Source of the DNA: Terebella lapidaria
Lineage: Eukaryota; Annelida; Polychaeta; Terebellida; Terebellidae
Length of the DNA: 64,000 bases
Assembly: GCA_949152475.1 (NCBI GenBank)
Contig: OX424569.1
Location: forward strand, 32,347,950-32,411,949
Reading direction: 5' to 3'
Part shown: one piece after another, positions 1-64,000 of the stretch
How positions within the stretch are numbered: position 1 is the stretch's first letter
Layout of the letters: each line of letters opens with the position of its first letter
Notes under the pieces: model-generated
What the model saw: only the letters and a program-made list of their open reading frames with translations
Database searches by the model: none
Told to the model about the DNA's origin: nothing
Position numbers and translations under genes: made by a program

Positions 1-1010
1 GTTCGCATAATCCAAAAGACATGAAATTTTTTATATAATCGTTTCATAGCCTTCACACATAGTCTCCACATATGTAAACTAATGGATATATAAATGACTC
101 AATGGAATGTGTTTACAGGACTCGGGCCTAGGTTTACTGCCAGCCAATCAGGGCCTCGCACATAAAACGTCACAGAAGGAGACAGTGCAGATTTTTCATG
201 TAACTCGGAGTCCACACCGCCGGCTAATATACAGGTGTACAGTAGAAACAACTACATTTAACACACTGTCTGCCCCTGATGACGCCAGTGTGTCTTTGGA
301 TAAACTATTTGGTCGGGCTTTGTTTCTATTGCAAAATGTTGTATTTTATGTTTCTTATTGGCATCATCAAAATCTGATTGTATTGGTGGTAATAGATTGA
401 TACTTACATACAATGGTACATAAACACCGAACCCTTCTCCAGTGAGTGCAGCTCATATATTTAATTTGTAGTTCAAGCAATAGTTGTCAATCGATTGTCG
501 GTTTATTATACATGGTAAAGTTATATACCAAATGACATAGCGAGGCCTATAATTTTACTTATACGAAGCACAAGTTGAACAACAGCTTCAGCCATTGTCT
601 ACTTTGAATCAGTTTACCATTTTATCGAATCCCATATCTCCCAGTAGTAGGAATAAGAGAGGTGCCAATGCGATTAAATATCTATACTGCAACAAACACA
701 GTATCGGTTGGAAACCTCATCTGTCGGAGTGGTTTTTGGATATTTGTTTTTGTTTTGTGTTTTGTCGTCAAAAAAAAATCAGAACGGTGCAATACATTAA
801 ACTGAGCAGTACACAGATTGATGCAGACAAACTTCATTCTTGTCTCCCAGGAGTGGATTTATGGGGAACCATATGTTAGCTCATGCCAGATATGCTTTAT
901 TGTGGCTCTATAAGTAGCCCGCGATGACAGCCTATGATGTCCTCCACGCCTCTTGTGTGGAGGATCTACCCCTGTATTTGCATAGAACACGAACTCACTC
1001 ACGTTGTCAG

Positions 1011-1175
1011 CTGCTAAGCATGTCAGGATGACGCTGGAGGACAACGGGTATACCTTGAAGGTACGCGAAGTGTGCAAGGACTGTCCGGATGGTACCTCGG
1101 ACCTGGCGACTATCCAGTGTGAGGCTACCAACCGATATGGACGAGTCTATACCAGTGCCTATTTCAACGTTCTTT
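1011..1175 (+). CDS. Internal exon of an L1/neuroglian-like Ig-domain protein (partial gene)
   Basis: The plus-strand frame encodes the second half of an immunoglobulin fold: a strand reading NGYTLKVREV, then DLATIQCEATNRYG with the conserved F-strand cysteine, ending in a G strand reading AYFNVL. The combination of IQCEATNRYG and AYFNVL resembles the Ig repeats of L1CAM/neuroglian-type neural adhesion receptors, which act at the cell surface. That family assignment is by eye. The exon starts after an acceptor ending ttgtcag at 1010 and stops before a gtatgt donor at 1176. Both borders are phase 1, the usual phase for Ig exons, and 165 bp fits that exactly. No initiator codon is expected. Upstream exons must lie left of the window. 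An alternative acceptor lies a few bases inside, at catgtcag. Hemicentin- or contactin-like Ig proteins are other possibilities. Confidence 0.6.
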
Positions 1176-1436
1176 GTATGTTTGAGTGAGTGTGTCATTT
1201 TTTCATCTTATTGGTTCCAATCTGACTTTATTCCTGTATTTTTTCGTGTGAACTATATATTTATTCACAGAAAATGTTAGCGTATTAACTGTATTCACAG
1301 AGTAATCATACATCCGTTAGCTTTTGCCCAGCTGCCAGATTATCATACACCTGAACATATCAGCTATTGAATCCACATTGACTTTTCCCGTTCGTGCTTC
1401 TGTAAATAAAGGACAAGATATTCTTATCTCAATCAG

Positions 1437-1729
1437 CTCACACCGTCATAACGCAACCACCACGTGATGTCACCTTCAACCATGACGTCAGACAATTCGA
1501 GTATGAGGCGCGTCAGATGATAGCACGCCACTCAACATAGACTGGCACTTTGATCGTAGCGTTATTCACCCGTCTCAGTGGTGGATTGAAAGTCCGAGAC
1601 CTGGAACATCTATCCTGACAATCATGCCAAGGTCTCACCAACAGGCCGAGCAATTGGTTGGCCAGTACTTTTGTTCAATCGATAACACATACAGTTTGAC
1701 AGTGGCGTGGGCAGAGTTGCTCCCACCGG
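1437..1729 (+). pseudogene. Next Ig-domain exon, with a frameshift and a lost cysteine
   Basis: This exon continues the Ig protein of the preceding exon. It opens after a pyrimidine-rich acceptor ending caatcag and closes before a gtaaat donor at 1730, and its phase 1 start matches the previous donor. The first part reads ITQPPRDVTF and the second LNIDWHFDRSVI...LTI...QYFCSIDNT, a full Ig layout with the B-strand region, the W of strand C and the YxC of strand F. The two halves lie in different frames. The exon is 293 bp, one base short of a phase 1-1 exon, and the first frame meets a TAG after ARHST. The shift falls between about 1510 and 1530. The expected B-strand cysteine codon is TAT (FEYEA). 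It may be a decayed gene copy, or an intact gene with one sequencing deletion plus a real substitution. Confidence 0.5.
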
Positions 1730-2589
1730 GTAAATTGTACTGCATTCGTTAACATTTCCATTAGGCTCAATGAGACATCAGATACGTCAGAAGAAGGAAA
1801 TGAGTTGGAAGGAGAACTTAAAAGTAACTATCTTGTCAGCATTCAATAACCAGATACATGACATATCGATTACCTTATAAGTATGCATTCAAGGTATTCC
1901 GCTCCAAACAGTGGAGTAAGGAGGGGTTCAACAGTTTTCAAAAATATATTTGTAAACAAACTGTATCAACATGATCTAGAACTTCAATATGACATATTTT
2001 ATAGAGTAACTGATCAGCATCCTGAAACTGAAAAGAGAATGTAGGGGCTCACCGTATCCGTTCGCATGGAAAACATGATGCACAATGTAAATATGGACAA
2101 AAAAAACATGCAAAAATGCAGAAAAAGGATGTCATTTTAGTGTATGTGATTTTGATCGAATATATCGAAGAAACCAAAACGGTGACCCCTTATTTGAGAT
2201 CATGTTCAAGCAATAACTTTCAAATTTTGACTCTCCGATACCTCACTGTTTGTAGCGGACTACGTAAATGGATTCTGGAACATAATAGTTTATAGAGTAA
2301 TAATAAAGTATGCATATTTGTATTCACATTCATGTCAACTTTTCGGAATTCCATCAAAGCATGGTTCACTTTTATACATCAGCTACAGCTTGGTGAAGAA
2401 GCGTTCAGAAGGAAAAGAAGGGACATGAACTCTACTGGAACATACAATGAATGAAGTACATCGGTCATCAACACTGGGTTCTATCCATAGAGATCCAGTT
2501 GGTACAAGTTCGACTGAATATGTATATCCATTCGACGACTGTTCAAGATTAGCGAACTTGATATTATTCATACAAATATGCAATTTTTT

Positions 2590-2872
2590 TTGCAGACCCG
2601 TCTAAAGATCAAAATAGCCGCCGCGTAAGACAGCCGATTCAAATGCAACGAAACTTATATGTTTCACGAAGGTACATAACAAGAATCTTTTGAAGAAAAA
2701 AGTCTCATAACTGATCAAATAGTTTAGATATTTCTGTTCAAAACTTCTGACAGATTTGGCCTTAAGCTTTAAATATAGTTATACAGACGGACGTTGTCGG
2801 CAGCCGGACGACGACGGTCAAAACGTCATGCCAATAGATTATCGGATCAAAGGTTCGGTAACCTAAATCTAT
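2590..2872 (+). repeat. Decayed 3' fragment of the ggtaacc-ended dispersed repeat
   Basis: The text from the phrase aaaatagccgcc through a run of gacgacg units to the terminal ggttcggtaacctaaa aligns by eye with 46495-46863. Shared blocks include caacgaaacttat, aaggtacataa, gaatcttttga and the terminal ccaatagattatcgga. It is an old, diverged partial copy in the same orientation. It shows no coding capacity. Confidence 0.7.
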
Positions 2873-5037
2873 TGTAATTACACAAATGCGGGCGGTGTAG
2901 TGTCTATCCATGCTCTTGTCATCATTTCCAGTAGCCTTCATGCAATGTGAATGAAACTATGGTTTATAAATCTGCAATCACATAACATACGAAGAGTCTT
3001 TTTTGGTCATCAGTAGTGTCACAAATGTTTTATCTGAAACAACAATGATAAAATCACTGCTCATATAATATTGTTTGTGACATTGTATACCCAGACAGTG
3101 AAGTTATTTCATGCTGCTGTTAAAAAGTACTTTAAAAAAACTTCCTTAGCACAGCAATTGATTTATACCCAGCGCCCATGATAATATCTCTTGTTCGCTC
3201 GGATATCGGTATGAAAGTGGTCATTAATGTATCATGGGATACACCAGAGAACCTGGGGGCCATTTAGCATGACTCAAGGGAACAAATTGCTATGGTTCAC
3301 GCCACAAGTGAATCATACCCCATATCTCACAATTAGGTATCGCGTTATCTATACTAAGAATTTGAAAGCTATTTTTAAAATCTAGTGAAAAAGATGTCTG
3401 ACCCAATAGAAACATGGAATGCCAATAGTTCCAATGGACTCACGTGCGGAATGCAGTTGTAGTTAATTTATCACACAAATGAATGTTCCTAAGAAAAGGA
3501 AATGTAAATTTCATTGTCATATAGTTGGTGATATATTCATGCCACTAACTTTATCCATTTTACACAATAATTTTCGCTGGTATACTCTAAGATTTCACAT
3601 ACTTCGTATCTCTGCACTTTTCTGGAATAATTTCAACTCATGAGCACATCGTCCCCTCGTACACTATCGCAATTTACATCCAATAAACCTGAATACCAAC
3701 AATACCAACAAGTGTAACAAGAGCAACCTTGGCTGCTTAAAAGCTACTAAAATGTAGGTTAACCAAGTTAGTACGAGTGCAGATGCTGTGGACATAACAG
3801 TTGGCTACAAAAACAATGTTTCATGCTTAGTTTGGAAAAAAGCAAATGGTTATACTTGGTCGATCTGGTTGAAATTTTGTTTGCATTTCTCGTATTAAAG
3901 TGATTGTCTTATTGGGTTTGAGTATTTATGAAAGCATATTATTTATTTAATTGGACCTGTAAAAATTACGAGGACACTTAAAACTTGGGATAATAAAAAA
4001 ATGATGAGCACTTACTTCCTTTGTTGTCTATCGGTAATTGAATACTCGGTATATATTTCCATGTAACGTTACTCTTAGGCTGTAGATAAGTGACAATGGG
4101 GATTAAACAAACTGACCTGAGAGACTGTAGTGATAATTACCACCTCACACCTACCAATGTAATCGACCATATCAATAATTAAAGATTCACACTGTTCATT
4201 TGTACATGCAAACAAATAACAAAAACATTAACGCTTAGTGTCAACGGGACTGACGTATACAGACCCCCTGAACTCGACTGACATTTCATCTCAATCATGA
4301 CAAAACGAAGATCAAAGTTATTATCAACATAACAATACCTGATATTCCCTCGCAACTTTCAGTGGTACAATGTTGGAACATCGATATCTGGGCGAAGATA
4401 TCCACGTACATTGGTGTACCCTGGTCATAGTATATTGCATTTATTTCACAAAGTGCCCAAGCTGCAAGTTTCCTATTAGATAAAACAGTCGAGAATAGTA
4501 CATACCACTGCCAACCACCTGTCAGCATTAAACCTGACTCAACAAAGAAGGATTACAAGCTCTCATTTCGTTTTTTGTTTGACAGAATATGCAAACAACT
4601 TTGGAGCATTGGAAATCACAAATTGATCTAACAAATTTCCACAACCGCAAGAATGACGATTCCATCACATTATCCGTCATTCTGCAGAGGATACGAGACA
4701 TCGGGATGTCAATAAAGTCATGGGATTTGGTTGGTATCCCTGCCATAATGGGGGTTGACAAGACAGGCAAGAGACATGATGCAGACCTCGGAATGTCATG
4801 TTCGTGTGGTTGTTGGGGTATTGATCTTCATTGCTTTTTTGTATGTAGACTTGCATGTGACATCTACACTGTATTCATTATCATATATATTGCTAAGATT
4901 ATGCCTTTATACACCCTATATTGTGTATAGTAGAAAACGTATGGACGGAAAAGCAAGCCTTGAAATAAAGCATCACATGCATTGGGTTTGTGAGTCGCTC
5001 TTCATCACCAACACTGGATTTTGACGATACCGAGAAC

Positions 5038-5110
5038 AAAAAAAATTTGTATTCCAAGAAAAGAAATTTGTATTCCAAAAAAAAAATTTGTATTCCAAGA
5101 AAAAAATCCA
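5038..5110. repeat. Short tandem repeat, unit about 20 bp, three and a half copies
   Basis: The phrase aaatttgtattccaagaaaa recurs three times in direct succession with small changes in its A-run. Confidence 0.85.
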
Positions 5111-5322
5111 GAACATCAAAACTGATCCACAACAATGCCATTAAACAATCATTTCGACAATCTGTTCAGGACGGGACAACAGTATCAATATTTTAACACA
5201 ATAATCACAATAATGAAAAAAAAAACAGTTTATCGTTGAATGTATGAAACTCACGAAGATATATTGCTTCACTTTAATTTATCTAGCGCCAATTTAATAT
5301 TTCTAAATAACGTTGGATAATA

Positions 5323-5772
5323 ATGGGACAGATGTGTGACATAAACACGCCTACCTCATTTCTAGTACGTGCAATTCACCACGTGATTCGTTGGAGAAAC
5401 TTTAACAGTGTTTTTTCCCCTCCTGACGCGTGTGTCACACGTGACATCTGTGAGTATCACCAAATGTTGTGTGTCGTGACTCGTCGTTGTGTAATTCCAC
5501 CAGGGTGGTGTGCATCGCATCTAAACATGAAATTGGATCTAGCAAAATATTCCCTTGGGAAATTGGAGAATATGGTGCATGGCATGTATATGCATGGCGC
5601 CAGTGTGGATTCCGATTGTCCGTATGGAGTTTATTATTGTAATAAGTGTCCTGTCCTTGGGGTAATACTGGATACGTTTTCTCTGATGTCAACCGAAGGG
5701 GTTTGCATTTTGAGGATCTATTATGATAAAAATTTCTTTTACACCCTACATCTACCGCAGAACATTAACTGA
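5323..5772 (+). CDS. Unrecognised 149-codon open frame, probably chance
   Basis: An ATG-started frame of 149 codons in host DNA is the longest open frame outside the mobile elements in the left third of the window. I recognise no domain. It is moderately cysteine-rich, with pairs such as DSDCPYGVYYCNKC near its end, and has no clear signal peptide or membrane segment. Its start lies in AT-rich sequence without a promoter-like context, and no splice borders are obvious around it. A real small gene, an exon of a larger gene, or a random open frame are all possible; the last is most likely. Confidence 0.12.
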   Translation: MGQMCDINTPTSFLVRAIHHVIRWRNFNSVFSPPDACVTRDICEYHQMLCVVTRRCVIPPGWCASHLNMKLDLAKYSLGKLENMVHGMYMHGASVDSDCPYGVYYCNKCPVLGVILDTFSLMSTEGVCILRIYYDKNFFYTLHLPQNIN

Positions 5773-5873
5773 ATTATTCAAAAGATCGGATATCACGTCA
5801 TGTTCATATTGACATCATGATAGATCTACAATAAAATGTTTCAATAGTGTCGGGAACCTCGAAATAAATTTAA

Positions 5874-6433
5874 TTTAAAGCAGCTGCCTTCGAATGTATG
5901 CAATATTTTCTTCAAAACTAAATCTTAGTGAAACACATCTAATGCAAGATAATAAGACATGTGCACAGTGACTTTGACGATTACACGCCGTCAGAGTTGT
6001 CTTTTCATCCGATTTAACACACATTTTATGCCAGTTTTGTATATAAACAAACGAACTGTATCAGCACACGCAGATGTAGACAAAGCGTAAAAATGCAAGA
6101 TGAACTGACAATTCCACACACATGACGGTATATCACTAATTATTTTCTCATAACTACACCATATTTGCATATACAAACTGGAAATGTGCTCAATGTGGAA
6201 CTTTAAGGCAAATTTGGGCATTTGTTTACATTCGAGTTTGATGGATACACTTCGTTTGTTTATAAACAAAACCTGTCATAAAATGTGTGTTAAATCGGAT
6301 GAAAAGACAAATCGGACGGAGTGTATTCGTTAAAATCAGTGTGCACATGTTTTATTATATTGTATTAGATGTGTTGCACTAAGATTTAGTTTTGAAGGAA
6401 ATATTGCATACATTTCAAGGCAGCTGCTTTAAA
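5874..6433. mobile_element. 560-bp MITE-like element with terminal inverted repeats of about 180 bp
   Basis: The left end (tttaaagcagctgcctt...) and the reverse complement of the right end match for about 180 bp with scattered mismatches. Landmarks are caaaactaaatcttagtg, acatgtgcaca, gtcttttcatccgattta and acacacattttatg. The middle of about 190 bp is unique and AT-rich, without coding potential. This is the shape of a non-autonomous DNA transposon or foldback element. A target-site duplication is not clear; TTAA-like sequence lies at the left border. Confidence 0.75.
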
Positions 6434-8044
6434 ACACACCCGGATAGGCATTTAAACATGGGAAATGCACTGTGAATAGCAAATTGTAATAGTTACGAAC
6501 GTGGGGCAGGAATATTTTTGCACACGTTTTTTTCCTTCTAGTCCAATGAACCTCTATTGACACACTTCGTTATGATTACCAAGTAAACATATGATTTTTT
6601 TAGTATGAACGTACAATGTAATATGTAGTTTGAATGAATCCAGACCACACCGAGTTTTCCTCCCCTCAGATAACGACTTCCTTCAGCTGCCCTATTACGA
6701 CACCTCGTCACAATAACCCGCTGTGAGGTGGTCGTTCAACCTCTGAACAGATACTAATCAAGGCCACAATAATTGTCTGAAGGAACTTTTTGTCTCCTAG
6801 TACAATGTAGGTCAGTTTCCCACCGACGGCAGACTCCAATCCCACGGAAAAGACAAGAAAAGTCGTCAAGGATATTTCGAATGGAAATGAATGATCTCCT
6901 CTCTGTATATGGAATATGATTATTGATTTCATTGCAATCAACTTACGATATTGCAGAACGAGAATACATTTCTATGGACATGTGATCGAATTATGGCCGA
7001 TCACTATATTTTTGTTTTTGCATATATTACCATAAGAGGACGTCAGGCTCCGACATTACTTCCAAATACTGGAGGATTTAAGTGGCTCTAGCATCCACAT
7101 CTATCGCCAACGTTTGTTTGATATTCCCTGGCTTGGCGGATATCATAAAACAGAGCTGCTATGGAAAATCACGAATCCATCTAAGTGGGGAACACTGTCC
7201 GTGTAAATTCGCAGATAGTGCGGTTGTTTGTTCTGAACAAACACAAATTCGTAGAAATGAATCGATATACCACTAACCTTTACACACACTGTAATTCAAA
7301 CGGCTGTTCATATTGTATACGTAGTCAAATGACCAAACAATTATCACCTGATTAACACATCATGTATCATATTATCAAATTCACAGGCTGGAATTACTTA
7401 CATGTTTTTGTTCATGCACCTGAAATGTTTCAGTGGTGAATCTTTATGTAACCTCGACCTGTCTACAAGGTTAAGATGTTTGCAGTCCCAATGGTGTCGG
7501 TTATATACAGGTTTGACTGTACATGACGTGACAATGAAAATATTATATTATAATAAATCAATATCATTGTATATTGAACATACACATCCAAATTCCCGAG
7601 AAAAAAAACACTTTCAAAATTGATCGTGAATGTCAATTCATTCCAAAGTCTCACATAGTCAATGAAGACGAGACCTTCATACATAGTGCATTTTCACGAA
7701 ATTTAAAGTTAACAAGTATATATAAAAACGGCGATGTGACGAATATTTTTTTCAGCAGATACTGTGGCAATGATCTGTGTGACAACATATATATTAGCTT
7801 TGATGCATGGAGCAGAATGATTAATTTTTGTAGGAAGTGTTGTAACTCTTGACCTTTGTTGGAAGTTTGGTTGTGACACGGTTTAGCTGAAAAAAAAAGT
7901 ATAACATGAACATGTATGATGAATACACAGGCACACAGGTCTCTGATATATGCCGAAACATTTCGATCTTGTGCTGTGTGTGTGGTCACTAGTTTAATTA
8001 TTATTGTTGAATTGCGTCCAAAAAATAACCACGTTGAAATGTAA
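6434..8044. other. AT-rich non-coding stretch
   Basis: I see no gene or repeat I can support. A minus-strand hydrophobic frame at 6708-6941 and small frames at 7402-7989 have no recognised family and no good splice borders. Confidence 0.5.
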
Positions 8045-8290
8045 TTAATAGACGTAGAATCAATACGCAGTCTAAGTACTAGTATTCCGAACGAACAAAA
8101 CAGGCTCCGTTATCCAATCTCATAGTCCTGTGACAGAAAGTCATATCAGACATACGAAGTGAGAGAAAACAAAAACGACAGGGAAACTCATGAACCCCCC
8201 AAAATAGCCATTAGGAGGTGAAATCAAGTGTTCCGGAATAAGTGAGCATTTCCTGCCCCACTAGTGACACCTGTCATGAATTCCCCAACA

Positions 8291-8827
8291 TTAACATGAA
8301 AATAGATCTAGTTGCATGGCAGTCCTGGATTTGGTGTATTCATCAATCAGATCATGATGACGTCCGTAGAATTTCTTAAAGGCAGCTCTAAATCTTGGTA
8401 AAACATACCCTTGTCGCCTTGTCGCAGAGACTAGCTGGGCACTTCGATAAAATAAGTCCTCATATTTGCAACTAGCTCTGGAATAGCGTATAAGCTGAGA
8501 AACAAACACACCATATGCTGGTGACACAGGATTGTTGCTGCTTAGAAAAGGGAAATTGAAAATGGAAAATTTGGAATCATTACGTTTGTCATATAATCTA
8601 GTTGAGAGGTTAGAATCATTATCAATCTCCAACCTCAGGTCTAGATAGTTGGCAAAATTAGCGGAGTCTTTAGTATCCTTAATTTCAAGTTCCTTAGGAT
8701 ACATGACATCCAAATAATCACCAAACTTGGGATTATTTAGCGATAATACATTGTCTATGTATCGGGAAGTGAAATTAAAATGACATGAGGTCCTCCTTCT
8801 CAGAACCTCTTCGTACAGACGACTCAA
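8291..8827 (-). pseudogene. PLE reverse transcriptase, C-terminal 178-codon fragment
   Basis: The open frame covers the palm motif C region to the end of the protein. It begins in RYIDNVLSLNN, corresponding to the catalytic YIDD box, and runs through YPKELEIKDT, NYLDLRLEI and AYGVFVSQLIRYSRASCKYED to a stop after LDLFSC. The second catalytic aspartate is asparagine here (YIDN), so this copy would be inactive even if complete. The N-terminal RT motifs (fingers and GIPMG box) are missing upstream. It is closely similar to the plus-strand copy at 23634-24276, which keeps YIDD. No GIY-YIG endonuclease domain follows; the frame stops soon after the thumb region. Confidence 0.85.
8462..8537 (-). 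repeat. 76-bp PLE segment duplicated at 9086-9161
   Basis: The bases from atatttgcaactagctctgg to caggattgttg appear again 624 bp to the right, in the same orientation and apparently identical. This copy is in place within the RT frame; the other is out of context. Confidence 0.9.
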
Positions 8828-9085
8828 ATAGGGTTTGTAGCTCCTTAATACTACTCAAGTAACGAGACTCTCAATTGAGTTGGTGTTCTTGCATTTTAAG
8901 CCTCATTGAAAGTAGAAGACCGAGTTGTACAACGAAGGCGTTCCCGATGTGAGCAATGTGTTAGGTAAGTCAATTTTGTTGAGTTGCCCAGATGACTTGA
9001 AAGTGATCTAAATGGCTCTTTGAGCAATATCAAGGCCTTGTTGGAAAAACAAAGGGGCGAAAGTATGGAATTTTCCAGTGGTGCA

Positions 9086-9161
9086 ATATTTGCAACTAGC
9101 TCTGGAATAGCGTATAAGCTGAGAAACAAACACACCATATGCTGGTGACACAGGATTGTTG
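9086..9161 (-). repeat. Second copy of the 76-bp PLE segment, out of context
   Basis: It matches 8462-8537 with sharp borders on both sides and is flanked by sequence that is not PLE coding sequence. It looks like a templated insertion or the remnant of a second PLE copy. Confidence 0.85.
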
Positions 9162-9345
9162 AGACGAATGAATGTACAAAATCATGCTTACGGGTATAAT
9201 TGGTTGTGAAGTCATGTGTGTGTTGTAATATCCATTGTACCACAGGTAACACCTTTAACAATAGGCCAGACTGTGGTCTATTCAACATACACCACTGTCT
9301 GCAGTGGAATATAGGTTAGTCCATGGTTCTTTGCAGTAGCTTATT

Positions 9346-9422
9346 TTCCAGAATCTACTGGGAGACGGTTCCCAGTAGAATATTGCAGTAGATTATTATT
9401 TCCAATAATCTACTGCAATATA
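9346..9422. repeat. Double hairpin between the two PLE copies
   Basis: Two inverted repeats stand in series. The arms tctactggga (about 9353-9362) and tcccagtaga (9371-9380) form the first. The arms 9381-9398 and 9405-9422 are perfect 18-bp complements around a 6-base loop. Both share the core agtaga/tctact, so the structure may have grown by duplication. It lies between the 5' sides of the two head-to-head PLE fragments, where a PLE pseudo-LTR would be expected. Confidence 0.8.
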
Positions 9423-9765
9423 ATCTACTGCGTGTAAAAACAACAACCGCCAGTGTACAAACTGCATCTGCTCAAACAAGACGCGTTTGTTTGCGTACTA
9501 GCGAGTCGTTTTCATCATTGCCGAAACCTAATTCGTTTGATGCCATGGAACCTTGGTCGAGGCCAATATAATGTAGATGAGAAGGTGAACAATAAATGTG
9601 GTGTTACTGTTGAGTCCCAATTATAAATTCACCAAGACACTGAAAGGTGGTGGCACAAGCAGTGGGCATGGTCGTGAATCTAAAACCCTATTTGTATTCA
9701 TGATTCTTTCATAATCCGGGATTGATATATATTCATCATTATCATGCAAACCATTCATCATTATC

Positions 9766-10636
9766 ATGCAAACCGACCTCAATATAGTGGAGAATGAATC
9801 ATTGAAAGACATTTTGTCCAAAGGTCCCAAATATAGAGAGCCCACGTCGTTTTCATGGAGATACAATTTTAAGTTAATCATGGATGCAGTTGAGGAGCAT
9901 GCCAGAAAATGGACAAAGCGAGAAAAGGCAGAAACTGATTCTCTGTCAGAATGGGTCAAACAGATTAGGTCATTGGTAAACAAACGCATTAATGTTTTGT
10001 CAAAGTCAGTTAGTACTAAATATAGCTCTGTCTTCAATGATCCCGTGGTTACTAATAGTTTGTTGAAACTTCAAGAAAGGTTCGTCATTGTCCCTGCAGA
10101 TAAAGCTTCTAATAATGTTGTTTTTGTTTGTAAAGCATACTATATACAGTGCCTGTTTGACGAACTGGGTATTGCCAACAATACTAATTCCAATAGTACA
10201 TACCAAGCCATTACCGTGCCCAAACAGGATATCTTATCAAATCATTTGTCTGTATTGCATTCGTTTGGTATTACTACCTCATGTAAAGATTCTAATCTAC
10301 CGAACGTATATTGGATCCCAAAGTTGCACAAAAATCCACACAAACAAAGATATATTTCAGGTTCAGCATCGTGTTCTACCAAAGCCCTTTCTAAAATATT
10401 AACTATTATATTGTCTAAAATTAAACAGGGTCTCCAAAAGTACTCTGAAACCATCTATTCTAGAAGTGGTATAAACCAAATGTGGATATTAAAAAATTCC
10501 AAATCTTTATTAGAATATCTACATTCTCACACACTTTCAAATACTACTATATTGTAGTTAAATACAATACCGCTTATTTTGTTAAAGGCGACTCTGATGC
10601 CCCATACAAATATACTGAAATAGATGTGGTAAATAT
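9766..10636 (+). pseudogene. PLE reverse transcriptase, N-terminal part, cut by element 1
   Basis: The open frame from 9766 to 10557 encodes the upstream half of a Penelope-like RT. It contains the family-typical VIVPADKASNNVVFVCK block and VYWIPKLHKNPHKQRYISGSASCSTK, with the L-H-K-P and S-G motifs of the fingers. After a frame disruption near 10550 a neighbouring frame continues as VKYNTAYFVKGDSDAPYKYTEIDVVN up to the LTR of element 1 at 10637. The remaining RT, with the GIPMG and YIDD boxes, resumes at 23634 beyond the insertion. PLEs copy themselves by target-primed reverse transcription; this copy is dead through the frameshift and the insertion. A 23-bp tandem duplication (9732-9778) lies at its start. 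No N-terminal GIY-YIG domain is recognisable upstream. Confidence 0.85.
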
Positions 10637-11379
10637 TGTAGTAATTTTAGCGACTGTAACTCTCGTCCCTCCCGCGCACTACACATTTCCACAACAAACA
10701 TTCATTCTACATGACTTACATACAGGACAGGTACATACTATACGATCACAAGCATAAACTCCATGTAGTCATGGTTACACACACAGGTCAAACCACGCAC
10801 CTGCGGCCCCACTTGTTCAGTACACTCGGCCCCGTTTACTCGGCCTTGACCTTCACATGCACTGACTTCTAAACATAGAACTTGACACACATACTCCACA
10901 CATCACGTGCACAGATACAGGCATTACAAGTATTGACACGAGCCGGGGAAACCCACTTTCCCGGTGACATCAGCGCATTGCAGCATACATTTGACCAATC
11001 ACAACACCGCATACACTTGGCGGGAAATTACACAAGCACATGATCCCTCGGCCCCAGTCATCTGCGCAGTTGAGTAGAAGTGTTCAATGAAGACGGTCGT
11101 ATTTTATATTGTAACAAGAAGAACGGCCGTGAAGTATAAGTGAATATATATAAAGATATACTGTGGATATACGTGATTGAAGGACTATATTAATATTGGA
11201 TATTCATTGACTGGGAAATCACCGACGTAGGTGTGAGCGGCCCCGATTGTGGTGTGTGCGTGAACATCGGCATTGTCACCACAATAAACAGTTTGAATTG
11301 AACTGCCGGCTTGTTGGTCTGTTAGCACGACATCACAGACATTCGGCTTGATACGGGCCAAAGAACCGTATTCTTCACA
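10637..11379 (+). repeat. 5' LTR of element 1
   Basis: It starts tgtagtaatt and ends ttcttcaca. Compared with 22886-23629 I count about five substitutions and one single-base indel. It contains a TATA-like box at 11145-11155 and an AATAAA at 11283-11288, so U3, R and U5 are probably all present. Confidence 0.95.
11145..11155 (+). promoter_or_regulatory. TATA-like box in the 5' LTR
   Basis: tatatataaag, about 130 bp upstream of an AATAAA signal (11283-11288). This spacing fits a U3 promoter with the poly(A) signal in or near R. The same pair occurs in the 3' LTR. Confidence 0.55.
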
Positions 11380-11380
11380 T

Positions 11381-11398
11381 TGGCGCCGTAGACCAGGA
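11381..11398 (+). promoter_or_regulatory. Primer binding site of element 1
   Basis: It reads tggcgccgtagaccagga, one base after the 5' LTR, and begins with TGG as expected for pairing with a tRNA CCA end. The corresponding site of element 2 (tggtgccgtgaccaggat) is closely similar. I cannot name the tRNA for this version. Confidence 0.7.
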
Positions 11399-11439
11399 TC
11401 TGAGCTAGTCTCGGATCTTCGACCCAGACCTGACCGGCA

Positions 11440-13044
11440 TTGATGGCATTGGCCCCGGGAGCCTCCCGCGGTGAGCCACTCGACCCCACGGATGACGAAG
11501 TGACGATCAATCCGAATCCGGCCCTCCGACCTTCCGGCCCTCGCTCAGTTGCCATGAGCGATTCGGTTCCACTGTCACAGGAGCAACAACCGTCCGGCCT
11601 TTTCGACTCCATCGGCGACCATTCGACCCTGAGATCGTCTTCGCCGCCCACCGACCTGGTGCAGGAGTTCCTAGACGAAGACCCGCTCGCGCCGTCACAT
11701 ACAGTAAGTGACATTTTGCGTGCACACGCTAGAGCGTACTCGGCCACGCCGGCTAGAGCGACCCAGAAAAGTGACTTTGCCGACAGAAACTATACGCGCT
11801 CACGTCAAAGAGCGAGCGTAGATCGTGATATCGACCCAGAACAATTAGCAGTGAACGTTCGGCCGGTAACCATAGACACGTCAATGGTTACGCACCCACC
11901 AAGTAACTCTCGGATACGACAGTGGGTTTGTCAGTCTGACAATGTTCCGGAACCGACCCCGCCGAATGCTTATTCGGCCAATCGACCCCTGGCGCCGCCC
12001 ATGACGCCGAGACAGCACGACCCCGCGCCAGAAATGTACTCACGCATACCGACCGAGCCAACGGTGGTAGAGTACACACGACCCAGCCAGACGGGAGCGA
12101 CATCCGAAGACATCCTGGCGACGACCGCTACCCGGATCGCGACGCCTCCACGACAACAACGACCCAGCGACACGATGACGGAATCTTGCGCCATCATGCA
12201 ACAAGCGCGACCCCGACAAGCACCCTCGACATCAAGTCGCCGACCCTGCGACCCCGACACGCCGACTTCCGACACACGCGCTCCCGCGCCGACCACGCAC
12301 CGACCATCGCCGACTACTGGAGAACAACCGCGCTTCGATCCGTCACAAGATCAAGTTGTGTCTGCTCCGGCAGAAAGTGTTGTGCCAATGATCGGACCTC
12401 CGATCTCACAATCAGTCGGAAACACCAACGGATATGGTGTACCGCCAGTCGGATACCCTGGCGCAACAAGCGGTGTTCCAAATGGAGTAGCTGTCGGATA
12501 CTATTCACCGCATGTCGGCTACGCGAACCCACCGCCCGGATATGGTGGCGTTCCCAGCGTGATAGCTGACACCGGCTATCATGGTGCACAACCCGGATTA
12601 GTGTACCATGGTGTATGCCCAGATGGATCGGTATACCGATATCCACCACCGGCTGTATTCCCACCCTCAGTCGGGAAACCATGGGTGACGCCTCCATACA
12701 GTCAACCGGCCCCTGCTGCACAAGCACCACACGACCCCAGTCACACGACGGCACCACCAGCCGCATCGCTCGCCGTCTCCGCGACGACAGCACCGACCGC
12801 CCCCGCTAACGCGACCCCGATCGGCCCAGATACGACGGCTCCGGCGATTTCGGCTGTTCCGACTCCGACGGCTACTGCAGCGACTGCATCAGTTGCGGTG
12901 AGTGTTGATACGCCCACGCCACAGAAACTCACGTCTGAGCCCCAAACGTTGGCTACGGCTAAAATGGCTCAATGGCGTGCGACCTTCAAGGAGGGCAATC
13001 TCACTCAATACATTCCGGTTTGTGCCCTCACTTTTAACAGTTAG
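11440..13044 (+). pseudogene. Gag N-terminal region of element 1, truncated
   Basis: This 534-codon frame starts 60 bp after the LTR at MMALAPGASRGEP. It is mostly low complexity, rich in P, T, S and A, with a glycine/tyrosine/proline-rich stretch near residues 310-410 (repeats of VGY and GYGG type). The last 20 residues, WRATFKEGNLTQYI, match the start of the capsid domain of element 2 (WRKRFNGDNADLEDYL). The frame then ends at TAG 13042-13044. The rest of the capsid core, about 150 residues in element 2, is missing, and sequence resembling its far end (SEALTAVLKVES) follows directly in the same frame. An internal deletion is therefore inferred. Gag would form the particle shell in the cytoplasm. 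Confidence 0.8.
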
Positions 13045-13188
13045 AGTGAGGCACTTACGGCCGTTCTCAAAGTAGAGAGTCGTCAGCAGAGGACAGCCAG
13101 AGATCGACACCGAGGCACGCGACGTGCCGACATTTCCGCAAGCGGATACGCGGAAGACGACCCTGTTAATGAAGAACTGTCTTGTGCC

Positions 13189-13665
13189 ATGGGACAAGTC
13201 ACTCAGGGGGAAACACTAACCCCAGAGCAAGTTGCGGCCTACTACGACCCTGCGGACAGTGACACTACCGGCCTACAAGGTTGCGACGAACATTCAGTGC
13301 CGGCCTGCTCACGCGAGTGGGTGGCTGAAGCTTTCCAGTGCGTCCTTAGTGACGAGAATGGACTATGTGAGGAAACGGCTATCTTTTCTGTCCTGCGAAC
13401 AACGGCCCCGATGAAAGGTGATCGACCCCCGCAACCCGGACGACCCATGGTTTGCTTCTTTTGCAAGAAGCCCGGCCATCGCTGGATGCGGTGCTTTCGG
13501 CTTAAGGATGTGCTAGTACGCAACGGCATGAAACCGCTAGCATGTCGGCCTAATGGTCCCGGTACTGACAGAAGGACAACTCAAGTGTTGTCAGTACCTA
13601 ACCAAACCGGTAACCAAACTAAACCGGCCCCACCAACACCTCCGACCCCGTCGTCAAACCAGTAG
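13189..13665 (+). pseudogene. Gag C-terminal region with CCHC zinc knuckle, element 1
   Basis: It lies in the same reading frame as the upstream gag piece and is separated only by the TAG. Residues 89-102 read CFFCKKPGHRWMRC, a canonical C-x2-C-x4-H-x4-C nucleocapsid knuckle used to bind genomic RNA. A proline/threonine-rich tail follows and ends at TAG 13663-13665. The ATG at 13189 is simply the first methionine after the stop; natural translation would come from the upstream gag start. Pol continues downstream in another frame. Confidence 0.8.
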
Positions 13666-13811
13666 GGGAAGGTGCTGAGGAGCAAGGGCCTTCCAGACAA
13701 CAGGACAACGTTCCCCGCTCCACACCCGCGGTTGTCACGACTACTGTACCGGTAACGACACCAATAACGACCCCGCAGCCGGCCCAGCCCACACCTCAGC
13801 TCCTGGAAGGG

Positions 13812-15467
13812 GTGTGTACGAAATGTCAAGCTCCGACCCCGAAACCGGCCTCTTTTCATGAAGGGGTGTCCGCACCGCGACCGCAACGGCCACCACGTGG
13901 AAACCGTCGTTCTGAAGGGGTGTCACCCCCGACCGCCGACGCCACCGGAACGGACAGCATGTCCGAGATTGAGTGGATCTCCGACGACGGAGGATTCTAC
14001 GCCTTTCCAAGTGGACCGGAATCCAAACTGCCGCCTCTTCACACACTCTTCAGGCCACCGCCAGACGACCCCGAAATTCCGGCTGTCATCAACAACTCCA
14101 GCGCCACCAATCACAAATGCTGGAAGTTGCCGGTACACGTCGGAAACAAGACGATAAAGGCTGTACTCGACTCCGGAGCGCAGATCTCCCTGCTCCGACG
14201 CGATCAGCTACGTCACGTCCCCGCCGACCAGCGACATTTGCGATCTACTTCGGCTATTATTCGTGACGTCACTGGACAGTCAAGCCCGATCGATAGACTG
14301 ATCGACCTTTCAATACAGGTTGGAACCAACCATATCGTAACCTTTTGTGTGGCTGACATACATGACGACATGATTCTCGGCATGAACTTTTTCCGGCAAG
14401 CTCACGCTGTAGTGAATTACGATGAAGGGACGATACAGGTATACAAGGAGATCCTGTTCGCACATAAAGACATTGAGGCCAACGTTGTCAGAATGGCCGT
14501 GCGAAGAGCTATTACCGTCCCCGCACGCAGCGAAGCAATAGTGGAGCTGGTCCCGACTTCCCGAGTCCGAGTTCGACAACACCCGAGGATAGCCCAGCCA
14601 CTTACGACCTTTCCCGAGGAAACCGACCTCATCATGGGGAGAACACTTACGACCCTGAATCGGCAGTGCGTAAAGGTGTCGGTAGTCAATCCAGCAGATA
14701 CCGGCATTACGCTCACCCGTTCCGACCCTGTCGCCATAGCAAGCCCTGTCGAAAGTGTCGTCGGAGCTCTGCCACGACCTGGAGAGGAGCCCGACCCGGC
14801 CACGGTAGACGCCAGTCACTACCGCGACCTACCGCCACATCTACAAGAAATGGTCGATCGCGCCGGACTAGCGCCGGAACAGCATCGGCGTTGCGCCAAC
14901 CTGGTTCACCAATACCAGGACACATTCATGCACCCAGACGGCCACCTGGGACGGACCCAAGTCGTCCAGCATAGGATCGACACCGGCAACTCGGCCCCGA
15001 TTCGACAACGACAGCGACGCGTCCCTCAGGCGCAGCAAAGCATCATCGACGAGGAGGTCGACAAGATGCTCCGCTTGGGGTGTATTGAGCCGTCAGATTC
15101 GCCCTGGAGCGCACAGGTAGTGCTCGTGCGGAAAAAGAACGGACAAGTACGCTTCTGTGTCGACTATCGGCTCCTGAATGACGTCACCCGCAAGGACTCA
15201 TACCCCTTGCCCAACATTCAGGACACTCATGACGCCCTGGCAGGCGCCAACTACTTCTCGGCCCTAGACCTGGCCTCGGCTACTGGCAGGTCGAAGTCGA
15301 CCCCAGCGACAGACCGAAGACTGCCTTCGCCACAAGGAAGGGACTTTACCAGTTTAAGGTCATGCCATTCGGCCTTAGCAACGCCCCGGCAACCTTCGAA
15401 CGGCTTATGGAGACCATACTCCGTGGTTACTTGTGGACCCGGTGTATGTGCTATCTCGACGACGTGA
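13812..15467 (+). pseudogene. Pol part 1 of element 1: aspartic protease and first half of RT
   Basis: The frame carries the retropepsin active site LDSGAQISLL at residues 119-128 and the ILGMNFF motif of the protease C-terminal half. A linker follows, then the RT start with EPSDSPWSAQVVLVRKKNG, RFCVDYRLLNDVTRKDSYPLP and YFSALDLAS. At that point (about 15278) the frame leaves the family pattern and becomes unrelated residues, while the expected GYWQV block is in the next frame. One missing base explains this. Pol is in a different frame from gag, so a frameshift or re-initiation would be needed to make it. The first ATG at 13812 is not necessarily the natural start. Confidence 0.85.
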
Positions 15468-17062
15468 TAGCTTACGGCAGAACATTTGATCAGGCACTCG
15501 CAAACCTGGAAGCGGTCCTGGATCGAATCAGATCGGCAGGCCTGAAACTTCAGCCCAAGAAGTGTGAGTTGTTCCAACGGGAAATCTTGTACTTAGGGTT
15601 CATAGTGAGCGGCCAAGGAATCCGAGTCGACCCCAACAAAGTTAAAGCCATCAGGGAATGGCCGACCCCGTGCGAGATCACCGACGTCAGGGCTTTCCTT
15701 GGTTTCGCCAACTACCACAGGCGATTCATCAAGGACTACGCTGAGATCGCTGAACCCCTCGTAGCGCTTACCCGAGGTGAATGCCACTTCACTTGGGGAC
15801 CGGCCCAGCGACGAGCTTTCCAGCGAATCCGCGACGCCCTCACCAAGGCGCCAAAGCTCGCTCATCCGACCCAGAATCCGGACGACTACTTCATCCTCGA
15901 CACGGATGCAAGCGGCTTTGCTGTGGGAGGCGCCCTCTCACAAAGGGTTAAGGGGAAGGAGATCCCCATCGGGTTCGCCAGTAAAACCCTTTCCCGGACC
16001 CAGCGGAACTATTGCACCACCTATCGGGAACTACTGGCAGTAGTTGAGATGGTGCAACACTATCGGCACTACCTCTGGGGTAGGAAATTCCTCCTCCGGA
16101 CCGACCATAGCTCGCTGAGGTGGCTGAAAAACTACAGCGACGCCGACGGCATGCTCGCTAGGTGGCTCGCCAAGCTACAGCAGTATGACTTTCGGATAGA
16201 GCATCGACCCGGTAAACTACACGGTAACGCCGACGGCTTGTCACGGTGCCACAGTTGCAAACACCAAGACTGTCCCGGACGACTCGTCACACCTCCGACC
16301 GACCCAGAAACAAGTTCCGGAGAACTTCCAGTTCGTCGGATAACTGTTGTTCCGACCCAGACAAGGGCAGACCTCCTGGACAGTGATTCGATAACATCAC
16401 CGGTCTTGCCCCAGCTAGTTTCGGCACGCCAAGTTGTTCGAGTCCGTGCTTTGGACGCCACACTTGATGGACAAAAGTGGCTTTCGGACTATTCGACCCA
16501 GGACATTGTCGCGGCACAGCAAGCCGACCCCAGCGTCGGAAAAGTGCGGCAATGGATGTTAGCCGGCACCAAGCCCGACTCTAGAGAAGTCGCCCGCCAA
16601 GGAGAGGAGGTAAAGACACTTGTTTCCCGCTGGAACCTCCTGGCGCTACAAGACGGAGTGCTGGTTCGACATATAAAGCCCGACCCCGCAGGACGGCCTG
16701 TGGTGCAAACCGTGCTCCCCGTAGCACTCAGGACACAAGTTCTGCACCAATTACACGACCTAAAGATTGTCGGACATCTCGGCATACAGCGTACCATCGA
16801 GAGAGTCAGGCGCCGATTCTACTGGCCCGGCTTGGCGCTGGACGTCGCCCGCTGGTGTGCCCGCTGCCCGCAATGTGTGACCCGCAAGGGTAAACCGGCC
16901 CCAAAAAGATCGCCCCTGACACAGCTACCAACAGGAGCGCCGTTCGACAGAATAGCGATGGACATCCTCGACACCCACAAGGTCACGGGAAGAGGCCATC
17001 GGTATGTCCTGGTCGTGTCGGACTACTTTACGAAGTACACTGACGCTTTTCCGCTACGGTGA
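15362..17062 (+). pseudogene. Pol part 2 of element 1: RT, RNase H and start of integrase
   Basis: After the frameshift the frame resumes with MPFGLSNAPATFERLM and the catalytic YLDD at residues 31-34. RNase H follows with FILDTDAS, TYRELLAVV, RTDHSSLRW and GNADGLSR. The integrase zinc-binding domain (LHQLHD...GHLG...CARCPQC) and the first catalytic aspartate region (FDRIAMDILDT) come next. The frame stops at TGA 17060-17062; element 2 has an arginine at the matching place, so CGA to TGA is the simplest cause. The reading frame continues unchanged after the stop. RT and RNase H copy the RNA genome in the particle. Confidence 0.9.
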
Positions 17063-17092
17063 CATACGGCCAAAAATGTTGCCGACACCCTG

Positions 17093-18193
17093 GTGAATCG
17101 GTGGATAGTCTACCACGGTGTCCCCAAGGCGATCCATAGCGATCAAGGTACTGAGTTTGAGTCGTCCCTGTTCCGACATGTTGTGCGTCTACTGGGCGCT
17201 AAGAAGATTCGTACGACCCCATACCGACCCCAGAGCGACGGCCAAGTTGAGCGATTCAACAGGACATTGCTCAACATGCTGAGTGCGTTCGTCAGTGATC
17301 GTGCAAACGATTGGGACTTGCACCTGCCATATGTGTTAATGGCCTATCGAACCTCAGTACACTCGTCCACGGGATGCACCCCGCATCTGATGGTGTATGG
17401 ACACGAGTGTAACTTGCCAGTCGACCTCATGTTTCCGACCTACGACCCTGAACCTCTACCTCCGTGTGGTCCGGAGTATGTGGAGTATTTGCGGCAAGCC
17501 ATCAGGACGGCCCACGGTTTCGCCCAAGACCATCTCGAGAAAGCGGCGATTCGGCAAAAGATGGGTTATGACGCCCACGCAAAACCACGACCCCAGTTTC
17601 AACCAGGCGAACTGGTCCGGTATTATTATCTGCAACTCACGCAGAATAATAAGTTCGCTCGGCCCTGGACTGGTCCCTGGAGGATCATCGACCGTGTAAC
17701 CGAGGTTGATTACCGAATCGCCCTGGTTTCCAACCCTCGGAACACTCGTGTTGTTCATCTGGATGTGCTCAAGCCATACGAAGGTGACAACCAAGCGGCC
17801 CACATCTACTCCGACCCTGTACGACCCACAACGTCGTCAAGCAAATCCGACCCAGAACAGTCACCCGACCCCATGGGACTTCTCAAGGAGTTCTATTACC
17901 CTTGGGAGGTAACAGTCCAAGATCGACATACCGATTCAGACCAAACAGCAGAGTCTGATTCGCAAACGACCCAGGATCGTCAATCGCGATCTCCGACTTC
18001 ATCCGGCTCAAGTCGACATCGGCAACGGAAAAGATCACGCAGATCAAGTTCCGACACTCCAAAACCGGCACGCAAGACGCGCAGGCAAAAGCCTGTGGTA
18101 TCTTCCGACCCTGAGACAAGCAAGGCTACGCCCCCGCCTGCACGACCAAATCGACCCAGACGCAACGCACGCAGACCGGCCCGCTACAGATAA
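17093..18193 (+). pseudogene. Pol part 3 of element 1: integrase core and C-terminal domain
   Basis: It is in the same frame as the preceding segment after the single TGA. The second and third catalytic residues are D17 (HSDQGTEFE) and E53 (QSDGQVERFNR), with 35 residues between them, giving the classic D,D35E. A GPY/F-type module follows (KFARPWTGPW), then VVHLDVLKPYEG, then a long charged, serine/arginine-rich tail ending RRPARYR. The ATG at 17093 is only the first one after the stop. Integrase inserts the cDNA into host chromatin. The basic tail is longer than in element 2. Confidence 0.9.
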
Positions 18194-19776
18194 CCCCGGC
18201 CTTGTTATCTGATTGATATCATTGATGATGAATTATGCATGTCTAATGGACTATGATATCATGTCTTTCCCCGCAATAATATATTATATTACAATAACCA
18301 TATATGCATTTAATATGTACAAGATGTCAGTGAGGCAAATTCGATATATACACACTAGATATGATATTATAATTATGATGCTGGTGAAAAGTTGGTTGCA
18401 TTATGATATGTGTTTCGACCCCGTATAACATGTACCATTGATCAAGGCGTATGTTACGCAATGACTAAGATTATCATGTAAAGCTTCCATCCATGTGCCA
18501 GCCGAAGAGGATAATAATAACCAGTCACACCGTGAGTAAGGCCACTTAGTTGTCGAAGAGGTGATAGTGTGATTCGTTCTGGAGTATGCGTCGACAGAGC
18601 CTCTACTCACTCCATGTAATATTCGGAGGAACGGCCCAGTGGTACGGGAACCAGTCACTACATAGCTATCATACCAAGATGCGGCCTGTCACCAAATTCA
18701 TCACCCAAATATTCAAAGCGCCGCGGTGTGACCGACCCAGTTCATTGCAATTTTGACCCTACAATATTTGCGGCCCCGTCGTCTTGTGAACTGGCTGAAA
18801 ATGAACGGAACGATGTCCGCCCCTGTGAGTGATTGATATTCATATCTCAGCCTTTAATAACTGTGTGTCGTCTGTGAAACAGCAATTCGACCCCGTAGTT
18901 TATTGTGCGCTAATTTGTGGGAGAAGGAATGATAGACTGATTAGTTCACAAGGCACGCACGAGCGCTAATAAACATTTTAGCTGTTTACAGCACCCACAT
19001 GAAATCTCCCCTGATAAAGACAATAGTGAGTCGTCGGGCAAAAAGAGCCCAGTAATTCGAACAGTCGACTAGTATAAATAGACAATGATTCGGAACGAGT
19101 TATCCAGGGGACGGCAGATGGACATAAGGAAATCTGGACAGTGTGAGGACACCCCTACTGTCGTAATGGACTGACCCAAGAGGTCAGAGAAGGTTCGCTC
19201 CGCGTTTCCTTGACGACGGCCCCGCCTTGCTGTGTGTACGCTTGGAACAATGATACATAGCGTAAAGACGTTTTCTATACAGATAGAGAGCGCCTCCCGG
19301 CCCAGTTCTAAGAATCGAGATGCTGTCAGCATCTTTGTGTACGGCAGTGAAGATTAGCAGCAATCAGGTCACTTGCGCCTGAGACTTTGAAGAAGAAGGA
19401 CGGTCTTAAAGTTTCGGACACACGGGAATACGAACCATTGCTAAAAAAACTGTGCAAATCGTAGATAATTGACGGCTTATAAACTTTAACATTGTTAAAT
19501 CCTGGTCGCAAGACTTGAGAAATAATTCGGCTTTGATTATCGGCATTTGAACTAGGCTGGTTTTGAAGAAATCCGGACTCTGTTACAACCAGCCTAGTCA
19601 GTACTTGGGAAGTACTTCGACTTGATTTCGGCCCGTCAGCATGGCTGACAAACCTGTCCGATAATATCACCGTCCAAGTAGTCGACACCGGGGATGAATC
19701 GGATCATCCCATAATCGTCCCTGACAACGAAACTTCGTCCGGCCCCGACTCGCAGCCTGAGCAGCGCGATCCAGTC
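18194..19776 (+). other. Non-coding interval between pol and ORF3 in element 1
   Basis: About 1.6 kb without a supported frame, more AT-rich than the flanking genes. It contains eight plus-strand CGRCCC words (near 18417, 18632, 18733, 18771, 18889, 19216, 19298 and 19629) and, by my scan, none in the opposite orientation. Upstream of 19777 the ORF3 frame is open from 19567 without an ATG. A pyrimidine-poor but AG-ended site such as cagcctagtcag (about 19581-19600) could be a splice acceptor for a subgenomic mRNA. Confidence 0.6.
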
Positions 19777-21003
19777 ATGCTCAGCGACACGGCGAGTGGA
19801 TCGGAGAAAGGAGCGCGACCCAAAACGGCCCGGGACAAGTTGGCGCAACGAGGAGAGCGCCATACACCGAGCCCGACTCCGGACGACATTTTCAACGTCG
19901 ACCCCGAACGCTTCCGCCGACTCGAGGAGGGCGGAAGTATCGTCCAGCGTGCGATTGAAGCACGACAAGCGGCCCAGGAGGCTCAGCGAGTCGCCACGGC
20001 GAGCCGCCAACCCGACCCAACGAATCAAGTGATCGCCCCGATCGCTCCGGCCCCGACTTCACCCGCTTCCAGTTCAGCGGTAGCACGACCTGCGGCCTCC
20101 CGTTCTCCAAACAAGAGAACTTACACTTCTTTTAAGAAGAAACATGGAGCGGGAGCCCGTTCGACATCTAGCAGTTCGTCACGCTCTAGTGGCGGATCTG
20201 CTATTCCGACCTCGACTTTCCGTCGGCAAGTGGCGGAACTGATGGAACTGGTGCCACCTCCCGTGACACCTTACGGAACTCGGCCCATAGACTGGAACAA
20301 GGTTCCACTCAGCAAGCGAAATCGAAGCGCTGGATACGGCCATATCCACAATTTCGATGAGCAGTCGACCCTGTCGGAGGGAAACCTCCTCACGTTTGCT
20401 CCGCTACAGCGTGGAGACGGTCGCTACGAGTGCCCCTTCTGCATCGGCGAAGAGGAAGGAGCAGGAGAGCGACAGTGGTCCTCCGTACCACGACGCGGAC
20501 CTTTCCGGACGGCCCAGAACCTCGACGCACACGTTTTGGCGTACCATTTCCCGTTCCTACGCTACTTCGTGTGCCCGGCCCGCGACAACTTCCGGACATT
20601 GGCCCAGGAGGAGATGTTCCGGCACCTGTCCCAAGCGACCCCGCAACACGTGACGTCGTTCCCATTCTACCAGGAGGGACGACTATCGGCATCCGGCCCC
20701 ATGCTCGTCAGGTTCGCGCTGCGCTGCAGAGTCGACATGCAGCCGAACCCGAATTATCGGCCCCCAAGAGTTCCGGCCAACATCCCGATCTTCAGGAGGG
20801 ATGTTAACACCGTCCTGACGTTCGGCATCTGGCACATGGCGCCAGAACTTTTCAACCAATATCCGCCCAACTCGGCCCCGGAAGTGCAGCAGGTACTCCG
20901 TCGACTGGAGTACAATCATGCTTCGACCCCTGCGGATGAAATTTGGCTAACCCGCATGGTCAGTGACATTGAAACCATGAACACGCGGGTTCGAGTACGA
21001 TGA
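19777..21003 (+). CDS. ORF3 of element 1, first part: C2H2-like zinc-finger protein
   Basis: 408 codons in the position where env would lie. No signal peptide, membrane segment or fusion peptide is visible. Residues 1-150 are charged, then Ser/Pro-rich with basic patches (FKKKHG, residues 119-124). A zinc-finger-like block follows: C219-x2-C222, H252-x4-H257, then C266 inside YFVC, with H283 and H291 further on. The second finger has arginine where element 2 has its second cysteine, so it may be degenerate. The phrase LDAHVLAYHFPFLRYFVC matches LSRHVAGYHYPWMKLFVC in element 2 in spacing and sense. TGA at 21001-21003 ends this part, but the same frame stays open beyond it into the next ORF. 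A nucleic-acid-binding role is inferred; I recognise no named family. Confidence 0.75.
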   Translation: MLSDTASGSEKGARPKTARDKLAQRGERHTPSPTPDDIFNVDPERFRRLEEGGSIVQRAIEARQAAQEAQRVATASRQPDPTNQVIAPIAPAPTSPASSSAVARPAASRSPNKRTYTSFKKKHGAGARSTSSSSSRSSGGSAIPTSTFRRQVAELMELVPPPVTPYGTRPIDWNKVPLSKRNRSAGYGHIHNFDEQSTLSEGNLLTFAPLQRGDGRYECPFCIGEEEGAGERQWSSVPRRGPFRTAQNLDAHVLAYHFPFLRYFVCPARDNFRTLAQEEMFRHLSQATPQHVTSFPFYQEGRLSASGPMLVRFALRCRVDMQPNPNYRPPRVPANIPIFRRDVNTVLTFGIWHMAPELFNQYPPNSAPEVQQVLRRLEYNHASTPADEIWLTRMVSDIETMNTRVRVR

Positions 21004-21051
21004 CCCAGCACGATCTTCTTTGTCCGGCCCATCAACTACCAGACGACATCG

Positions 21052-22374
21052 GTGAGCACGGCGGAGGAAATCCCGACAACGACCACCGGTGTTTCGGCCT
21101 CGGCAGTCGTCACTACGGCTTCGTTCGCGTCAGTGGCATCGCCAGCGACAACCCGACCGGTCACCACAGTGACATCTTCGACCCCGTCCAGAGCTCGGCC
21201 TTCGGACATCATACCCAGGCGGATGGTTGTGGAGCGACCCACGGCTTCCAACGTCACGGACTACCAAGTCCGTGAGGGATTGGTCCCTCCACCTGAGGAG
21301 TATCCGCCACTCCCAAGTCGACCCCTGAATACCACACCGGTATCTACATCAACCGGCAAGGAGACTCCTGAACCAAAGAGTCCAGCTGAGGATCGGCCGC
21401 CTCCACTCAGGGAGATCGCACCCGGGTCTCCTGTACGTACGTCCCCGACACAGTTTTCGACCCCGGAATCCTCACCAGAGCCTTCGCGACGGATGGTGGA
21501 ACCCGTCCCGCTCCCGCCGTACCTCACGGAGGAAGTGGAGCCTCTGCGCTCCGTCCCGACACGCGGCACTGACAGAGACCGACCCCGACTTCAAGTAGAC
21601 GACCCTGAACAACTCGAGTCGCTCCACAGGGATCTCGACGAGCGTCTCCCGTTCCATGGGTCCGGCGAGTTTGCGGCCGATTTCCAGTTCCTGCGGCAAC
21701 ACAGCAGACGTCTGGCGATCCGCTCGCTTCCCGGCCTGCAGGCGCTACCCGGCCAGAACCCCGACCTCAGGGACTTCCTGCGAGATGAGGACGCCCAGCG
21801 GCTCCCGAACTACCTCGGGTTTCACGAGGACTTTTGGACGGCTCGTCTCGAACAGGCCGCCCATAACGCCGACCCCTTGCTCCTGCCGTCAGAACCGGAG
21901 GAGCATCTCCCGACCCTGTCTCTCGCCCGCGCTGATGATTTAGCGCACCAGTACTTGCGACTAATTCGTCGGGAGTACCTGTCGGCCCTGGACCACCGCA
22001 TCAGGCAGGCAGAATACAACGGCCTGTCTGTCGGCTTTGGGATGGGAGCTCTGCATGAGCGCCACCAGCCCACGTTCCCGGACACCCTGTCCGAGGAGAA
22101 TCTGCGGCTTCGAGTCCGTGTGACTCAGTTGGAGGATCAAGTCGCCCACCAACGACAAGAGATCACTCGACTTCAAGCGACTTCGACCCCGACGCCATCG
22201 GAAGCACAAGCTCCGTCGACCCCGACCACACCGACCATCCCGGGGGAGTTGTTGGCCACAATCGTGTCCATCCTGCCCAGACTGCCCCCAGACGAACAGC
22301 TACAGCTGATGCGGCAGGCATCGCCAGCGGCCCCGCCTCCTCCCGCCAGCAGGCGCGAACGGGAGGGCAAGTAA
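21052..22374 (+). CDS. ORF3 of element 1, second part: proline-rich and coiled-coil region
   Basis: 440 codons from its first ATG, in frame with the zinc-finger part and separated only by the TGA at 21001 and 16 open codons. The two were probably one protein of about 866 residues. Residues 1-170 are Thr/Pro/Ser-rich with EEYPPLPSR at 83-91. Residues 185-340 form a predicted helical domain (HRDLDERLPFHG, DLAHQYLRLIRREYLSALDHR). Residues 346-375 are heptad-like (LSEENLRLRVRVTQLEDQV), suggesting a coiled coil for self-association. The C-terminus ends PPPPASRREREGK. The ORF of element 2 at 32174-33205 has the same order: helical domain, heptad segment, proline-rich tail. Function unknown. Confidence 0.7.
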   Translation: MSTAEEIPTTTTGVSASAVVTTASFASVASPATTRPVTTVTSSTPSRARPSDIIPRRMVVERPTASNVTDYQVREGLVPPPEEYPPLPSRPLNTTPVSTSTGKETPEPKSPAEDRPPPLREIAPGSPVRTSPTQFSTPESSPEPSRRMVEPVPLPPYLTEEVEPLRSVPTRGTDRDRPRLQVDDPEQLESLHRDLDERLPFHGSGEFAADFQFLRQHSRRLAIRSLPGLQALPGQNPDLRDFLRDEDAQRLPNYLGFHEDFWTARLEQAAHNADPLLLPSEPEEHLPTLSLARADDLAHQYLRLIRREYLSALDHRIRQAEYNGLSVGFGMGALHERHQPTFPDTLSEENLRLRVRVTQLEDQVAHQRQEITRLQATSTPTPSEAQAPSTPTTPTIPGELLATIVSILPRLPPDEQLQLMRQASPAAPPPPASRREREGK

Positions 22375-22885
22375 AGTTTCGGCCCAGAACTGTTCGGCCC
22401 CTTGAATACGGCCCCAGCTAGCGACCAGTCATCCTGGTCACGGACTCGTATGTTGTAAATAGTTGTACATATATTTTATCCTAGTCACGGCATTTCGTTT
22501 TTATACATGTGATTTAGTTAAGTTTAATCATCATTTTATTTCAGTTCAATAGACTCTTAAAGTTTTAGTTCCGTTTCGCTTTGAAACGTCGAGGAGTTTT
22601 GTTTATCATTCCATATTTTACATTCCATTCATCATCGGTCATTGTTATGAATGTATTTGTATATGTATCATCGTAGAGACTGTTGACGGACTGACTGCTG
22701 ACGTTTATTTTGACGGTTAGGAATTTTTATTGTATGTAGTGTTTTCTCATTTCGCGCGGCGTGTGTGTGTGAGTGTTTTTGGGTTTGACCTTTAGGACTT
22801 CTTAGCTTTTTATTGTTTAGTTTTTGGCGACGGTAGGGTCCGGGGAGGGTAATTCCGAGGGCGTAGAATTAATGAAGGGGTGTTA
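22375..22885 (+). other. 3' non-coding region of element 1 with polypurine tract
   Basis: The first 60 bases hold three CGGCCC words. The rest is T-rich. The polypurine tract aatgaagggg (22871-22880) lies five bases before the 3' LTR and would prime plus-strand DNA synthesis. Confidence 0.7.
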
Positions 22886-23629
22886 TGTAGTAATTTTAGC
22901 GACTGTAACTCCCGTCCCTCCCGCGCACTACACATTTCCACAACAAACATTCATTCTACATGACTTACATACAGGACAGGTACATACTATACGATCACAA
23001 GCATAAACTCCATGTAGTCATGGTTACACACACAGGTCAAACCACGCACCTGCGGCCCCACTTGTTCAGTACACTCGGCCCCGTTTTCCTCGGCCTTGAC
23101 CTTCACATGCACTGACTTCTAAACATAGAACTTGACACACATACTCCACACATCACGTGCACAGATACAGGCATTACAAGTATTGACACGAGCCGGGGAA
23201 ACCCACTTTCCCGGTGACATCAGCGCATTGCAGCATACATTTGACCAATCACAACACCGCATACACTTGGCGGGAAATTACACAAGCACATGATCCCTCG
23301 GCCCCAGTTATCTGCGCAGTTGAGTAGAAGTGTTCAATGAAGACGGTCGTATTTTATATTGTAACAAGAAGAACGGCCGTGAAGTATAAGTGAATATATA
23401 TAAAGATATACTGTGGATATACGTGATTGAAGGACTATATTAATATTGGATATTCATTGACTGGGAAATCACCGACGTAGGTGTGAGCGGCCCCAGTTGT
23501 GGTGTGTGCGTGAACATCGGCATTGTCACCACAATAAACAGTTTGAATTGAACTGCCGGCTTGTTGGTCTGTTAGCACGACATCACAGACATTCGGCTTG
23601 ATACGGGCCAAAGAACCGTATTCTTCACA
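22886..23629 (+). repeat. 3' LTR of element 1
   Basis: 744 bp, near-identical to 10637-11379. The single-base length difference lies in the gtttac/gttttcc stretch around 23088. Confidence 0.95.
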
Positions 23630-23633
23630 ATAT

Positions 23634-24276
23634 GGTTAATTTTCTGATTGATAATATTTTTGTGGAATTTGGTGGTCGAATATTTCAACAAACTATTGGT
23701 ATTCCCATGGGTACAAACTGTGCACCATTATTGGCAGACCTGTTTTTATACTCATATGAATCAGATTTTATCCAACATTTACAAAGAGGAGGTTCTAAGA
23801 AACTAACATGTAATTTTAATTTCACTTTCCGATACATAGATGATGTATTGTCGCTGAATAATCCCAAGTTTGGTGATTATTTGGATGTCATATATCCTAA
23901 GGAACTTGAAATTAAGGATACTACAGAATCCGCTAATTTTTCCAACTATCTAGACTTGAGGTTGGAGATTGATAATGATTCTAACCTGTCAACTAGATTA
24001 TATGACAAACGTGATGATTTCAATTTTTCTATAGTCAATTTCCCTTTTCTAAGCAGCAACATTCCTATGTCGCCGGCATATGGTGTGTTTGTTTCTCAAC
24101 TTATACGCTATTCCAGAGCTAGTTGCAAATATGAGGACTTTGTCTATCGAAGTGCCCAGCTAGTCTCTAAACTGCTACGACAAGGATATGTTTTACCAAG
24201 ACTTATAGCTGCGTTTAAGAAAGTCATCATGATCTGGTTGATAAATACAGCAAATCCATGTCTGCCATGCAACTAG
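23634..24276 (+). pseudogene. PLE reverse transcriptase, C-terminal part, beyond element 1
   Basis: This is the continuation of the PLE gene begun at 9766, cut apart by the LTR insertion. It contains the family-typical NIFVEFGGRIFQQTIGIPMG box (motif B region), ADLFLYSYE, and the intact catalytic RYIDDVLSLNN. The conserved thumb-side text AYGVFVSQLIRYSRASCKYED follows, and the frame ends at LPCN after a small frame change relative to the minus-strand copy, which ends LDLFSC. Three bases upstream begins the target duplication atat. The 3' untranslated tail to about 24540 mirrors 8045-8290. There is no GIY-YIG domain after RT. Confidence 0.9.
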
Positions 24277-24540
24277 ATCTATTTTCAGGTTAATTTTGGG
24301 GAATTCATGAGGGGTGCCACTAGTGGGGCAGGAAATGCTCACTCTTTCCGGAACACCTGATTTCACCTCCTAATGGCCAATTACTAGGGTTCATGAGTTT
24401 CCTTGTCATTTTAGTTTTCTCTCACTTCGTATGCCTGATATGACTTTCTGTCCCCGGACTATGAGATTGGATAACGGACCCTGTTTTGTTTGCTCGGAAT
24501 ACTTAATACTGGGTATTGATTCCACGTCTATTCATTAGAT
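24277..24540 (+). mobile_element. PLE 3' tail
   Basis: Near-mirror of 8045-8290, with cactagtggggcaggaaatg, gttccggaacacc-like text and gagattggataacgga. A third, isolated copy of this tail lies in reverse at 61126-61290. Confidence 0.8.
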
Positions 24541-25029
24541 GCAGACATCAGTTAGCAAAATTTGGTCAATACCGTGTTGTATATCGTTGAAAATTATGAG
24601 AACAGCAAGTGGACATGTACTTCTATTCTCATGATATAATAATGGTGACAAAGTTCATCACAAATTCAGACAGTGTCGAGCTCTGTTTCCTAACACTGTT
24701 GAAGTGTGACGGTATAGTTGTACACGCAGATTACTACTCGCAGGTGCATATGCCGGCGGAGATTTAGTTGAGTTGAGGGGGAACCGAGAACTAAGTCGGA
24801 TAATCGTTTCAGTGTCGCGTCTCTGAAACATAATAGTCTCGCCTTCGGCTCGTCGATTATTTTCGAGAGTCGCTCCACTTCACCGATTATCCTATACATA
24901 ATTCGCAAACTCACTCATGAGGCTAACGCCTCGAGAATAACCTCGTGTATGAGCCATACCCACGGGTGCTCGTGCTCTATCTACTACATAATACACAGCA
25001 ATGCAGTACCCACGCCGTTATACTGTACA
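24541..25029. other. Non-coding stretch
   Basis: No gene seen. It contains short GC-richer hairpins (for example cctcgagaataacctcg and gcctcgagaa-type text around 24925-24945) but nothing I can name. Confidence 0.4.
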
Positions 25030-25736
25030 AAAAAATTAGGCCAAGGGCCAAAGATCGGATACCGGACAATGTTTAATATTTTAGATGTTAGCCAGGTCAC
25101 TGGTCAAATCCAAGGTCAAGAGAATATTCAGCATATATAATATTAAGCATATATCATGTCCACAGTTGATTGCTAAGCTGTAAATTCAATAATCAGAGAG
25201 ATATTAGCAATTTTGTGCTGTGGCCTTGGAAATGAAGGCAAAAGTCAAATTCAAGGTCATCAAAATATTCAGTGTATATCATGTTCTATATGTCCACAAT
25301 TGATTCCCAAGCCATACAGTCATCAGAGGAGCAAGATAAGAACCAGTTTGTGGTTGGACCTTGAAAAAAAAAACCAGTCCTTGGACCTTGAAAATGAGGT
25401 CAGAGGTCAAATGCAAGGTCATGAGAATATTCAGCATATATCATTTCCTATATGTCCACAATTTAGTCCTAAGCTGTAAAATCGATAATGAGTGAGATAT
25501 TAACCATTTCGTCCTGTGACCTTGAAAATGAGGTCAAAGGTCAAATTCAAGGTCATGACAATAATTTGCATATATCATTTCCTATATGTTCATAACTGAT
25601 TAATAAGCTGTAAAGTCGATAACAAGCAAGATATTAGCCATTTTGTCCTATAACCTTGAAAATGGGGTCAAAGGTCAAATTTAGGGTCATCAGAATATTC
25701 AGCATATATCATTTCCTATATGTCCAACCGGTAACC
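25030..25736 (+). repeat. ggtaacc-ended dispersed repeat with AGGTCA tandem units, copy 1
   Basis: It starts at ttaggccaagggcc...ataccggacaat and ends at ccggtaacctaaa. Inside are about five diverged units of 115-165 bp, each with caaggtcat, gaatattcagcatatatcat, cctatatgtccac, and gaccttgaaaatgaggtcaaaggtcaa. It is the same family as 45786-46863 and, inverted, 57186-58602. Confidence 0.75.
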
Positions 25737-26380
25737 TAAAAATTAGCCCAAGGGCTAGATAGATTACCGGACAATTTTGGCTTTAAGCATTGCAAGTGAC
25801 ATATGACTTTGAGATTTACCAATCAAGGTCATCTTTGTGAACTACAATATCACCATTGGGAATGCTGCATATGACTTCATATATGTTCATAATACAAACA
25901 TATAAGCTCTATCAACAAGTATATTGTCTGTAGAGGCCAATCTACACATGTCAGGTTAGGCAAGGATGTGAGATTTGGATTTCAAGGTCATACATAAGGT
26001 CAAATTCAAGGTCTCCAGGAGATGTGCTATAAATACATGACTTCTTGTAAGCTTATACACAATCCTAACCTGTATGTGCAAGTCTTTAAGCCTCGGTGGC
26101 TAATTTACACATTTCACATCGGACATTTAGCACTCAAGGTCATTTGAGGTCAAGGTCAAGGTCATCATCAGTTGTTCCATATATGACTTCTCAGTGCTCA
26201 TAATGCAAAGTTAACCTCTGTCTACAAGCATTTAATCTGTAGAGGCAAATCTGGGCAATTTTTTTTACCCAAAAATGGCTGTTTTGACCTTTCAAGGTCA
26301 TCAAAGGTCAAATTCAAGGTCACCACACAAGTCGCCATATATGACTTCCCATTTGAAAGTGCTAAATTTCTAACACCCAA
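25737..26380 (+). repeat. ggtaacc-ended dispersed repeat, copy 2, truncated at the right
   Basis: It begins aaaattagcccaagggctag...ttaccggacaattttgg directly after copy 1. It matches 45786-46310 through gagatttaccaatcaaggtcat and catatatgacttcccatttg, then stops. The missing right part would carry the (gac)n block and the terminal ggtaacc. Confidence 0.7.
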
Positions 26381-26512
26381 CTGAGTAGATCTATGTTTCT
26401 GGTGGACTCGCACTGCGCTTTTTAGCTGCTTTCTCCCCATAGTAACGTGTTTGTGAGTATTGCTCAAATGAAAATTATATAAAAGCAGACGGGCGCAAGA
26501 GGCGCGCATACT

Positions 26513-26757
26513 AAAGGTCGTGGGTTCGAGTCCGCTCAGCGCCACTTGTGCCTGGAAACCTCCGACGCCAGTGCAGCCCGACTGGCGGTAAAAACAAAGG
26601 CCGGGTGATGTCAGACACTGTCGATGGTATCTGGCACCTAAAAGATCCCATTGGGATTTATCGTAAAGTGTAGGGGATTTCTCCGATCTCGGGTTTCTGT
26701 CTAGGGGGCATATCATCGAGTTATGGAGCCCCCTTAACCCCAAGTACAAGTACGCAA
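26513..26757 (+). mobile_element. tRNA-derived SINE-like element, 5' truncated
   Basis: It carries a good RNA polymerase III B box, ggttcgagtcc (26523-26533), followed by a non-tRNA body with ggcacctaaaagatccca and ggggatttctccgatctcgg, typical of invertebrate tRNA-derived SINEs. A clear A box is not visible. The 12-bp phrase ggcgcgcatact occurs on both sides (26501-26512 and 26758-26769), a plausible target-site duplication. If so, the insert lacks the tRNA 5' half. Confidence 0.55.
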
Positions 26758-26771
26758 GGCGCGCATACTTT

Positions 26772-27925
26772 GCAAGCAAGATGACAAAATGCATCACATT
26801 GATAACACTGCATGTGGATATAAACGCGTGCTTTTGATCGCTTCTTTCTGAATATAATGAACAGTGAACAGGTGAGATATCCACAAACTTAGCATACATA
26901 TCATCTTGTATAAACTAATGCTGGCTGCATCTGTATTCAGAACAAGAGATAAAAATACTCTATAATCTGATTTTTCTCGTTTACACCGTTTTTCGCTGAT
27001 AGTTTGCGATGATAAATGATATCATATTATTACTCGCAAACTTCACCTGGGAGTCAAACGGCAATTTTCTACCAAATTCCACGACTTCTATCGCGAAAAT
27101 TGCGAAAGTTGGCAATCTACTCCAATGTTAAAATTAGCCCAATCATTGAACTTTTGGGTCCGCACATAATAATTTCATAATTTGTGGTGATGCAATCTTT
27201 CGGAATCTACACGTTTGGTTGGAATACGCCCCTGGTATGTTTTCCAAAATCACAATGATACTTTCAATCATGATGGATGCAAACACGACCAAATTCCCGG
27301 ATATGCTCAGATTCACGAGATTTTTTAATTTTTGCCAATGCCAAAGAAGTCTGAAATTCAACAGATTATCGCCGGTGACGTATGCCAAATAATAATTGGT
27401 ATCATTCAGCATCGCAAAAATATCGGCGAAAAACGGGGTAAACGAGTCATGAAAATCAGTATGTTCGAAAGAAGACGTATATATATATTATCCTACATTT
27501 CTTCTAAAGATGAGAACGATTTAAAGTATATGTGTATCTACAGATTTGTTGGTAAAATCACTATGGCCGGTCCTAAAGATTGATGCATGGCTCCAATGGT
27601 AGACTGGTAAGTGAAAGTATTTTCATTTCATGCATTTTATATAATGGCGATCTGAACATTCTGTTCAAAGTTGTTTCCAAAATACATATGCTAAGTATAG
27701 GCTATATATTTCACATTCAAAAACGAAACGGTGAACATTCACGTGTGTACATAATAGTTGTATTGGTGGTAATAGATTGATACTTACAGTCCATTTATAT
27801 TTGCAGGGAAATTGCGATATTGGCCTACGTACATATGATCTCTGGAGGCTTCTCTAGGATTCCGTTACAAATGTGGATATACCTGACGTATTGCAGGATT
27901 AATATCAAAATTATCGGAATTCCCA
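26772..27925. other. Non-coding stretch
   Basis: No gene supported. The 30-base phrase around 27759-27788 (ttggtggtaatagattgata) also occurs at 379-409 and, diverged, at 50028-50055, so it belongs to some dispersed repeat whose borders I cannot set. Confidence 0.4.
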
Positions 27926-28133
27926 GGATAATGTTTCACTGGATTTCCCGGAGGGTTTTGCACAGGATTTGCATGAAGACTGGATGATTTCATGAACTGA
28001 TATAAATATTCATCCGTAATACCCTCCCAGGATAATGTTTCACTGGATTTCCCGGAGGGTTTTGCACAGGATTTGCATGAAGACTGGATGATTTCATGAA
28101 CTGATATAAATATCCATCCGTAATACCCCGACT
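27926..28133. repeat. 104-bp tandem duplication
   Basis: The stretch ggataatgtttcactgg...ccgtaatacc is present twice in direct succession (27926 and 28030), with very few differences. Confidence 0.9.
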
Positions 28134-28140
28134 CTGCGAA

Positions 28141-28880
28141 AAAATGCCGACTCTGCGAAAAAATTTAAGGTCAAGGTCAAAGGTCATCTGTAATACCCTT
28201 ACACATGTTTGTCTAGGATGACGAGTCCGAAAATAACGTCCGTTTCGCTCTACGACGCACCGTTTCCGAGATATGGACGAGAACGAAAAATGCCGACTCA
28301 GCGAAAAAATTTAAGGTCAAGGTCAAAGGTCATCCATAATACCCTTAGACATGTTTGTCCAGGATGACGAGTCCGAAAATAACGTCCATTTCGCTCTACG
28401 ACACACCGTTTCCGAGATATGGACGAAAACGAAAAATGCCGACTCAGCGAAAAAATTTAAGGTCAAGGTCAAAGGTCATCCGTAATACCCTTAGACATGT
28501 TTGTGTAGGATGACGAGTCCGAAAATAACGTCCATTTCGCTCTACGACACACCGTTTCCGAGATATGGACTAAAACGAAAAATGCCGACTCAGCGAAAAA
28601 ATTTAAGGTCAAGGTCGAAAGTCATCCTTAATACCCCTTAGACATGTCTGTATAGGCTATGTATGTCTAAGCTGACGAGTCCGAAAATAACGTCCGTTTC
28701 GCTCTACGACGCACCGTTTCCGAGATATGGACGAAAACGAAAAATGCTGACTCAGCGAAAAAATTTAAGGTCAAGGTCATCCGTAATACCCCTTAGACAT
28801 GTTTGTCTAGGATGACGAGTCCGAAAATAACGTCCGTTTCACTCTACGACACACCGTTTCCGAGATATGCATGAGTGCCT
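28141..28880 (+). repeat. 146-bp satellite, about five units, with AGGTCA clusters
   Basis: Units recur at about 146-bp spacing (one at about 162). Landmarks are gacgagtccgaaaataacgt, ctctacgac, caccgtttccgagatatgg, aatgccgactcagcg, and aaggtcaaggtcaaaggtca. The last block holds AGGTCA half-sites spaced as direct repeats with 0 and 1 base between them. Confidence 0.9.
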
Positions 28881-28929
28881 CAAGGATGACTCAGCTAAAA
28901 TTATTTTGAGCCCTAGGTCAAAGGTCGTT

Positions 28930-29205
28930 TGACGGATCGGCCTCAAAATCAATAGGCTTCTTCCCTGGTGATATATGAACCTCCATGCAAAGTTATCGTG
29001 CGGAAACCAGAAACATTGATTTCATCCTCACGGACCTCACGGACCTCGGAGCCGGCTCAAGAACAATAGGCTTCTTCTACTCAACATTTCTGACCAGCGT
29101 TGAAAATTTGGCGAAGATACATTGAGGCAAACTGAAGTTATCGTGCGGAAACCAAAAAGTGAAAAAAAAGAAAAAAGAAAAAAAAAGAAAAAAAAAAGAA
29201 TTTTT
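28930..29205. repeat. Duplicated short repeat followed by a homopurine tract
   Basis: The phrases caataggcttcttc and gttatcgtgcggaaacca each appear twice (about 28961/29070 and 28993/29139). From 29158 to 29200 the plus strand is nearly all A and G (gaaaaaaaagaaaaaag and similar) and then switches to a T run. Confidence 0.75.
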
Positions 29206-29536
29206 TTTTTTGACAAAACCATAAAGGCATTTCTGCTGAAATGCCCTAATTACTGTCCAAACATTGATCCAGGGTGAATAGAACAAACTTCTCACCACTG
29301 GCATGAAATAAAGTTTGAAACAATAGCTGCAGATCCATATGATAACAATACGGAAATTTGAAAGAATAAATACACCTGATGAGTTATTATACATGTGGGT
29401 GGGAGTCAATAATAATGGAAACAAATGTTAACCAATCCCGATGAAGATTTATATATTGTTTGGGGTTGTGCCTTGCCTTGGTCTAAGATAATCTGCATAT
29501 ATAGTCCCCCTCGAAGACGAAGCAGCATCAGATTTC

Positions 29537-29607
29537 AAAAATCCTTTCCACTCAATCAAGATGTCACAGAAAACTGTGACGTCTTGATTGGAACTCGGAT
29601 TTTTAGC
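29537..29607. repeat. Imperfect hairpin, about 30-bp stem
   Basis: Arms 29553-29569 and 29574-29590 pair over 17 bp with one mismatch-type position around a 4-base loop. Outer pairing continues between aaaaatcc (about 29537) and ggattttt (about 29600). Confidence 0.6.
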
Positions 29608-29654
29608 GTCAGTGAGACGAGAGTAAACTGGGTGCACTGTTAGCATAGTTGATT

Positions 29655-29800
29655 TGGAATCAACAAAAGTAATGTGTAATTGTAATTAATTACATTACAA
29701 AGTAATTGTGATTGCAATTAATTATATTGCTATTTCATTGTAATTGCAATTGAGATTCTCAAATCAATTGTAATTGTAATTGTAACTAATTACATTGCAA
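29655..29800. repeat. taattg-rich simple repeat
   Basis: Degenerate repeats of taattg and ttacaa, with alternating direct and inverted short words. Confidence 0.8.
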
Positions 29801-29872
29801 AGGGTCTGCTAGTCTGTTTTAATGTTCAGCTCTGAACTGATTCAAATATCTGCCCTGAAAACGCTGAAATAA

Positions 29873-30280
29873 CTACCCAAGGTATATCTTGCAGCAAGGG
29901 TTCGATCGTAGTAATTCCATAACTAAGTTGGTGATCTTCTCAAATACAAAATACGAATTGTCATGCACGGCTGACAGGTTATTACCCCCTATTTGAAGGA
30001 ATATGACATGCGACTGAAAACGATTAATTAAAGGCAACAACCGACGGATATCCTCAATTTTTCCACCTCGACGATATATGAATTTCACTTGATCCTGGGC
30101 CAGAGAAAAATCCAGAGGGATATCTTCTCGGGTACCAGCCGCCTGTGCTAAGCTGTAAAGTCTAGCCCTTTCAAATTGGGTCGTGTGCGCTGGGCTAGCT
30201 TCACAAATTAGTCCACTTTCAAACGCATTCCAAGTTCTTGGCTCAGTAAATCTGGTGGATGGCAAACTCGTGAAGTCCAC
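29873..30280 (-). pseudogene. SGNH-hydrolase-like fragment, 135 codons
   Basis: The minus-strand frame reads RRLLPLINRFQSHVIFLQIGGNNLSAVHDNSYFVFEKITNLVMELL near its end. VIFLQIGGNN corresponds to the block III (GxND) signature of SGNH/GDSL-type hydrolases, here with N in place of D. The preceding FIYRRGGKIEDI fits the strand and loop ahead of it. Similar domains are found as stand-alone frames and in retroelement-associated proteins of invertebrates. The catalytic Ser block at the N-terminus and the Asp-x-x-His block at the C-terminus are not visible, so this is a fragment. It lies 0.6 kb from the left end of element 2. It could be an exon or an element remnant. Confidence 0.4.
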
Positions 30281-30375
30281 GATGCAATCACAAATTAGTC
30301 CACTTTATACGCATTCCAAATTCTTGGCTCATTAAATCTGGTGGATGGCAATTCGTGAAGTCCTCGATGCAATCA
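30207..30375. repeat. Tandem duplication of about 85 bp
   Basis: The text cacaaattagtccactt...gtgaagtcc(a/t)cgatgcaatca occurs twice, at about 30208-30292 and 30290-30374, with several differences. It covers the start of the SGNH-like frame. Confidence 0.85.
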
Positions 30376-30910
30376 TCAGTTTTATTACTAAAGTAATCCA
30401 AAATCAATCGAAGAAAATCATTCCAATTTATCAGAGTACACAAGACTACTCTACAATTTATGTACATGATCAGGTATTGCCACACGTACCGACACAACAC
30501 GTGCCGGCACGGCGGGCACAAGCCCAACGTGTCCGTTAAGAACTTCCAATACTTTGTTTCTGTATGTGTAATCCGAAATCTCTCTGGACAAAATGCGTGG
30601 GGTTTATATATCCCACAAGACAAAGAACAATAAAAGCCATGACATCATTTGAAAACTGCGCAGTAAGCAGAATCCTTCCAATAGCTCACAAATTAAAAAT
30701 CTGGCCAGCTACTAGCCATGCTGACACAGAGAAGTTTGTTTAACCCGGCGATGTTTAGCATGCAATAAAATTAGTGATACCAAAACAAATCGATTACTAA
30801 ACATACTTGCGTAAAACCTGAGACACGTGGATAAAAGACAAGTTCGTTACTATAGCTATATCGGGGTCAAAGCCGGGTAACGGATTTATTGAACTTCTAA
30901 CAAAGGTAAC

Positions 30911-31646
30911 TGTAAAGTTATTGACTACCGTCCGCTCTTCGGGATCCTCGAGGATAGTCCTCTCTCATCCGAGTCCTTGCGGACGCGCATCCGCTATTCC
31001 GGATCCTTGCGGCAGGGCCGCTCACCGGAGGTCGCGGCGGACACGGTAACTACTTCAGCATTAACGGTAACCAGGTAACAGCCCACCCGACACTCCCAGG
31101 CCTACGGACACCGTTCAGAAACTAGTTCATCCCTACGGTGTTAACTGGCGGGGCCTGGCGAGCCGCGGTCTGCCTCGGGGACGGAACCCCGTACAGTCCG
31201 ACATGCTGGCCAGAGCCTCTGTCACACGTCCCGGGAAGGGAGAGAGCTGGCGATCCACAGGGCCGAAGGCCCCCGAGTCAGCAACTTGTCTCTCCCAGCC
31301 CGGGCCTCCCCATGGAAATCGTCCCCAGGGCTCTAGGAGCCCACTACTCACAAACAGGGAACACAAAGCTCATGGCGAGCCTTGCGTGCGTCCTGTCTCT
31401 CGATCTTGGACAATCTCCCCGATCGAGTCGCTTCCAGTGTATATATAATACACCAGAAACTGTAGGGCGCACGCGAGGTTTAATCGATCCATTGTTATAG
31501 TTTACTGGAGCGTAAATTACAATACGTCGCCGTGGCAACGCACGCTCGAACGGAGCATGTCAAAACAAGGCCAAGTACGAAAAGGCCACATAAATGGCAT
31601 TTATGTTTACAATCACCTGCCGCGTGCTTAGGGCAAAATCGCCACA
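30911..31646 (-). repeat. 3' LTR of element 2 (left end on the plus strand)
   Basis: Read in element sense it starts tgtggcgatt and ends ctttaca. It appears identical, or nearly so, to 43970-44705; short frames translated from the two copies are the same. A TATA-like tatatataata lies near 31440-31450. Confidence 0.95.
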
Positions 31647-31660
31647 TTACCCCCTTCTTA
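31647..31660 (-). promoter_or_regulatory. Polypurine tract of element 2
   Basis: In element sense taagaagggggtaa, directly against the 3' LTR. This is the usual place and make-up of a plus-strand primer. Confidence 0.8.
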
Positions 31661-32173
31661 CAATGTTGGTCCCCAACATGTTCCGCCCGCGCCCAAAATG
31701 CTCGAAACCCGACGAAGGCTTCGCATGGCGGGGGCCGGAAGAAGGCAAGATGGCAACGCCCGGAAGTCACGGCGCAAACACTAGGACTTTAAGAGTCCCT
31801 TTTGGAAGAATGGGGAACTACCCCCGGACTTACGGAGTAAACTATAACGCGCTTTGCAATTTTGAATAAATCCTAATAAACAAGCTAAAATTTTGACCGA
31901 GGTGGTCCAAAACCGTGTGATGACCTTGGAAGGTCATCCGTTATAAAAGGACGGTGTGTCGAGTCTTTGGAATATCTTTAAGGTTAGACTTTAAATTTAG
32001 AAATTTTGTAAAACGACACACCGAGTGATCAAAAGTGATAGTACCTCTAAAAAGTGTTGCCGACCGCCCTGCCGGTCGGCTCCTCAGATCCACAGAACGG
32101 GTCTGAGGCAGAGCGGAGCCGCGGAAGCGACTCCGGCACGCCGCCGCACAAGTGCAGCGACGAGGCTAGCACC
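31661..32173 (-). other. 3' non-coding region of element 2
   Basis: Between the 3' ORF and the polypurine tract. It has a 10-bp perfect inverted repeat, cggtgtgtcg (31952-31961) and cgacacaccg (32014-32023), around a 52-base loop. Confidence 0.6.
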
Positions 32174-33205
32174 CTAGCCTTCCCCCATCGTCATGGGCTC
32201 CTCATCCGTGCCGCCTGTCTTGGGGTCTGGCGGCGGTGACGAGTCCCTACGCCGCGGAAGCAGCGGAGCCGGCATAGTGAAAGCCGGCTGCACGGGCGGA
32301 TGAGGTAGGCCCGGTGGAGCTTGCAGGGGCTTTTGTGGTGAGCCCTGCAATCCGGGTCCTGACGGAGCCATCACGACGGAGGCCGGTAGAGAGGTCGCGC
32401 CGAGATCTGCAATGGCGCGGAACATCTCCACCGTATCGCGGGTGCGCTGTGGACCGGCCATCCGTTCTCCCCACACCTGGACTAGGTATGGGTAGATGGC
32501 CAGCTCCAAAGCGGCATCCGCGCGCCGGAGAGCCGCCTGGTTCAGGGCGGACGACTCGGGGTCATCGACGCCCTGGAGTAGGCGAGTCCGAGCGGCCTCG
32601 GCTTCGTCAAGACGACGCCGTAGCTGCTCATTCTCAGCCTCCAGGTGCTCCATCCGTGCGGCTACCTCTGGGGCGGGGGCGGACGCCCCGGACTGCTCGG
32701 CAAGAGCGGCGGTCCGACCCTGGTCGAACGCGCGCCGCTCAATGACGGCCGACAAAGTCCGGTAGCTCTCTAGGCTCCGCCGGGTGCCTTCCATGAGGCC
32801 CTGGTCGTATGCGAGATCGCATGCGACACGGGAGGCCTCGGCGCGGCACCGGCTGAACCGATCCAGAGAGCTGTCCATCTCCGCCACAAGGTACTCCGCC
32901 GCTCGGGTGAGTCGACCCCGCTGGGGGTGATCCAAGGGGTGCTCCTCCCGAGCGCGGACCAACGCGGCTACACCTGCGGACCCCAAGTCACGAATGGCTC
33001 GGGGCACCGGCAGGTTCACCAACGCCGGGTCACCGGGGATCCGGTCCATACCATCGCGACGATGGCCGACCGCCTGGCCTACAGACTCGCGGAAAGTCTC
33101 GTAGACGCTGGCGGCGAAAAAGCCTCCGGCGTACGTCCGCCGTGGCGTCGAGGGGGTCCAAGTCCAGGGAGGCGGTGCTTTGCCATCCCGCGGACGTCCC
33201 CTCAA
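32174..33205 (-). CDS. ORF3 of element 2, second part: helical and coiled-coil region
   Basis: 343 codons from its first ATG, overlapping the end of the zinc-finger ORF in another frame by 176 bp. From about residue 25 (AGGFFAASVYETFRESVG) it reads like folded, helical protein. Residues 100-175 are helix-rich (AAEYLVAEMDSSLDRFSRCRA). Residues 180-210 are a strong heptad segment (MEHLEAENEQLRRRLDEAEA). The tail is Pro-rich and ends EEPMTMGEG. The order matches 21052-22374 of element 1. The first 20 or so residues are probably an out-of-frame artefact, because the upstream frame has plausible sequence there. A frameshift around 33100-33140 therefore splits one original ORF. Self-association is inferred. 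Confidence 0.7.
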   Translation of the reverse strand: MRGRPRDGKAPPPWTWTPSTPRRTYAGGFFAASVYETFRESVGQAVGHRRDGMDRIPGDPALVNLPVPRAIRDLGSAGVAALVRAREEHPLDHPQRGRLTRAAEYLVAEMDSSLDRFSRCRAEASRVACDLAYDQGLMEGTRRSLESYRTLSAVIERRAFDQGRTAALAEQSGASAPAPEVAARMEHLEAENEQLRRRLDEAEAARTRLLQGVDDPESSALNQAALRRADAALELAIYPYLVQVWGERMAGPQRTRDTVEMFRAIADLGATSLPASVVMAPSGPGLQGSPQKPLQAPPGLPHPPVQPAFTMPAPLLPRRRDSSPPPDPKTGGTDEEPMTMGEG

Positions 33206-35612
33206 CTACCAACGAGGACGCGGACGCCGACCTCGAGAGAAGTACCGCACGTCCGCTACTGCTCGCAACCGAGGGAGTCACGCGTGGGGTCCTTGGCGGG
33301 ACCACCGACGCGGTACTCGAGGAGGCGGAGGTGTCTGCCACCACCCGTCCCTCAGACGGACCCGTGGGTACCGTCACCTCGAGCAAGCCCGGGAAATCCT
33401 CCTGAGTCAGCGCACCCGGAGCCTGCAGGGGCGTCGTCCCAGCCGGAGCCTTTCCGGCGGACGAGCTCTTCCCCTGAGTCTTCGGCTGGGGGCGCGGCTT
33501 AGGAGAAGCCACTCGTGTCTTGGCCGCGATCTGCGGCATCTCCGACACGATCATGGTCACCCGGTGCCGTTCTTCACCTGCCTGGGTCGCCGGCGGTTGA
33601 CGGACAGCCTCTGCTGCTGTCCGGGCGGCTTCCGCCGCCTGGTACTCCGCCGGGGTCTGGCCCATTGACGCCGTCAGGCGAGCGGTGTAGCTCGAGCCCG
33701 CGGACACAATGCCAGACTCCTTCCAGGCATCGTCCATGACGCGCTGTGCAAAGCGCCATGGACCCCAGTGAAAGAATCGGTGCTTCACCGTTCCTGACGT
33801 AGTCATGAACGATGCCACCCTCGGTGGAATGTATCCAAAATTGAATACAGGCCCCACTTCATCACCAACGGTGTGAAGTCCCTCACCGCGGTGTGCACCC
33901 GAGCGGTGATTATTAAGGGCCTCCAAACTGGCGAAAAATCGTTGCTGAGGTCTACTGGAGTAGCACCTCTTGCAAACGAACAATTTCATCCAGGGGTAGT
34001 GGTACCCCGCAACATGTCGACTCAAGTGGTCGTAGGGAGGATACCTACGATCCCGGTTGAGCGCAAGGTGCGGGTCCTCATACCCGTCCAGGGATTCCGG
34101 ACAGAGTTGGCATATTACACCCTCCTCTGTCTCGGGCGGCAACCCGACACGCTCCTCGTCCGTGAGTGGACGAGGCCGTGTGAAAGGCGTGTCGGCCGCT
34201 GCGCCGGCCGCCGCTGTGCGGCGCCCTTGCGGATCCCTGCCATACCGCGGGAGGAACATGTGTCCCTGACGGACTCCAGGGAGTTCGGGGCCCATTTCGG
34301 CCCGCAGCCTCTGGATAGAGGGCTGCTCCGAGGACGACCGTTTCTTCTTTTTGGCCGCCCCCGAACGATTCTCCGACCTGGTTTGTCGGGGCACACTCTT
34401 CCCGCGTGGGGGCGCGGCCCTCTGTTGCTGCGCAACGAAGGACCGCCGTCCCGCTTCCAGTGCGGCGTCAGACAGGTGGACCCCGTCTTTCTCCGCGCGC
34501 TTCCGGAGGAGTTCTAAGCGAAGATCTCCCTCCTTCGGCACGGGACGCCCTCGGTCCACTGGACTCGACCCCACCTCCGCAGCTCCGGTAGGTTTCTTGG
34601 TACCGGAGGGAGAAGAAGAGGAGGTTCCTTTCGGAGCCTGGATAGGCACCCGCTTACTGGAACCTCCCGCGCCCGGGCCGGATCCCGCGGAGGCGCCGCC
34701 CGCACCAGATCCCGAGGGATTAGGCGTCTTGGCGTCTCCGGGTTTGGCGGAGGACCCTTTCTGGCCGCCTGGCTTAGGCGCCAGTGGCTGAGGTCCTCCG
34801 GACTTCGATCCGGTTTGAGGCGAGGGGCCGCCGGACTTCTTTTTCCGGTGCGGCCGCTTCTTCTTCTTTTTCTTCGGAGGCGAGGAGGCCGGGTCCGGGT
34901 CGGATCCGGCCTCAGATTGCCCGCGCTCAGAGGCTTCCAGCTCTTGCTGGGCTCTCCACTGCTTCTGGGCAATCTCCCGGGCTCGACGGCGAGTACGCCT
35001 AGAGACGGGCGATGTAAACCCGTCATCTCGGTTCTCGGTCTCCTTCGAGCCAGACTCCTGTTCCTGAGGCGGCGCTTGGGATGCGGCTTCCTCAGCCGCG
35101 TCAACCTGCTCCGCCCAAGTCCCAGGGGCCTTCTGGTCGTGCGGACCAGACTCCGCAGGTGCGGACACCGAGGAGTTCTCGGCGGAACCGGTGTCCGGAC
35201 GGCTACGGCCATCTGGACGAGTTTCCGCACGAGTACTCTCATCCGGACCCAAAGACGCAAGCATCTCCGGGTGCGGATGCAACTCAATATCCACATCCAC
35301 GAGTCCCGCACCACCGCAGTCCATCACCTCTTCCATACGAGGAAAAGGCGACGGATTCAAGAGCTGCTCGGCGCCTGGCGTGGCCGAGTCACTCTCTGCG
35401 GGGCGGTCCTCCGCGACCTCGCTCTCGGTTCCTGTGTAAGAACCAGAGCCGGAGCTGGATTCCGCAGAACCCATCTCTTCGCCTTCGGAGACATGTTCAT
35501 TGTCCACATCCTCAGGCCTAGCTAGGGGTCTCGAGTACACACTAGTGCACTCTAGAGACCCCTCCTCCCTTCCCACATCACTACCCCAGCCGTCACTTGA
35601 TTCTGACATCAA
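33030..35612 (-). CDS. ORF3 of element 2, first part: basic and C2H2 zinc-finger protein
   Basis: 860 codons in the env position, without signal peptide or membrane segment. Residues 1-200 are acidic and Ser-rich. Residues 245-258 are a strong lysine-rich nuclear-localisation-like patch (PPKKKKKKRPHRKKK), and a second KKKKR lies near 421. Low-complexity Gly/Ser/Pro sequence fills 260-350. Two C2H2-type fingers follow in tandem: C501-x2-C504...H533-x4-H538, and C547-x2-C550...H569-x4-H574. The block FFHWGPWRFAQRVM comes after them. LSRHVAGYHYPWMKLFVC corresponds to the finger region of element 1. The last 30 or so residues lose the pattern, consistent with a frameshift into the next ORF. A nuclear, DNA- or RNA-binding protein is inferred; I know no named family with this layout. 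Confidence 0.75.
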   Translation of the reverse strand: MMSESSDGWGSDVGREEGSLECTSVYSRPLARPEDVDNEHVSEGEEMGSAESSSGSGSYTGTESEVAEDRPAESDSATPGAEQLLNPSPFPRMEEVMDCGGAGLVDVDIELHPHPEMLASLGPDESTRAETRPDGRSRPDTGSAENSSVSAPAESGPHDQKAPGTWAEQVDAAEEAASQAPPQEQESGSKETENRDDGFTSPVSRRTRRRAREIAQKQWRAQQELEASERGQSEAGSDPDPASSPPKKKKKKRPHRKKKSGGPSPQTGSKSGGPQPLAPKPGGQKGSSAKPGDAKTPNPSGSGAGGASAGSGPGAGGSSKRVPIQAPKGTSSSSPSGTKKPTGAAEVGSSPVDRGRPVPKEGDLRLELLRKRAEKDGVHLSDAALEAGRRSFVAQQQRAAPPRGKSVPRQTRSENRSGAAKKKKRSSSEQPSIQRLRAEMGPELPGVRQGHMFLPRYGRDPQGRRTAAAGAAADTPFTRPRPLTDEERVGLPPETEEGVICQLCPESLDGYEDPHLALNRDRRYPPYDHLSRHVAGYHYPWMKLFVCKRCYSSRPQQRFFASLEALNNHRSGAHRGEGLHTVGDEVGPVFNFGYIPPRVASFMTTSGTVKHRFFHWGPWRFAQRVMDDAWKESGIVSAGSSYTARLTASMGQTPAEYQAAEAARTAAEAVRQPPATQAGEERHRVTMIVSEMPQIAAKTRVASPKPRPQPKTQGKSSSAGKAPAGTTPLQAPGALTQEDFPGLLEVTVPTGPSEGRVVADTSASSSTASVVPPRTPRVTPSVASSSGRAVLLSRSASASSLVVEGTSAGWQSTASLDLDPLDATADVRRRLFRRQRLRDFPRVCRPGGRPSSRWYGPDPR

Positions 35613-37521
35613 GCGCTCTAATCGCTCTAAACACTGGGAGTCAGATCCGCAGATCCGTCTCCACCAGTGCCGAGCGCTTGAATGACCAGTAAGTGTCGAG
35701 TTACATCGATTATAAGCATCAAGTGTTGGCAGTTATACTGCACACGCATCGTATGACGCGTTCCCATGGAAACGTCTATTCACTGCATCTACCCGATCGA
35801 CAGACAAAAGGACGTTTTACACTCCCGCATTCACATACACGCATCTCCCCCCGGTGACTCCTATCGTGCCATGTATACGGGTGGCTTGTGTACACAAGCC
35901 ATCCCGGGGGAACCCGCTAAAATACTACAGTAATTAACAGCAGTCATTAGCAATAGCTTTCGCACTGGCGATCAATGACGTGAAGTTAATCACCCTCGCA
36001 GGTTAAAGATTGTATACAATGTATCGAAAAGCCAAACTACTTGTGGGTGTTACGATTATGTCACCCTATCAGCAGCGATAAATAAAAATTTAACACCGCT
36101 CAAGCAGCAATGAAAATAAATCCACCACCGCTTGCATGCTTTTCATAGATCACGGCATACAGCCTTCGATACAATGTACACAATCTCCTACACCCCTCTT
36201 GCGAAAGCAGAAATCTCCCGATTTCTTACTTTCTATTGCACCAAGGACAAGAGATATATCACTAAACTTTCTCATATATTGGATAAATGAGTAAGAATAG
36301 CATTTCCACGGGAACACGCACACACTTGTGGCTTATAATCCTCCCATAAATAATAAATGAGATGGAAAATAAACAAAATCACTCCCCATAGCCGCTGGCA
36401 CGCTTACAGGGCGATCGGACATACCCATGACGTCCGGACAGACAATCGGGCGCCCTATGGGCGTTTGCAAAGCGCCCACTAGCAACCCCGACGTACTGCC
36501 CGGCCGCGGAGCGGTGCCCGGTCCAGCCCAGAGCCTCCTCAAACGACTACAGGAGCGCGGAGCCAATAGATTAGACGCGGAGCCGGCATGGTCCATAACC
36601 TCAATGGTTAGGGGGCGAACCCTTCATACCGGCGCCCAATCTATAGGCGCCCAAAGATGGTGAAAGCAATAGCCGGCGGACGTCCGGAGCTGCCCGCGGA
36701 CGGAGTCCAGGCCGGACGCCTACCATTGTACGGCGTATTGCCCTTATCCAATGAATATGAATTTGGAATTAAAAGCCACCACAAGTGTTGCGCATGTAAT
36801 ATACGACCCCCTTCTTAGAAGGAGGCCGGGGTTCCGGTCATTCCGGCCGGACCGCATATTGTAAGGTACGATCCGGACGAGAACGAGCGTCACCCGCTGC
36901 CGCGGCTGGTCCGCACACGCGGACTTAACAACCGCTCCATTATCGTAATGGATAGTCGGTTTCCTGCCGTAAGAAACCTTAATTACTATAACCGTAATTA
37001 TAGTAATGGCTCACGGGGGATAACTACACCGAAGTGCGTCATCTTAAAGCGCCGCGGACGCCGGACGAGTCACGCGGACGAACCACGGACATCAGTCCTC
37101 GCGTGCGGACACTATCCCCACGTCCAGAGCCAGTTCCCCAAATCCGTGGGAAGGCGCTTCTCCCGTAGCGGACGTAAATCCCAACCTCAGTCTGGCCATA
37201 TAAGAGGTTGTCCCGGGACCAGGGGCGTCCGGCCGGATCAGTAAATTCGTCCGGCCAGCGTAACCGTTGTGCGGATTACGCCGAACAGCCGTCCACAATG
37301 TGCGGACAGGCCATCCGCACGTCCCTGGCGCTGGAAACTACAGGAGGGCGGATGCGGAGCGGCGGCGTTACGACATGAAAGTCTCCGCGGACCTCAACTC
37401 CGAAGATAGCCACAAAGTAGCCACCCGCGGAGGTAAGTCGTGCGGACTCTCACGGAACGACCTAAAACCCGTCCGTAGTATGATAGACGGGTACCGCAGA
37501 CGCATCCGCATGGGCGGAAGG
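35613..37521 (-). other. Non-coding interval between pol and ORF3 in element 2
   Basis: 1.9 kb without a supported frame. Between 36660 and 37460 I count about ten plus-strand GCGGAC words against about one in the opposite orientation. A perfect 20-bp palindrome lies at 35882-35901, and smaller hairpins at about 36935-36963 and 36980-37005. Its position matches the 1.6-kb interval of element 1. Confidence 0.6.
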
Positions 37522-37959
37522 TTATTCCCACCCATACCGGGCTGGCGCACGTGGTTTCCGGCGTGGCCGCCCGTCATCCGCAGGTACTGGAGGGAGTGGG
37601 GGTACCTGCGGATCGCCGTCATCTGGCTGATAGCCACCCAGTCCATCATCTGACGGGTCAGAGAGGTCCGGGAGGCCCACCATACGGCGCACACGCTCGT
37701 CCGGAGTCCGCGGATGCTGACCAGACGGATCCCACACGGGAGCATCATCCGGTTCCGCATCTTGAACGAGCGGATCCATGACAAGCGGGCCCTCGTACTT
37801 CTTCAGATTATCGATATGGACAACCAGAACCCTGTCCGGATCGGAATCCCTCCGGATCCGGTAGTCCACATCTGTCACCTGTTTCAATACCGTAAACGGG
37901 CCTATCCACGGCTTAGCAAATTTATTGCCTTGCTTAAGCGGCGGATAATAGTAGCGCAC
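37522..37959 (-). pseudogene. Integrase C-terminal piece of element 2 (out of frame with pol)
   Basis: A 145-codon frame begins RYYYPPLKQGNKFAKPWIGPF, the GPY/F module of Gypsy integrases, and continues VVHIDNLKKYEG. It ends in a charged, Pro-rich tail closing RKPRAPARYGWE. It is the natural end of the gag-pol protein but stands in a different frame, overlapping the last 58 bases of the main frame. The break is near 38000, at a 10-bp direct repeat. The ATG at its start is just the first methionine. The matching region of element 1 (KFARPWTGPW...VVHLDVLKPYEG) is in frame with its integrase core. Confidence 0.85.
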
Positions 37960-40900
37960 CTTGTCGCCCTCCGCAAAAGCTGGCCTACCCTTAGCATGGG
38001 CGTTATAGCCTCATCATGGGCGTTCGCCAGGGCGCGGCGAATCCACTCCACGTACTCCGGACCGCACTGGGGTACTGCGCCGGTCTCTGCCGCAGTTGGA
38101 TACATAATATCCACGGGCAAATTTAGCTCCCGGCCGTACAACATCGCGTGCGGAGTAACTCCGGTCGAAGAGTGGACCGACGACCTGTACGCCATTAAGA
38201 CATACGGGAGGTGGTCATCCCAATCATTCGCACGATCGTTCACAAAGGCCGCCAGCATGTTGAGGACCGATCGATTAAAGCGTTCGACCTGGCCATCAGA
38301 CTGGGGCCTGTAGGGGGTGGTCCGCACCTTGGTACTGCCTAGCATCTTTGCTAGGTTTCGGAACAGGTTGCTCTCAAATTGCGTGCCCTGATCCGAATGT
38401 ACCTGTTTAGGTACCCCATGGTACACCACCCATCTATTCACCAGTAACCGAGCTACCTCGTCCGCAGTCTGGCGGTGCAGTGGGTAGGCGTCGGTATACT
38501 TGGTAAAATAGTCAGAAATCACTAGGATGTACCGGAAACCGCGCGGGGTGACCCGGTGGGTATCCAGTATATCCAAAGCTATCCGATCAAATGGTGCGCC
38601 CGCCTTAACCGTGGTTAAGGGGTGGCGGCCAGGAGTCGGAACTCCTTTGCGAGCTTGACACCGAGGGCAGGCTGCGCACCACCGTTGCACGTCCAAGCTG
38701 CTACCAGGCCAATGAAAGCGCTGTTGTAGCCTATGGACGGTCCTCCGGATTCCCAAGTGACCGGTCACCCGGAGGTCATGCAACTGGTGGAGTACTTCTT
38801 TCCGCAGCTCCGCCGGAAGTACCAACTGCCATATGGGAGGCAGTGGAGTCGGTGGCTCATAGCGCCGGTACAAGAGGCCATCCCTCAAGGAGAGTCGTTC
38901 CCACTGAGATACTAGAGACAAGGTCTCCTCCCTGTAGGTCTTTCGCTCATCCTTCGAGGGCTTCTGGCCGGCCTCAAGGGCTGTAATTACCGGTGCCAGA
39001 GCTCTGTCAGCTCTCTGCGCCGCAGCTATCTGCGCCGGAGAGTAGCCACCCAAGTAATTAGGCTCCTCATCCGTCGCGTCCGGCTGCGCCGCAGCGGCCA
39101 TCACCACAGGGGGCAAGGACCGCTCATACTCAGACTCTCCAGAGGACGAGGGTACCCACGAGGAGTACACCGCCGGACTCGAGGAGGACTCGCTGGAGCT
39201 GAGCCACACCTCCGCTTCGTATGCGGGACGCCCTCGCCGATAACGGCGGGTCCGCGCGCGGATATTAGCCCTAGACGCTCCGGCCGCCGTGTTGTTAGAG
39301 GGGGCGGCGGCCTGCGGTCTCCCCGGAACGTCCAATTCCGAGTCTGAGGACGAATCCGCGGCTTGCTGGAATGGCGCCATTCCTGCACAACCCGGATTCT
39401 TGCACTTATGACAACGGGACAGGCCGTCCGCGTTGCCGTGCAACTTACCAGCGCGATGCTCTATCTGCATGTCATACTCTTGGAGTTTGACGAGCCACCG
39501 CGCCACCAAGCCATCGGCCTCACTATAGTTGAGGAGCCATCTCAGCGAACTATGATCAGTCCGCAAGCGGAAATGGCGTCCCAACAAATAGTGCCGGAAA
39601 CGCTTGGTCATCGTAACTACCGCGAGCAACTCGCGATGAGTGGTACAGTAGTTCATTTGAGAGCGGCTCAAGGCCACACTCGCATAAGCCACTACCCGCT
39701 CTTGCCCGTCCACGATCTGCGAGAGGACACCGCCGAGTGCGAAGTTACTCGCGTCAGTGTCCAGGATGAACTCGCAGTCCGGACGAGGGTGCCGCAGCAC
39801 CGGGGCCGCTACCAAGGCCTGCCGGAGTCCCGAGAAGGCGTCAGCCTGCTCGGCGGACCAAATAAAATCGGCGCCCTTTTCCGTGAGGATAGTAAGGGGA
39901 CGCGCGATCTCCGCAAAGCCGCGAATAAACCTGCGGTGGTAGCTCGCGAAGCCCAAAAAGGACCTCACGTCCGCCACGTTGCAGGGCGGAGGCCATTTCT
40001 GCACGGCCGCCACCTTTGCGGGGTCTGGTCTCACTCCGGTGCCCGTTACCATGAAGCCCAAGTACAGGATTTCCTGCGCGAATAGTTCGCACTTACTTGG
40101 CTTCAATTTAAGCCCTGCTCCGCGGATGCGATGGAGCACCATCTGGAGGTTGGTGAGGGTTTCCTCGAACGACCGGCCATACACGACGACATCGTCGATG
40201 TAGAACATGCATCGCTTCCAGAGGAACCCTTTAAGTACCATCTCCATGAGGCGCTCGAACGTCGCTTGTGCGTTACAGAGCCCGAACGGCATTACCTTGA
40301 ATTGGTAGAGCCCGTTCTTGGTAACGAAGGCAGTCTTCGCCCGATCACTCTCCTCCATCTCCACCTGCCAATACCCGGAGGCCAGATCCAGAGCACAGAA
40401 ATAGTGCGACCCGGCCAGGGCATCGAAGGTATCCTCAATGTGCGGGAGAGGATATGAGTCCTTCCGCGTGGCATCGTTGAGTTTCCGATAGTCCACGCAG
40501 AACCTCCACGAGCCGTCATTCTTCTTCACCATAACCACCGGACTGGCCCAAGGGCTGTCACTGGGTTCGATGATGTCCAAGTCGAGCATCTTTTGCACCT
40601 CCTGGTCTATGACCTCTTGGTGCACTATTGCTGCCCGACGAAGACGCTGCTTGAGAGGACGCTCGTCCACGAGGTCGATGCGGTGCTTGGCGACGTCAGT
40701 CTTGCCAACCGCACCATCAGGACCCATGAACACATCCGCATACTGCCGCAGCAGTTTGCGGAGCGCTTGGCGCTGCTCTTCATCCAACCGGTCCTTCGGA
40801 ACCCGAGATTCCAAATGGTCCGGCAGGGTGAACGGGTCATCCCCGGTGGCCGCCGCCGCGCACGCAGCGCGGCAGACAGGATCGTCGGGGAGGACACGAC

Positions 40901-42788
40901 TCGAGGACGCGGGAATAGCAGTAGCTGCTATGCATCCGCGCTTCAGTACAATCGGAGCATCCGTAGGATTCACCACGAGGATGGGCATCGCGCGGGGGTT
41001 GGACATGACCAGGGCCCCACCCAGCACGAGCCCAGTTCCTGCGGTGAAACTGCTCACGGGTTGCACTATACACGGCCGACCATCGAGGGGCATGCGGGGA
41101 CGACGCGGCCTCGTCTCGATGATCATCTCACTCATCGGTGGCACTACTACAGTGCGCGATGTCCGCATCTGGAATGAATGCATCGGGCCCGAGCGGAAGA
41201 GGAAGTGTGTGTCCTCTCCCATCCGGAACTCGCCAGCACTAAAGTTGGCAATCACCCGGTGGACTCGTAGAAAATTCATCCCAATAATCCCGGCCGCTCC
41301 GATATCCGCCACGATCGCCTCTGTCAGATACACCTTGTCCCCAAGGGTAATAGGCAGATCGATGATGCCATGGATACGGATGCGGTTGTCTCCCGCTCCG
41401 TAGAGCTTATACGGTCCGGGATCCCACAACTCGAGGTTGCGGAGCGCGGGCTCCTTCCTAAACGTTCCGGCGGCCACGAGGGTCACCTCCGAGCCTGAGT
41501 CTACGAGGAACCGGACCGGCTCCCGTCCGAAGGACAGGGGCAGGTACCAGCAAGGGTCCCTCACCAGCGCGCAGGTAGGGCGATACCTTTCACACGCGCT
41601 GGGCTCATCTACGGAGTCCTCGCCATCCGCCTCAGCTGCGGAGGAGCTGGACTGATCTCCAAGGACTACTTCCGGAGAAGTCATATCTACTTGGGGTTCG
41701 TCCTGCTCATCAGCGGGTGGGGCGGCATCGTTTGCCACCGAACAACTATCCCCGGACGTAGTGTTGGTCGCCACCACGTCCGGATCTGGTTTCCCTGTCG
41801 CGGGTTCCGGTTCTGTTGTCCCGGAGGACCAGACCGGAAGGAATTCCGGACACTTCAGCCAAAAGTGTCCCTGCTTTCCGCAGAAGTAGCAGGGACGGTT
41901 CTGGGCTGGTCCGGAGGTGAACGCGCAACAGTCTGCGGGTCCCGGAGCTTCGATCCCGGCGCAGTGCGCAATCATTCGCGCAGCGCCGAGGTCGTATTCC
42001 TCCATGTCGCACTCGTCCGAAGGCGAGCACGGCACGGCGACTGGTGCCGCATGTGCGGGCGCCCCTGTAGAGGGTGCCGGCGCACTAACCCACTGCTGGG
42101 TAGGTTCCCGGGCGGGTTCCCGGACGACCGGGTCCTGCCACGGGGTTACCTGCGATGCCTTGACCGGAGGAGGAGTCGCCGCCTGTGCGGGTACAGCCGA
42201 GGCCGGAGCCGGGGCTGGAGGCAACTGTCTAGGGCGGACAGCCACCTCAAGCGCAAGCGCGGAGTCTATTGCCTCCTCCATCGATCGCTTTTCATGGGTG
42301 GCCAGCCCGTACGCTAGGTGGTAAGGCTGGCCATCGATGAACTGATCGATCAGCATCGTCTCAAACCGTCTGGAGTCCATGTCCGGAAAAGCTCTCCGGC
42401 CGAGTATGCGTAGGTTGAACGCATAGTCTGTCACGGACTCAGTCGGCTGGCGGATACGCGCCTTGAACTCTCGTTCAGACTGCCGCCGATTGGTCGTCGG
42501 CGTGCACAGCAGGCGAAGTTGACGAGCAACCTCGCCGAACGTCACTGTTCCCACCGGCAGACACGGCATCACGCGGAGAGCTTTTCCTTCCAAGCTCCCC
42601 GCGAGGACGTGTCCAGCTTCATGCTGGGACCATCCTTCGTACACGGCGGTACGCCATACCTGGAGCAAGTAGTCCTCCAAGTCGGCGTTATCCCCGTTGA
42701 ACCGTTTCCGCCACGAAGAGTGGTCGGGCCCGTCATCGCGTTTGCTACGCGCCCGACGTGCGGTCCCGGCTCCGGGAATTCCGGACAC
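37902..42788 (-). CDS. Gag-pol polyprotein of element 2 (capsid to integrase)
   Basis: 1628 codons in one frame. Residues 25-190 are a capsid-type helical domain (YLLQVWRTAVYEGW...FKARIRQ...LIDQFIDG). Residues 300-313 are the CCHC knuckle CYFCGKQGHFWLKC. The protease DSG is at 430-432. RT has LDLASGYWQV near 800 and YIDD at 863-866. RNase H shows D1010, E1053, D1078 and D1121. The integrase zinc domain spans about 1334-1377. The integrase triad is D1406, D1466 and E1502, with 35 residues between the last two. From about residue 1595 the sequence leaves the family pattern and ends early, because the integrase C-terminal domain is out of frame. Gag and pol are fused in one frame, unlike element 1. 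The start at MSGIPG overlaps the upstream ORF by 44 bp. Confidence 0.92.
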   Translation of the reverse strand: MSGIPGAGTARRARSKRDDGPDHSSWRKRFNGDNADLEDYLLQVWRTAVYEGWSQHEAGHVLAGSLEGKALRVMPCLPVGTVTFGEVARQLRLLCTPTTNRRQSEREFKARIRQPTESVTDYAFNLRILGRRAFPDMDSRRFETMLIDQFIDGQPYHLAYGLATHEKRSMEEAIDSALALEVAVRPRQLPPAPAPASAVPAQAATPPPVKASQVTPWQDPVVREPAREPTQQWVSAPAPSTGAPAHAAPVAVPCSPSDECDMEEYDLGAARMIAHCAGIEAPGPADCCAFTSGPAQNRPCYFCGKQGHFWLKCPEFLPVWSSGTTEPEPATGKPDPDVVATNTTSGDSCSVANDAAPPADEQDEPQVDMTSPEVVLGDQSSSSAAEADGEDSVDEPSACERYRPTCALVRDPCWYLPLSFGREPVRFLVDSGSEVTLVAAGTFRKEPALRNLELWDPGPYKLYGAGDNRIRIHGIIDLPITLGDKVYLTEAIVADIGAAGIIGMNFLRVHRVIANFSAGEFRMGEDTHFLFRSGPMHSFQMRTSRTVVVPPMSEMIIETRPRRPRMPLDGRPCIVQPVSSFTAGTGLVLGGALVMSNPRAMPILVVNPTDAPIVLKRGCIAATAIPASSSRVLPDDPVCRAACAAAATGDDPFTLPDHLESRVPKDRLDEEQRQALRKLLRQYADVFMGPDGAVGKTDVAKHRIDLVDERPLKQRLRRAAIVHQEVIDQEVQKMLDLDIIEPSDSPWASPVVMVKKNDGSWRFCVDYRKLNDATRKDSYPLPHIEDTFDALAGSHYFCALDLASGYWQVEMEESDRAKTAFVTKNGLYQFKVMPFGLCNAQATFERLMEMVLKGFLWKRCMFYIDDVVVYGRSFEETLTNLQMVLHRIRGAGLKLKPSKCELFAQEILYLGFMVTGTGVRPDPAKVAAVQKWPPPCNVADVRSFLGFASYHRRFIRGFAEIARPLTILTEKGADFIWSAEQADAFSGLRQALVAAPVLRHPRPDCEFILDTDASNFALGGVLSQIVDGQERVVAYASVALSRSQMNYCTTHRELLAVVTMTKRFRHYLLGRHFRLRTDHSSLRWLLNYSEADGLVARWLVKLQEYDMQIEHRAGKLHGNADGLSRCHKCKNPGCAGMAPFQQAADSSSDSELDVPGRPQAAAPSNNTAAGASRANIRARTRRYRRGRPAYEAEVWLSSSESSSSPAVYSSWVPSSSGESEYERSLPPVVMAAAAQPDATDEEPNYLGGYSPAQIAAAQRADRALAPVITALEAGQKPSKDERKTYREETLSLVSQWERLSLRDGLLYRRYEPPTPLPPIWQLVLPAELRKEVLHQLHDLRVTGHLGIRRTVHRLQQRFHWPGSSLDVQRWCAACPRCQARKGVPTPGRHPLTTVKAGAPFDRIALDILDTHRVTPRGFRYILVISDYFTKYTDAYPLHRQTADEVARLLVNRWVVYHGVPKQVHSDQGTQFESNLFRNLAKMLGSTKVRTTPYRPQSDGQVERFNRSVLNMLAAFVNDRANDWDDHLPYVLMAYRSSVHSSTGVTPHAMLYGRELNLPVDIMYPTAAETGAVPQCGPEYVEWIRRALANAHDEAITPMLRVGQLLRRATRCATIIRRLSKAINLLSRG

Positions 42789-43854
42789 TCACGTTTGCCG
42801 CCGGGGTCATTCCCGCTAAAAACCCACTCTGGCTAGGTGCGGGCGGGGCTCCCATCGAACCTACTGGGTAGGCTCCAGAAGGGGCGGCAAAGCTTGGGGC
42901 CGAAGCCGCCTGTTGCCACTGCCCGTCCGACACACTGTACGTGCCAGGGTAAGTCGGCCACGCGGCTTGCGCTCCAACCGTCGGAACGGTCGACGCGGTC
43001 GCCAACGTGGTGCCTCCGAGCCGCGGGGCAGGCGCGGGTCCCATTGCGGGGGCCACTGGCGCCTGCGGACTCGGCAGGACTTGGGGAGGGGCTACTGGCC
43101 CAGACATCCCCGGACTTGGGATGGCCGACGGGTCAACGCTCGAAGGCGGCTGATTCCGCTTGAACAGTACAAGCGCCTCGGATATCAGCCACCTCTCCCT
43201 CTCCGTCAAAGGCCCCGAGTTGCCTTGTGACAGCGGAGAGGGGGAACGGTTCCGCCGGTCTGATCGTCCCTGATGGGGCGACCGGGCGCGGTCATAGCGC
43301 CCTAGGGGGGCCAGCTCGCCAAGTGCGTCGGTGAGCTGATCCACCACACTACCCGGTGCGGACCGACCAGAACCCATGCCGGAGGCTCGCGAAGGAGTCC
43401 ACCCGGCCGGGTGTGGCATCTGGTACGACTGGTCCGCTTGTCCAGAAGGACCCGCATGCATTGGCGCTCGATTCCGGACGCCCGAAGGCGTCTTACGGAA
43501 GGGTGCCATCTGCCACGGATCTGTTCTGGGCACGGGCGGGCGTGGCGTAGAGCCGTTGCCAGCTCCACCCACCGCGCCTAACACGTCAAGGTTCGGCCTT
43601 GACGACAACTCCTGCTGCGGCCCCGCGGGGCTCGACTCTACGTCCGAAGACGGAGCCAGGGACGCCGGAGTCGTCTCCGCGGACGGGGTCTTGTCCACAG
43701 AGGTTTCCGCGCGTTCCTTCCGGCCACCGGAGTCATCCGGAGACGTCTCACGGTGGCTGTCGCGCGACCGGGTGTGGTCCGCGACGTTTCCACCCTTATC
43801 CCTCCCCTTGGGTTCATCGGCCTTATTTTTGGCCTTATCTCTTTCCTTTGTCAT
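42745..43854 (-). CDS. Gag leader ORF of element 2 (369 codons, low complexity)
   Basis: It begins at MTKERDKAKNKADEPKGRDK, about 115 bp inside the 5' LTR. It is rich in charged residues, then Pro/Ser/Gly/Ala, with a helical patch LTERERWLISEALVLFKR near residue 225. It corresponds in place and make-up to the first 500 residues of the element 1 gag frame, which there runs straight into the capsid. Here the frame overlaps the capsid-starting frame by 44 bp, and a shift of frame is needed to join them. Programmed frameshifting, re-initiation at the overlapping ATG, or a simple one-base lesion are all possible. I see no classic slippery heptamer in the overlap. Confidence 0.75.
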   Translation of the reverse strand: MTKERDKAKNKADEPKGRDKGGNVADHTRSRDSHRETSPDDSGGRKERAETSVDKTPSAETTPASLAPSSDVESSPAGPQQELSSRPNLDVLGAVGGAGNGSTPRPPVPRTDPWQMAPFRKTPSGVRNRAPMHAGPSGQADQSYQMPHPAGWTPSRASGMGSGRSAPGSVVDQLTDALGELAPLGRYDRARSPHQGRSDRRNRSPSPLSQGNSGPLTERERWLISEALVLFKRNQPPSSVDPSAIPSPGMSGPVAPPQVLPSPQAPVAPAMGPAPAPRLGGTTLATASTVPTVGAQAAWPTYPGTYSVSDGQWQQAASAPSFAAPSGAYPVGSMGAPPAPSQSGFLAGMTPAANVSVRNSRSRDRTSGA

Positions 43855-43950
43855 TTTTTCCTAAGATGTCCTTGAGGAGCGGGCGATCCCCAGGGACTAA
43901 GGAGGCTACAACGCTGTGACGGTAGGCTGCGATGGAACACTGTCGGACTG

Positions 43951-43968
43951 ATCCTGGTCACGGCACCA
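43951..43968 (-). promoter_or_regulatory. Primer binding site of element 2
   Basis: In element sense tggtgccgtgaccaggat, one base inside the 5' LTR. The first 12 bases equal the complement of the 3' end of metazoan tRNA-His as I remember it, and the rest diverges. Confirm with a tRNA set. Confidence 0.65.
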
Positions 43969-43969
43969 A

Positions 43970-44705
43970 TGTAAAGTTATTGACTACCGTCCGCTCTTCG
44001 GGATCCTCGAGGATAGTCCTCTCTCATCCGAGTCCTTGCGGACGCGCATCCGCTATTCCGGATCCTTGCGGCAGGGCCGCTCACCGGAGGTCGCGGCGGA
44101 CACGGTAACTACTTCAGCATTAACGGTAACCAGGTAACAGCCCACCCGACACTCCCAGGCCTACGGACACCGTTCAGAAACTAGTTCATCCCTACGGTGT
44201 TAACTGGCGGGGCCTGGCGAGCCGCGGTCTGCCTCGGGGACGGAACCCCGTACAGTCCGACATGCTGGCCAGAGCCTCTGTCACACGTCCCGGGAAGGGA
44301 GAGAGCTGGCGATCCACAGGGCCGAAGGCCCCCGAGTCAGCAACTTGTCTCTCCCAGCCCGGGCCTCCCCATGGAAATCGTCCCCAGGGCTCTAGGAGCC
44401 CACTACTCACAAACAGGGAACACAAAGCTCATGGCGAGCCTTGCGTGCGTCCTGTCTCTCGATCTTGGACAATCTCCCCGATCGAGTCGCTTCCAGTGTA
44501 TATATAATACACCAGAAACTGTAGGGCGCACGCGAGGTTTAATCGATCCATTGTTATAGTTTACTGGAGCGTAAATTACAATACGTCGCCGTGGCAACGC
44601 ACGCTCGAACGGAGCATGTCAAAACAAGGCCAAGTACGAAAAGGCCACATAAATGGCATTTATGTTTACAATCACCTGCCGCGTGCTTAGGGCAAAATCG
44701 CCACA
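43970..44705 (-). repeat. 5' LTR of element 2 (right end on the plus strand)
   Basis: 736 bp, same length as and near-identical to 30911-31646. It is followed by the target duplication taac at 44706-44709. Confidence 0.95.
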
Positions 44706-44709
44706 TAAC

Positions 44710-45785
44710 CAATTGGTCAAAACACAGCATCTTTGTTGTCAAAACAACAACATCTAAATTATGCAATGACACAGCACCCCGATAACGCCTGTGACAATTA
44801 TAGCAATGTACAAAAATAATTATGAAACACAAATCACGACACACAATCAACATATTTGCTGTAACTATGAAACCTCCATGTGGTAATAATATTCACATCA
44901 ATTACTCTGATTATTACCAAAAATTTTACTAGTGAAAATGTGGGGACTTTACAAAGCGACCGATGAAACTATGCCCAACAATCAGAAAACGCTTCATTGT
45001 AATGAGGCACTTACATTGTCTGAGCCGTGAACACGTCAGATGTAACTCCTTGACCTCAGACCAATGGGTGAGGCGTTTGGGTGGGAGAGAAGCAGCGGCG
45101 CGGGCTCGCTTCCGGGCATAAGACACAATTTCGAGTTACATTCACTCCCCATGTTAAACCTACCTTACGATGAACGATGTACAGCATTCCCTGCGATACT
45201 TGGGGCTTAGCGATAAAATCCCACAAATGCCCCACCAATGTGCCTAACAAAAAATGTACATTTCATTATGGATCGACAGATTCAGTTTTTCGCTACAGTT
45301 TGTTGGAAATTACCTAATATATTGGTCAACCACTACCTCGTGTGCCAGTTCTCACAGGACATTTTTTCAAGTGCAGTACGAATATATCGCTTACATTTCA
45401 AGTTTACATCGTCCATTCACACATATACTATACATTACTCATTGATATTGGCAAAGCGTATCCTCACCGTGACCATGCGGAAGCCACGTGTTTTTGTTTA
45501 TTTACAAAATCGTGTGTTACCGGATGTGACCCATTTGCGCATGTGTGGTCTTCCTCCACTGACCGTCCAAGCTCAGGGCGAAAACTACTGCGCAGTATTT
45601 TTCGGCTCGCGCGAGCGAACTTTCGCCCCGAAAAGTATCTTCAATGAGAAGTCCTAGAGCGTTTGTTAATCTCCAAAAAGTAACTTCAACGTTAGCACAT
45701 TCACTGGTCAATGGTTTAACAGAGTGTGAACAGAGTTGACGGTGCGATGACGTGTAGAACAGTAGAAAATATCCGGTAATTGCTG
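44710..45785. other. Non-coding stretch
   Basis: AT-rich host DNA beyond element 2. I see no gene. The plus-strand frame 45238-45657 (139 codons) has no recognisable features. Confidence 0.4.
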
Positions 45786-46863
45786 GGAGAAAATTAGCCC
45801 AAAGGCTAAGGCAGGTTACCGGACAATTTTGGTTTGGCCATGGCAGCATTGGTAGATAACAGACCTTGAGATTTACCAATCAAGGTTCGCAGTGTAAACA
45901 TATGACCTTGAGATTTACCAATCAAGGTCATCCGAATGAACTTCGATGTCACCATTACATGTATGTGTGCGGCATTTGATATTTTATATGTTCATAATAC
46001 AAAGATATATCTGGGTGGAATCGTTCAGGCCGCTCAGGTCAATTCACACATTCCAAGTCAGACATTTGGCACTCAAGGTCATCTGACGTCAAGTTCAAGG
46101 TCATCATTAGTTGTGCCATATATGTTTTGCTATATGTTCATAATGCAAACATGAGCTCTATCTGCAAGCATTTCATCTATAGGGGCAAATCCGGGCATTC
46201 ATTGACCCCAAAACGGCTGTTTTGACCTTTCAAGTTCATCCAAGGTCAAATTCAAGGTCACCACACAAGTCGCCATATATGACTTCCCATTTGAAAGTGC
46301 CAATTTCTACGCTCTATCTTCAAGCGTTCTATGAGTACAGTCCTGACAGCTCCCATTATGTAGGAAAAAAGTGCCTTAAATTCCAAATTTTTTTTCAAAG
46401 GGTGAAAATTTTTTTTTTGCCTAGAAATGGCCCAAAATGGATAGTAATGCGATTTGGGGCGAAAAAAATTTTTTTCGCCGACTGGTCAAAAATTCAAAAT
46501 AGCCGCCACACAGAGACCGGCGATTCAAGGGCAACAAAACTTATACACATCATAAAGGTACATAAGGGGAATCTTTTGAAACGAAAATCTCAAAACTGAT
46601 CAGACAGTTTTTCAGAAAATGGCTGCCAAAGTTCAAAATTGGCCATTTTTCGACAAAAATGGCCGCCATTTTGGAAAAAATGCGAAAATAAAAAAACTAG
46701 AAATACCTCCCTCTCGAATTTTTTTAGGCATTCTTGTTCAAAATGTCAGGCAGATTCGATCTTAAACTTTAAAGATATCAATGTTGACGGACGACGACGG
46801 ACGACGACGACGGACGCAACGCCATGGCAATAGGTTATCGGACCAAAGGTCCGGTAACCTAAA
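45786..46863 (+). repeat. ggtaacc-ended dispersed repeat, most complete copy
   Basis: It runs from aaaattagcccaaaggctaa...ggttaccggacaattttgg to ggtccggtaacctaaa. Scattered caaggtca units fill the left half. Then come a series of ggccgccattttgg-like words and a (gacgacg)n block near 46785-46815. The ends share the inverted motif ggttaccgg/ccggtaacc. It has no coding capacity. Confidence 0.8.
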
Positions 46864-48560
46864 AAACGATGCCTCTCGAAGTTGAATACTTAGATTTCTT
46901 TGTCTGTGAATTAACGGGTCGATTGAATGGGCTAGTCACGTGATCGACAAATATGGAAAAACAATTGGATTGATAGAAGGCAGACTGACAATCTACATGT
47001 ACTACCTGTTAATTGCGGGTTGACAAACCAAATTGGATATTAAGCATAATTAACGAGAAGTTTGTCACACTCACAAAACCGTTTGTGGTTTGATGCCCCA
47101 AACGGATGTAATGTTAGCACAGTTGTTAGCAATTCATCACATCGTGCATTTAATTCACAGCATGCTCATACTTCACTGCGGTATCATCCAATCCTATTTT
47201 GGGTTATCTAACTGTTGTATATCCTCATAGACCGCTACTGCAACCATAAATTGGCAGTCACATAATATACTATCAGTTCAATCCGTGGCGATAATTCAGA
47301 GGTAGAGGGCGCCCTTCGTAGACCGAGGTACCCGTACTAATTTTTGCTTAACGCCCACATTTCCGTTGTGAAAAAAATCCTAACAGTCATGGTCACGTAC
47401 ATGTAGTCACGTCGGCAATTGTCACCTAGGCCTATACGAGTAGAATCTGTTGACGCGGGTAAACAATCGGCTTCAGAAATGACACGGCGACAGGCACGTT
47501 GGTTTGACAAACTGTTCACTACATGACGGTGACAATGCTGGTAGTATATTTTAGTGAATTTTTCATTATTCCGCAACGTTTTTTTTTCGATGAGCTCAAG
47601 CAGAAAACAGTGTCCGCGGAAGGCTAGTGATCAACACAAACTCCAGAAGTCATTGAAAACACGTGTAAAATAATATTATTAATATTAAAATATTGTCGAA
47701 TCAATTACTAATCATAACTGATCGAGTGAAAAGGGGAACGTGTCTCAACCATTGAGGCCATGTACCATGATGTCATGGTCAGAAGTTAATAAATTATTAA
47801 CATACAAAACATAAAACATATAAAGGAATATTATAGTAAGCGAATGCATGTAAATAAGCGTGAGAAACACAATTTTAAGCTGGTGCGGCATCTTGAACAC
47901 AATTGAAGACAAAAACGAAACAGTTTGACCTCAAGTTTGGTTACATTCCAAATATATTTTAACACATTATCTGTATTCAATCAAATAAAAACTCGTTAAA
48001 ATTTCTCTCACTCTCTCTAAATTAGCTCGCTGAAAATTTCATTTTCGAACTAGAGAAAAATTTTCATTTTTTGGATTGTCATCACAAATTATTCATTATT
48101 AAAATACACCTGTGACGTCACACTATTGTTTGTTCGCTCCATTCTTTTTTCGGGCTTCGGCCTTTCAGATCTACGAATGGACAGTTACTCGTGCTTTCTC
48201 TATTACGTATTGTATACACAACCGGCTGGTCCTCCAAACTCAGAACATCTAATTGGAAAGCCAGTATACATGTGCATTTATGTGGACACAAGGCTCTCAT
48301 TTCAGACATTCAATAAAGATACTATAATAATCTTCATTTCAACAGCACGAATACAAAGTACAATGAATACAATTGTCTTGTAACAACAGAAAAGCTGTTT
48401 AGAACATCAAGTAGCAGCACCAATTTTGATGTCACACATTCCCCTCGAGACCCATGGGAGCCCTTGGAATAAGCAAATCCTCATTGGTCAATTTCCTCCG
48501 ATATGATTGGTCAGTACGTACACCTCCTGCGACTAATGATGCTTGTTGTGTAAGTCGCGC
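46864..48560. other. Non-coding stretch upstream of the GPCR gene
   Basis: AT-rich. No gene supported. Two ATTGG (inverted CCAAT) words, near 48483 and 48505, lie upstream of the TATA box of the next gene. Confidence 0.4.
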
Positions 48561-48561
48561 T

Positions 48562-48568
48562 TTATATA
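48562..48568 (+). promoter_or_regulatory. TATA box of the GPCR gene
   Basis: ttatata within cgctttataggga-like context, about 155 bp before the inferred start codon. ATTGG words lie 55-80 bp upstream. Transcription would start around 48595, giving a 5' leader of about 125 bases. Confidence 0.55.
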
Positions 48569-48720
48569 GGGAGCATACCGAATGCCAACACATGAATGTG
48601 ACAACAGTTCAGCCCTTGACCATTGACAGCAACTTGTACACTGGCCAGTGATAGAGGACATAACACAGTACGATACTGAACACAAACAAGCTGGATAATT
48701 CCACAAATTAGCCAGGAACA

Positions 48721-48766
48721 ATGGAGGAGGCTTTCAACATCTCTTCGATTGCCGATTGTCTTACAG
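48721..48766 (+). CDS. GPCR exon 1 (start codon, extracellular N-terminus)
   Basis: It encodes 15 codons, MEEAFNISSIADCLT, and one base of the next. The context is gaacaATGG, with A at -4 and G at +4. N6-I-S is an N-glycosylation sequon in the expected extracellular tail. The donor gtactt follows at 48767. The split codon G|AT joins exactly to the acceptor at 51005, phase 1. This start is preferred because the phase fits, the sequon is in the right place, a TATA box lies upstream, and the total protein length becomes 342 residues, usual for a class A receptor. Confidence 0.65.
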
Positions 48767-51005
48767 GTACTTGACCAAATATCCAAATCTTTTATTGAAG
48801 AAGAAAAAAGCTTCTGAAAGAGGGTTCAATTTGAAACAAGTTTGGCGGTTTTTACTCGAATCAAACAATCATGATTCAAAAGGTGCTAGGCGGATTGAAT
48901 GATACGTTTTTTAGTTGAAGAGTAGTTTTAGAGGCAGTACATACTTCATGGGCCCACAGTTCTAGGAATTTGGTTTGTCGTGAGATACTTGTATAAAAAT
49001 TGTGAATTTATTACTCGGAGTGGTCAACGTAGTTTGCACTGCCCAGTAACATTACTCATCCGTTGAAAACATATACTTAATGCCTTTGATGTTTGTTTCG
49101 GTTTTCGGAATTGTGAAAAGGGGAACAGTCGATATTATGAGATCCATTGCTGGCCCAGATAGGTTGTGTTGCTCCCGAATACTACTCATCCACTGAATAT
49201 ATACATTTATACATCTACCTAGAAAATATACACACATGCGTCTACATGTACGGAGATGGGGCACCTTCACTCATAGGCGCATGTGCCTGTATGCGCGGGG
49301 ATACGGGTATGAAATACTGGCCAAACCTTTGTACACTCGATTCATATCGCCATAGAAACCCTAAATTGTCAGCTTGTGGATTGACGCTATCTATGTAATA
49401 TAACAATGTTTGGCCATTGTTGGAATACCGTCAGCTATTCCGTTGTTAATTCTAGTTGTTAAGATGTAGATTTGCACTACACAGTGTGCGATAATTCAGT
49501 CAACAGTGATTGTTACGCGAATATCTAATGTTTTCGTCATAACTGTAACCGAATGCCAAGGGAGGAATTAGTCCTGATCTAGTTCAGCCCAATAACAGAG
49601 TGCTAGTCCTGATCAACATAACAAAAAGCGTTTAAGGAATGCCAATGAATGAATGCCCAGGTATATACACCAAATAGAATCGATTCTACGATCTCCAGGA
49701 ACTTCACTAGGGTGATTGAATAACAGGGGTCCCATTGTAAATGAAGTATATAATATCAATGCATAATGCAGTATATATGATTACCGTAACAATGGAAATA
49801 ATAATTGGAACAGGAATTTAGCAGTTTTATGTCAAATGTATGTCCACCGAACAACGGAATATATTTGAATTATGAAGCTTTAAACATATTATACAATAAC
49901 AAGACCTAAACACAGATGGGTGCAGCTGTTTCGAATCATGGCTGACCAACACCAACACAATAATAAACGGTGCCCACGTCATACCGACGTCACTGGCCAC
50001 ATTGTTATTTACTATTGGCGTCATCAAGATCTGGTTCTATTGGTGATAATGTATTGCTATCCAAATTATCGCCTGCGAGATTCTGACACGTACCTGGACC
50101 CGGTATATTTCCCTCGTGGCATAAGAATGGGCGAAAAGTCGCGCGAAGCTCACCAGTGTAACAGCCGGCAAATAGGTTTGAGTGCTACTTTGCCGGTGTG
50201 TCAAGAAGAGCGCTCAATTACAAAAGAGTACCATCATCCCACAAGTAAAATCCCCACAATTGTAATTTAGCGTCAACTACAATTTAACTTCGTCACAGTT
50301 ACAAGTCAATATCCAACGTCTCAACAGTTGCAATATAACAGGTGACTGCTGATTTATGCATGCATTGTAAACAACAGCAAAATTTTTCCGACTGACAAAA
50401 AGTCCAAACACTTGAAATCCAATAGATGGAGCACGGTTTGATGAAATCGCTTCACCACCAACATGTCTTGTGGGTAAACGAGGTAATATTCGTAATTTAT
50501 ACGCCCAGTAAAGTACTCTCTGAAGCTGATATGTTCAGCTCACTTGTGGACTATCAAGCAAAACACAACTGCGTATAGAGTCCACTCGAATAATATTTTA
50601 AACTAAAACTGACGTTTTAATTGGCCAAGCATGGGTGGCCTTTCATATCCACCCCCCACCCGCGCCTTTTTCAAACAGTAATACATGAACAACACACAGA
50701 GTAACAACTTAACATCATACACAGTCACTGATCCCACACAATAAGAAATTATTATTCCACACAGCAATATATTAACTCCACACCCAGCCAAAAACCGACA
50801 TCACAGAAACACGTGCATTAAATTGAGTTATTTTGAACATGAATATCTTAGAAATATCGTTTATGTATGTACATGTATCCACTAAATATAACAAATATCA
50901 CAAGATTTTAATGATGTCAATAAAGAATAAAACGTTAGACTGAAAGATACTTGGAATAGAAACAACCCCTAAATATATATTTTGTAAAACATTCTTTTTT
51001 ACCAG
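48767..51005 (+). other. Intron 1 of the GPCR gene
   Basis: 2.2 kb, AT-rich, bounded by gtactt and a pyrimidine-rich ttttttaccag. It contains a diverged copy of the dispersed phrase also seen near 355-409 and 27759 (at about 50008-50055). No other gene seen. Confidence 0.55.
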
Positions 51006-51248
51006 ATGATTTAAAGGTGGGATGTTACGATCTACCTCTCATCTACACGGACCCGGTGACAGGGGGTATTTACGTCATACTGACGTCATTGAATACACTG
51101 TTCGGCGTCTTTGGCAACATCGTGCTCCTCATCATTATAACGAAGTACCCGATATTCCGCAACGACGCTAATGGATATGAGTTCGTGATCAACCTGGCAG
51201 TGGCCGACATGCTGATTGTTTGCCTCGGTAATCCAATGTGCATCACTG
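51006..51248 (+). CDS. GPCR exon 2 (TM1 and TM2)
   Basis: It encodes residues 16-97. TM1 spans about 36-62 with the conserved G52-N53 (position 1.50). TM2 spans about 73-95 with NLAVAD, the 2.50 aspartate being D83. The TM2 proline region reads LGNPMCI. The acceptor ttttttaccag precedes it and the donor gtatgt follows; both borders are phase 1. Class A (rhodopsin-like) receptors sit in the plasma membrane and couple ligands to G proteins. The exon joins smoothly to exon 3 at a glycine codon (G|GT). Confidence 0.9.
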
Positions 51249-51532
51249 GTATGTGATCATTGTCCGCTCATAATTGAGATCCGCTAAATTCTGGTTGTAA
51301 AATCCTTATTTGTTTCAACTGTAACTTAATTCGGGAATCAAGTAAAATCAAAGAATTGACTCAAAGATGATAAAAGTTGAGGTTTTAATCATCTGCTTAT
51401 CTGAACTATAGTCTCAGTTATTGACCTTACGTTATAGAGTGAATCATGGATACATTGTGAATGTTGTATTCATCGGCAGCAACTCAGAAAACTTTCCAAC
51501 TGATCCTTACGATGTAGGATTTATCTCTACAG

Positions 51533-52272
51533 GTGCGGTGGTTGGGCACGAGTACCTGTCGGCAAGGCCACTGCTCTGTACAGCCGTGGGAGCGGTCTGT
51601 CTAGGCGCATGCATATGCTCCCTGCTAAGTATTCTAGCCCTCATCCTTCATCGCTTTCTCTACATCATTTACTACGCCAACGTGCTCAAGAGGTCCGTCC
51701 GTGTAGGCATATGTCTCCTTTGCTGGCTACTTGCTGCTGCCTTTGAGCTGCCCAACTTTTTCGGCTGGGGTGGTCATGGTTTCGACCGCAAGAACCATTC
51801 GTGCGCCTGGGACCGGACCGCGTCTTACACCTACACCGTGTTTGTGACCATGGTGCTCGTCATGGGCCCGCTCGCGACAATGAGTGTTCTGCATGGTCTT
51901 CTTCTCTGCCTGATCTTCAAGAATCGAGCACGTCTCCAGCCTGAATCATTTCAAACCTCCAGCCCTAGTACCTCTTCTATCGATTCTCCGATGGAAATAC
52001 AGCCACAGCATAGGACCACAACGCGGCGCATCAACGCCAAGGCAGCCAAGCGTTCCGTGGGAGTGTTAGTCATCTTCTGCACAAACCTAATTTGCTGGGT
52101 TCCCTACTGTCTCGTTCTGGTGTCAGACCGCACTGACATACTGCCCATGGAAGTCTACCTGTGGGTCACGTGGCTGGTACACCTACACTCGACAGTCAAC
52201 TGCTACATCTACGCAGTCACGAGCTCCAACTTCAGGATCCACCTGCGTAAACTCTTCAGGATCAGCCAGTGA
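51533..52272 (+). CDS. GPCR exon 3 (TM3 to C-terminus)
   Basis: It encodes residues 97-342. C112 (3.25) opens TM3, and the normally D-R-Y motif is H136-R137-F138. TM4 has CWLLA. The second loop reads GWGGHGFDRKNHSCAWDR and supplies the disulphide partner. TM6 has CWVPY. TM7 has STVNCYIYAVTSSNFR, with cysteine in place of the NPxxY proline. Helix 8 is RIHLRKLFRISQ, then TGA. The PNFFGWG...CAWDRTASYTYT text resembles melatonin-receptor-like, GPR84- and moody-type invertebrate receptors; the ligand is unknown. The first codons of the open frame before 51533 are intronic. The coding end is also unit 1 of the minisatellite that follows. Confidence 0.9.
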
Positions 52273-55256
52273 TGACAGGATCCACCTGCGTAAACTCTTC
52301 AGGATCAGCCAGTGATGACAGGACCCACCTCTCTAAGCTCTCCAGGATCAGCCAGTGATGACAGGACCCACCTCTCCAAGCTCTTCAGGATCGGCCAATG
52401 ATGACAGGACCCACCTCTCTAAGCTCTCCAGGATCAGCCAGTGATGACAGGACCCACCTCTCTAAGCTCTCCAGGATCAGCCAGTGATGACAGGACCCAC
52501 CTCTCTAAGCTCTTCAGGATCAGCCAGTGATGACAGGACCCATCTCTCTAAGCTCTTCAGGATCAGCCAGTGATGACAGGACCCACCTCTCTAAGCTCTC
52601 CAGGATCAGCCAGTGATGACATGACCCACCTCTCTAAGCTCTCCAGGATCAGCCAGTGATGACAGGAACCACCTCTCTAAGCTCTCCAGGATCAGCCAGT
52701 GATGACAGGACCCACCTCTCTAAGCTCTTCAGGATCAGCCAGTGATGACAGGACCCATCTCTCTAAGCTCTTCAGGATCGGCCAATGATGACAGGACCCA
52801 CCTCTCTAAGCTCTCCAGGATCAGCCAGTGATGACAGGACCCACCTCTCTAAGCTCTCCAGGATCAGCCAGTGATGACAGGACCCACCTCTCTAAGCTCT
52901 CCAGGATCAGCCAGTGATGACAGGACCCACCTCTCTAAGCTCTTCAGGATCAGCCAGTGATGACAGGACCCACCACCCACCTCTCCAAGCTCTTCAGGAT
53001 CAGCCAGTGATGACAGGACCCACCTCTCTAAGCTCTCCAGGATCAGCCAGTGATGACAGGACCCACCTCTCTATGCTCTTCAGGATCGGCCAATGATGAC
53101 AGGACCCACCTCTCTATGCTCTTCAGGATCGGCCAATGATGACAGGACCCACCTCTCTAAGCTCTTCAGGATCGGCCAATGATGACAGGACCCACCTCTG
53201 TAAGCTCTTCAGGATCGGTCTGTGATGACAGGACCCACCTCTCTGAGCTCTTCAGGATCGGCCAATGATAGCAGGACCCACCTCTGTAAGCTCTTCAGGA
53301 TCGGTCCGTGATGACAGGACCCACCTCTCTGAGCTCTTCAGGACCGGTCAGTGATGACAGGACCCACCTCTGTAAGCTCTCCAGGATCGGTCAGTGATGA
53401 CAGGACCCACCTCTGTAAGCTCTTCAGGATCGGTCCGTGATGACAGGACCCACCTCTCTAAGCTCTTCAGGATCGGCCCGGGATGACAGGACCCACATCT
53501 CTAAGCTCTTCAGGATCGGCCAGTGATGACAGGACCCACCTCTCTAAGCTCTTCAGGACCGGTCAGTGATGACAGGACCCACCTCTCTTCAGGCTCTTCA
53601 GGATCAGCCAGTGATGACAGGACCCACCTCTCCAAGCTCTTCAGGATCAGCCAGTGATGACAGGACCCACCTCTCTAAGCTCTCCAGGATCGGCCAGTGA
53701 TGACAGGACCCACCTCTCTAAGCTCTTCAGGATCAGCCAGTGATGACAGGACCCATCTCTCTAAGCTCTTCAGGATCAGCCAGTGATGACAGGACCCACC
53801 TCTCTAAGCTCTCCAGGATCAGCCAGTGATGACATGACCCACCTCTCTAAACTCTCCAGGATCAGCCAGTGATGACAGGAACCACCTCTCTAAGCTCTCC
53901 AGGATCAGCCAGTGATGACAGGACCCACCTCTCTAAGCTCTTCAGGATCAGCCAGTGATGACAGGAGCCATCTCTTTAAGCTCTTCAGGATCGGCCAGTG
54001 ATGACAGTACCCACCTCTCTGAGCTCTTCAGGATCGGTCCGTGATGACAGGACCCACCTCTCTGAGCTCTTCAGGACCGGTCAGTGATGACAGGACCCAC
54101 CTCTAAGCTCTCCAGGATCGGTCAGTGATGACAGGACCCACCTCTGTAAGCTTTTCAGGATCGGTCCGTGATCACAGGACCCACATCTCTAAGCTCTGCA
54201 GGATCAGCCAGTGATGACAGGACCCACCTCTCTAAGCTCTTCAGGATCGGCCCGGGATGACAGGACCCACCTCTCCAGGCTCTTCAGGATCGGCCAATGA
54301 TGACAGGACCCACCTCTCTAAGCTCTCCAGGATCAGCCAGTGATGACAGGACCCACCTCTCCAAGCTCTTCAGGATCGGCCAATGATGACAGGACCCACC
54401 TCTCTAAGCTCTCCAGGATCAGCCAGTGATGACAGGACCCACCTCTCTAAGGTCTCCAGGATCAGCCAGTGATGACAGGACCCACCTCTCTAAGCTCTCC
54501 AGGATCAGCCAGTGATGACAGGACCCACCACCCACCTCTCCAAGCTCTTCAGGATCAGCCAGTGATGACAGGACCCACCTCTCTAAACTCTCCAGGATCA
54601 GCCAGTGATGACAGGACCCACCTCTCTATGCTCTTCAGGATCGGCCAATGATGACAGGACCCCCCTCTCTATGCTCTTCAGGATCGGCCAATGATGACAG
54701 GACCCACCTCTCTAAGCTCTTCAATATCGGCCAATGATGACAGGACCCACCTCTGTAAGCTCTTCAGGATCGGTCAGTGATGACAGGACCCACCTCTGTA
54801 AGCTCTTCAGGATCGGTCCGTGATGACAGGACCCACCTCTCTGAGCTCTTCAGGATCGGCCAATGATGACAGGACCCACCTCTGTAAGCTCTTCAGGATC
54901 GGTCCGTGATGACAGGACCCACCTCTCTGAGCTCTTCAGGACCGGTCAGTGATGACAGGACCCACCTCTGTAAGCTCTCCAGGATCGGTCAGTGATGACA
55001 GGACCCACCTCTGTAAGCTCTTCAGGATCGGTCCGTGATGACAGGACCCACATCTCTAAGCTCTGCAGGATCAGCCAGTGATGACAGGACCCACCTCTCT
55101 AAGCTCTTCAGGATCGGCCCGGGATGACAGGACCCACATCTCTAAGCTCTTCAGGATCGGCCAGTGATGACAGGACCCACCTCTCTAAGCTCTTCAGGAC
55201 CGGTCAGTGATGACAGGACCCACCTCTCTTCAGGCTCTTCAGGATCGGTCCGTGAT
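52234..55256 (+). repeat. 43-bp minisatellite, about 70 copies, founded on the GPCR stop-codon region
   Basis: Unit 1 (52234-52276) is the last 13 codons of the receptor, counting the stop, plus tgac. Unit 2 (52277-52319) is identical to it. From unit 3 the cacctgcgtaaa part becomes cacctctctaag and the rest stays. Variants (agcc/ggcc/ggtc, ctcttc/ctctcc) occur in blocks. Matching blocks about 1.21 kb, 1.56 kb and 1.64 kb apart show higher-order duplication. If transcribed, it forms the start of the 3' untranslated region. Confidence 0.95.
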
Positions 55257-57185
55257 TTCACCAGTCATGACTGGTCCCATGTCTGTAAGTACATGTATAT
55301 GAAATTGCATTTATATAATTAAAAATTAGTCATGATTATTTGTTTTTCAAGCATCAGTCTGTCCAACATCTATATTCACGCACTAGGAGTTCCTGAAGAC
55401 AGTGTTGTCGTCAGATGTATTAGGTAATTGGTTGGGTTTTGTTCGTATCCCGAAAACATGTTATTATATTTTCCTTTGTTCGCATTACTGAATTTTTGTA
55501 ATATTGGTCATTATTAGTTAATCAATAGTGTATAGCACATTTCGCGCCATCGCGTTTTGTAAACTGGTACATAAGAGCGTGTACATCAACGTTATGACAT
55601 ATACAGTACTCTAATACATGTTAATTTTCATGTTGTTTCATGTCATGTTTTATGTAATATGTATGTTCAAGTTTTATTATTATTATACCACATACGGCGA
55701 TTTAATACATTGTTTCATGTTGTATGCCATATATGTGTGTGCAAGTGATACTATTTTAATATCACATGCAACTCCTCATTTGTTGGTTTGATGTAGCTAA
55801 TGAAGTCCTTAATATCATACGAAATGCAGAGCATGAACATGTTGGTTGATGCTGTATGCTATATGTTATATGTGTATGAGTGTGTTTGATAGTGATACAA
55901 GAATAATATTACATGCATATCCTTAATGCATTGGTTGTTGCTTTCAAGGTAGTGTTATTAATGATGTACATAATACAGATCGGCAACATGATGTCTAATA
56001 TCGTATGTGTATATGTGTGCAAGTTATTTCGGATTGATATCCCACGCAGGTCTTTATGTTATTTTCAATGTACTTTCATTAATGTCATCTCAAATGCAGA
56101 GCATCAACATTTTTTTTTTCATTATTGTATGCTAACATCATGTTTCATTGTAGTTTTATTATTATTGAAGATAGCACAGAGCGTCGACATACTGTATGAT
56201 ATTTTTGCAATATGTAAGTATTGATAATATATTAGTACGTGCAAGGCGCGGGGTGTTGTATGTGAGGCGTGGATTACGATAGTATAATCATGATAATATA
56301 TTGCACAAAGTATTTAATGTCTTATCATTTTAGTAATATATATTTTATATTGTATGAATCGTTATATACAGTGCATTGTATAGTTATTATATCAGTGCAT
56401 CAAAATGAATAAATGTGATGTTATAAAATTGTATTCACCTCGTTATTTGTCGTGTTGTTATAGAAGATTTAAAATATTTAAAATTTTGTAAAGGTATCTG
56501 ATAGTATGTTTTATCACGATCACCAGTCAATCATCATGATCACTAGTGATCCCCCAACGTGTCTTGAAATGAAAATTCGGTACCTCTGCTAAGGAGGTCA
56601 GTTATACCTATAATAGTTGTCTGAGGAGCCAATTTGTTCTGTGGGTTGTTGCTCGAGACACGCATTTACTGTGTCAGACGAGTCAGCTAGTTGTGGTAAC
56701 TGAATCGCTCCAGACACTTCCACATCAAGAGAGCAAACGTTATAATTTATCTATTTCGAAAGTTGTCAAGCTTTGAGTTACTATCGTGTGTCCGGTTCGT
56801 GATGAGTATCAATTTGTGCCTGGTTTTCTCATAACCAGCATACTTTGTCTGATGCTAAAGTTCGCATTTTCACCACACATTGTCCACAGCAAAATGGCAG
56901 GTGTGTATTTAAAATTGTACACAGGGTTCCATTTTTAAATATTATTCCGCTGAAGCAAAGTTTGTTACAGTTGTCCCTATATTAGTAACTGGAAAAGTTA
57001 AGTTCACGGCGTACAAATTAACAACTTGCCACTGACACTGAAAGTCTGAATTTATCAAACGTTTTATATTTTATTTTTGAGGTTTGTCGAGTGAATTTTG
57101 TTTCTTAACGCCAGATCTTCCTTAAAAACGACAATGAACTGTTAGTAATATTGTACTCGTCATATTACAATATTAGTAATATTGT
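55257..57185. other. AT-rich non-coding stretch after the GPCR minisatellite
   Basis: It probably holds the 3' end of the receptor mRNA if the array is transcribed. No gene is recognised. The plus-strand frame 55913-56224 is hydrophobic by composition but has no family match. (atat)-type low complexity is frequent. Confidence 0.4.
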
Positions 57186-58602
57186 ACTCGCCTTTTGGTC
57201 CGATAAGCTATTGCCGTGGCGTTACGTCCGTCGTCGTCCGTCTACATTTTTATCTTTAATGTTTAACATCGAATCTTTCTGAAATTTTGCACAAAAATGC
57301 CTAAACATATTTCATTACTGAAATGATATCGTAACATTTTTTTTTATTGATGCATAGCACTCCTCATGTGTACCCCTGTGACATGTATAAGTTTCGTTGC
57401 CCTTGAATCGCTCGAAGTGGGCCATTTTGGGCCCAAACTCGGCCCAAATTGGACTTTCCCATGTTAATTTCTCCCATGCTTTATAATGGGACACATTTTG
57501 CCTAATTTCTCACTCAAAATTGAAACTAGAGCTTAGGAATCAGTTGTGGACATATAGGAAATGATATATGCTAAATGTTTTCGTGACCTTGAATTTGACC
57601 TCTGACCTAATTTTCAAGGTCACAGGACAAAATGGCTAATAGCTCGCTTATTATCGACTTTACAGCTTAGTAATCAATTATGAACATATAGGAAATGATA
57701 TACGCGGAATATTCTGATGACCTTGAATTTGACCTTTCACCTAAGTTTCAAGGTCATAGCACAAAATGGCTAATATCTCGCTTATTCTCGACTTGTGAAC
57801 ATATAACAAATGATATATACTGAATATATTCATGACCTTGAATTTGAATTTGACCTTTGACCTCATTTTGAGGTCACAGGACAAAATGACTGATATCTAG
57901 CTTCTTATTGACTTTACAGCTTAGGAATCAATTATGAACATACAGGAAATGATATATATGGAATATTCTCGTAACTTTGAGTTTGGCCTTTGACCTAATT
58001 TTCAAGGTCACAGGACAAAATGATTCATATCTCGCTTATCATCGACTTTACGGCTTTGGAATCAATTGTGATCATATAGAAAATGATATATGCTGAATAT
58101 TGCCATGATCTTGAATTTGACTTTTGACCTCATTTTCAAGGTCAAAGGAAAAAATGGCTAATATCTTGGTTGTCTATTGACTTTCTAGCTTGGGAACCAA
58201 TTGTGGACATATAGAAAATGAATATTTTGATGAGCTTAAGTTTGACCTCGACCTTATTTTCAAGGTCAGAGCACAAAATGGCTTATATCTCGCTTATTAT
58301 CAAATTTACAGCTTAGGAATCCATAGTGAGCATATAGGAAATGATATATACTGAATATTTTGGTGACCTTGAATTTGACCTTTGATCTCATTTTCAAGGT
58401 CAGAGAACAAATGGCTAATATCTCACTTATTATCGACTTTACAGCTTAGGAATCAATTCTGGACATAGAAATGATATGTGCTGAATATTCTCATTACCTT
58501 GAATTGACCAATGACCTTATTTCCAAGGTGATGGGACAAAAGGTTAATATCTAAAATATATATTATTCGGTAACCTTTCTTGGCCCTTGGGCTAATTTTT
58601 TC
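57186..58602 (-). repeat. ggtaacc-ended dispersed repeat, inverted copy with about eight AGGTCA units
   Basis: On the plus strand it starts cgccttttggtccgataag...gtccgtcgtcgtccgt and ends ggtaacctttcttggccc-ttgggctaatttttt. This is the reverse of copies at 25030 and 45786. Between 57530 and 58540 about eight units of 113-140 bp carry gaccttgaatttgacc, aaggtcacaggacaaaatgg and tatcgactttacagctta. Confidence 0.8.
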
Positions 58603-60770
58603 ATATCCGTGTACAATAGTGTTCTTCTTCCAAGCAGCGTGCTGCGAACTGCCTTTGAACGCCAAAGTTGACGACTATTCAAACCAATTAGAAAGATTAA
58701 AAAGTTTATAGTCATCTCACCAGAAGTTGGAGGATCTCACAGGCGCGGGGAGGTGGAGGGGGACAAACTTACCATCATCACCCCCAGACAAGTGACCCCC
58801 CCCCTTGAATATTTTCCAAATGGATTTCAAAATGAGCAGAGGGCAAAATCCTTCGGGAACTCCCCTCACCCCCAGCCCGCATTGGCTTTGCCAACCTCAA
58901 AAATGACCCCCATCTCTAATGCCTGTATCTGCGCCTCCTCAGTAAGTTCTCCAGGGATTCCAAGACGTCACGCGTAGCATTGACTGGTGAGTCGTTGGCC
59001 TTGTGACGATGCTATCTGTGTCCGAGAAGATTGTCTGGAAAACTCATTAGTCTTCCAAATAATTCGTCTTCACTCTAGGTCAGTGTACTAGACTAATTAG
59101 TACATGTAAAAGGGAGTTTTTCTCGTGTGACATTTCCTTTCAGACGCCAGTGTTGCATCATGTTTGATCGTTATAGCTCGTCAGACTGTCTTTTGGCAAT
59201 ATTGATGGCGTGTTTGTAATGCCCGTTGAGCTTGTACGGGTTCACTTGAGTATTCATATTTCATACTTGTCCTGTTCTGTTCCCTTCCTTCTGTTAAACT
59301 TGATACTTTGTAACATTCCGTTGCACGTTCCCGTATGATCGAGCGCCCAACAAAATCAATGCTTTCGTAGAGTAATAGACATGTGTCGATTATCAAGTCA
59401 TGGTATTATTAGTGACGTCAATTGTAATAATAAATAATTATCATGATATACAAAACAGTGTCTTCAGCTTTTGGTGTAAATGATGTGACCTGTATTTCTC
59501 CTGAGCATGAGTGATAAGTGTGATTGTCACTTTGTTGGCAATACCTACATGTACAGTAATTTGCGTCTACTAACACATATCCTTTATTCATTCCGGCATC
59601 TGTTTCAATTTCTCATTGATCAAATATATATTAGGAAGAGAAATCTGGGCCGTATAGTGTACTTTGCTATGTTCTCGGAAAGTTTGACATTACTGGCACA
59701 TCCATCGATTTTCGAAGAAATCATAATATGATGGTATTGAGGTTTTAGTTTTGTTCAACTGTCGGCCCACATCGAACTATTATTGGATGTACATTAGTAA
59801 GGCTTTTGTCGTTTATCTGTGTTAATTGATTGATTATCGATCGCATATACAGTTAAGGTTAAAGTACTAGTAGAATCGATAAAACGTGTGAGATCAGATG
59901 ATGGATATAGTTGAGTAAAATGTTGTATACTGCATGCCAATATCTCTACTGGTTGAAAAGTTATGGCAACTTGACTGTTACATTTTAGCAGGTTACCATA
60001 TGCTGGATTGAACACTTTTGAAATTTTCTAGAAGCTAATTAGTTTGCAAATTATGTATTCTTGACGTAGAAGGAGAATGTTTTTAACAAGGCAAGTTTGA
60101 GGTATTTTTTGGCTAGAGTTGCAAACTTAAATGTTGTACATTGATACACATGGTCAATAATCAGTGATGTTCAAAGTGTTACTGTTGCCAGGGTTACCAT
60201 TCACATGCTGGAGTCCCTACCAACCTTGGTAGCCAATGGGTACGTAACTACCAGAAACAGGGGTTTTGACAGATTTGGCTATTGTATATTAATTATACAT
60301 GTGACGTCAATTCATTCTCACCATTGGTCTTGTTTGTTCATCGATATGATTGGATTTGGGTCATAGCAACACTGTTTATCAGGGGCCTATAATGGTGACC
60401 CTGACAGCTATCCGGTTGTGCACTTGATTGACCCTCAATTACGGAGAAAATGTGGGATAATCTTTGTTGAATAATTGCAATTATTAATATGCCAATTTGA
60501 ACTTTGAAAGAACTTTTCAAAGAATTGAGATATTCAAATGCTGTAAAACTGTTCTGATCAGCTCACATGGTGCTTATATTTTTATCTGAGCGCACATCAT
60601 ATTTTCATGTTCCTAGTACTTTAAGCCCAAAGGGAACAGATTGGAAGAAACTAGATCAGAAAATCTATTTACAATCAATATTGGGAGCAAAAAATGCAGC
60701 TGTGGCATTGCGGCTTTTATTACTGTGAATGTTGGAATGTGTACATCGGTATTTCTTAACACAACACACG
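58603..60770. other. Non-coding stretch upstream of the sulfotransferase gene
   Basis: No gene supported. Frames at 58753-58977 and 59507-59731 have no recognisable features. The promoter of the next gene should lie in the right half, but I see no clear TATA box. Confidence 0.4.
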
Positions 60771-60896
60771 ATGGTGTTCCGTCCCAGTTCTCTATTTTGG
60801 AACAAAATCTACTTTTGGTGTAAAGTTTTTGCGATAATTTGCGTCATATTGGGATGTGCAATGTATTCAGTAAGGACTAACATCTTCGCACAGTAT
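60771..60896 (+). CDS. Sulfotransferase exon 1 (cytoplasmic tail and signal anchor)
   Basis: It encodes MVFRPSSLFWNK followed by a hydrophobic segment at residues 13-34 (IYFWCKVFAIICVILGCAMY), the single N-terminal anchor of a type II Golgi enzyme. The ATG at 60771 has A at -3 and G at +4. An in-frame ATG at 60729 would add 14 residues but has a poorer context. The exon ends NIFAQY before a gtgagt donor at 60897, phase 0. The next exon also begins in phase 0. Confidence 0.6.
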
Positions 60897-61003
60897 GTGA
60901 GTAGATATTGATGTTCAAACTGAGGCATTTTTCTACATGAAAAAAAAAACATAAATGTTATTATACATGCTCATTTAGTTTTTAGTTATTTCTTCGTTTG
61001 CAG

Positions 61004-61060
61004 GGTGACAGGGGTATCTACAAATTGTATATGACTGCTGAAGAAAAGCAGTTACCAGAG
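61004..61060 (+). CDS. Sulfotransferase exon 2 (stem)
   Basis: A 57-bp exon encodes GDRGIYKLYMTAEEKQLPE, a short lumenal stem. The acceptor is tcgtttgcag and the donor is gtatgc. Both borders are phase 0 and agree with exons 1 and 3. Its short length makes it the least certain exon of the model by sequence alone, but the borders and phases fit. Confidence 0.55.
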
Positions 61061-61125
61061 GTATGCATGTCATGATATACAATAAACATGGAAACAATAC
61101 CCAAGTATATAGTATCCGAGCAAAC

Positions 61126-61290
61126 AAAACCGAGTCCATTATCCAATCTCAAAGTCCAGTGTCAGGCAAAATCGAGAAAATTTAAATGGAATTTCATGAA
61201 CCCCCATATATGGTCATAAAGGGATGAAATAAAGTGTTCCGGAAAGAATGAGCATTCCCTGTCCCACATGTGGCACCCGTCATTACATGC
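61126..61290 (-). mobile_element. Isolated PLE 3' tail in sulfotransferase intron 2
   Basis: The text gagcaaacaaaaccgagtcc...ttatccaatctcaaagtcc...gtgttccggaaagaatgagc aligns by eye with 8095-8280. It is thus a reverse-oriented copy of the PLE 3' untranslated tail, without RT coding sequence. Such 5'-truncated copies are expected from target-primed reverse transcription. Confidence 0.75.
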
Positions 61291-61401
61291 AACCCATTAA
61301 TTTCAGTGCATGGGTTGCAATGTACTGCAAACTACAAAGACGGACTTTCTCATGCTGGCTCGCACTTGAGACCAGAACTCTACTTTTTCTTTGATTCGCA
61401 G

Positions 61402-61629
61402 GTTCCGCTACTTTCCAAGGAAGAGGACAGAACATGTGAACTTGACCTTTTTAAAAAGAAGCTTGTTTTGTCACGTGACCCTCCATACGTACCACGTGAC
61501 TTGCTGGCGACTTGCCAAAGGGTTATCTACAACAGAGTACCTAAGTGCGCCAGTACCACCATGATGGAGGTGTTCGCTGCAATATCATCCACAAATAATT
61601 TTGTACATATCTCGGGTAGGCATATAAAG
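61402..61629 (+). CDS. Sulfotransferase exon 3 (PAPS 5'-phosphosulfate loop)
   Basis: 76 codons starting VPLLSKEEDRTCELD, through VIYNRVPKCASTTMMEVF to FVHISGRHIK. PKCAST, at about residues 108-113 of the model, is the 5'-phosphosulfate-binding loop that holds the sulfate donor PAPS. YNRVPKCxST is typical of heparan 2-O-sulfotransferase (HS2ST) and uronyl 2-O-sulfotransferase (UST). These Golgi enzymes add sulfate to the 2-OH of uronic acids in glycosaminoglycans. Acceptor gattcgcag, donor gtgagt, both phase 0. Which of the two substrates is used cannot be told from the sequence. Confidence 0.9.
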
Positions 61630-61920
61630 GTGAGTCGTATACTCATAATCACTACTTTATGTCATATTTTCCCCAAGGATACATGTCAAATTTCACTAGT
61701 CGTAGTTTCGAATTTATATCATGTATATGTGGGTCAAAAAAGTGTCACCCACTTCAATAGGAAAAAAATCGTATCAAGTCATAACTTTTCGTCGGAAACA
61801 TGCACCGTGTTGATAAACATGTGAATATGCGTGTGTATATTCATAATATCGAGAGAAATAACTATTTTCGGGTTATATCAATCTGTATCAACCAACTTTA
61901 AAGGTCATTCCTAATTTCAG

Positions 61921-62000
61921 AATTTCACCAACATTATGCACGAAGAAGGACAAGATAAGTTTGTCATCTCCAGCCATTTCTGCTTTCGAGATCTTACATT
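61921..62000 (+). CDS. Sulfotransferase exon 4
   Basis: 80 bp encode NFTNIMHEEGQDKFVISSHFCFRDLT plus two bases. SSHF holds the histidine expected as the catalytic base in this family. N-F-T is an N-glycosylation sequon. The acceptor is ctaatttcag and the donor is gtaagt. It ends in phase 2, which fits only an exon starting with one base, as exon 5 does. Confidence 0.85.
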
Positions 62001-62335
62001 GTAAGTGTCTACAGAAAAGCTCGTAAGTACATTATACGCTATAACAATACTGAAATGATAACACTATTATAGTGAGTGGTATGTTCATCAGGTATCTAGA
62101 GGGAACAACTGACGTGACGATTTTGATGTGAATGTTGAATCGAGGTTTGTTTTAATTACAAAAGTTATTTTCTATTGATTTCATCAGACTTGTATCATAT
62201 GGGCAATAGGTCGATCTGAGCTAGAACTGTGATAATGCCTACATTTCGAGACGTAATACTGGTGCATTACATATATACACAAGTGAATATTCAACAGTTA
62301 TTGACTTTTACGAGGTCATTATGTTGTTTTACAGA

Positions 62336-62805
62336 CCCCAGCTTTCAGTGTGTACAACGACTCTCAGATTGCTTTCAGTGTGCACAACGACTCTCTTGTT
62401 TCTTTCAGTGCGTACAACAACGCTCTGATTGCTTTCAGTGTGTACAACAACTCTCTTGTTGCTTTCAGTGTGTACAACCACCCTCTGATCGCTTTCAGTG
62501 TGTACAACAACTCTCTTGTTGCTTTCAGTGTGTACAACCACCCTCTGATCGCTTTCAGTGTGTACAACCACTCTCCGATTTCTTTCAGTGTGTACAACCA
62601 CTCTCTGATCGCTTTCAGTGTGTACAACCACTCTCAGTGTGTACAGCGACTCTCTGATTGCTGTCAGTGTGTACAACCACTCTCCGATTTCTTTCAGTAT
62701 GTACAACCACTCTCTGATCGCTTTCAGTGTGTACAACCACTCTCAGTGTGTACAGCGATCACTGGTCGCTTCCAGTGTGTACAGTGACTTTCTGATTGTT
62801 TTTAG
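62336..62805 (+). repeat. 30-bp minisatellite copied from the splice acceptor of exon 5
   Basis: About 15 units, each like ctttcagtgtgtacaaccac followed by tctctgatcg. The true start of exon 5 (tttttag|tgtgtacagcgactctctgat) is the last member. Most units keep a CAG acceptor with a pyrimidine run. Two units are 18-20 bp longer or shortened, so the frame changes inside the array. The last full unit gives an in-frame alternative acceptor at 62775. Confidence 0.92.
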
Positions 62806-62938
62806 TGTGTACAGCGACTCTCTGATCTACATCAACGTCGTCCGAGAGCCCTTGGATTGGTTCAAGTCGCTGTACTCATACAAGTTCCATGGCACGGTCG
62901 AGAGTCCGCGAGAACGCGAGCAGATGTGTCACACGAAG
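62806..62938 (+). CDS. Sulfotransferase exon 5 (3'-phosphate site)
   Basis: It begins with the base that completes the codon from exon 4, then reads VYSDSLIYINVVREPLDWFKSLYSYKF and ends MCHTK. YINVVREPxxWFKSLY is the 3'-phosphate-binding strand and helix of the PAPS site, with the conserved Arg and Ser. Its acceptor, gtttttag, is a TAG that looks weaker than the CAG acceptors of the array just upstream. The donor gtgggt at 62939 is phase 0. Use of the acceptor at 62775 would add ten residues in frame (VYSDFLIVFS). Confidence 0.85.
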
Positions 62939-63122
62939 GTGGGTTGATATATACTTTCACTCAGTTTGTCTACTTCCTACAGTGAATAATTGGATTGATA
63001 CCAAGTATAAAGCATTAACCATAATAGCTGAGCCTAGCTGAGTTCATGAGCCCGCACTATGACGAAGTGATGTAATAGGGTGCTCCACGTATTTACAGTA
63101 TATACACACATATGTATACATG

Positions 63123-63146
63123 CAATAATAATAATAATAATAATAG
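63123..63146. repeat. (aat)n microsatellite
   Basis: Seven to eight aat units in intron 5 of the sulfotransferase gene. Confidence 0.95.
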
Positions 63147-63555
63147 TTTATTTTTGTATAGATCATATAATAGTACAAACAACCATCTCGCAGCGCTTGA
63201 TCTCGCAATCATATCTGTCGTCAGTATATTCCTTATCATGAATTTTCTTCACCATAAAAAATATTAGCACACGCTATATTGTGTATATTGCGCATGTTTC
63301 TTCCCAAATAGATAATTTCCAGTATTTCCTGATCTGTCAACGTCATGTCATAGTTTTTACTTTAAATATATTTCACTGATCTCGGTCAAATGTACATTTC
63401 ACTGTTGGGGATACCTAACATTTTTCTCATTTATCATTGATTTATTATCAATCGTTAACAACCAATGCATGTGGAATTAATGCTTTGGATGATAGCCAGA
63501 AATTATAGCTTTGTAGTGAATATTCAATTATTTCTCCTGCCATCTTTCTCATCAG

Positions 63556-63650
63556 ACGGTACACGAATGCGTCATGAGTGCCGAGTGTTTTAGGAAAATT
63601 ATGAGACACAGTGCAACCGTCTTTTTCTGCGGGAAGGACCCGCGCTGCAC
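63556..63650 (+). CDS. Sulfotransferase exon 6
   Basis: It encodes TVHECVMSAECFRKIMRHSATVFFCGKDPRC plus two bases. The ECV...FFCG text matches the cysteine-containing region of HS2ST/UST enzymes. The acceptor is tctcatcag (phase 0, matching exon 5), the donor is gtaagt, and the end is phase 2. Confidence 0.85.
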
Positions 63651-63747
63651 GTAAGTGTGAAACCACGTGTATACCTTAAGAATTACCAAATAAATCCAAT
63701 TGTTCAATATTTGTCTTGCCCAAGTTAACAAGTTTTTTTCATTTTAG

Positions 63748-64000
63748 AGAGAAAGCATCGTTTGCATATGAGCAATCAGTAGCCAACTTGGACAAGTATT
63801 ATCTTGTTGTTGGGTCGCAATCAAAACTGGCAGAATTCGTGGCCGCGCTGGAGTTTCTTATGCCGCGCATGTTTCGAAACATTGGAAAGGTTTTCGCAGA
63901 AAGAGGCAAGACACAATCTTATACCTCTTTTAAAGCGAGCCATAAAGCCATAAATACATTATTTCTCATTGTTGACTCATGCTCAAGGGTGTATTTTTGT
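63748..64000 (+). CDS. Sulfotransferase exon 7 (runs off the window)
   Basis: Starting with the base that completes a Thr codon, it reads EKASFAYEQSVANLDKYYLVVGSQSKLAEFVAALEFLMPRMFRN. The YLVVG...LAEFVAALEFLMPRMF segment corresponds to the conserved LVG...L..LLPRFF region of HS2ST/UST proteins. The frame stays open to the last base. Family similarity fades after about FAERGKTQSYTS, so an exon border may lie near 63910-63940, or the exon may continue. Exons 1-7 give about 324 codons; the C-terminus is missing. Confidence 0.75.

What the first reader, a model, noticed from the sequence alone, without database searches (positions are those of the whole stretch)
19777..22374. Env-position ORF of element 1 encodes a zinc-finger/coiled-coil protein, not an envelope
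Between integrase and the 3' LTR lies about 2.6 kb of open frame (one TGA only) with C219-x2-C222...H252-x4-H257, then a second, partly lost finger, and a heptad segment further on. There is no signal peptide or membrane span. Element 2 has the same order, and LDAHVLAYHFPFLRYFVC has a clear counterpart there. Conservation between two distinct elements while flanking linkers diverge points to selection on the protein. Gypsy elements with env or Gag-derived extra ORFs are known; I do not know one with this pair of domains.
Basis: partly seen in the sequence, partly recalled or inferred. Interest (0 to 1): 0.88.

Follow-up and report, generated by a model that had tools for sequence, protein, structure and literature searches.

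The report
Zinc-finger gene in an envelope-less retrotransposon
A family of jumping genes in an animal genome carries, where a virus would keep its envelope gene, a strongly conserved zinc-finger protein gene, and one of the two elements in this window is also peppered in one direction with about a hundred copies of a short conserved motif that such a protein might recognise.

Summary
Two Ty3/gypsy elements (E1 plus strand, E2 minus strand) each carry a long ORF between integrase and the 3' LTR, with a zinc-finger block and a C-terminal helical/coiled-coil part. No membrane span stands out; Pfam, PDB and protein-database searches found no relative. The window copies are decayed. In the same 762-Mb genome, 81 of 102 listed E1 places show a 937- or 946-codon frame without a stop, and 8 of 20 fetched E2 stretches have finger and coiled coil in one frame. 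Thirteen intact E1 copies give pooled Ka/Ks 0.086; uncorrected the ratio is 0.097, against 0.16 for the RT-to-integrase block of the same copies. E1 and E2 detectably share only the finger block (hhalign E 1.4e-4, probability 53%). Beyond the finding: E1 carries 106 copies of CGRCCC(H)G on its sense strand (about 22 expected) and none antisense. They lie in LTR, gag, pol, ORF3 and non-coding parts, in all codon phases, and are conserved at silent sites. E2 shows nothing comparable. Most likely ORF3 is an accessory protein that binds the element's own nucleic acid; that it binds this motif, as RNA, is inferred.

The parts
10637..11379 (+). E1 5' LTR
   Evidence: 99.19% identical to 22886-23629
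22886..23629 (+). E1 3' LTR
11440..13044 (+). E1 Gag-position open frame, 534 aa; no Pfam match
13453..13494 (+). E1 single CCHC zinc knuckle (CFFCKKPGHRWMRC)
   Evidence: pattern match
13812..18193 (+). E1 protease, RT, RNase H, integrase in broken frames
   Evidence: Pfam for 13812-15467; tblastn of E2 pol, 57% identity over 793 columns from RT into INT
19567..22374 (+). E1 ORF3 frame (window copy: start region decayed, TGA at 21001-21003)
20431..20547 (+). E1 finger C-x2-C...H-x4-H; its four C/H residues invariant in 12 natural copies
22081..22182 (+). E1 coiled-coil helix
   Evidence: AlphaFold2 helix, residues 128-161 of window:21700-22374
10637..23629 (+). 110 sense copies of CGRCCC, mostly followed by HG, 0 antisense, spread over the whole element (106 when one LTR is left out)
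30911..31651 (-). E2 3' LTR
   Evidence: 99.87% identical to 43970-44710; 40 of 1943 candidates scored in the genome, all 42 listed matches 99-100% identical
43970..44710 (-). E2 5' LTR
42745..43854 (-). E2 first frame (369 aa), Gag N-terminal part by position
   Evidence: no Pfam match
37902..42788 (-). E2 Gag C-part with CCHC knuckle (seen in the translation), protease, RT, RNase H, integrase
   Evidence: Pfam; nearest solved structures are Ty3
33030..35612 (-). E2 ORF3, N-terminal and finger part
33891..34112 (-). E2 tandem C2H2-like fingers
32174..33205 (-). E2 ORF3, coiled-coil part, in another frame in this copy (also in L044 and L045)

Best explanation
ORF3 is an accessory gene of an env-less Ty3/gypsy retrotransposon lineage. 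It encodes a soluble, probably nuclear protein with a zinc-finger nucleic-acid-binding head, long low-complexity linkers and an oligomerising helical/coiled-coil tail. It most likely acts in trans on the element's own genomic RNA: many molecules coat the sense RNA, and in E1 they do so by recognising the dispersed motif CGRCCC(H)G. This would let the element's unspliced RNA be told apart from host RNA and be exported, protected or packaged. Shown: the frame, the selection (E1), the finger residues, the predicted helix, the lack of membrane spans, the motif, its one-strandedness and its conservation. Inferred: binding, that the bound form is RNA, nuclear location, oligomerisation, and that ORF3 rather than Gag is the reader of the motif.
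For: Selection on ORF3: Ka/Ks 0.086; uncorrected ratio 0.097 against 0.159 for the RT-to-INT block of the same 13 copies, four of which cover under half of that block. Finger C/H residues invariant in 12 natural copies. Finger block is the only part still alignable between E1 and E2. Basic clusters in natural E2: KKKKKKR, RKKK, KKKKR; E1 has KRTYTSFKKK, seen by eye. C-terminal 34-residue helix. Motif: CGACCC 66 vs 12.3 and CGGCCC 40 vs 9.6 under an order-2 Markov model, reverse complements 0 and 0; CGnCCCnG 78 vs 9.3, z=22, shuffle maximum 7.1. Present in all regions and all codon phases (18, 38, 26 of 82). Above synonymous-codon shuffles (500 each): gag 18 vs 5.3, RT-RH 11 vs 3.2, INT 15 vs 2.9, ORF3 15 vs 2.1 and 13 vs 3.2. 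Four-fold sites inside motifs vary 0.025-0.037 against 0.10-0.11 base-matched, for five reference copies, p 0.0002-0.001. Retention against the window copy: 176 of 178 in the INT-ORF3 non-coding gap, 778 of 800 in ORF3, 137 of 141 in RT-INT. Strict orientation favours a single-stranded target (inference). A precedent for an env-position nuclear protein needed for genomic RNA export is Cer1 CERV (PMC10309623, abstract and passages).
Against: No binding data. E2, which has an ORF3 of the same kind, shows no comparable motif, so the link between ORF3 and motif rests on one element. E1 Gag has its own CCHC knuckle, an equally possible reader. In the LTR (44 of 47) and 3' non-coding part (27 of 30) the motif is kept no better than GC-rich control hexamers (0.929 each), although per-base mismatch is lower inside it (0.021 vs 0.061; 0.037 vs 0.064). 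In PR-RT the count, 8, does not exceed the shuffle maximum of 9. Predicted RNA accessibility is only slightly above same-composition controls (0.082 vs 0.063, p=0.001), and hairpin-loop placement does not differ. The script's pattern for basic clusters found none in E1. Sites were compared over copies of one family.
Confidence: 0.4

Rival explanations
1. ORF3 acts on DNA: a transactivator or anti-silencing factor that binds the integrated element, as VANC does in Arabidopsis VANDAL elements; the E1 motif is its DNA target.
For: C2H2-like fingers are commonly DNA-binding (general knowledge). VANC is element-encoded and binds a short motif accumulated in its own elements (PMC5735166, passages). 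The motif also occurs in the LTR, 4 per LTR.
Against: The motif is on one strand only, 106 to 0, which a double-stranded DNA binder does not need. It is dispersed with random-like spacing (CV 0.93, random 0.98) through coding and non-coding parts, whereas VANC motifs are described in non-coding tandem repeats.
Confidence: 0.2
2. The E1 motif is a set of dispersed RNA packaging signals read by Gag (capsid or CCHC knuckle), and ORF3 has a separate job.
For: E1 has a Gag-position CCHC knuckle. Dispersed packaging signals read by coat protein are described for several RNA viruses and HBV (PMC6281560, PMC5431903, PMC8677749: abstract beginnings in the search listing). One-strandedness fits an RNA target.
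Against: E2 also has a CCHC knuckle but no such motif. I recall no retroelement with about one 8-nt site per 110 nt under constraint.
Confidence: 0.25
3. A host RNA-binding protein reads the motif (export, splicing or small-RNA avoidance), and ORF3 is unrelated to it.
For: The core is C-rich, a type bound by several host RNA-binding proteins (recalled). No step ties ORF3 to the motif.
Against: E2 in the same genome lacks it and the window outside the elements has 5 and 4 in 37.2 kb, so a general host requirement is not evident.
Confidence: 0.1
4. ORF3 is a highly diverged envelope, a Gag duplication or a captured host gene.
For: Env position between integrase and 3' LTR; homology searches of this kind miss very diverged relatives, and the collections are probably poor in animal sequences.
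Against: No membrane span or signal-like N-terminus; both elements already have a Gag-position CCHC; no Pfam, PDB or protein-database match.
Confidence: 0.05

Closest known systems
CERV of C. elegans Cer1 (Ty3/gypsy)
   Same: Long ORF in env position of a Ty3/gypsy element, no Env likeness, nuclear protein with a basic NLS and predicted leucine zipper (PMC10309623, abstract and passages)
   Different: No zinc finger is described for CERV in the passages read; CERV is made from a five-exon mRNA and its N-terminal half shares peptide sequence with Gag; no dispersed motif is mentioned in the passages read; no direct sequence comparison was made here
Additional ORFs of plant LTR retrotransposons (Grande GENE23, Retand and others)
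   Same: Extra protein between pol and 3' LTR, nuclear in the Grande case (PMC7264820, passages)
   Different: Those cases are antisense ORFs; ORF3 here is sense; the review's main text does not contain 'zinc finger' or 'coiled-coil'
VANC of VANDAL DNA transposons
   Same: Element-encoded factor plus short motif accumulated in the element (PMC5735166, passages)
   Different: DNA transposon (recalled); motif shown to be bound as dsDNA and found in non-coding tandem repeats; here sense-strand only, dispersed, coding and non-coding
Dispersed RNA packaging signals of RNA viruses and HBV
   Same: Many short sites of one kind along one genomic strand (abstract beginnings)
   Different: Read by coat protein, as loop-presented motifs in the HBV case; here a strict 6-8-nt word with no hairpin-loop preference

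Membership tests
Ty3/gypsy LTR retrotransposon | Order PR-RT-RH-INT with Ty3-like RT, between direct LTRs | tested here: met
   Pfam order on E2 (the protease matches lie below Pfam's cut-off in E2 and above it in E1), best solved structure Ty3-G Gag-Pol E=1.7e-105, LTR pairs
Retroviral or errantiviral envelope | Signal peptide and membrane span | tested here: not met
   Maximum 19-residue hydropathy 1.23 and 1.16; N-terminal 60 residues 0.20 and -0.68
Retroviral or errantiviral envelope | Sequence match to a known env family | tested here: not met
   No env family in Pfam up to E=10
CERV-type export factor | Env-position ORF of a Ty3/gypsy element unlike Env | tested here: met
CERV-type export factor | Nuclear location and need for genomic RNA export | not testable with these tools
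   Only basic clusters seen (E2; E1 by eye)
VANC-type anti-silencing factor | Motif in non-coding tandem repeats, bound as dsDNA | tested here: not met
   Motif sense only, dispersed, in coding and non-coding parts; binding not testable
C2H2 zinc-finger protein | C-x2-C...H-x4-H conserved | tested here: met
   Four residues invariant in 12 E1 copies; spacing is longer than classical and no Pfam zf-C2H2 match was found
C2H2 zinc-finger protein | Zinc-finger fold | tested here: inconclusive
   AlphaFold2 model of the E2 block from a two-row alignment had mean pLDDT 32
Dispersed packaging signal system | Sites bound by Gag or capsid | not testable with these tools
   No binding data

The most novel reading that the evidence does not exclude
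E1 is a two-part self-recognition system that I know from no other animal retrotransposon: an element-encoded zinc-finger/coiled-coil protein that reads about one oriented 6-8-nt tag per 110 nt along the whole sense RNA. Each family of the lineage may evolve its own finger-tag pair.
Probability: 0.25. Interest if true: 0.92.

Novelty: new variant of a known kind. Interest (0 to 1): 0.74.

Why it matters
Env-position ORFs without env likeness are known in many LTR retrotransposons and mostly unexplained. Here one is shown to be under protein-level selection at least as strong as that on the RT-to-integrase block, in a multi-copy family. E1 also offers a putative cis target (106 oriented, conserved sites) that makes the function directly testable by binding. 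If the two belong together, it is a new way for a genomic parasite to mark and recognise its own RNA.

Tried and rejected
Envelope, Gag duplication and host capture were considered and found unsupported (see rivals). Codon usage as the cause of the motif was rejected: all three phases, non-coding sites, synonymous shuffles. Base composition was rejected by the order-2 Markov model. Hairpin-loop presentation of the motif was not supported. Regular spacing was not supported (CV 0.93 vs random 0.98, p 0.34). An E2 counterpart motif was sought. In gapped words only two AT-rich words (9 copies each, z 8.0 and 7.7) pass the shuffle maximum of 7.2; against synonymous shuffles the best (CCGCAC z 4.6, the palindrome TCCGGA 18 vs 7.0, z 4.0) stay below the shuffle maximum of 5.7 (the both-strand figures printed there count the palindrome twice). 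None is claimed. In one search the column printed as control diversity was wrong (it printed site numbers); one search replaces it. The finger block gave no usable structure model and no fold search was run. Searches of proteins and viral contigs gave nothing. A wider family census in the own genome could not be done because the genome search stayed busy.
Full report
Setting. The window lies in a 762-Mb genome of 438 contigs, unnamed here. It holds two LTR retrotransposons: E1 on the plus strand (LTRs 10637-11379 and 22886-23629, 99.19% identical) and E2 on the minus strand (LTRs 30911-31651 and 43970-44710, 99.87%). Pfam gives protease, RT, RNase H and integrase for E2 in Ty3/gypsy order, the protease below cut-off. 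The best solved structure for E2 pol is the Ty3 Gag-Pol (E=1.7e-105). E1 and E2 pol align at 57% identity over 793 columns from RT into integrase, so they belong to one lineage.

The observation. Between integrase and the 3' LTR, E1 has the open frame described, with one TGA and the stated cysteines and histidines. E2 has the counterpart on the minus strand. The finger blocks align: BLASTP E=3e-5 over 37 columns, profile-profile E=1.4e-4, probability 52.7%, 128 columns, 23% identity. This alignment reaches beyond the finger into a second block (YxPPRV ... GxW). The C-terminal parts do not align by sequence, although both contain helical or heptad segments. In E1 the segment is predicted as a 34-residue helix, block pLDDT 79-90 for residues 131-160, in a model of mean pLDDT 52.5. 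The best heptad score is reached by 2% (E1) and 5% (E2) of 200 shuffled proteins; the best-scoring window in each lies in the helical part before the leucine-zipper-like segment.

The window copies are decayed. A search of the own genome with the E1 piece listed 102 places, all that were scored of 1741 candidates. By my count of that table, 82 of 102 show an open frame of 937 or 946 codons, 81 of them without a stop inside the match. In natural copy L005 the first ATG of the frame lies 65 codons before the codon that matches 19777. The TGA position is also a stop in L004 and in none of the other 26 held copies besides the window's own, L001. For E2, 20 stretches beside near-identical LTRs were fetched. 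Eight have finger and coiled coil in one frame: L032, L033, L037, L038, L041, L046 (1115-1205 codons), L031 (761) and L040 (849). L044 and L045 have them in different frames, as the window copy does. L030, L039, L043 and L047 hold only parts. Six do not match. So the split of the window's E2 is not unique to it, but one-frame copies are the more frequent.

Selection. Over 13 E1 copies with an uninterrupted frame, pooled Nei-Gojobori Ka/Ks is 0.086. By block: N-terminal 0.079, finger 0.071, post-finger 0.067, linker 0.117, helical 690-842 0.043, coiled coil 0.185, tail 0.061. Uncorrected, the ratio is 0.097; the two shifted forward frames give 2.0 and 3.7; the reverse frames give 1.5, 0.18 and 3.5, the low one being the frame whose wobble sites coincide with those of ORF3 (that reason is my inference); all 28 copies, the window's included, give 0.11, and the 15 interrupted ones 0.125. 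The RT-to-INT block of the same 13 copies gives 0.159; four of these copies cover under half of it and one has a stop in it. The finger C and H residues are invariant in 12 aligned copies. For E2 the ratio is 0.47 over six near-identical copies, with 100-codon blocks between 0.23 and 1.1: too little variation to say more.

Not an envelope. Hydropathy shows no membrane span or signal-like start in natural E1 or E2 proteins. Pfam at E up to 10 shows two weak matches over the E1 coiled coil (E 0.1 and 0.62) and none for E2. PDB by sequence shows nothing and by profile one match at E=0.39. The protein database gave nothing for three queries (in two only the about 8000 candidates sharing most words were scored) and viral contigs nothing for two. 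The E2 finger block could not be modelled (mean pLDDT 32). These are absences in collections that are probably poor in animal sequences.

An unexpected second part. Counting words in E1 showed a motif, CGRCCC followed usually by C/A/T and G. In one LTR plus the internal region there are 106 sense copies and 0 antisense. Expected under an order-2 Markov model: 12.3 and 9.6 for the two sense forms, and 4.4 for the antisense form, with zero in 1.3% of shuffles. CGnCCCnG has 78 copies against 9.3, z=22, while shuffles reach at most 7.1. Single substitutions at positions 1, 2 and 4 to 6 fall to or near background; C or T at position 3 (4 vs 1.5, 5 vs 0.8) and other bases at position 8 (A 18 vs 3.6) are somewhat tolerated. 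The motif lies in LTR, gag, protease-RT, RNase H, integrase, the non-coding gap, ORF3 and the 3' non-coding part, in all three codon phases (18, 38, 26 of 82). In five of six frames it exceeds all 500 synonymous-codon shuffles; in the sixth (PR-RT, 8 vs mean 3.1) it does not exceed the maximum of 9. E2 (8 and 11 on the two strands) and the rest of the window (5 and 4 in 37.2 kb) do not have it.

The motif is conserved apart from the protein. With sites defined in one copy and variation measured in the other 12, four-fold sites inside the motif vary 0.025-0.037, against 0.10-0.11 for base-matched and 0.076-0.106 for trinucleotide-matched sites outside, for five choices of reference (p 0.0002 to 0.01). 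Compared with the window copy, the motif is kept at 176 of 178 in the non-coding gap, 778 of 800 in ORF3, 137 of 141 in RT-INT, 74 of 79 in gag, 44 of 47 in the LTR and 27 of 30 in the 3' non-coding part (27, 27, 13, 7, 13 and 13 copies given, several with partial coverage, one gag copy nearly uncovered and one LTR copy uncovered). GC-rich control hexamers are kept at 0.795, 0.812, 0.867, 0.889, 0.929 and 0.929 in the same order; they had to match exactly, while either R was accepted for the motif. Per-base mismatch inside and outside the motif is 0.0066/0.039, 0.017/0.058, 0.0095/0.027, 0.017/0.026, 0.021/0.061 and 0.037/0.064. So the constraint is clear in gap, ORF3 and RT-INT, moderate in gag, and in LTR and 3' part seen per base but not against GC-rich hexamers. 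Predicted RNA accessibility is slightly above that of same-composition words (p=0.001; unpaired share 0.54 vs 0.47, p=0.014), with no preference for hairpin loops.

How it may work. A protein with a finger head and an oligomerising tail, plus many oriented copies of one short word on the sense strand, suggests cooperative coating of the element's own RNA. Strict orientation is what a single-stranded reader needs and a double-stranded DNA reader does not. The nearest precedent for ORF3 is CERV of Cer1, an env-position nuclear protein required for genomic RNA export, seen around linear fibrils thought to be genomic RNA (PMC10309623, abstract and passages). The nearest precedent for a factor with accumulated motifs is VANC (PMC5735166, passages), which differs in being a dsDNA system with motifs in non-coding tandem repeats. 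Dispersed packaging signals read by coat proteins are the other model (search listing with abstract beginnings only). The weak point is E2: same kind of ORF3, no such motif. Either E2 has lost or not evolved one, or its word is harder to see, or the motif is read by Gag or a host protein.

Literature. Five searches aimed at extra ORFs, zinc fingers or LTR elements of molluscs and annelids and one aimed at an element-encoded factor with a short sense-strand motif (no paper) showed no description of this pair in their listings, which show titles and abstract beginnings of the best papers only. Term searches in the main text of the mollusc and annelid LTR surveys found no extra ORF or zinc finger (PMC6238403; PMC8556966); in the Lamellibrachia survey extra ORFs are mentioned as background (PMC8220671, passages). 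The library is open-access only, so this does not show that nothing is in print.

Noticed in passing
L005 and 12 other natural E1 copies, ORF3 versus RT block: Synonymous divergence is about twice as high in ORF3 (pS 0.171) as in the RT-to-INT block (0.079) of the same copies, and varies along ORF3 (0.068 in codons 376-480, 0.345 in the coiled coil), which suggests a mosaic history. Some of the RT rows cover only part of the block.
   Followed up: partly
10400-10636 and 23632-24537: E1 sits next to reverse-transcriptase-like sequence (frame 23632-24276, RVT_1 match below cut-off, E=0.0027; GIPMGTNCAPLLADLF looks Penelope-like, recalled); an inverted related copy of 23807-24537 lies at 8042-8787.
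   Followed up: partly
51421-52272: Frame matching rhodopsin-type 7tm receptor (PF00001, E=1.7e-17), directly followed by a long 43-bp tandem array from about 52104.
   Followed up: no
28140-28875: Up to five units spaced 140-162 bp with TGACGAGTCCGAAA, hammerhead-like at first sight, but no Rfam match at gathering score.
   Followed up: partly
11381-11400 and just inside the E2 5' LTR (below 43970): Both elements have a related primer-binding-site-like stretch (TGGCGCCGTAGACCAGGATC / TGGTGCCGTGACCAGGATC), possibly complementary to the 3' end of tRNA-His (recalled, not tested).
   Followed up: no
E2 LTR, genome wide: 40 of 1943 candidates were scored; all 42 listed matches to the E2 LTR are 99-100% identical, so E2 looks very recently active.
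   Followed up: partly
25094-25780 and 57499-58552: Related repeat families with 134- to 258-bp spacing, in opposite orientation at the two places.
   Followed up: no
33030-33205, L044, L045: The split of E2 ORF3 into two overlapping frames recurs in two of the fetched copies; whether it is one inherited change or several was not examined.
   Followed up: no
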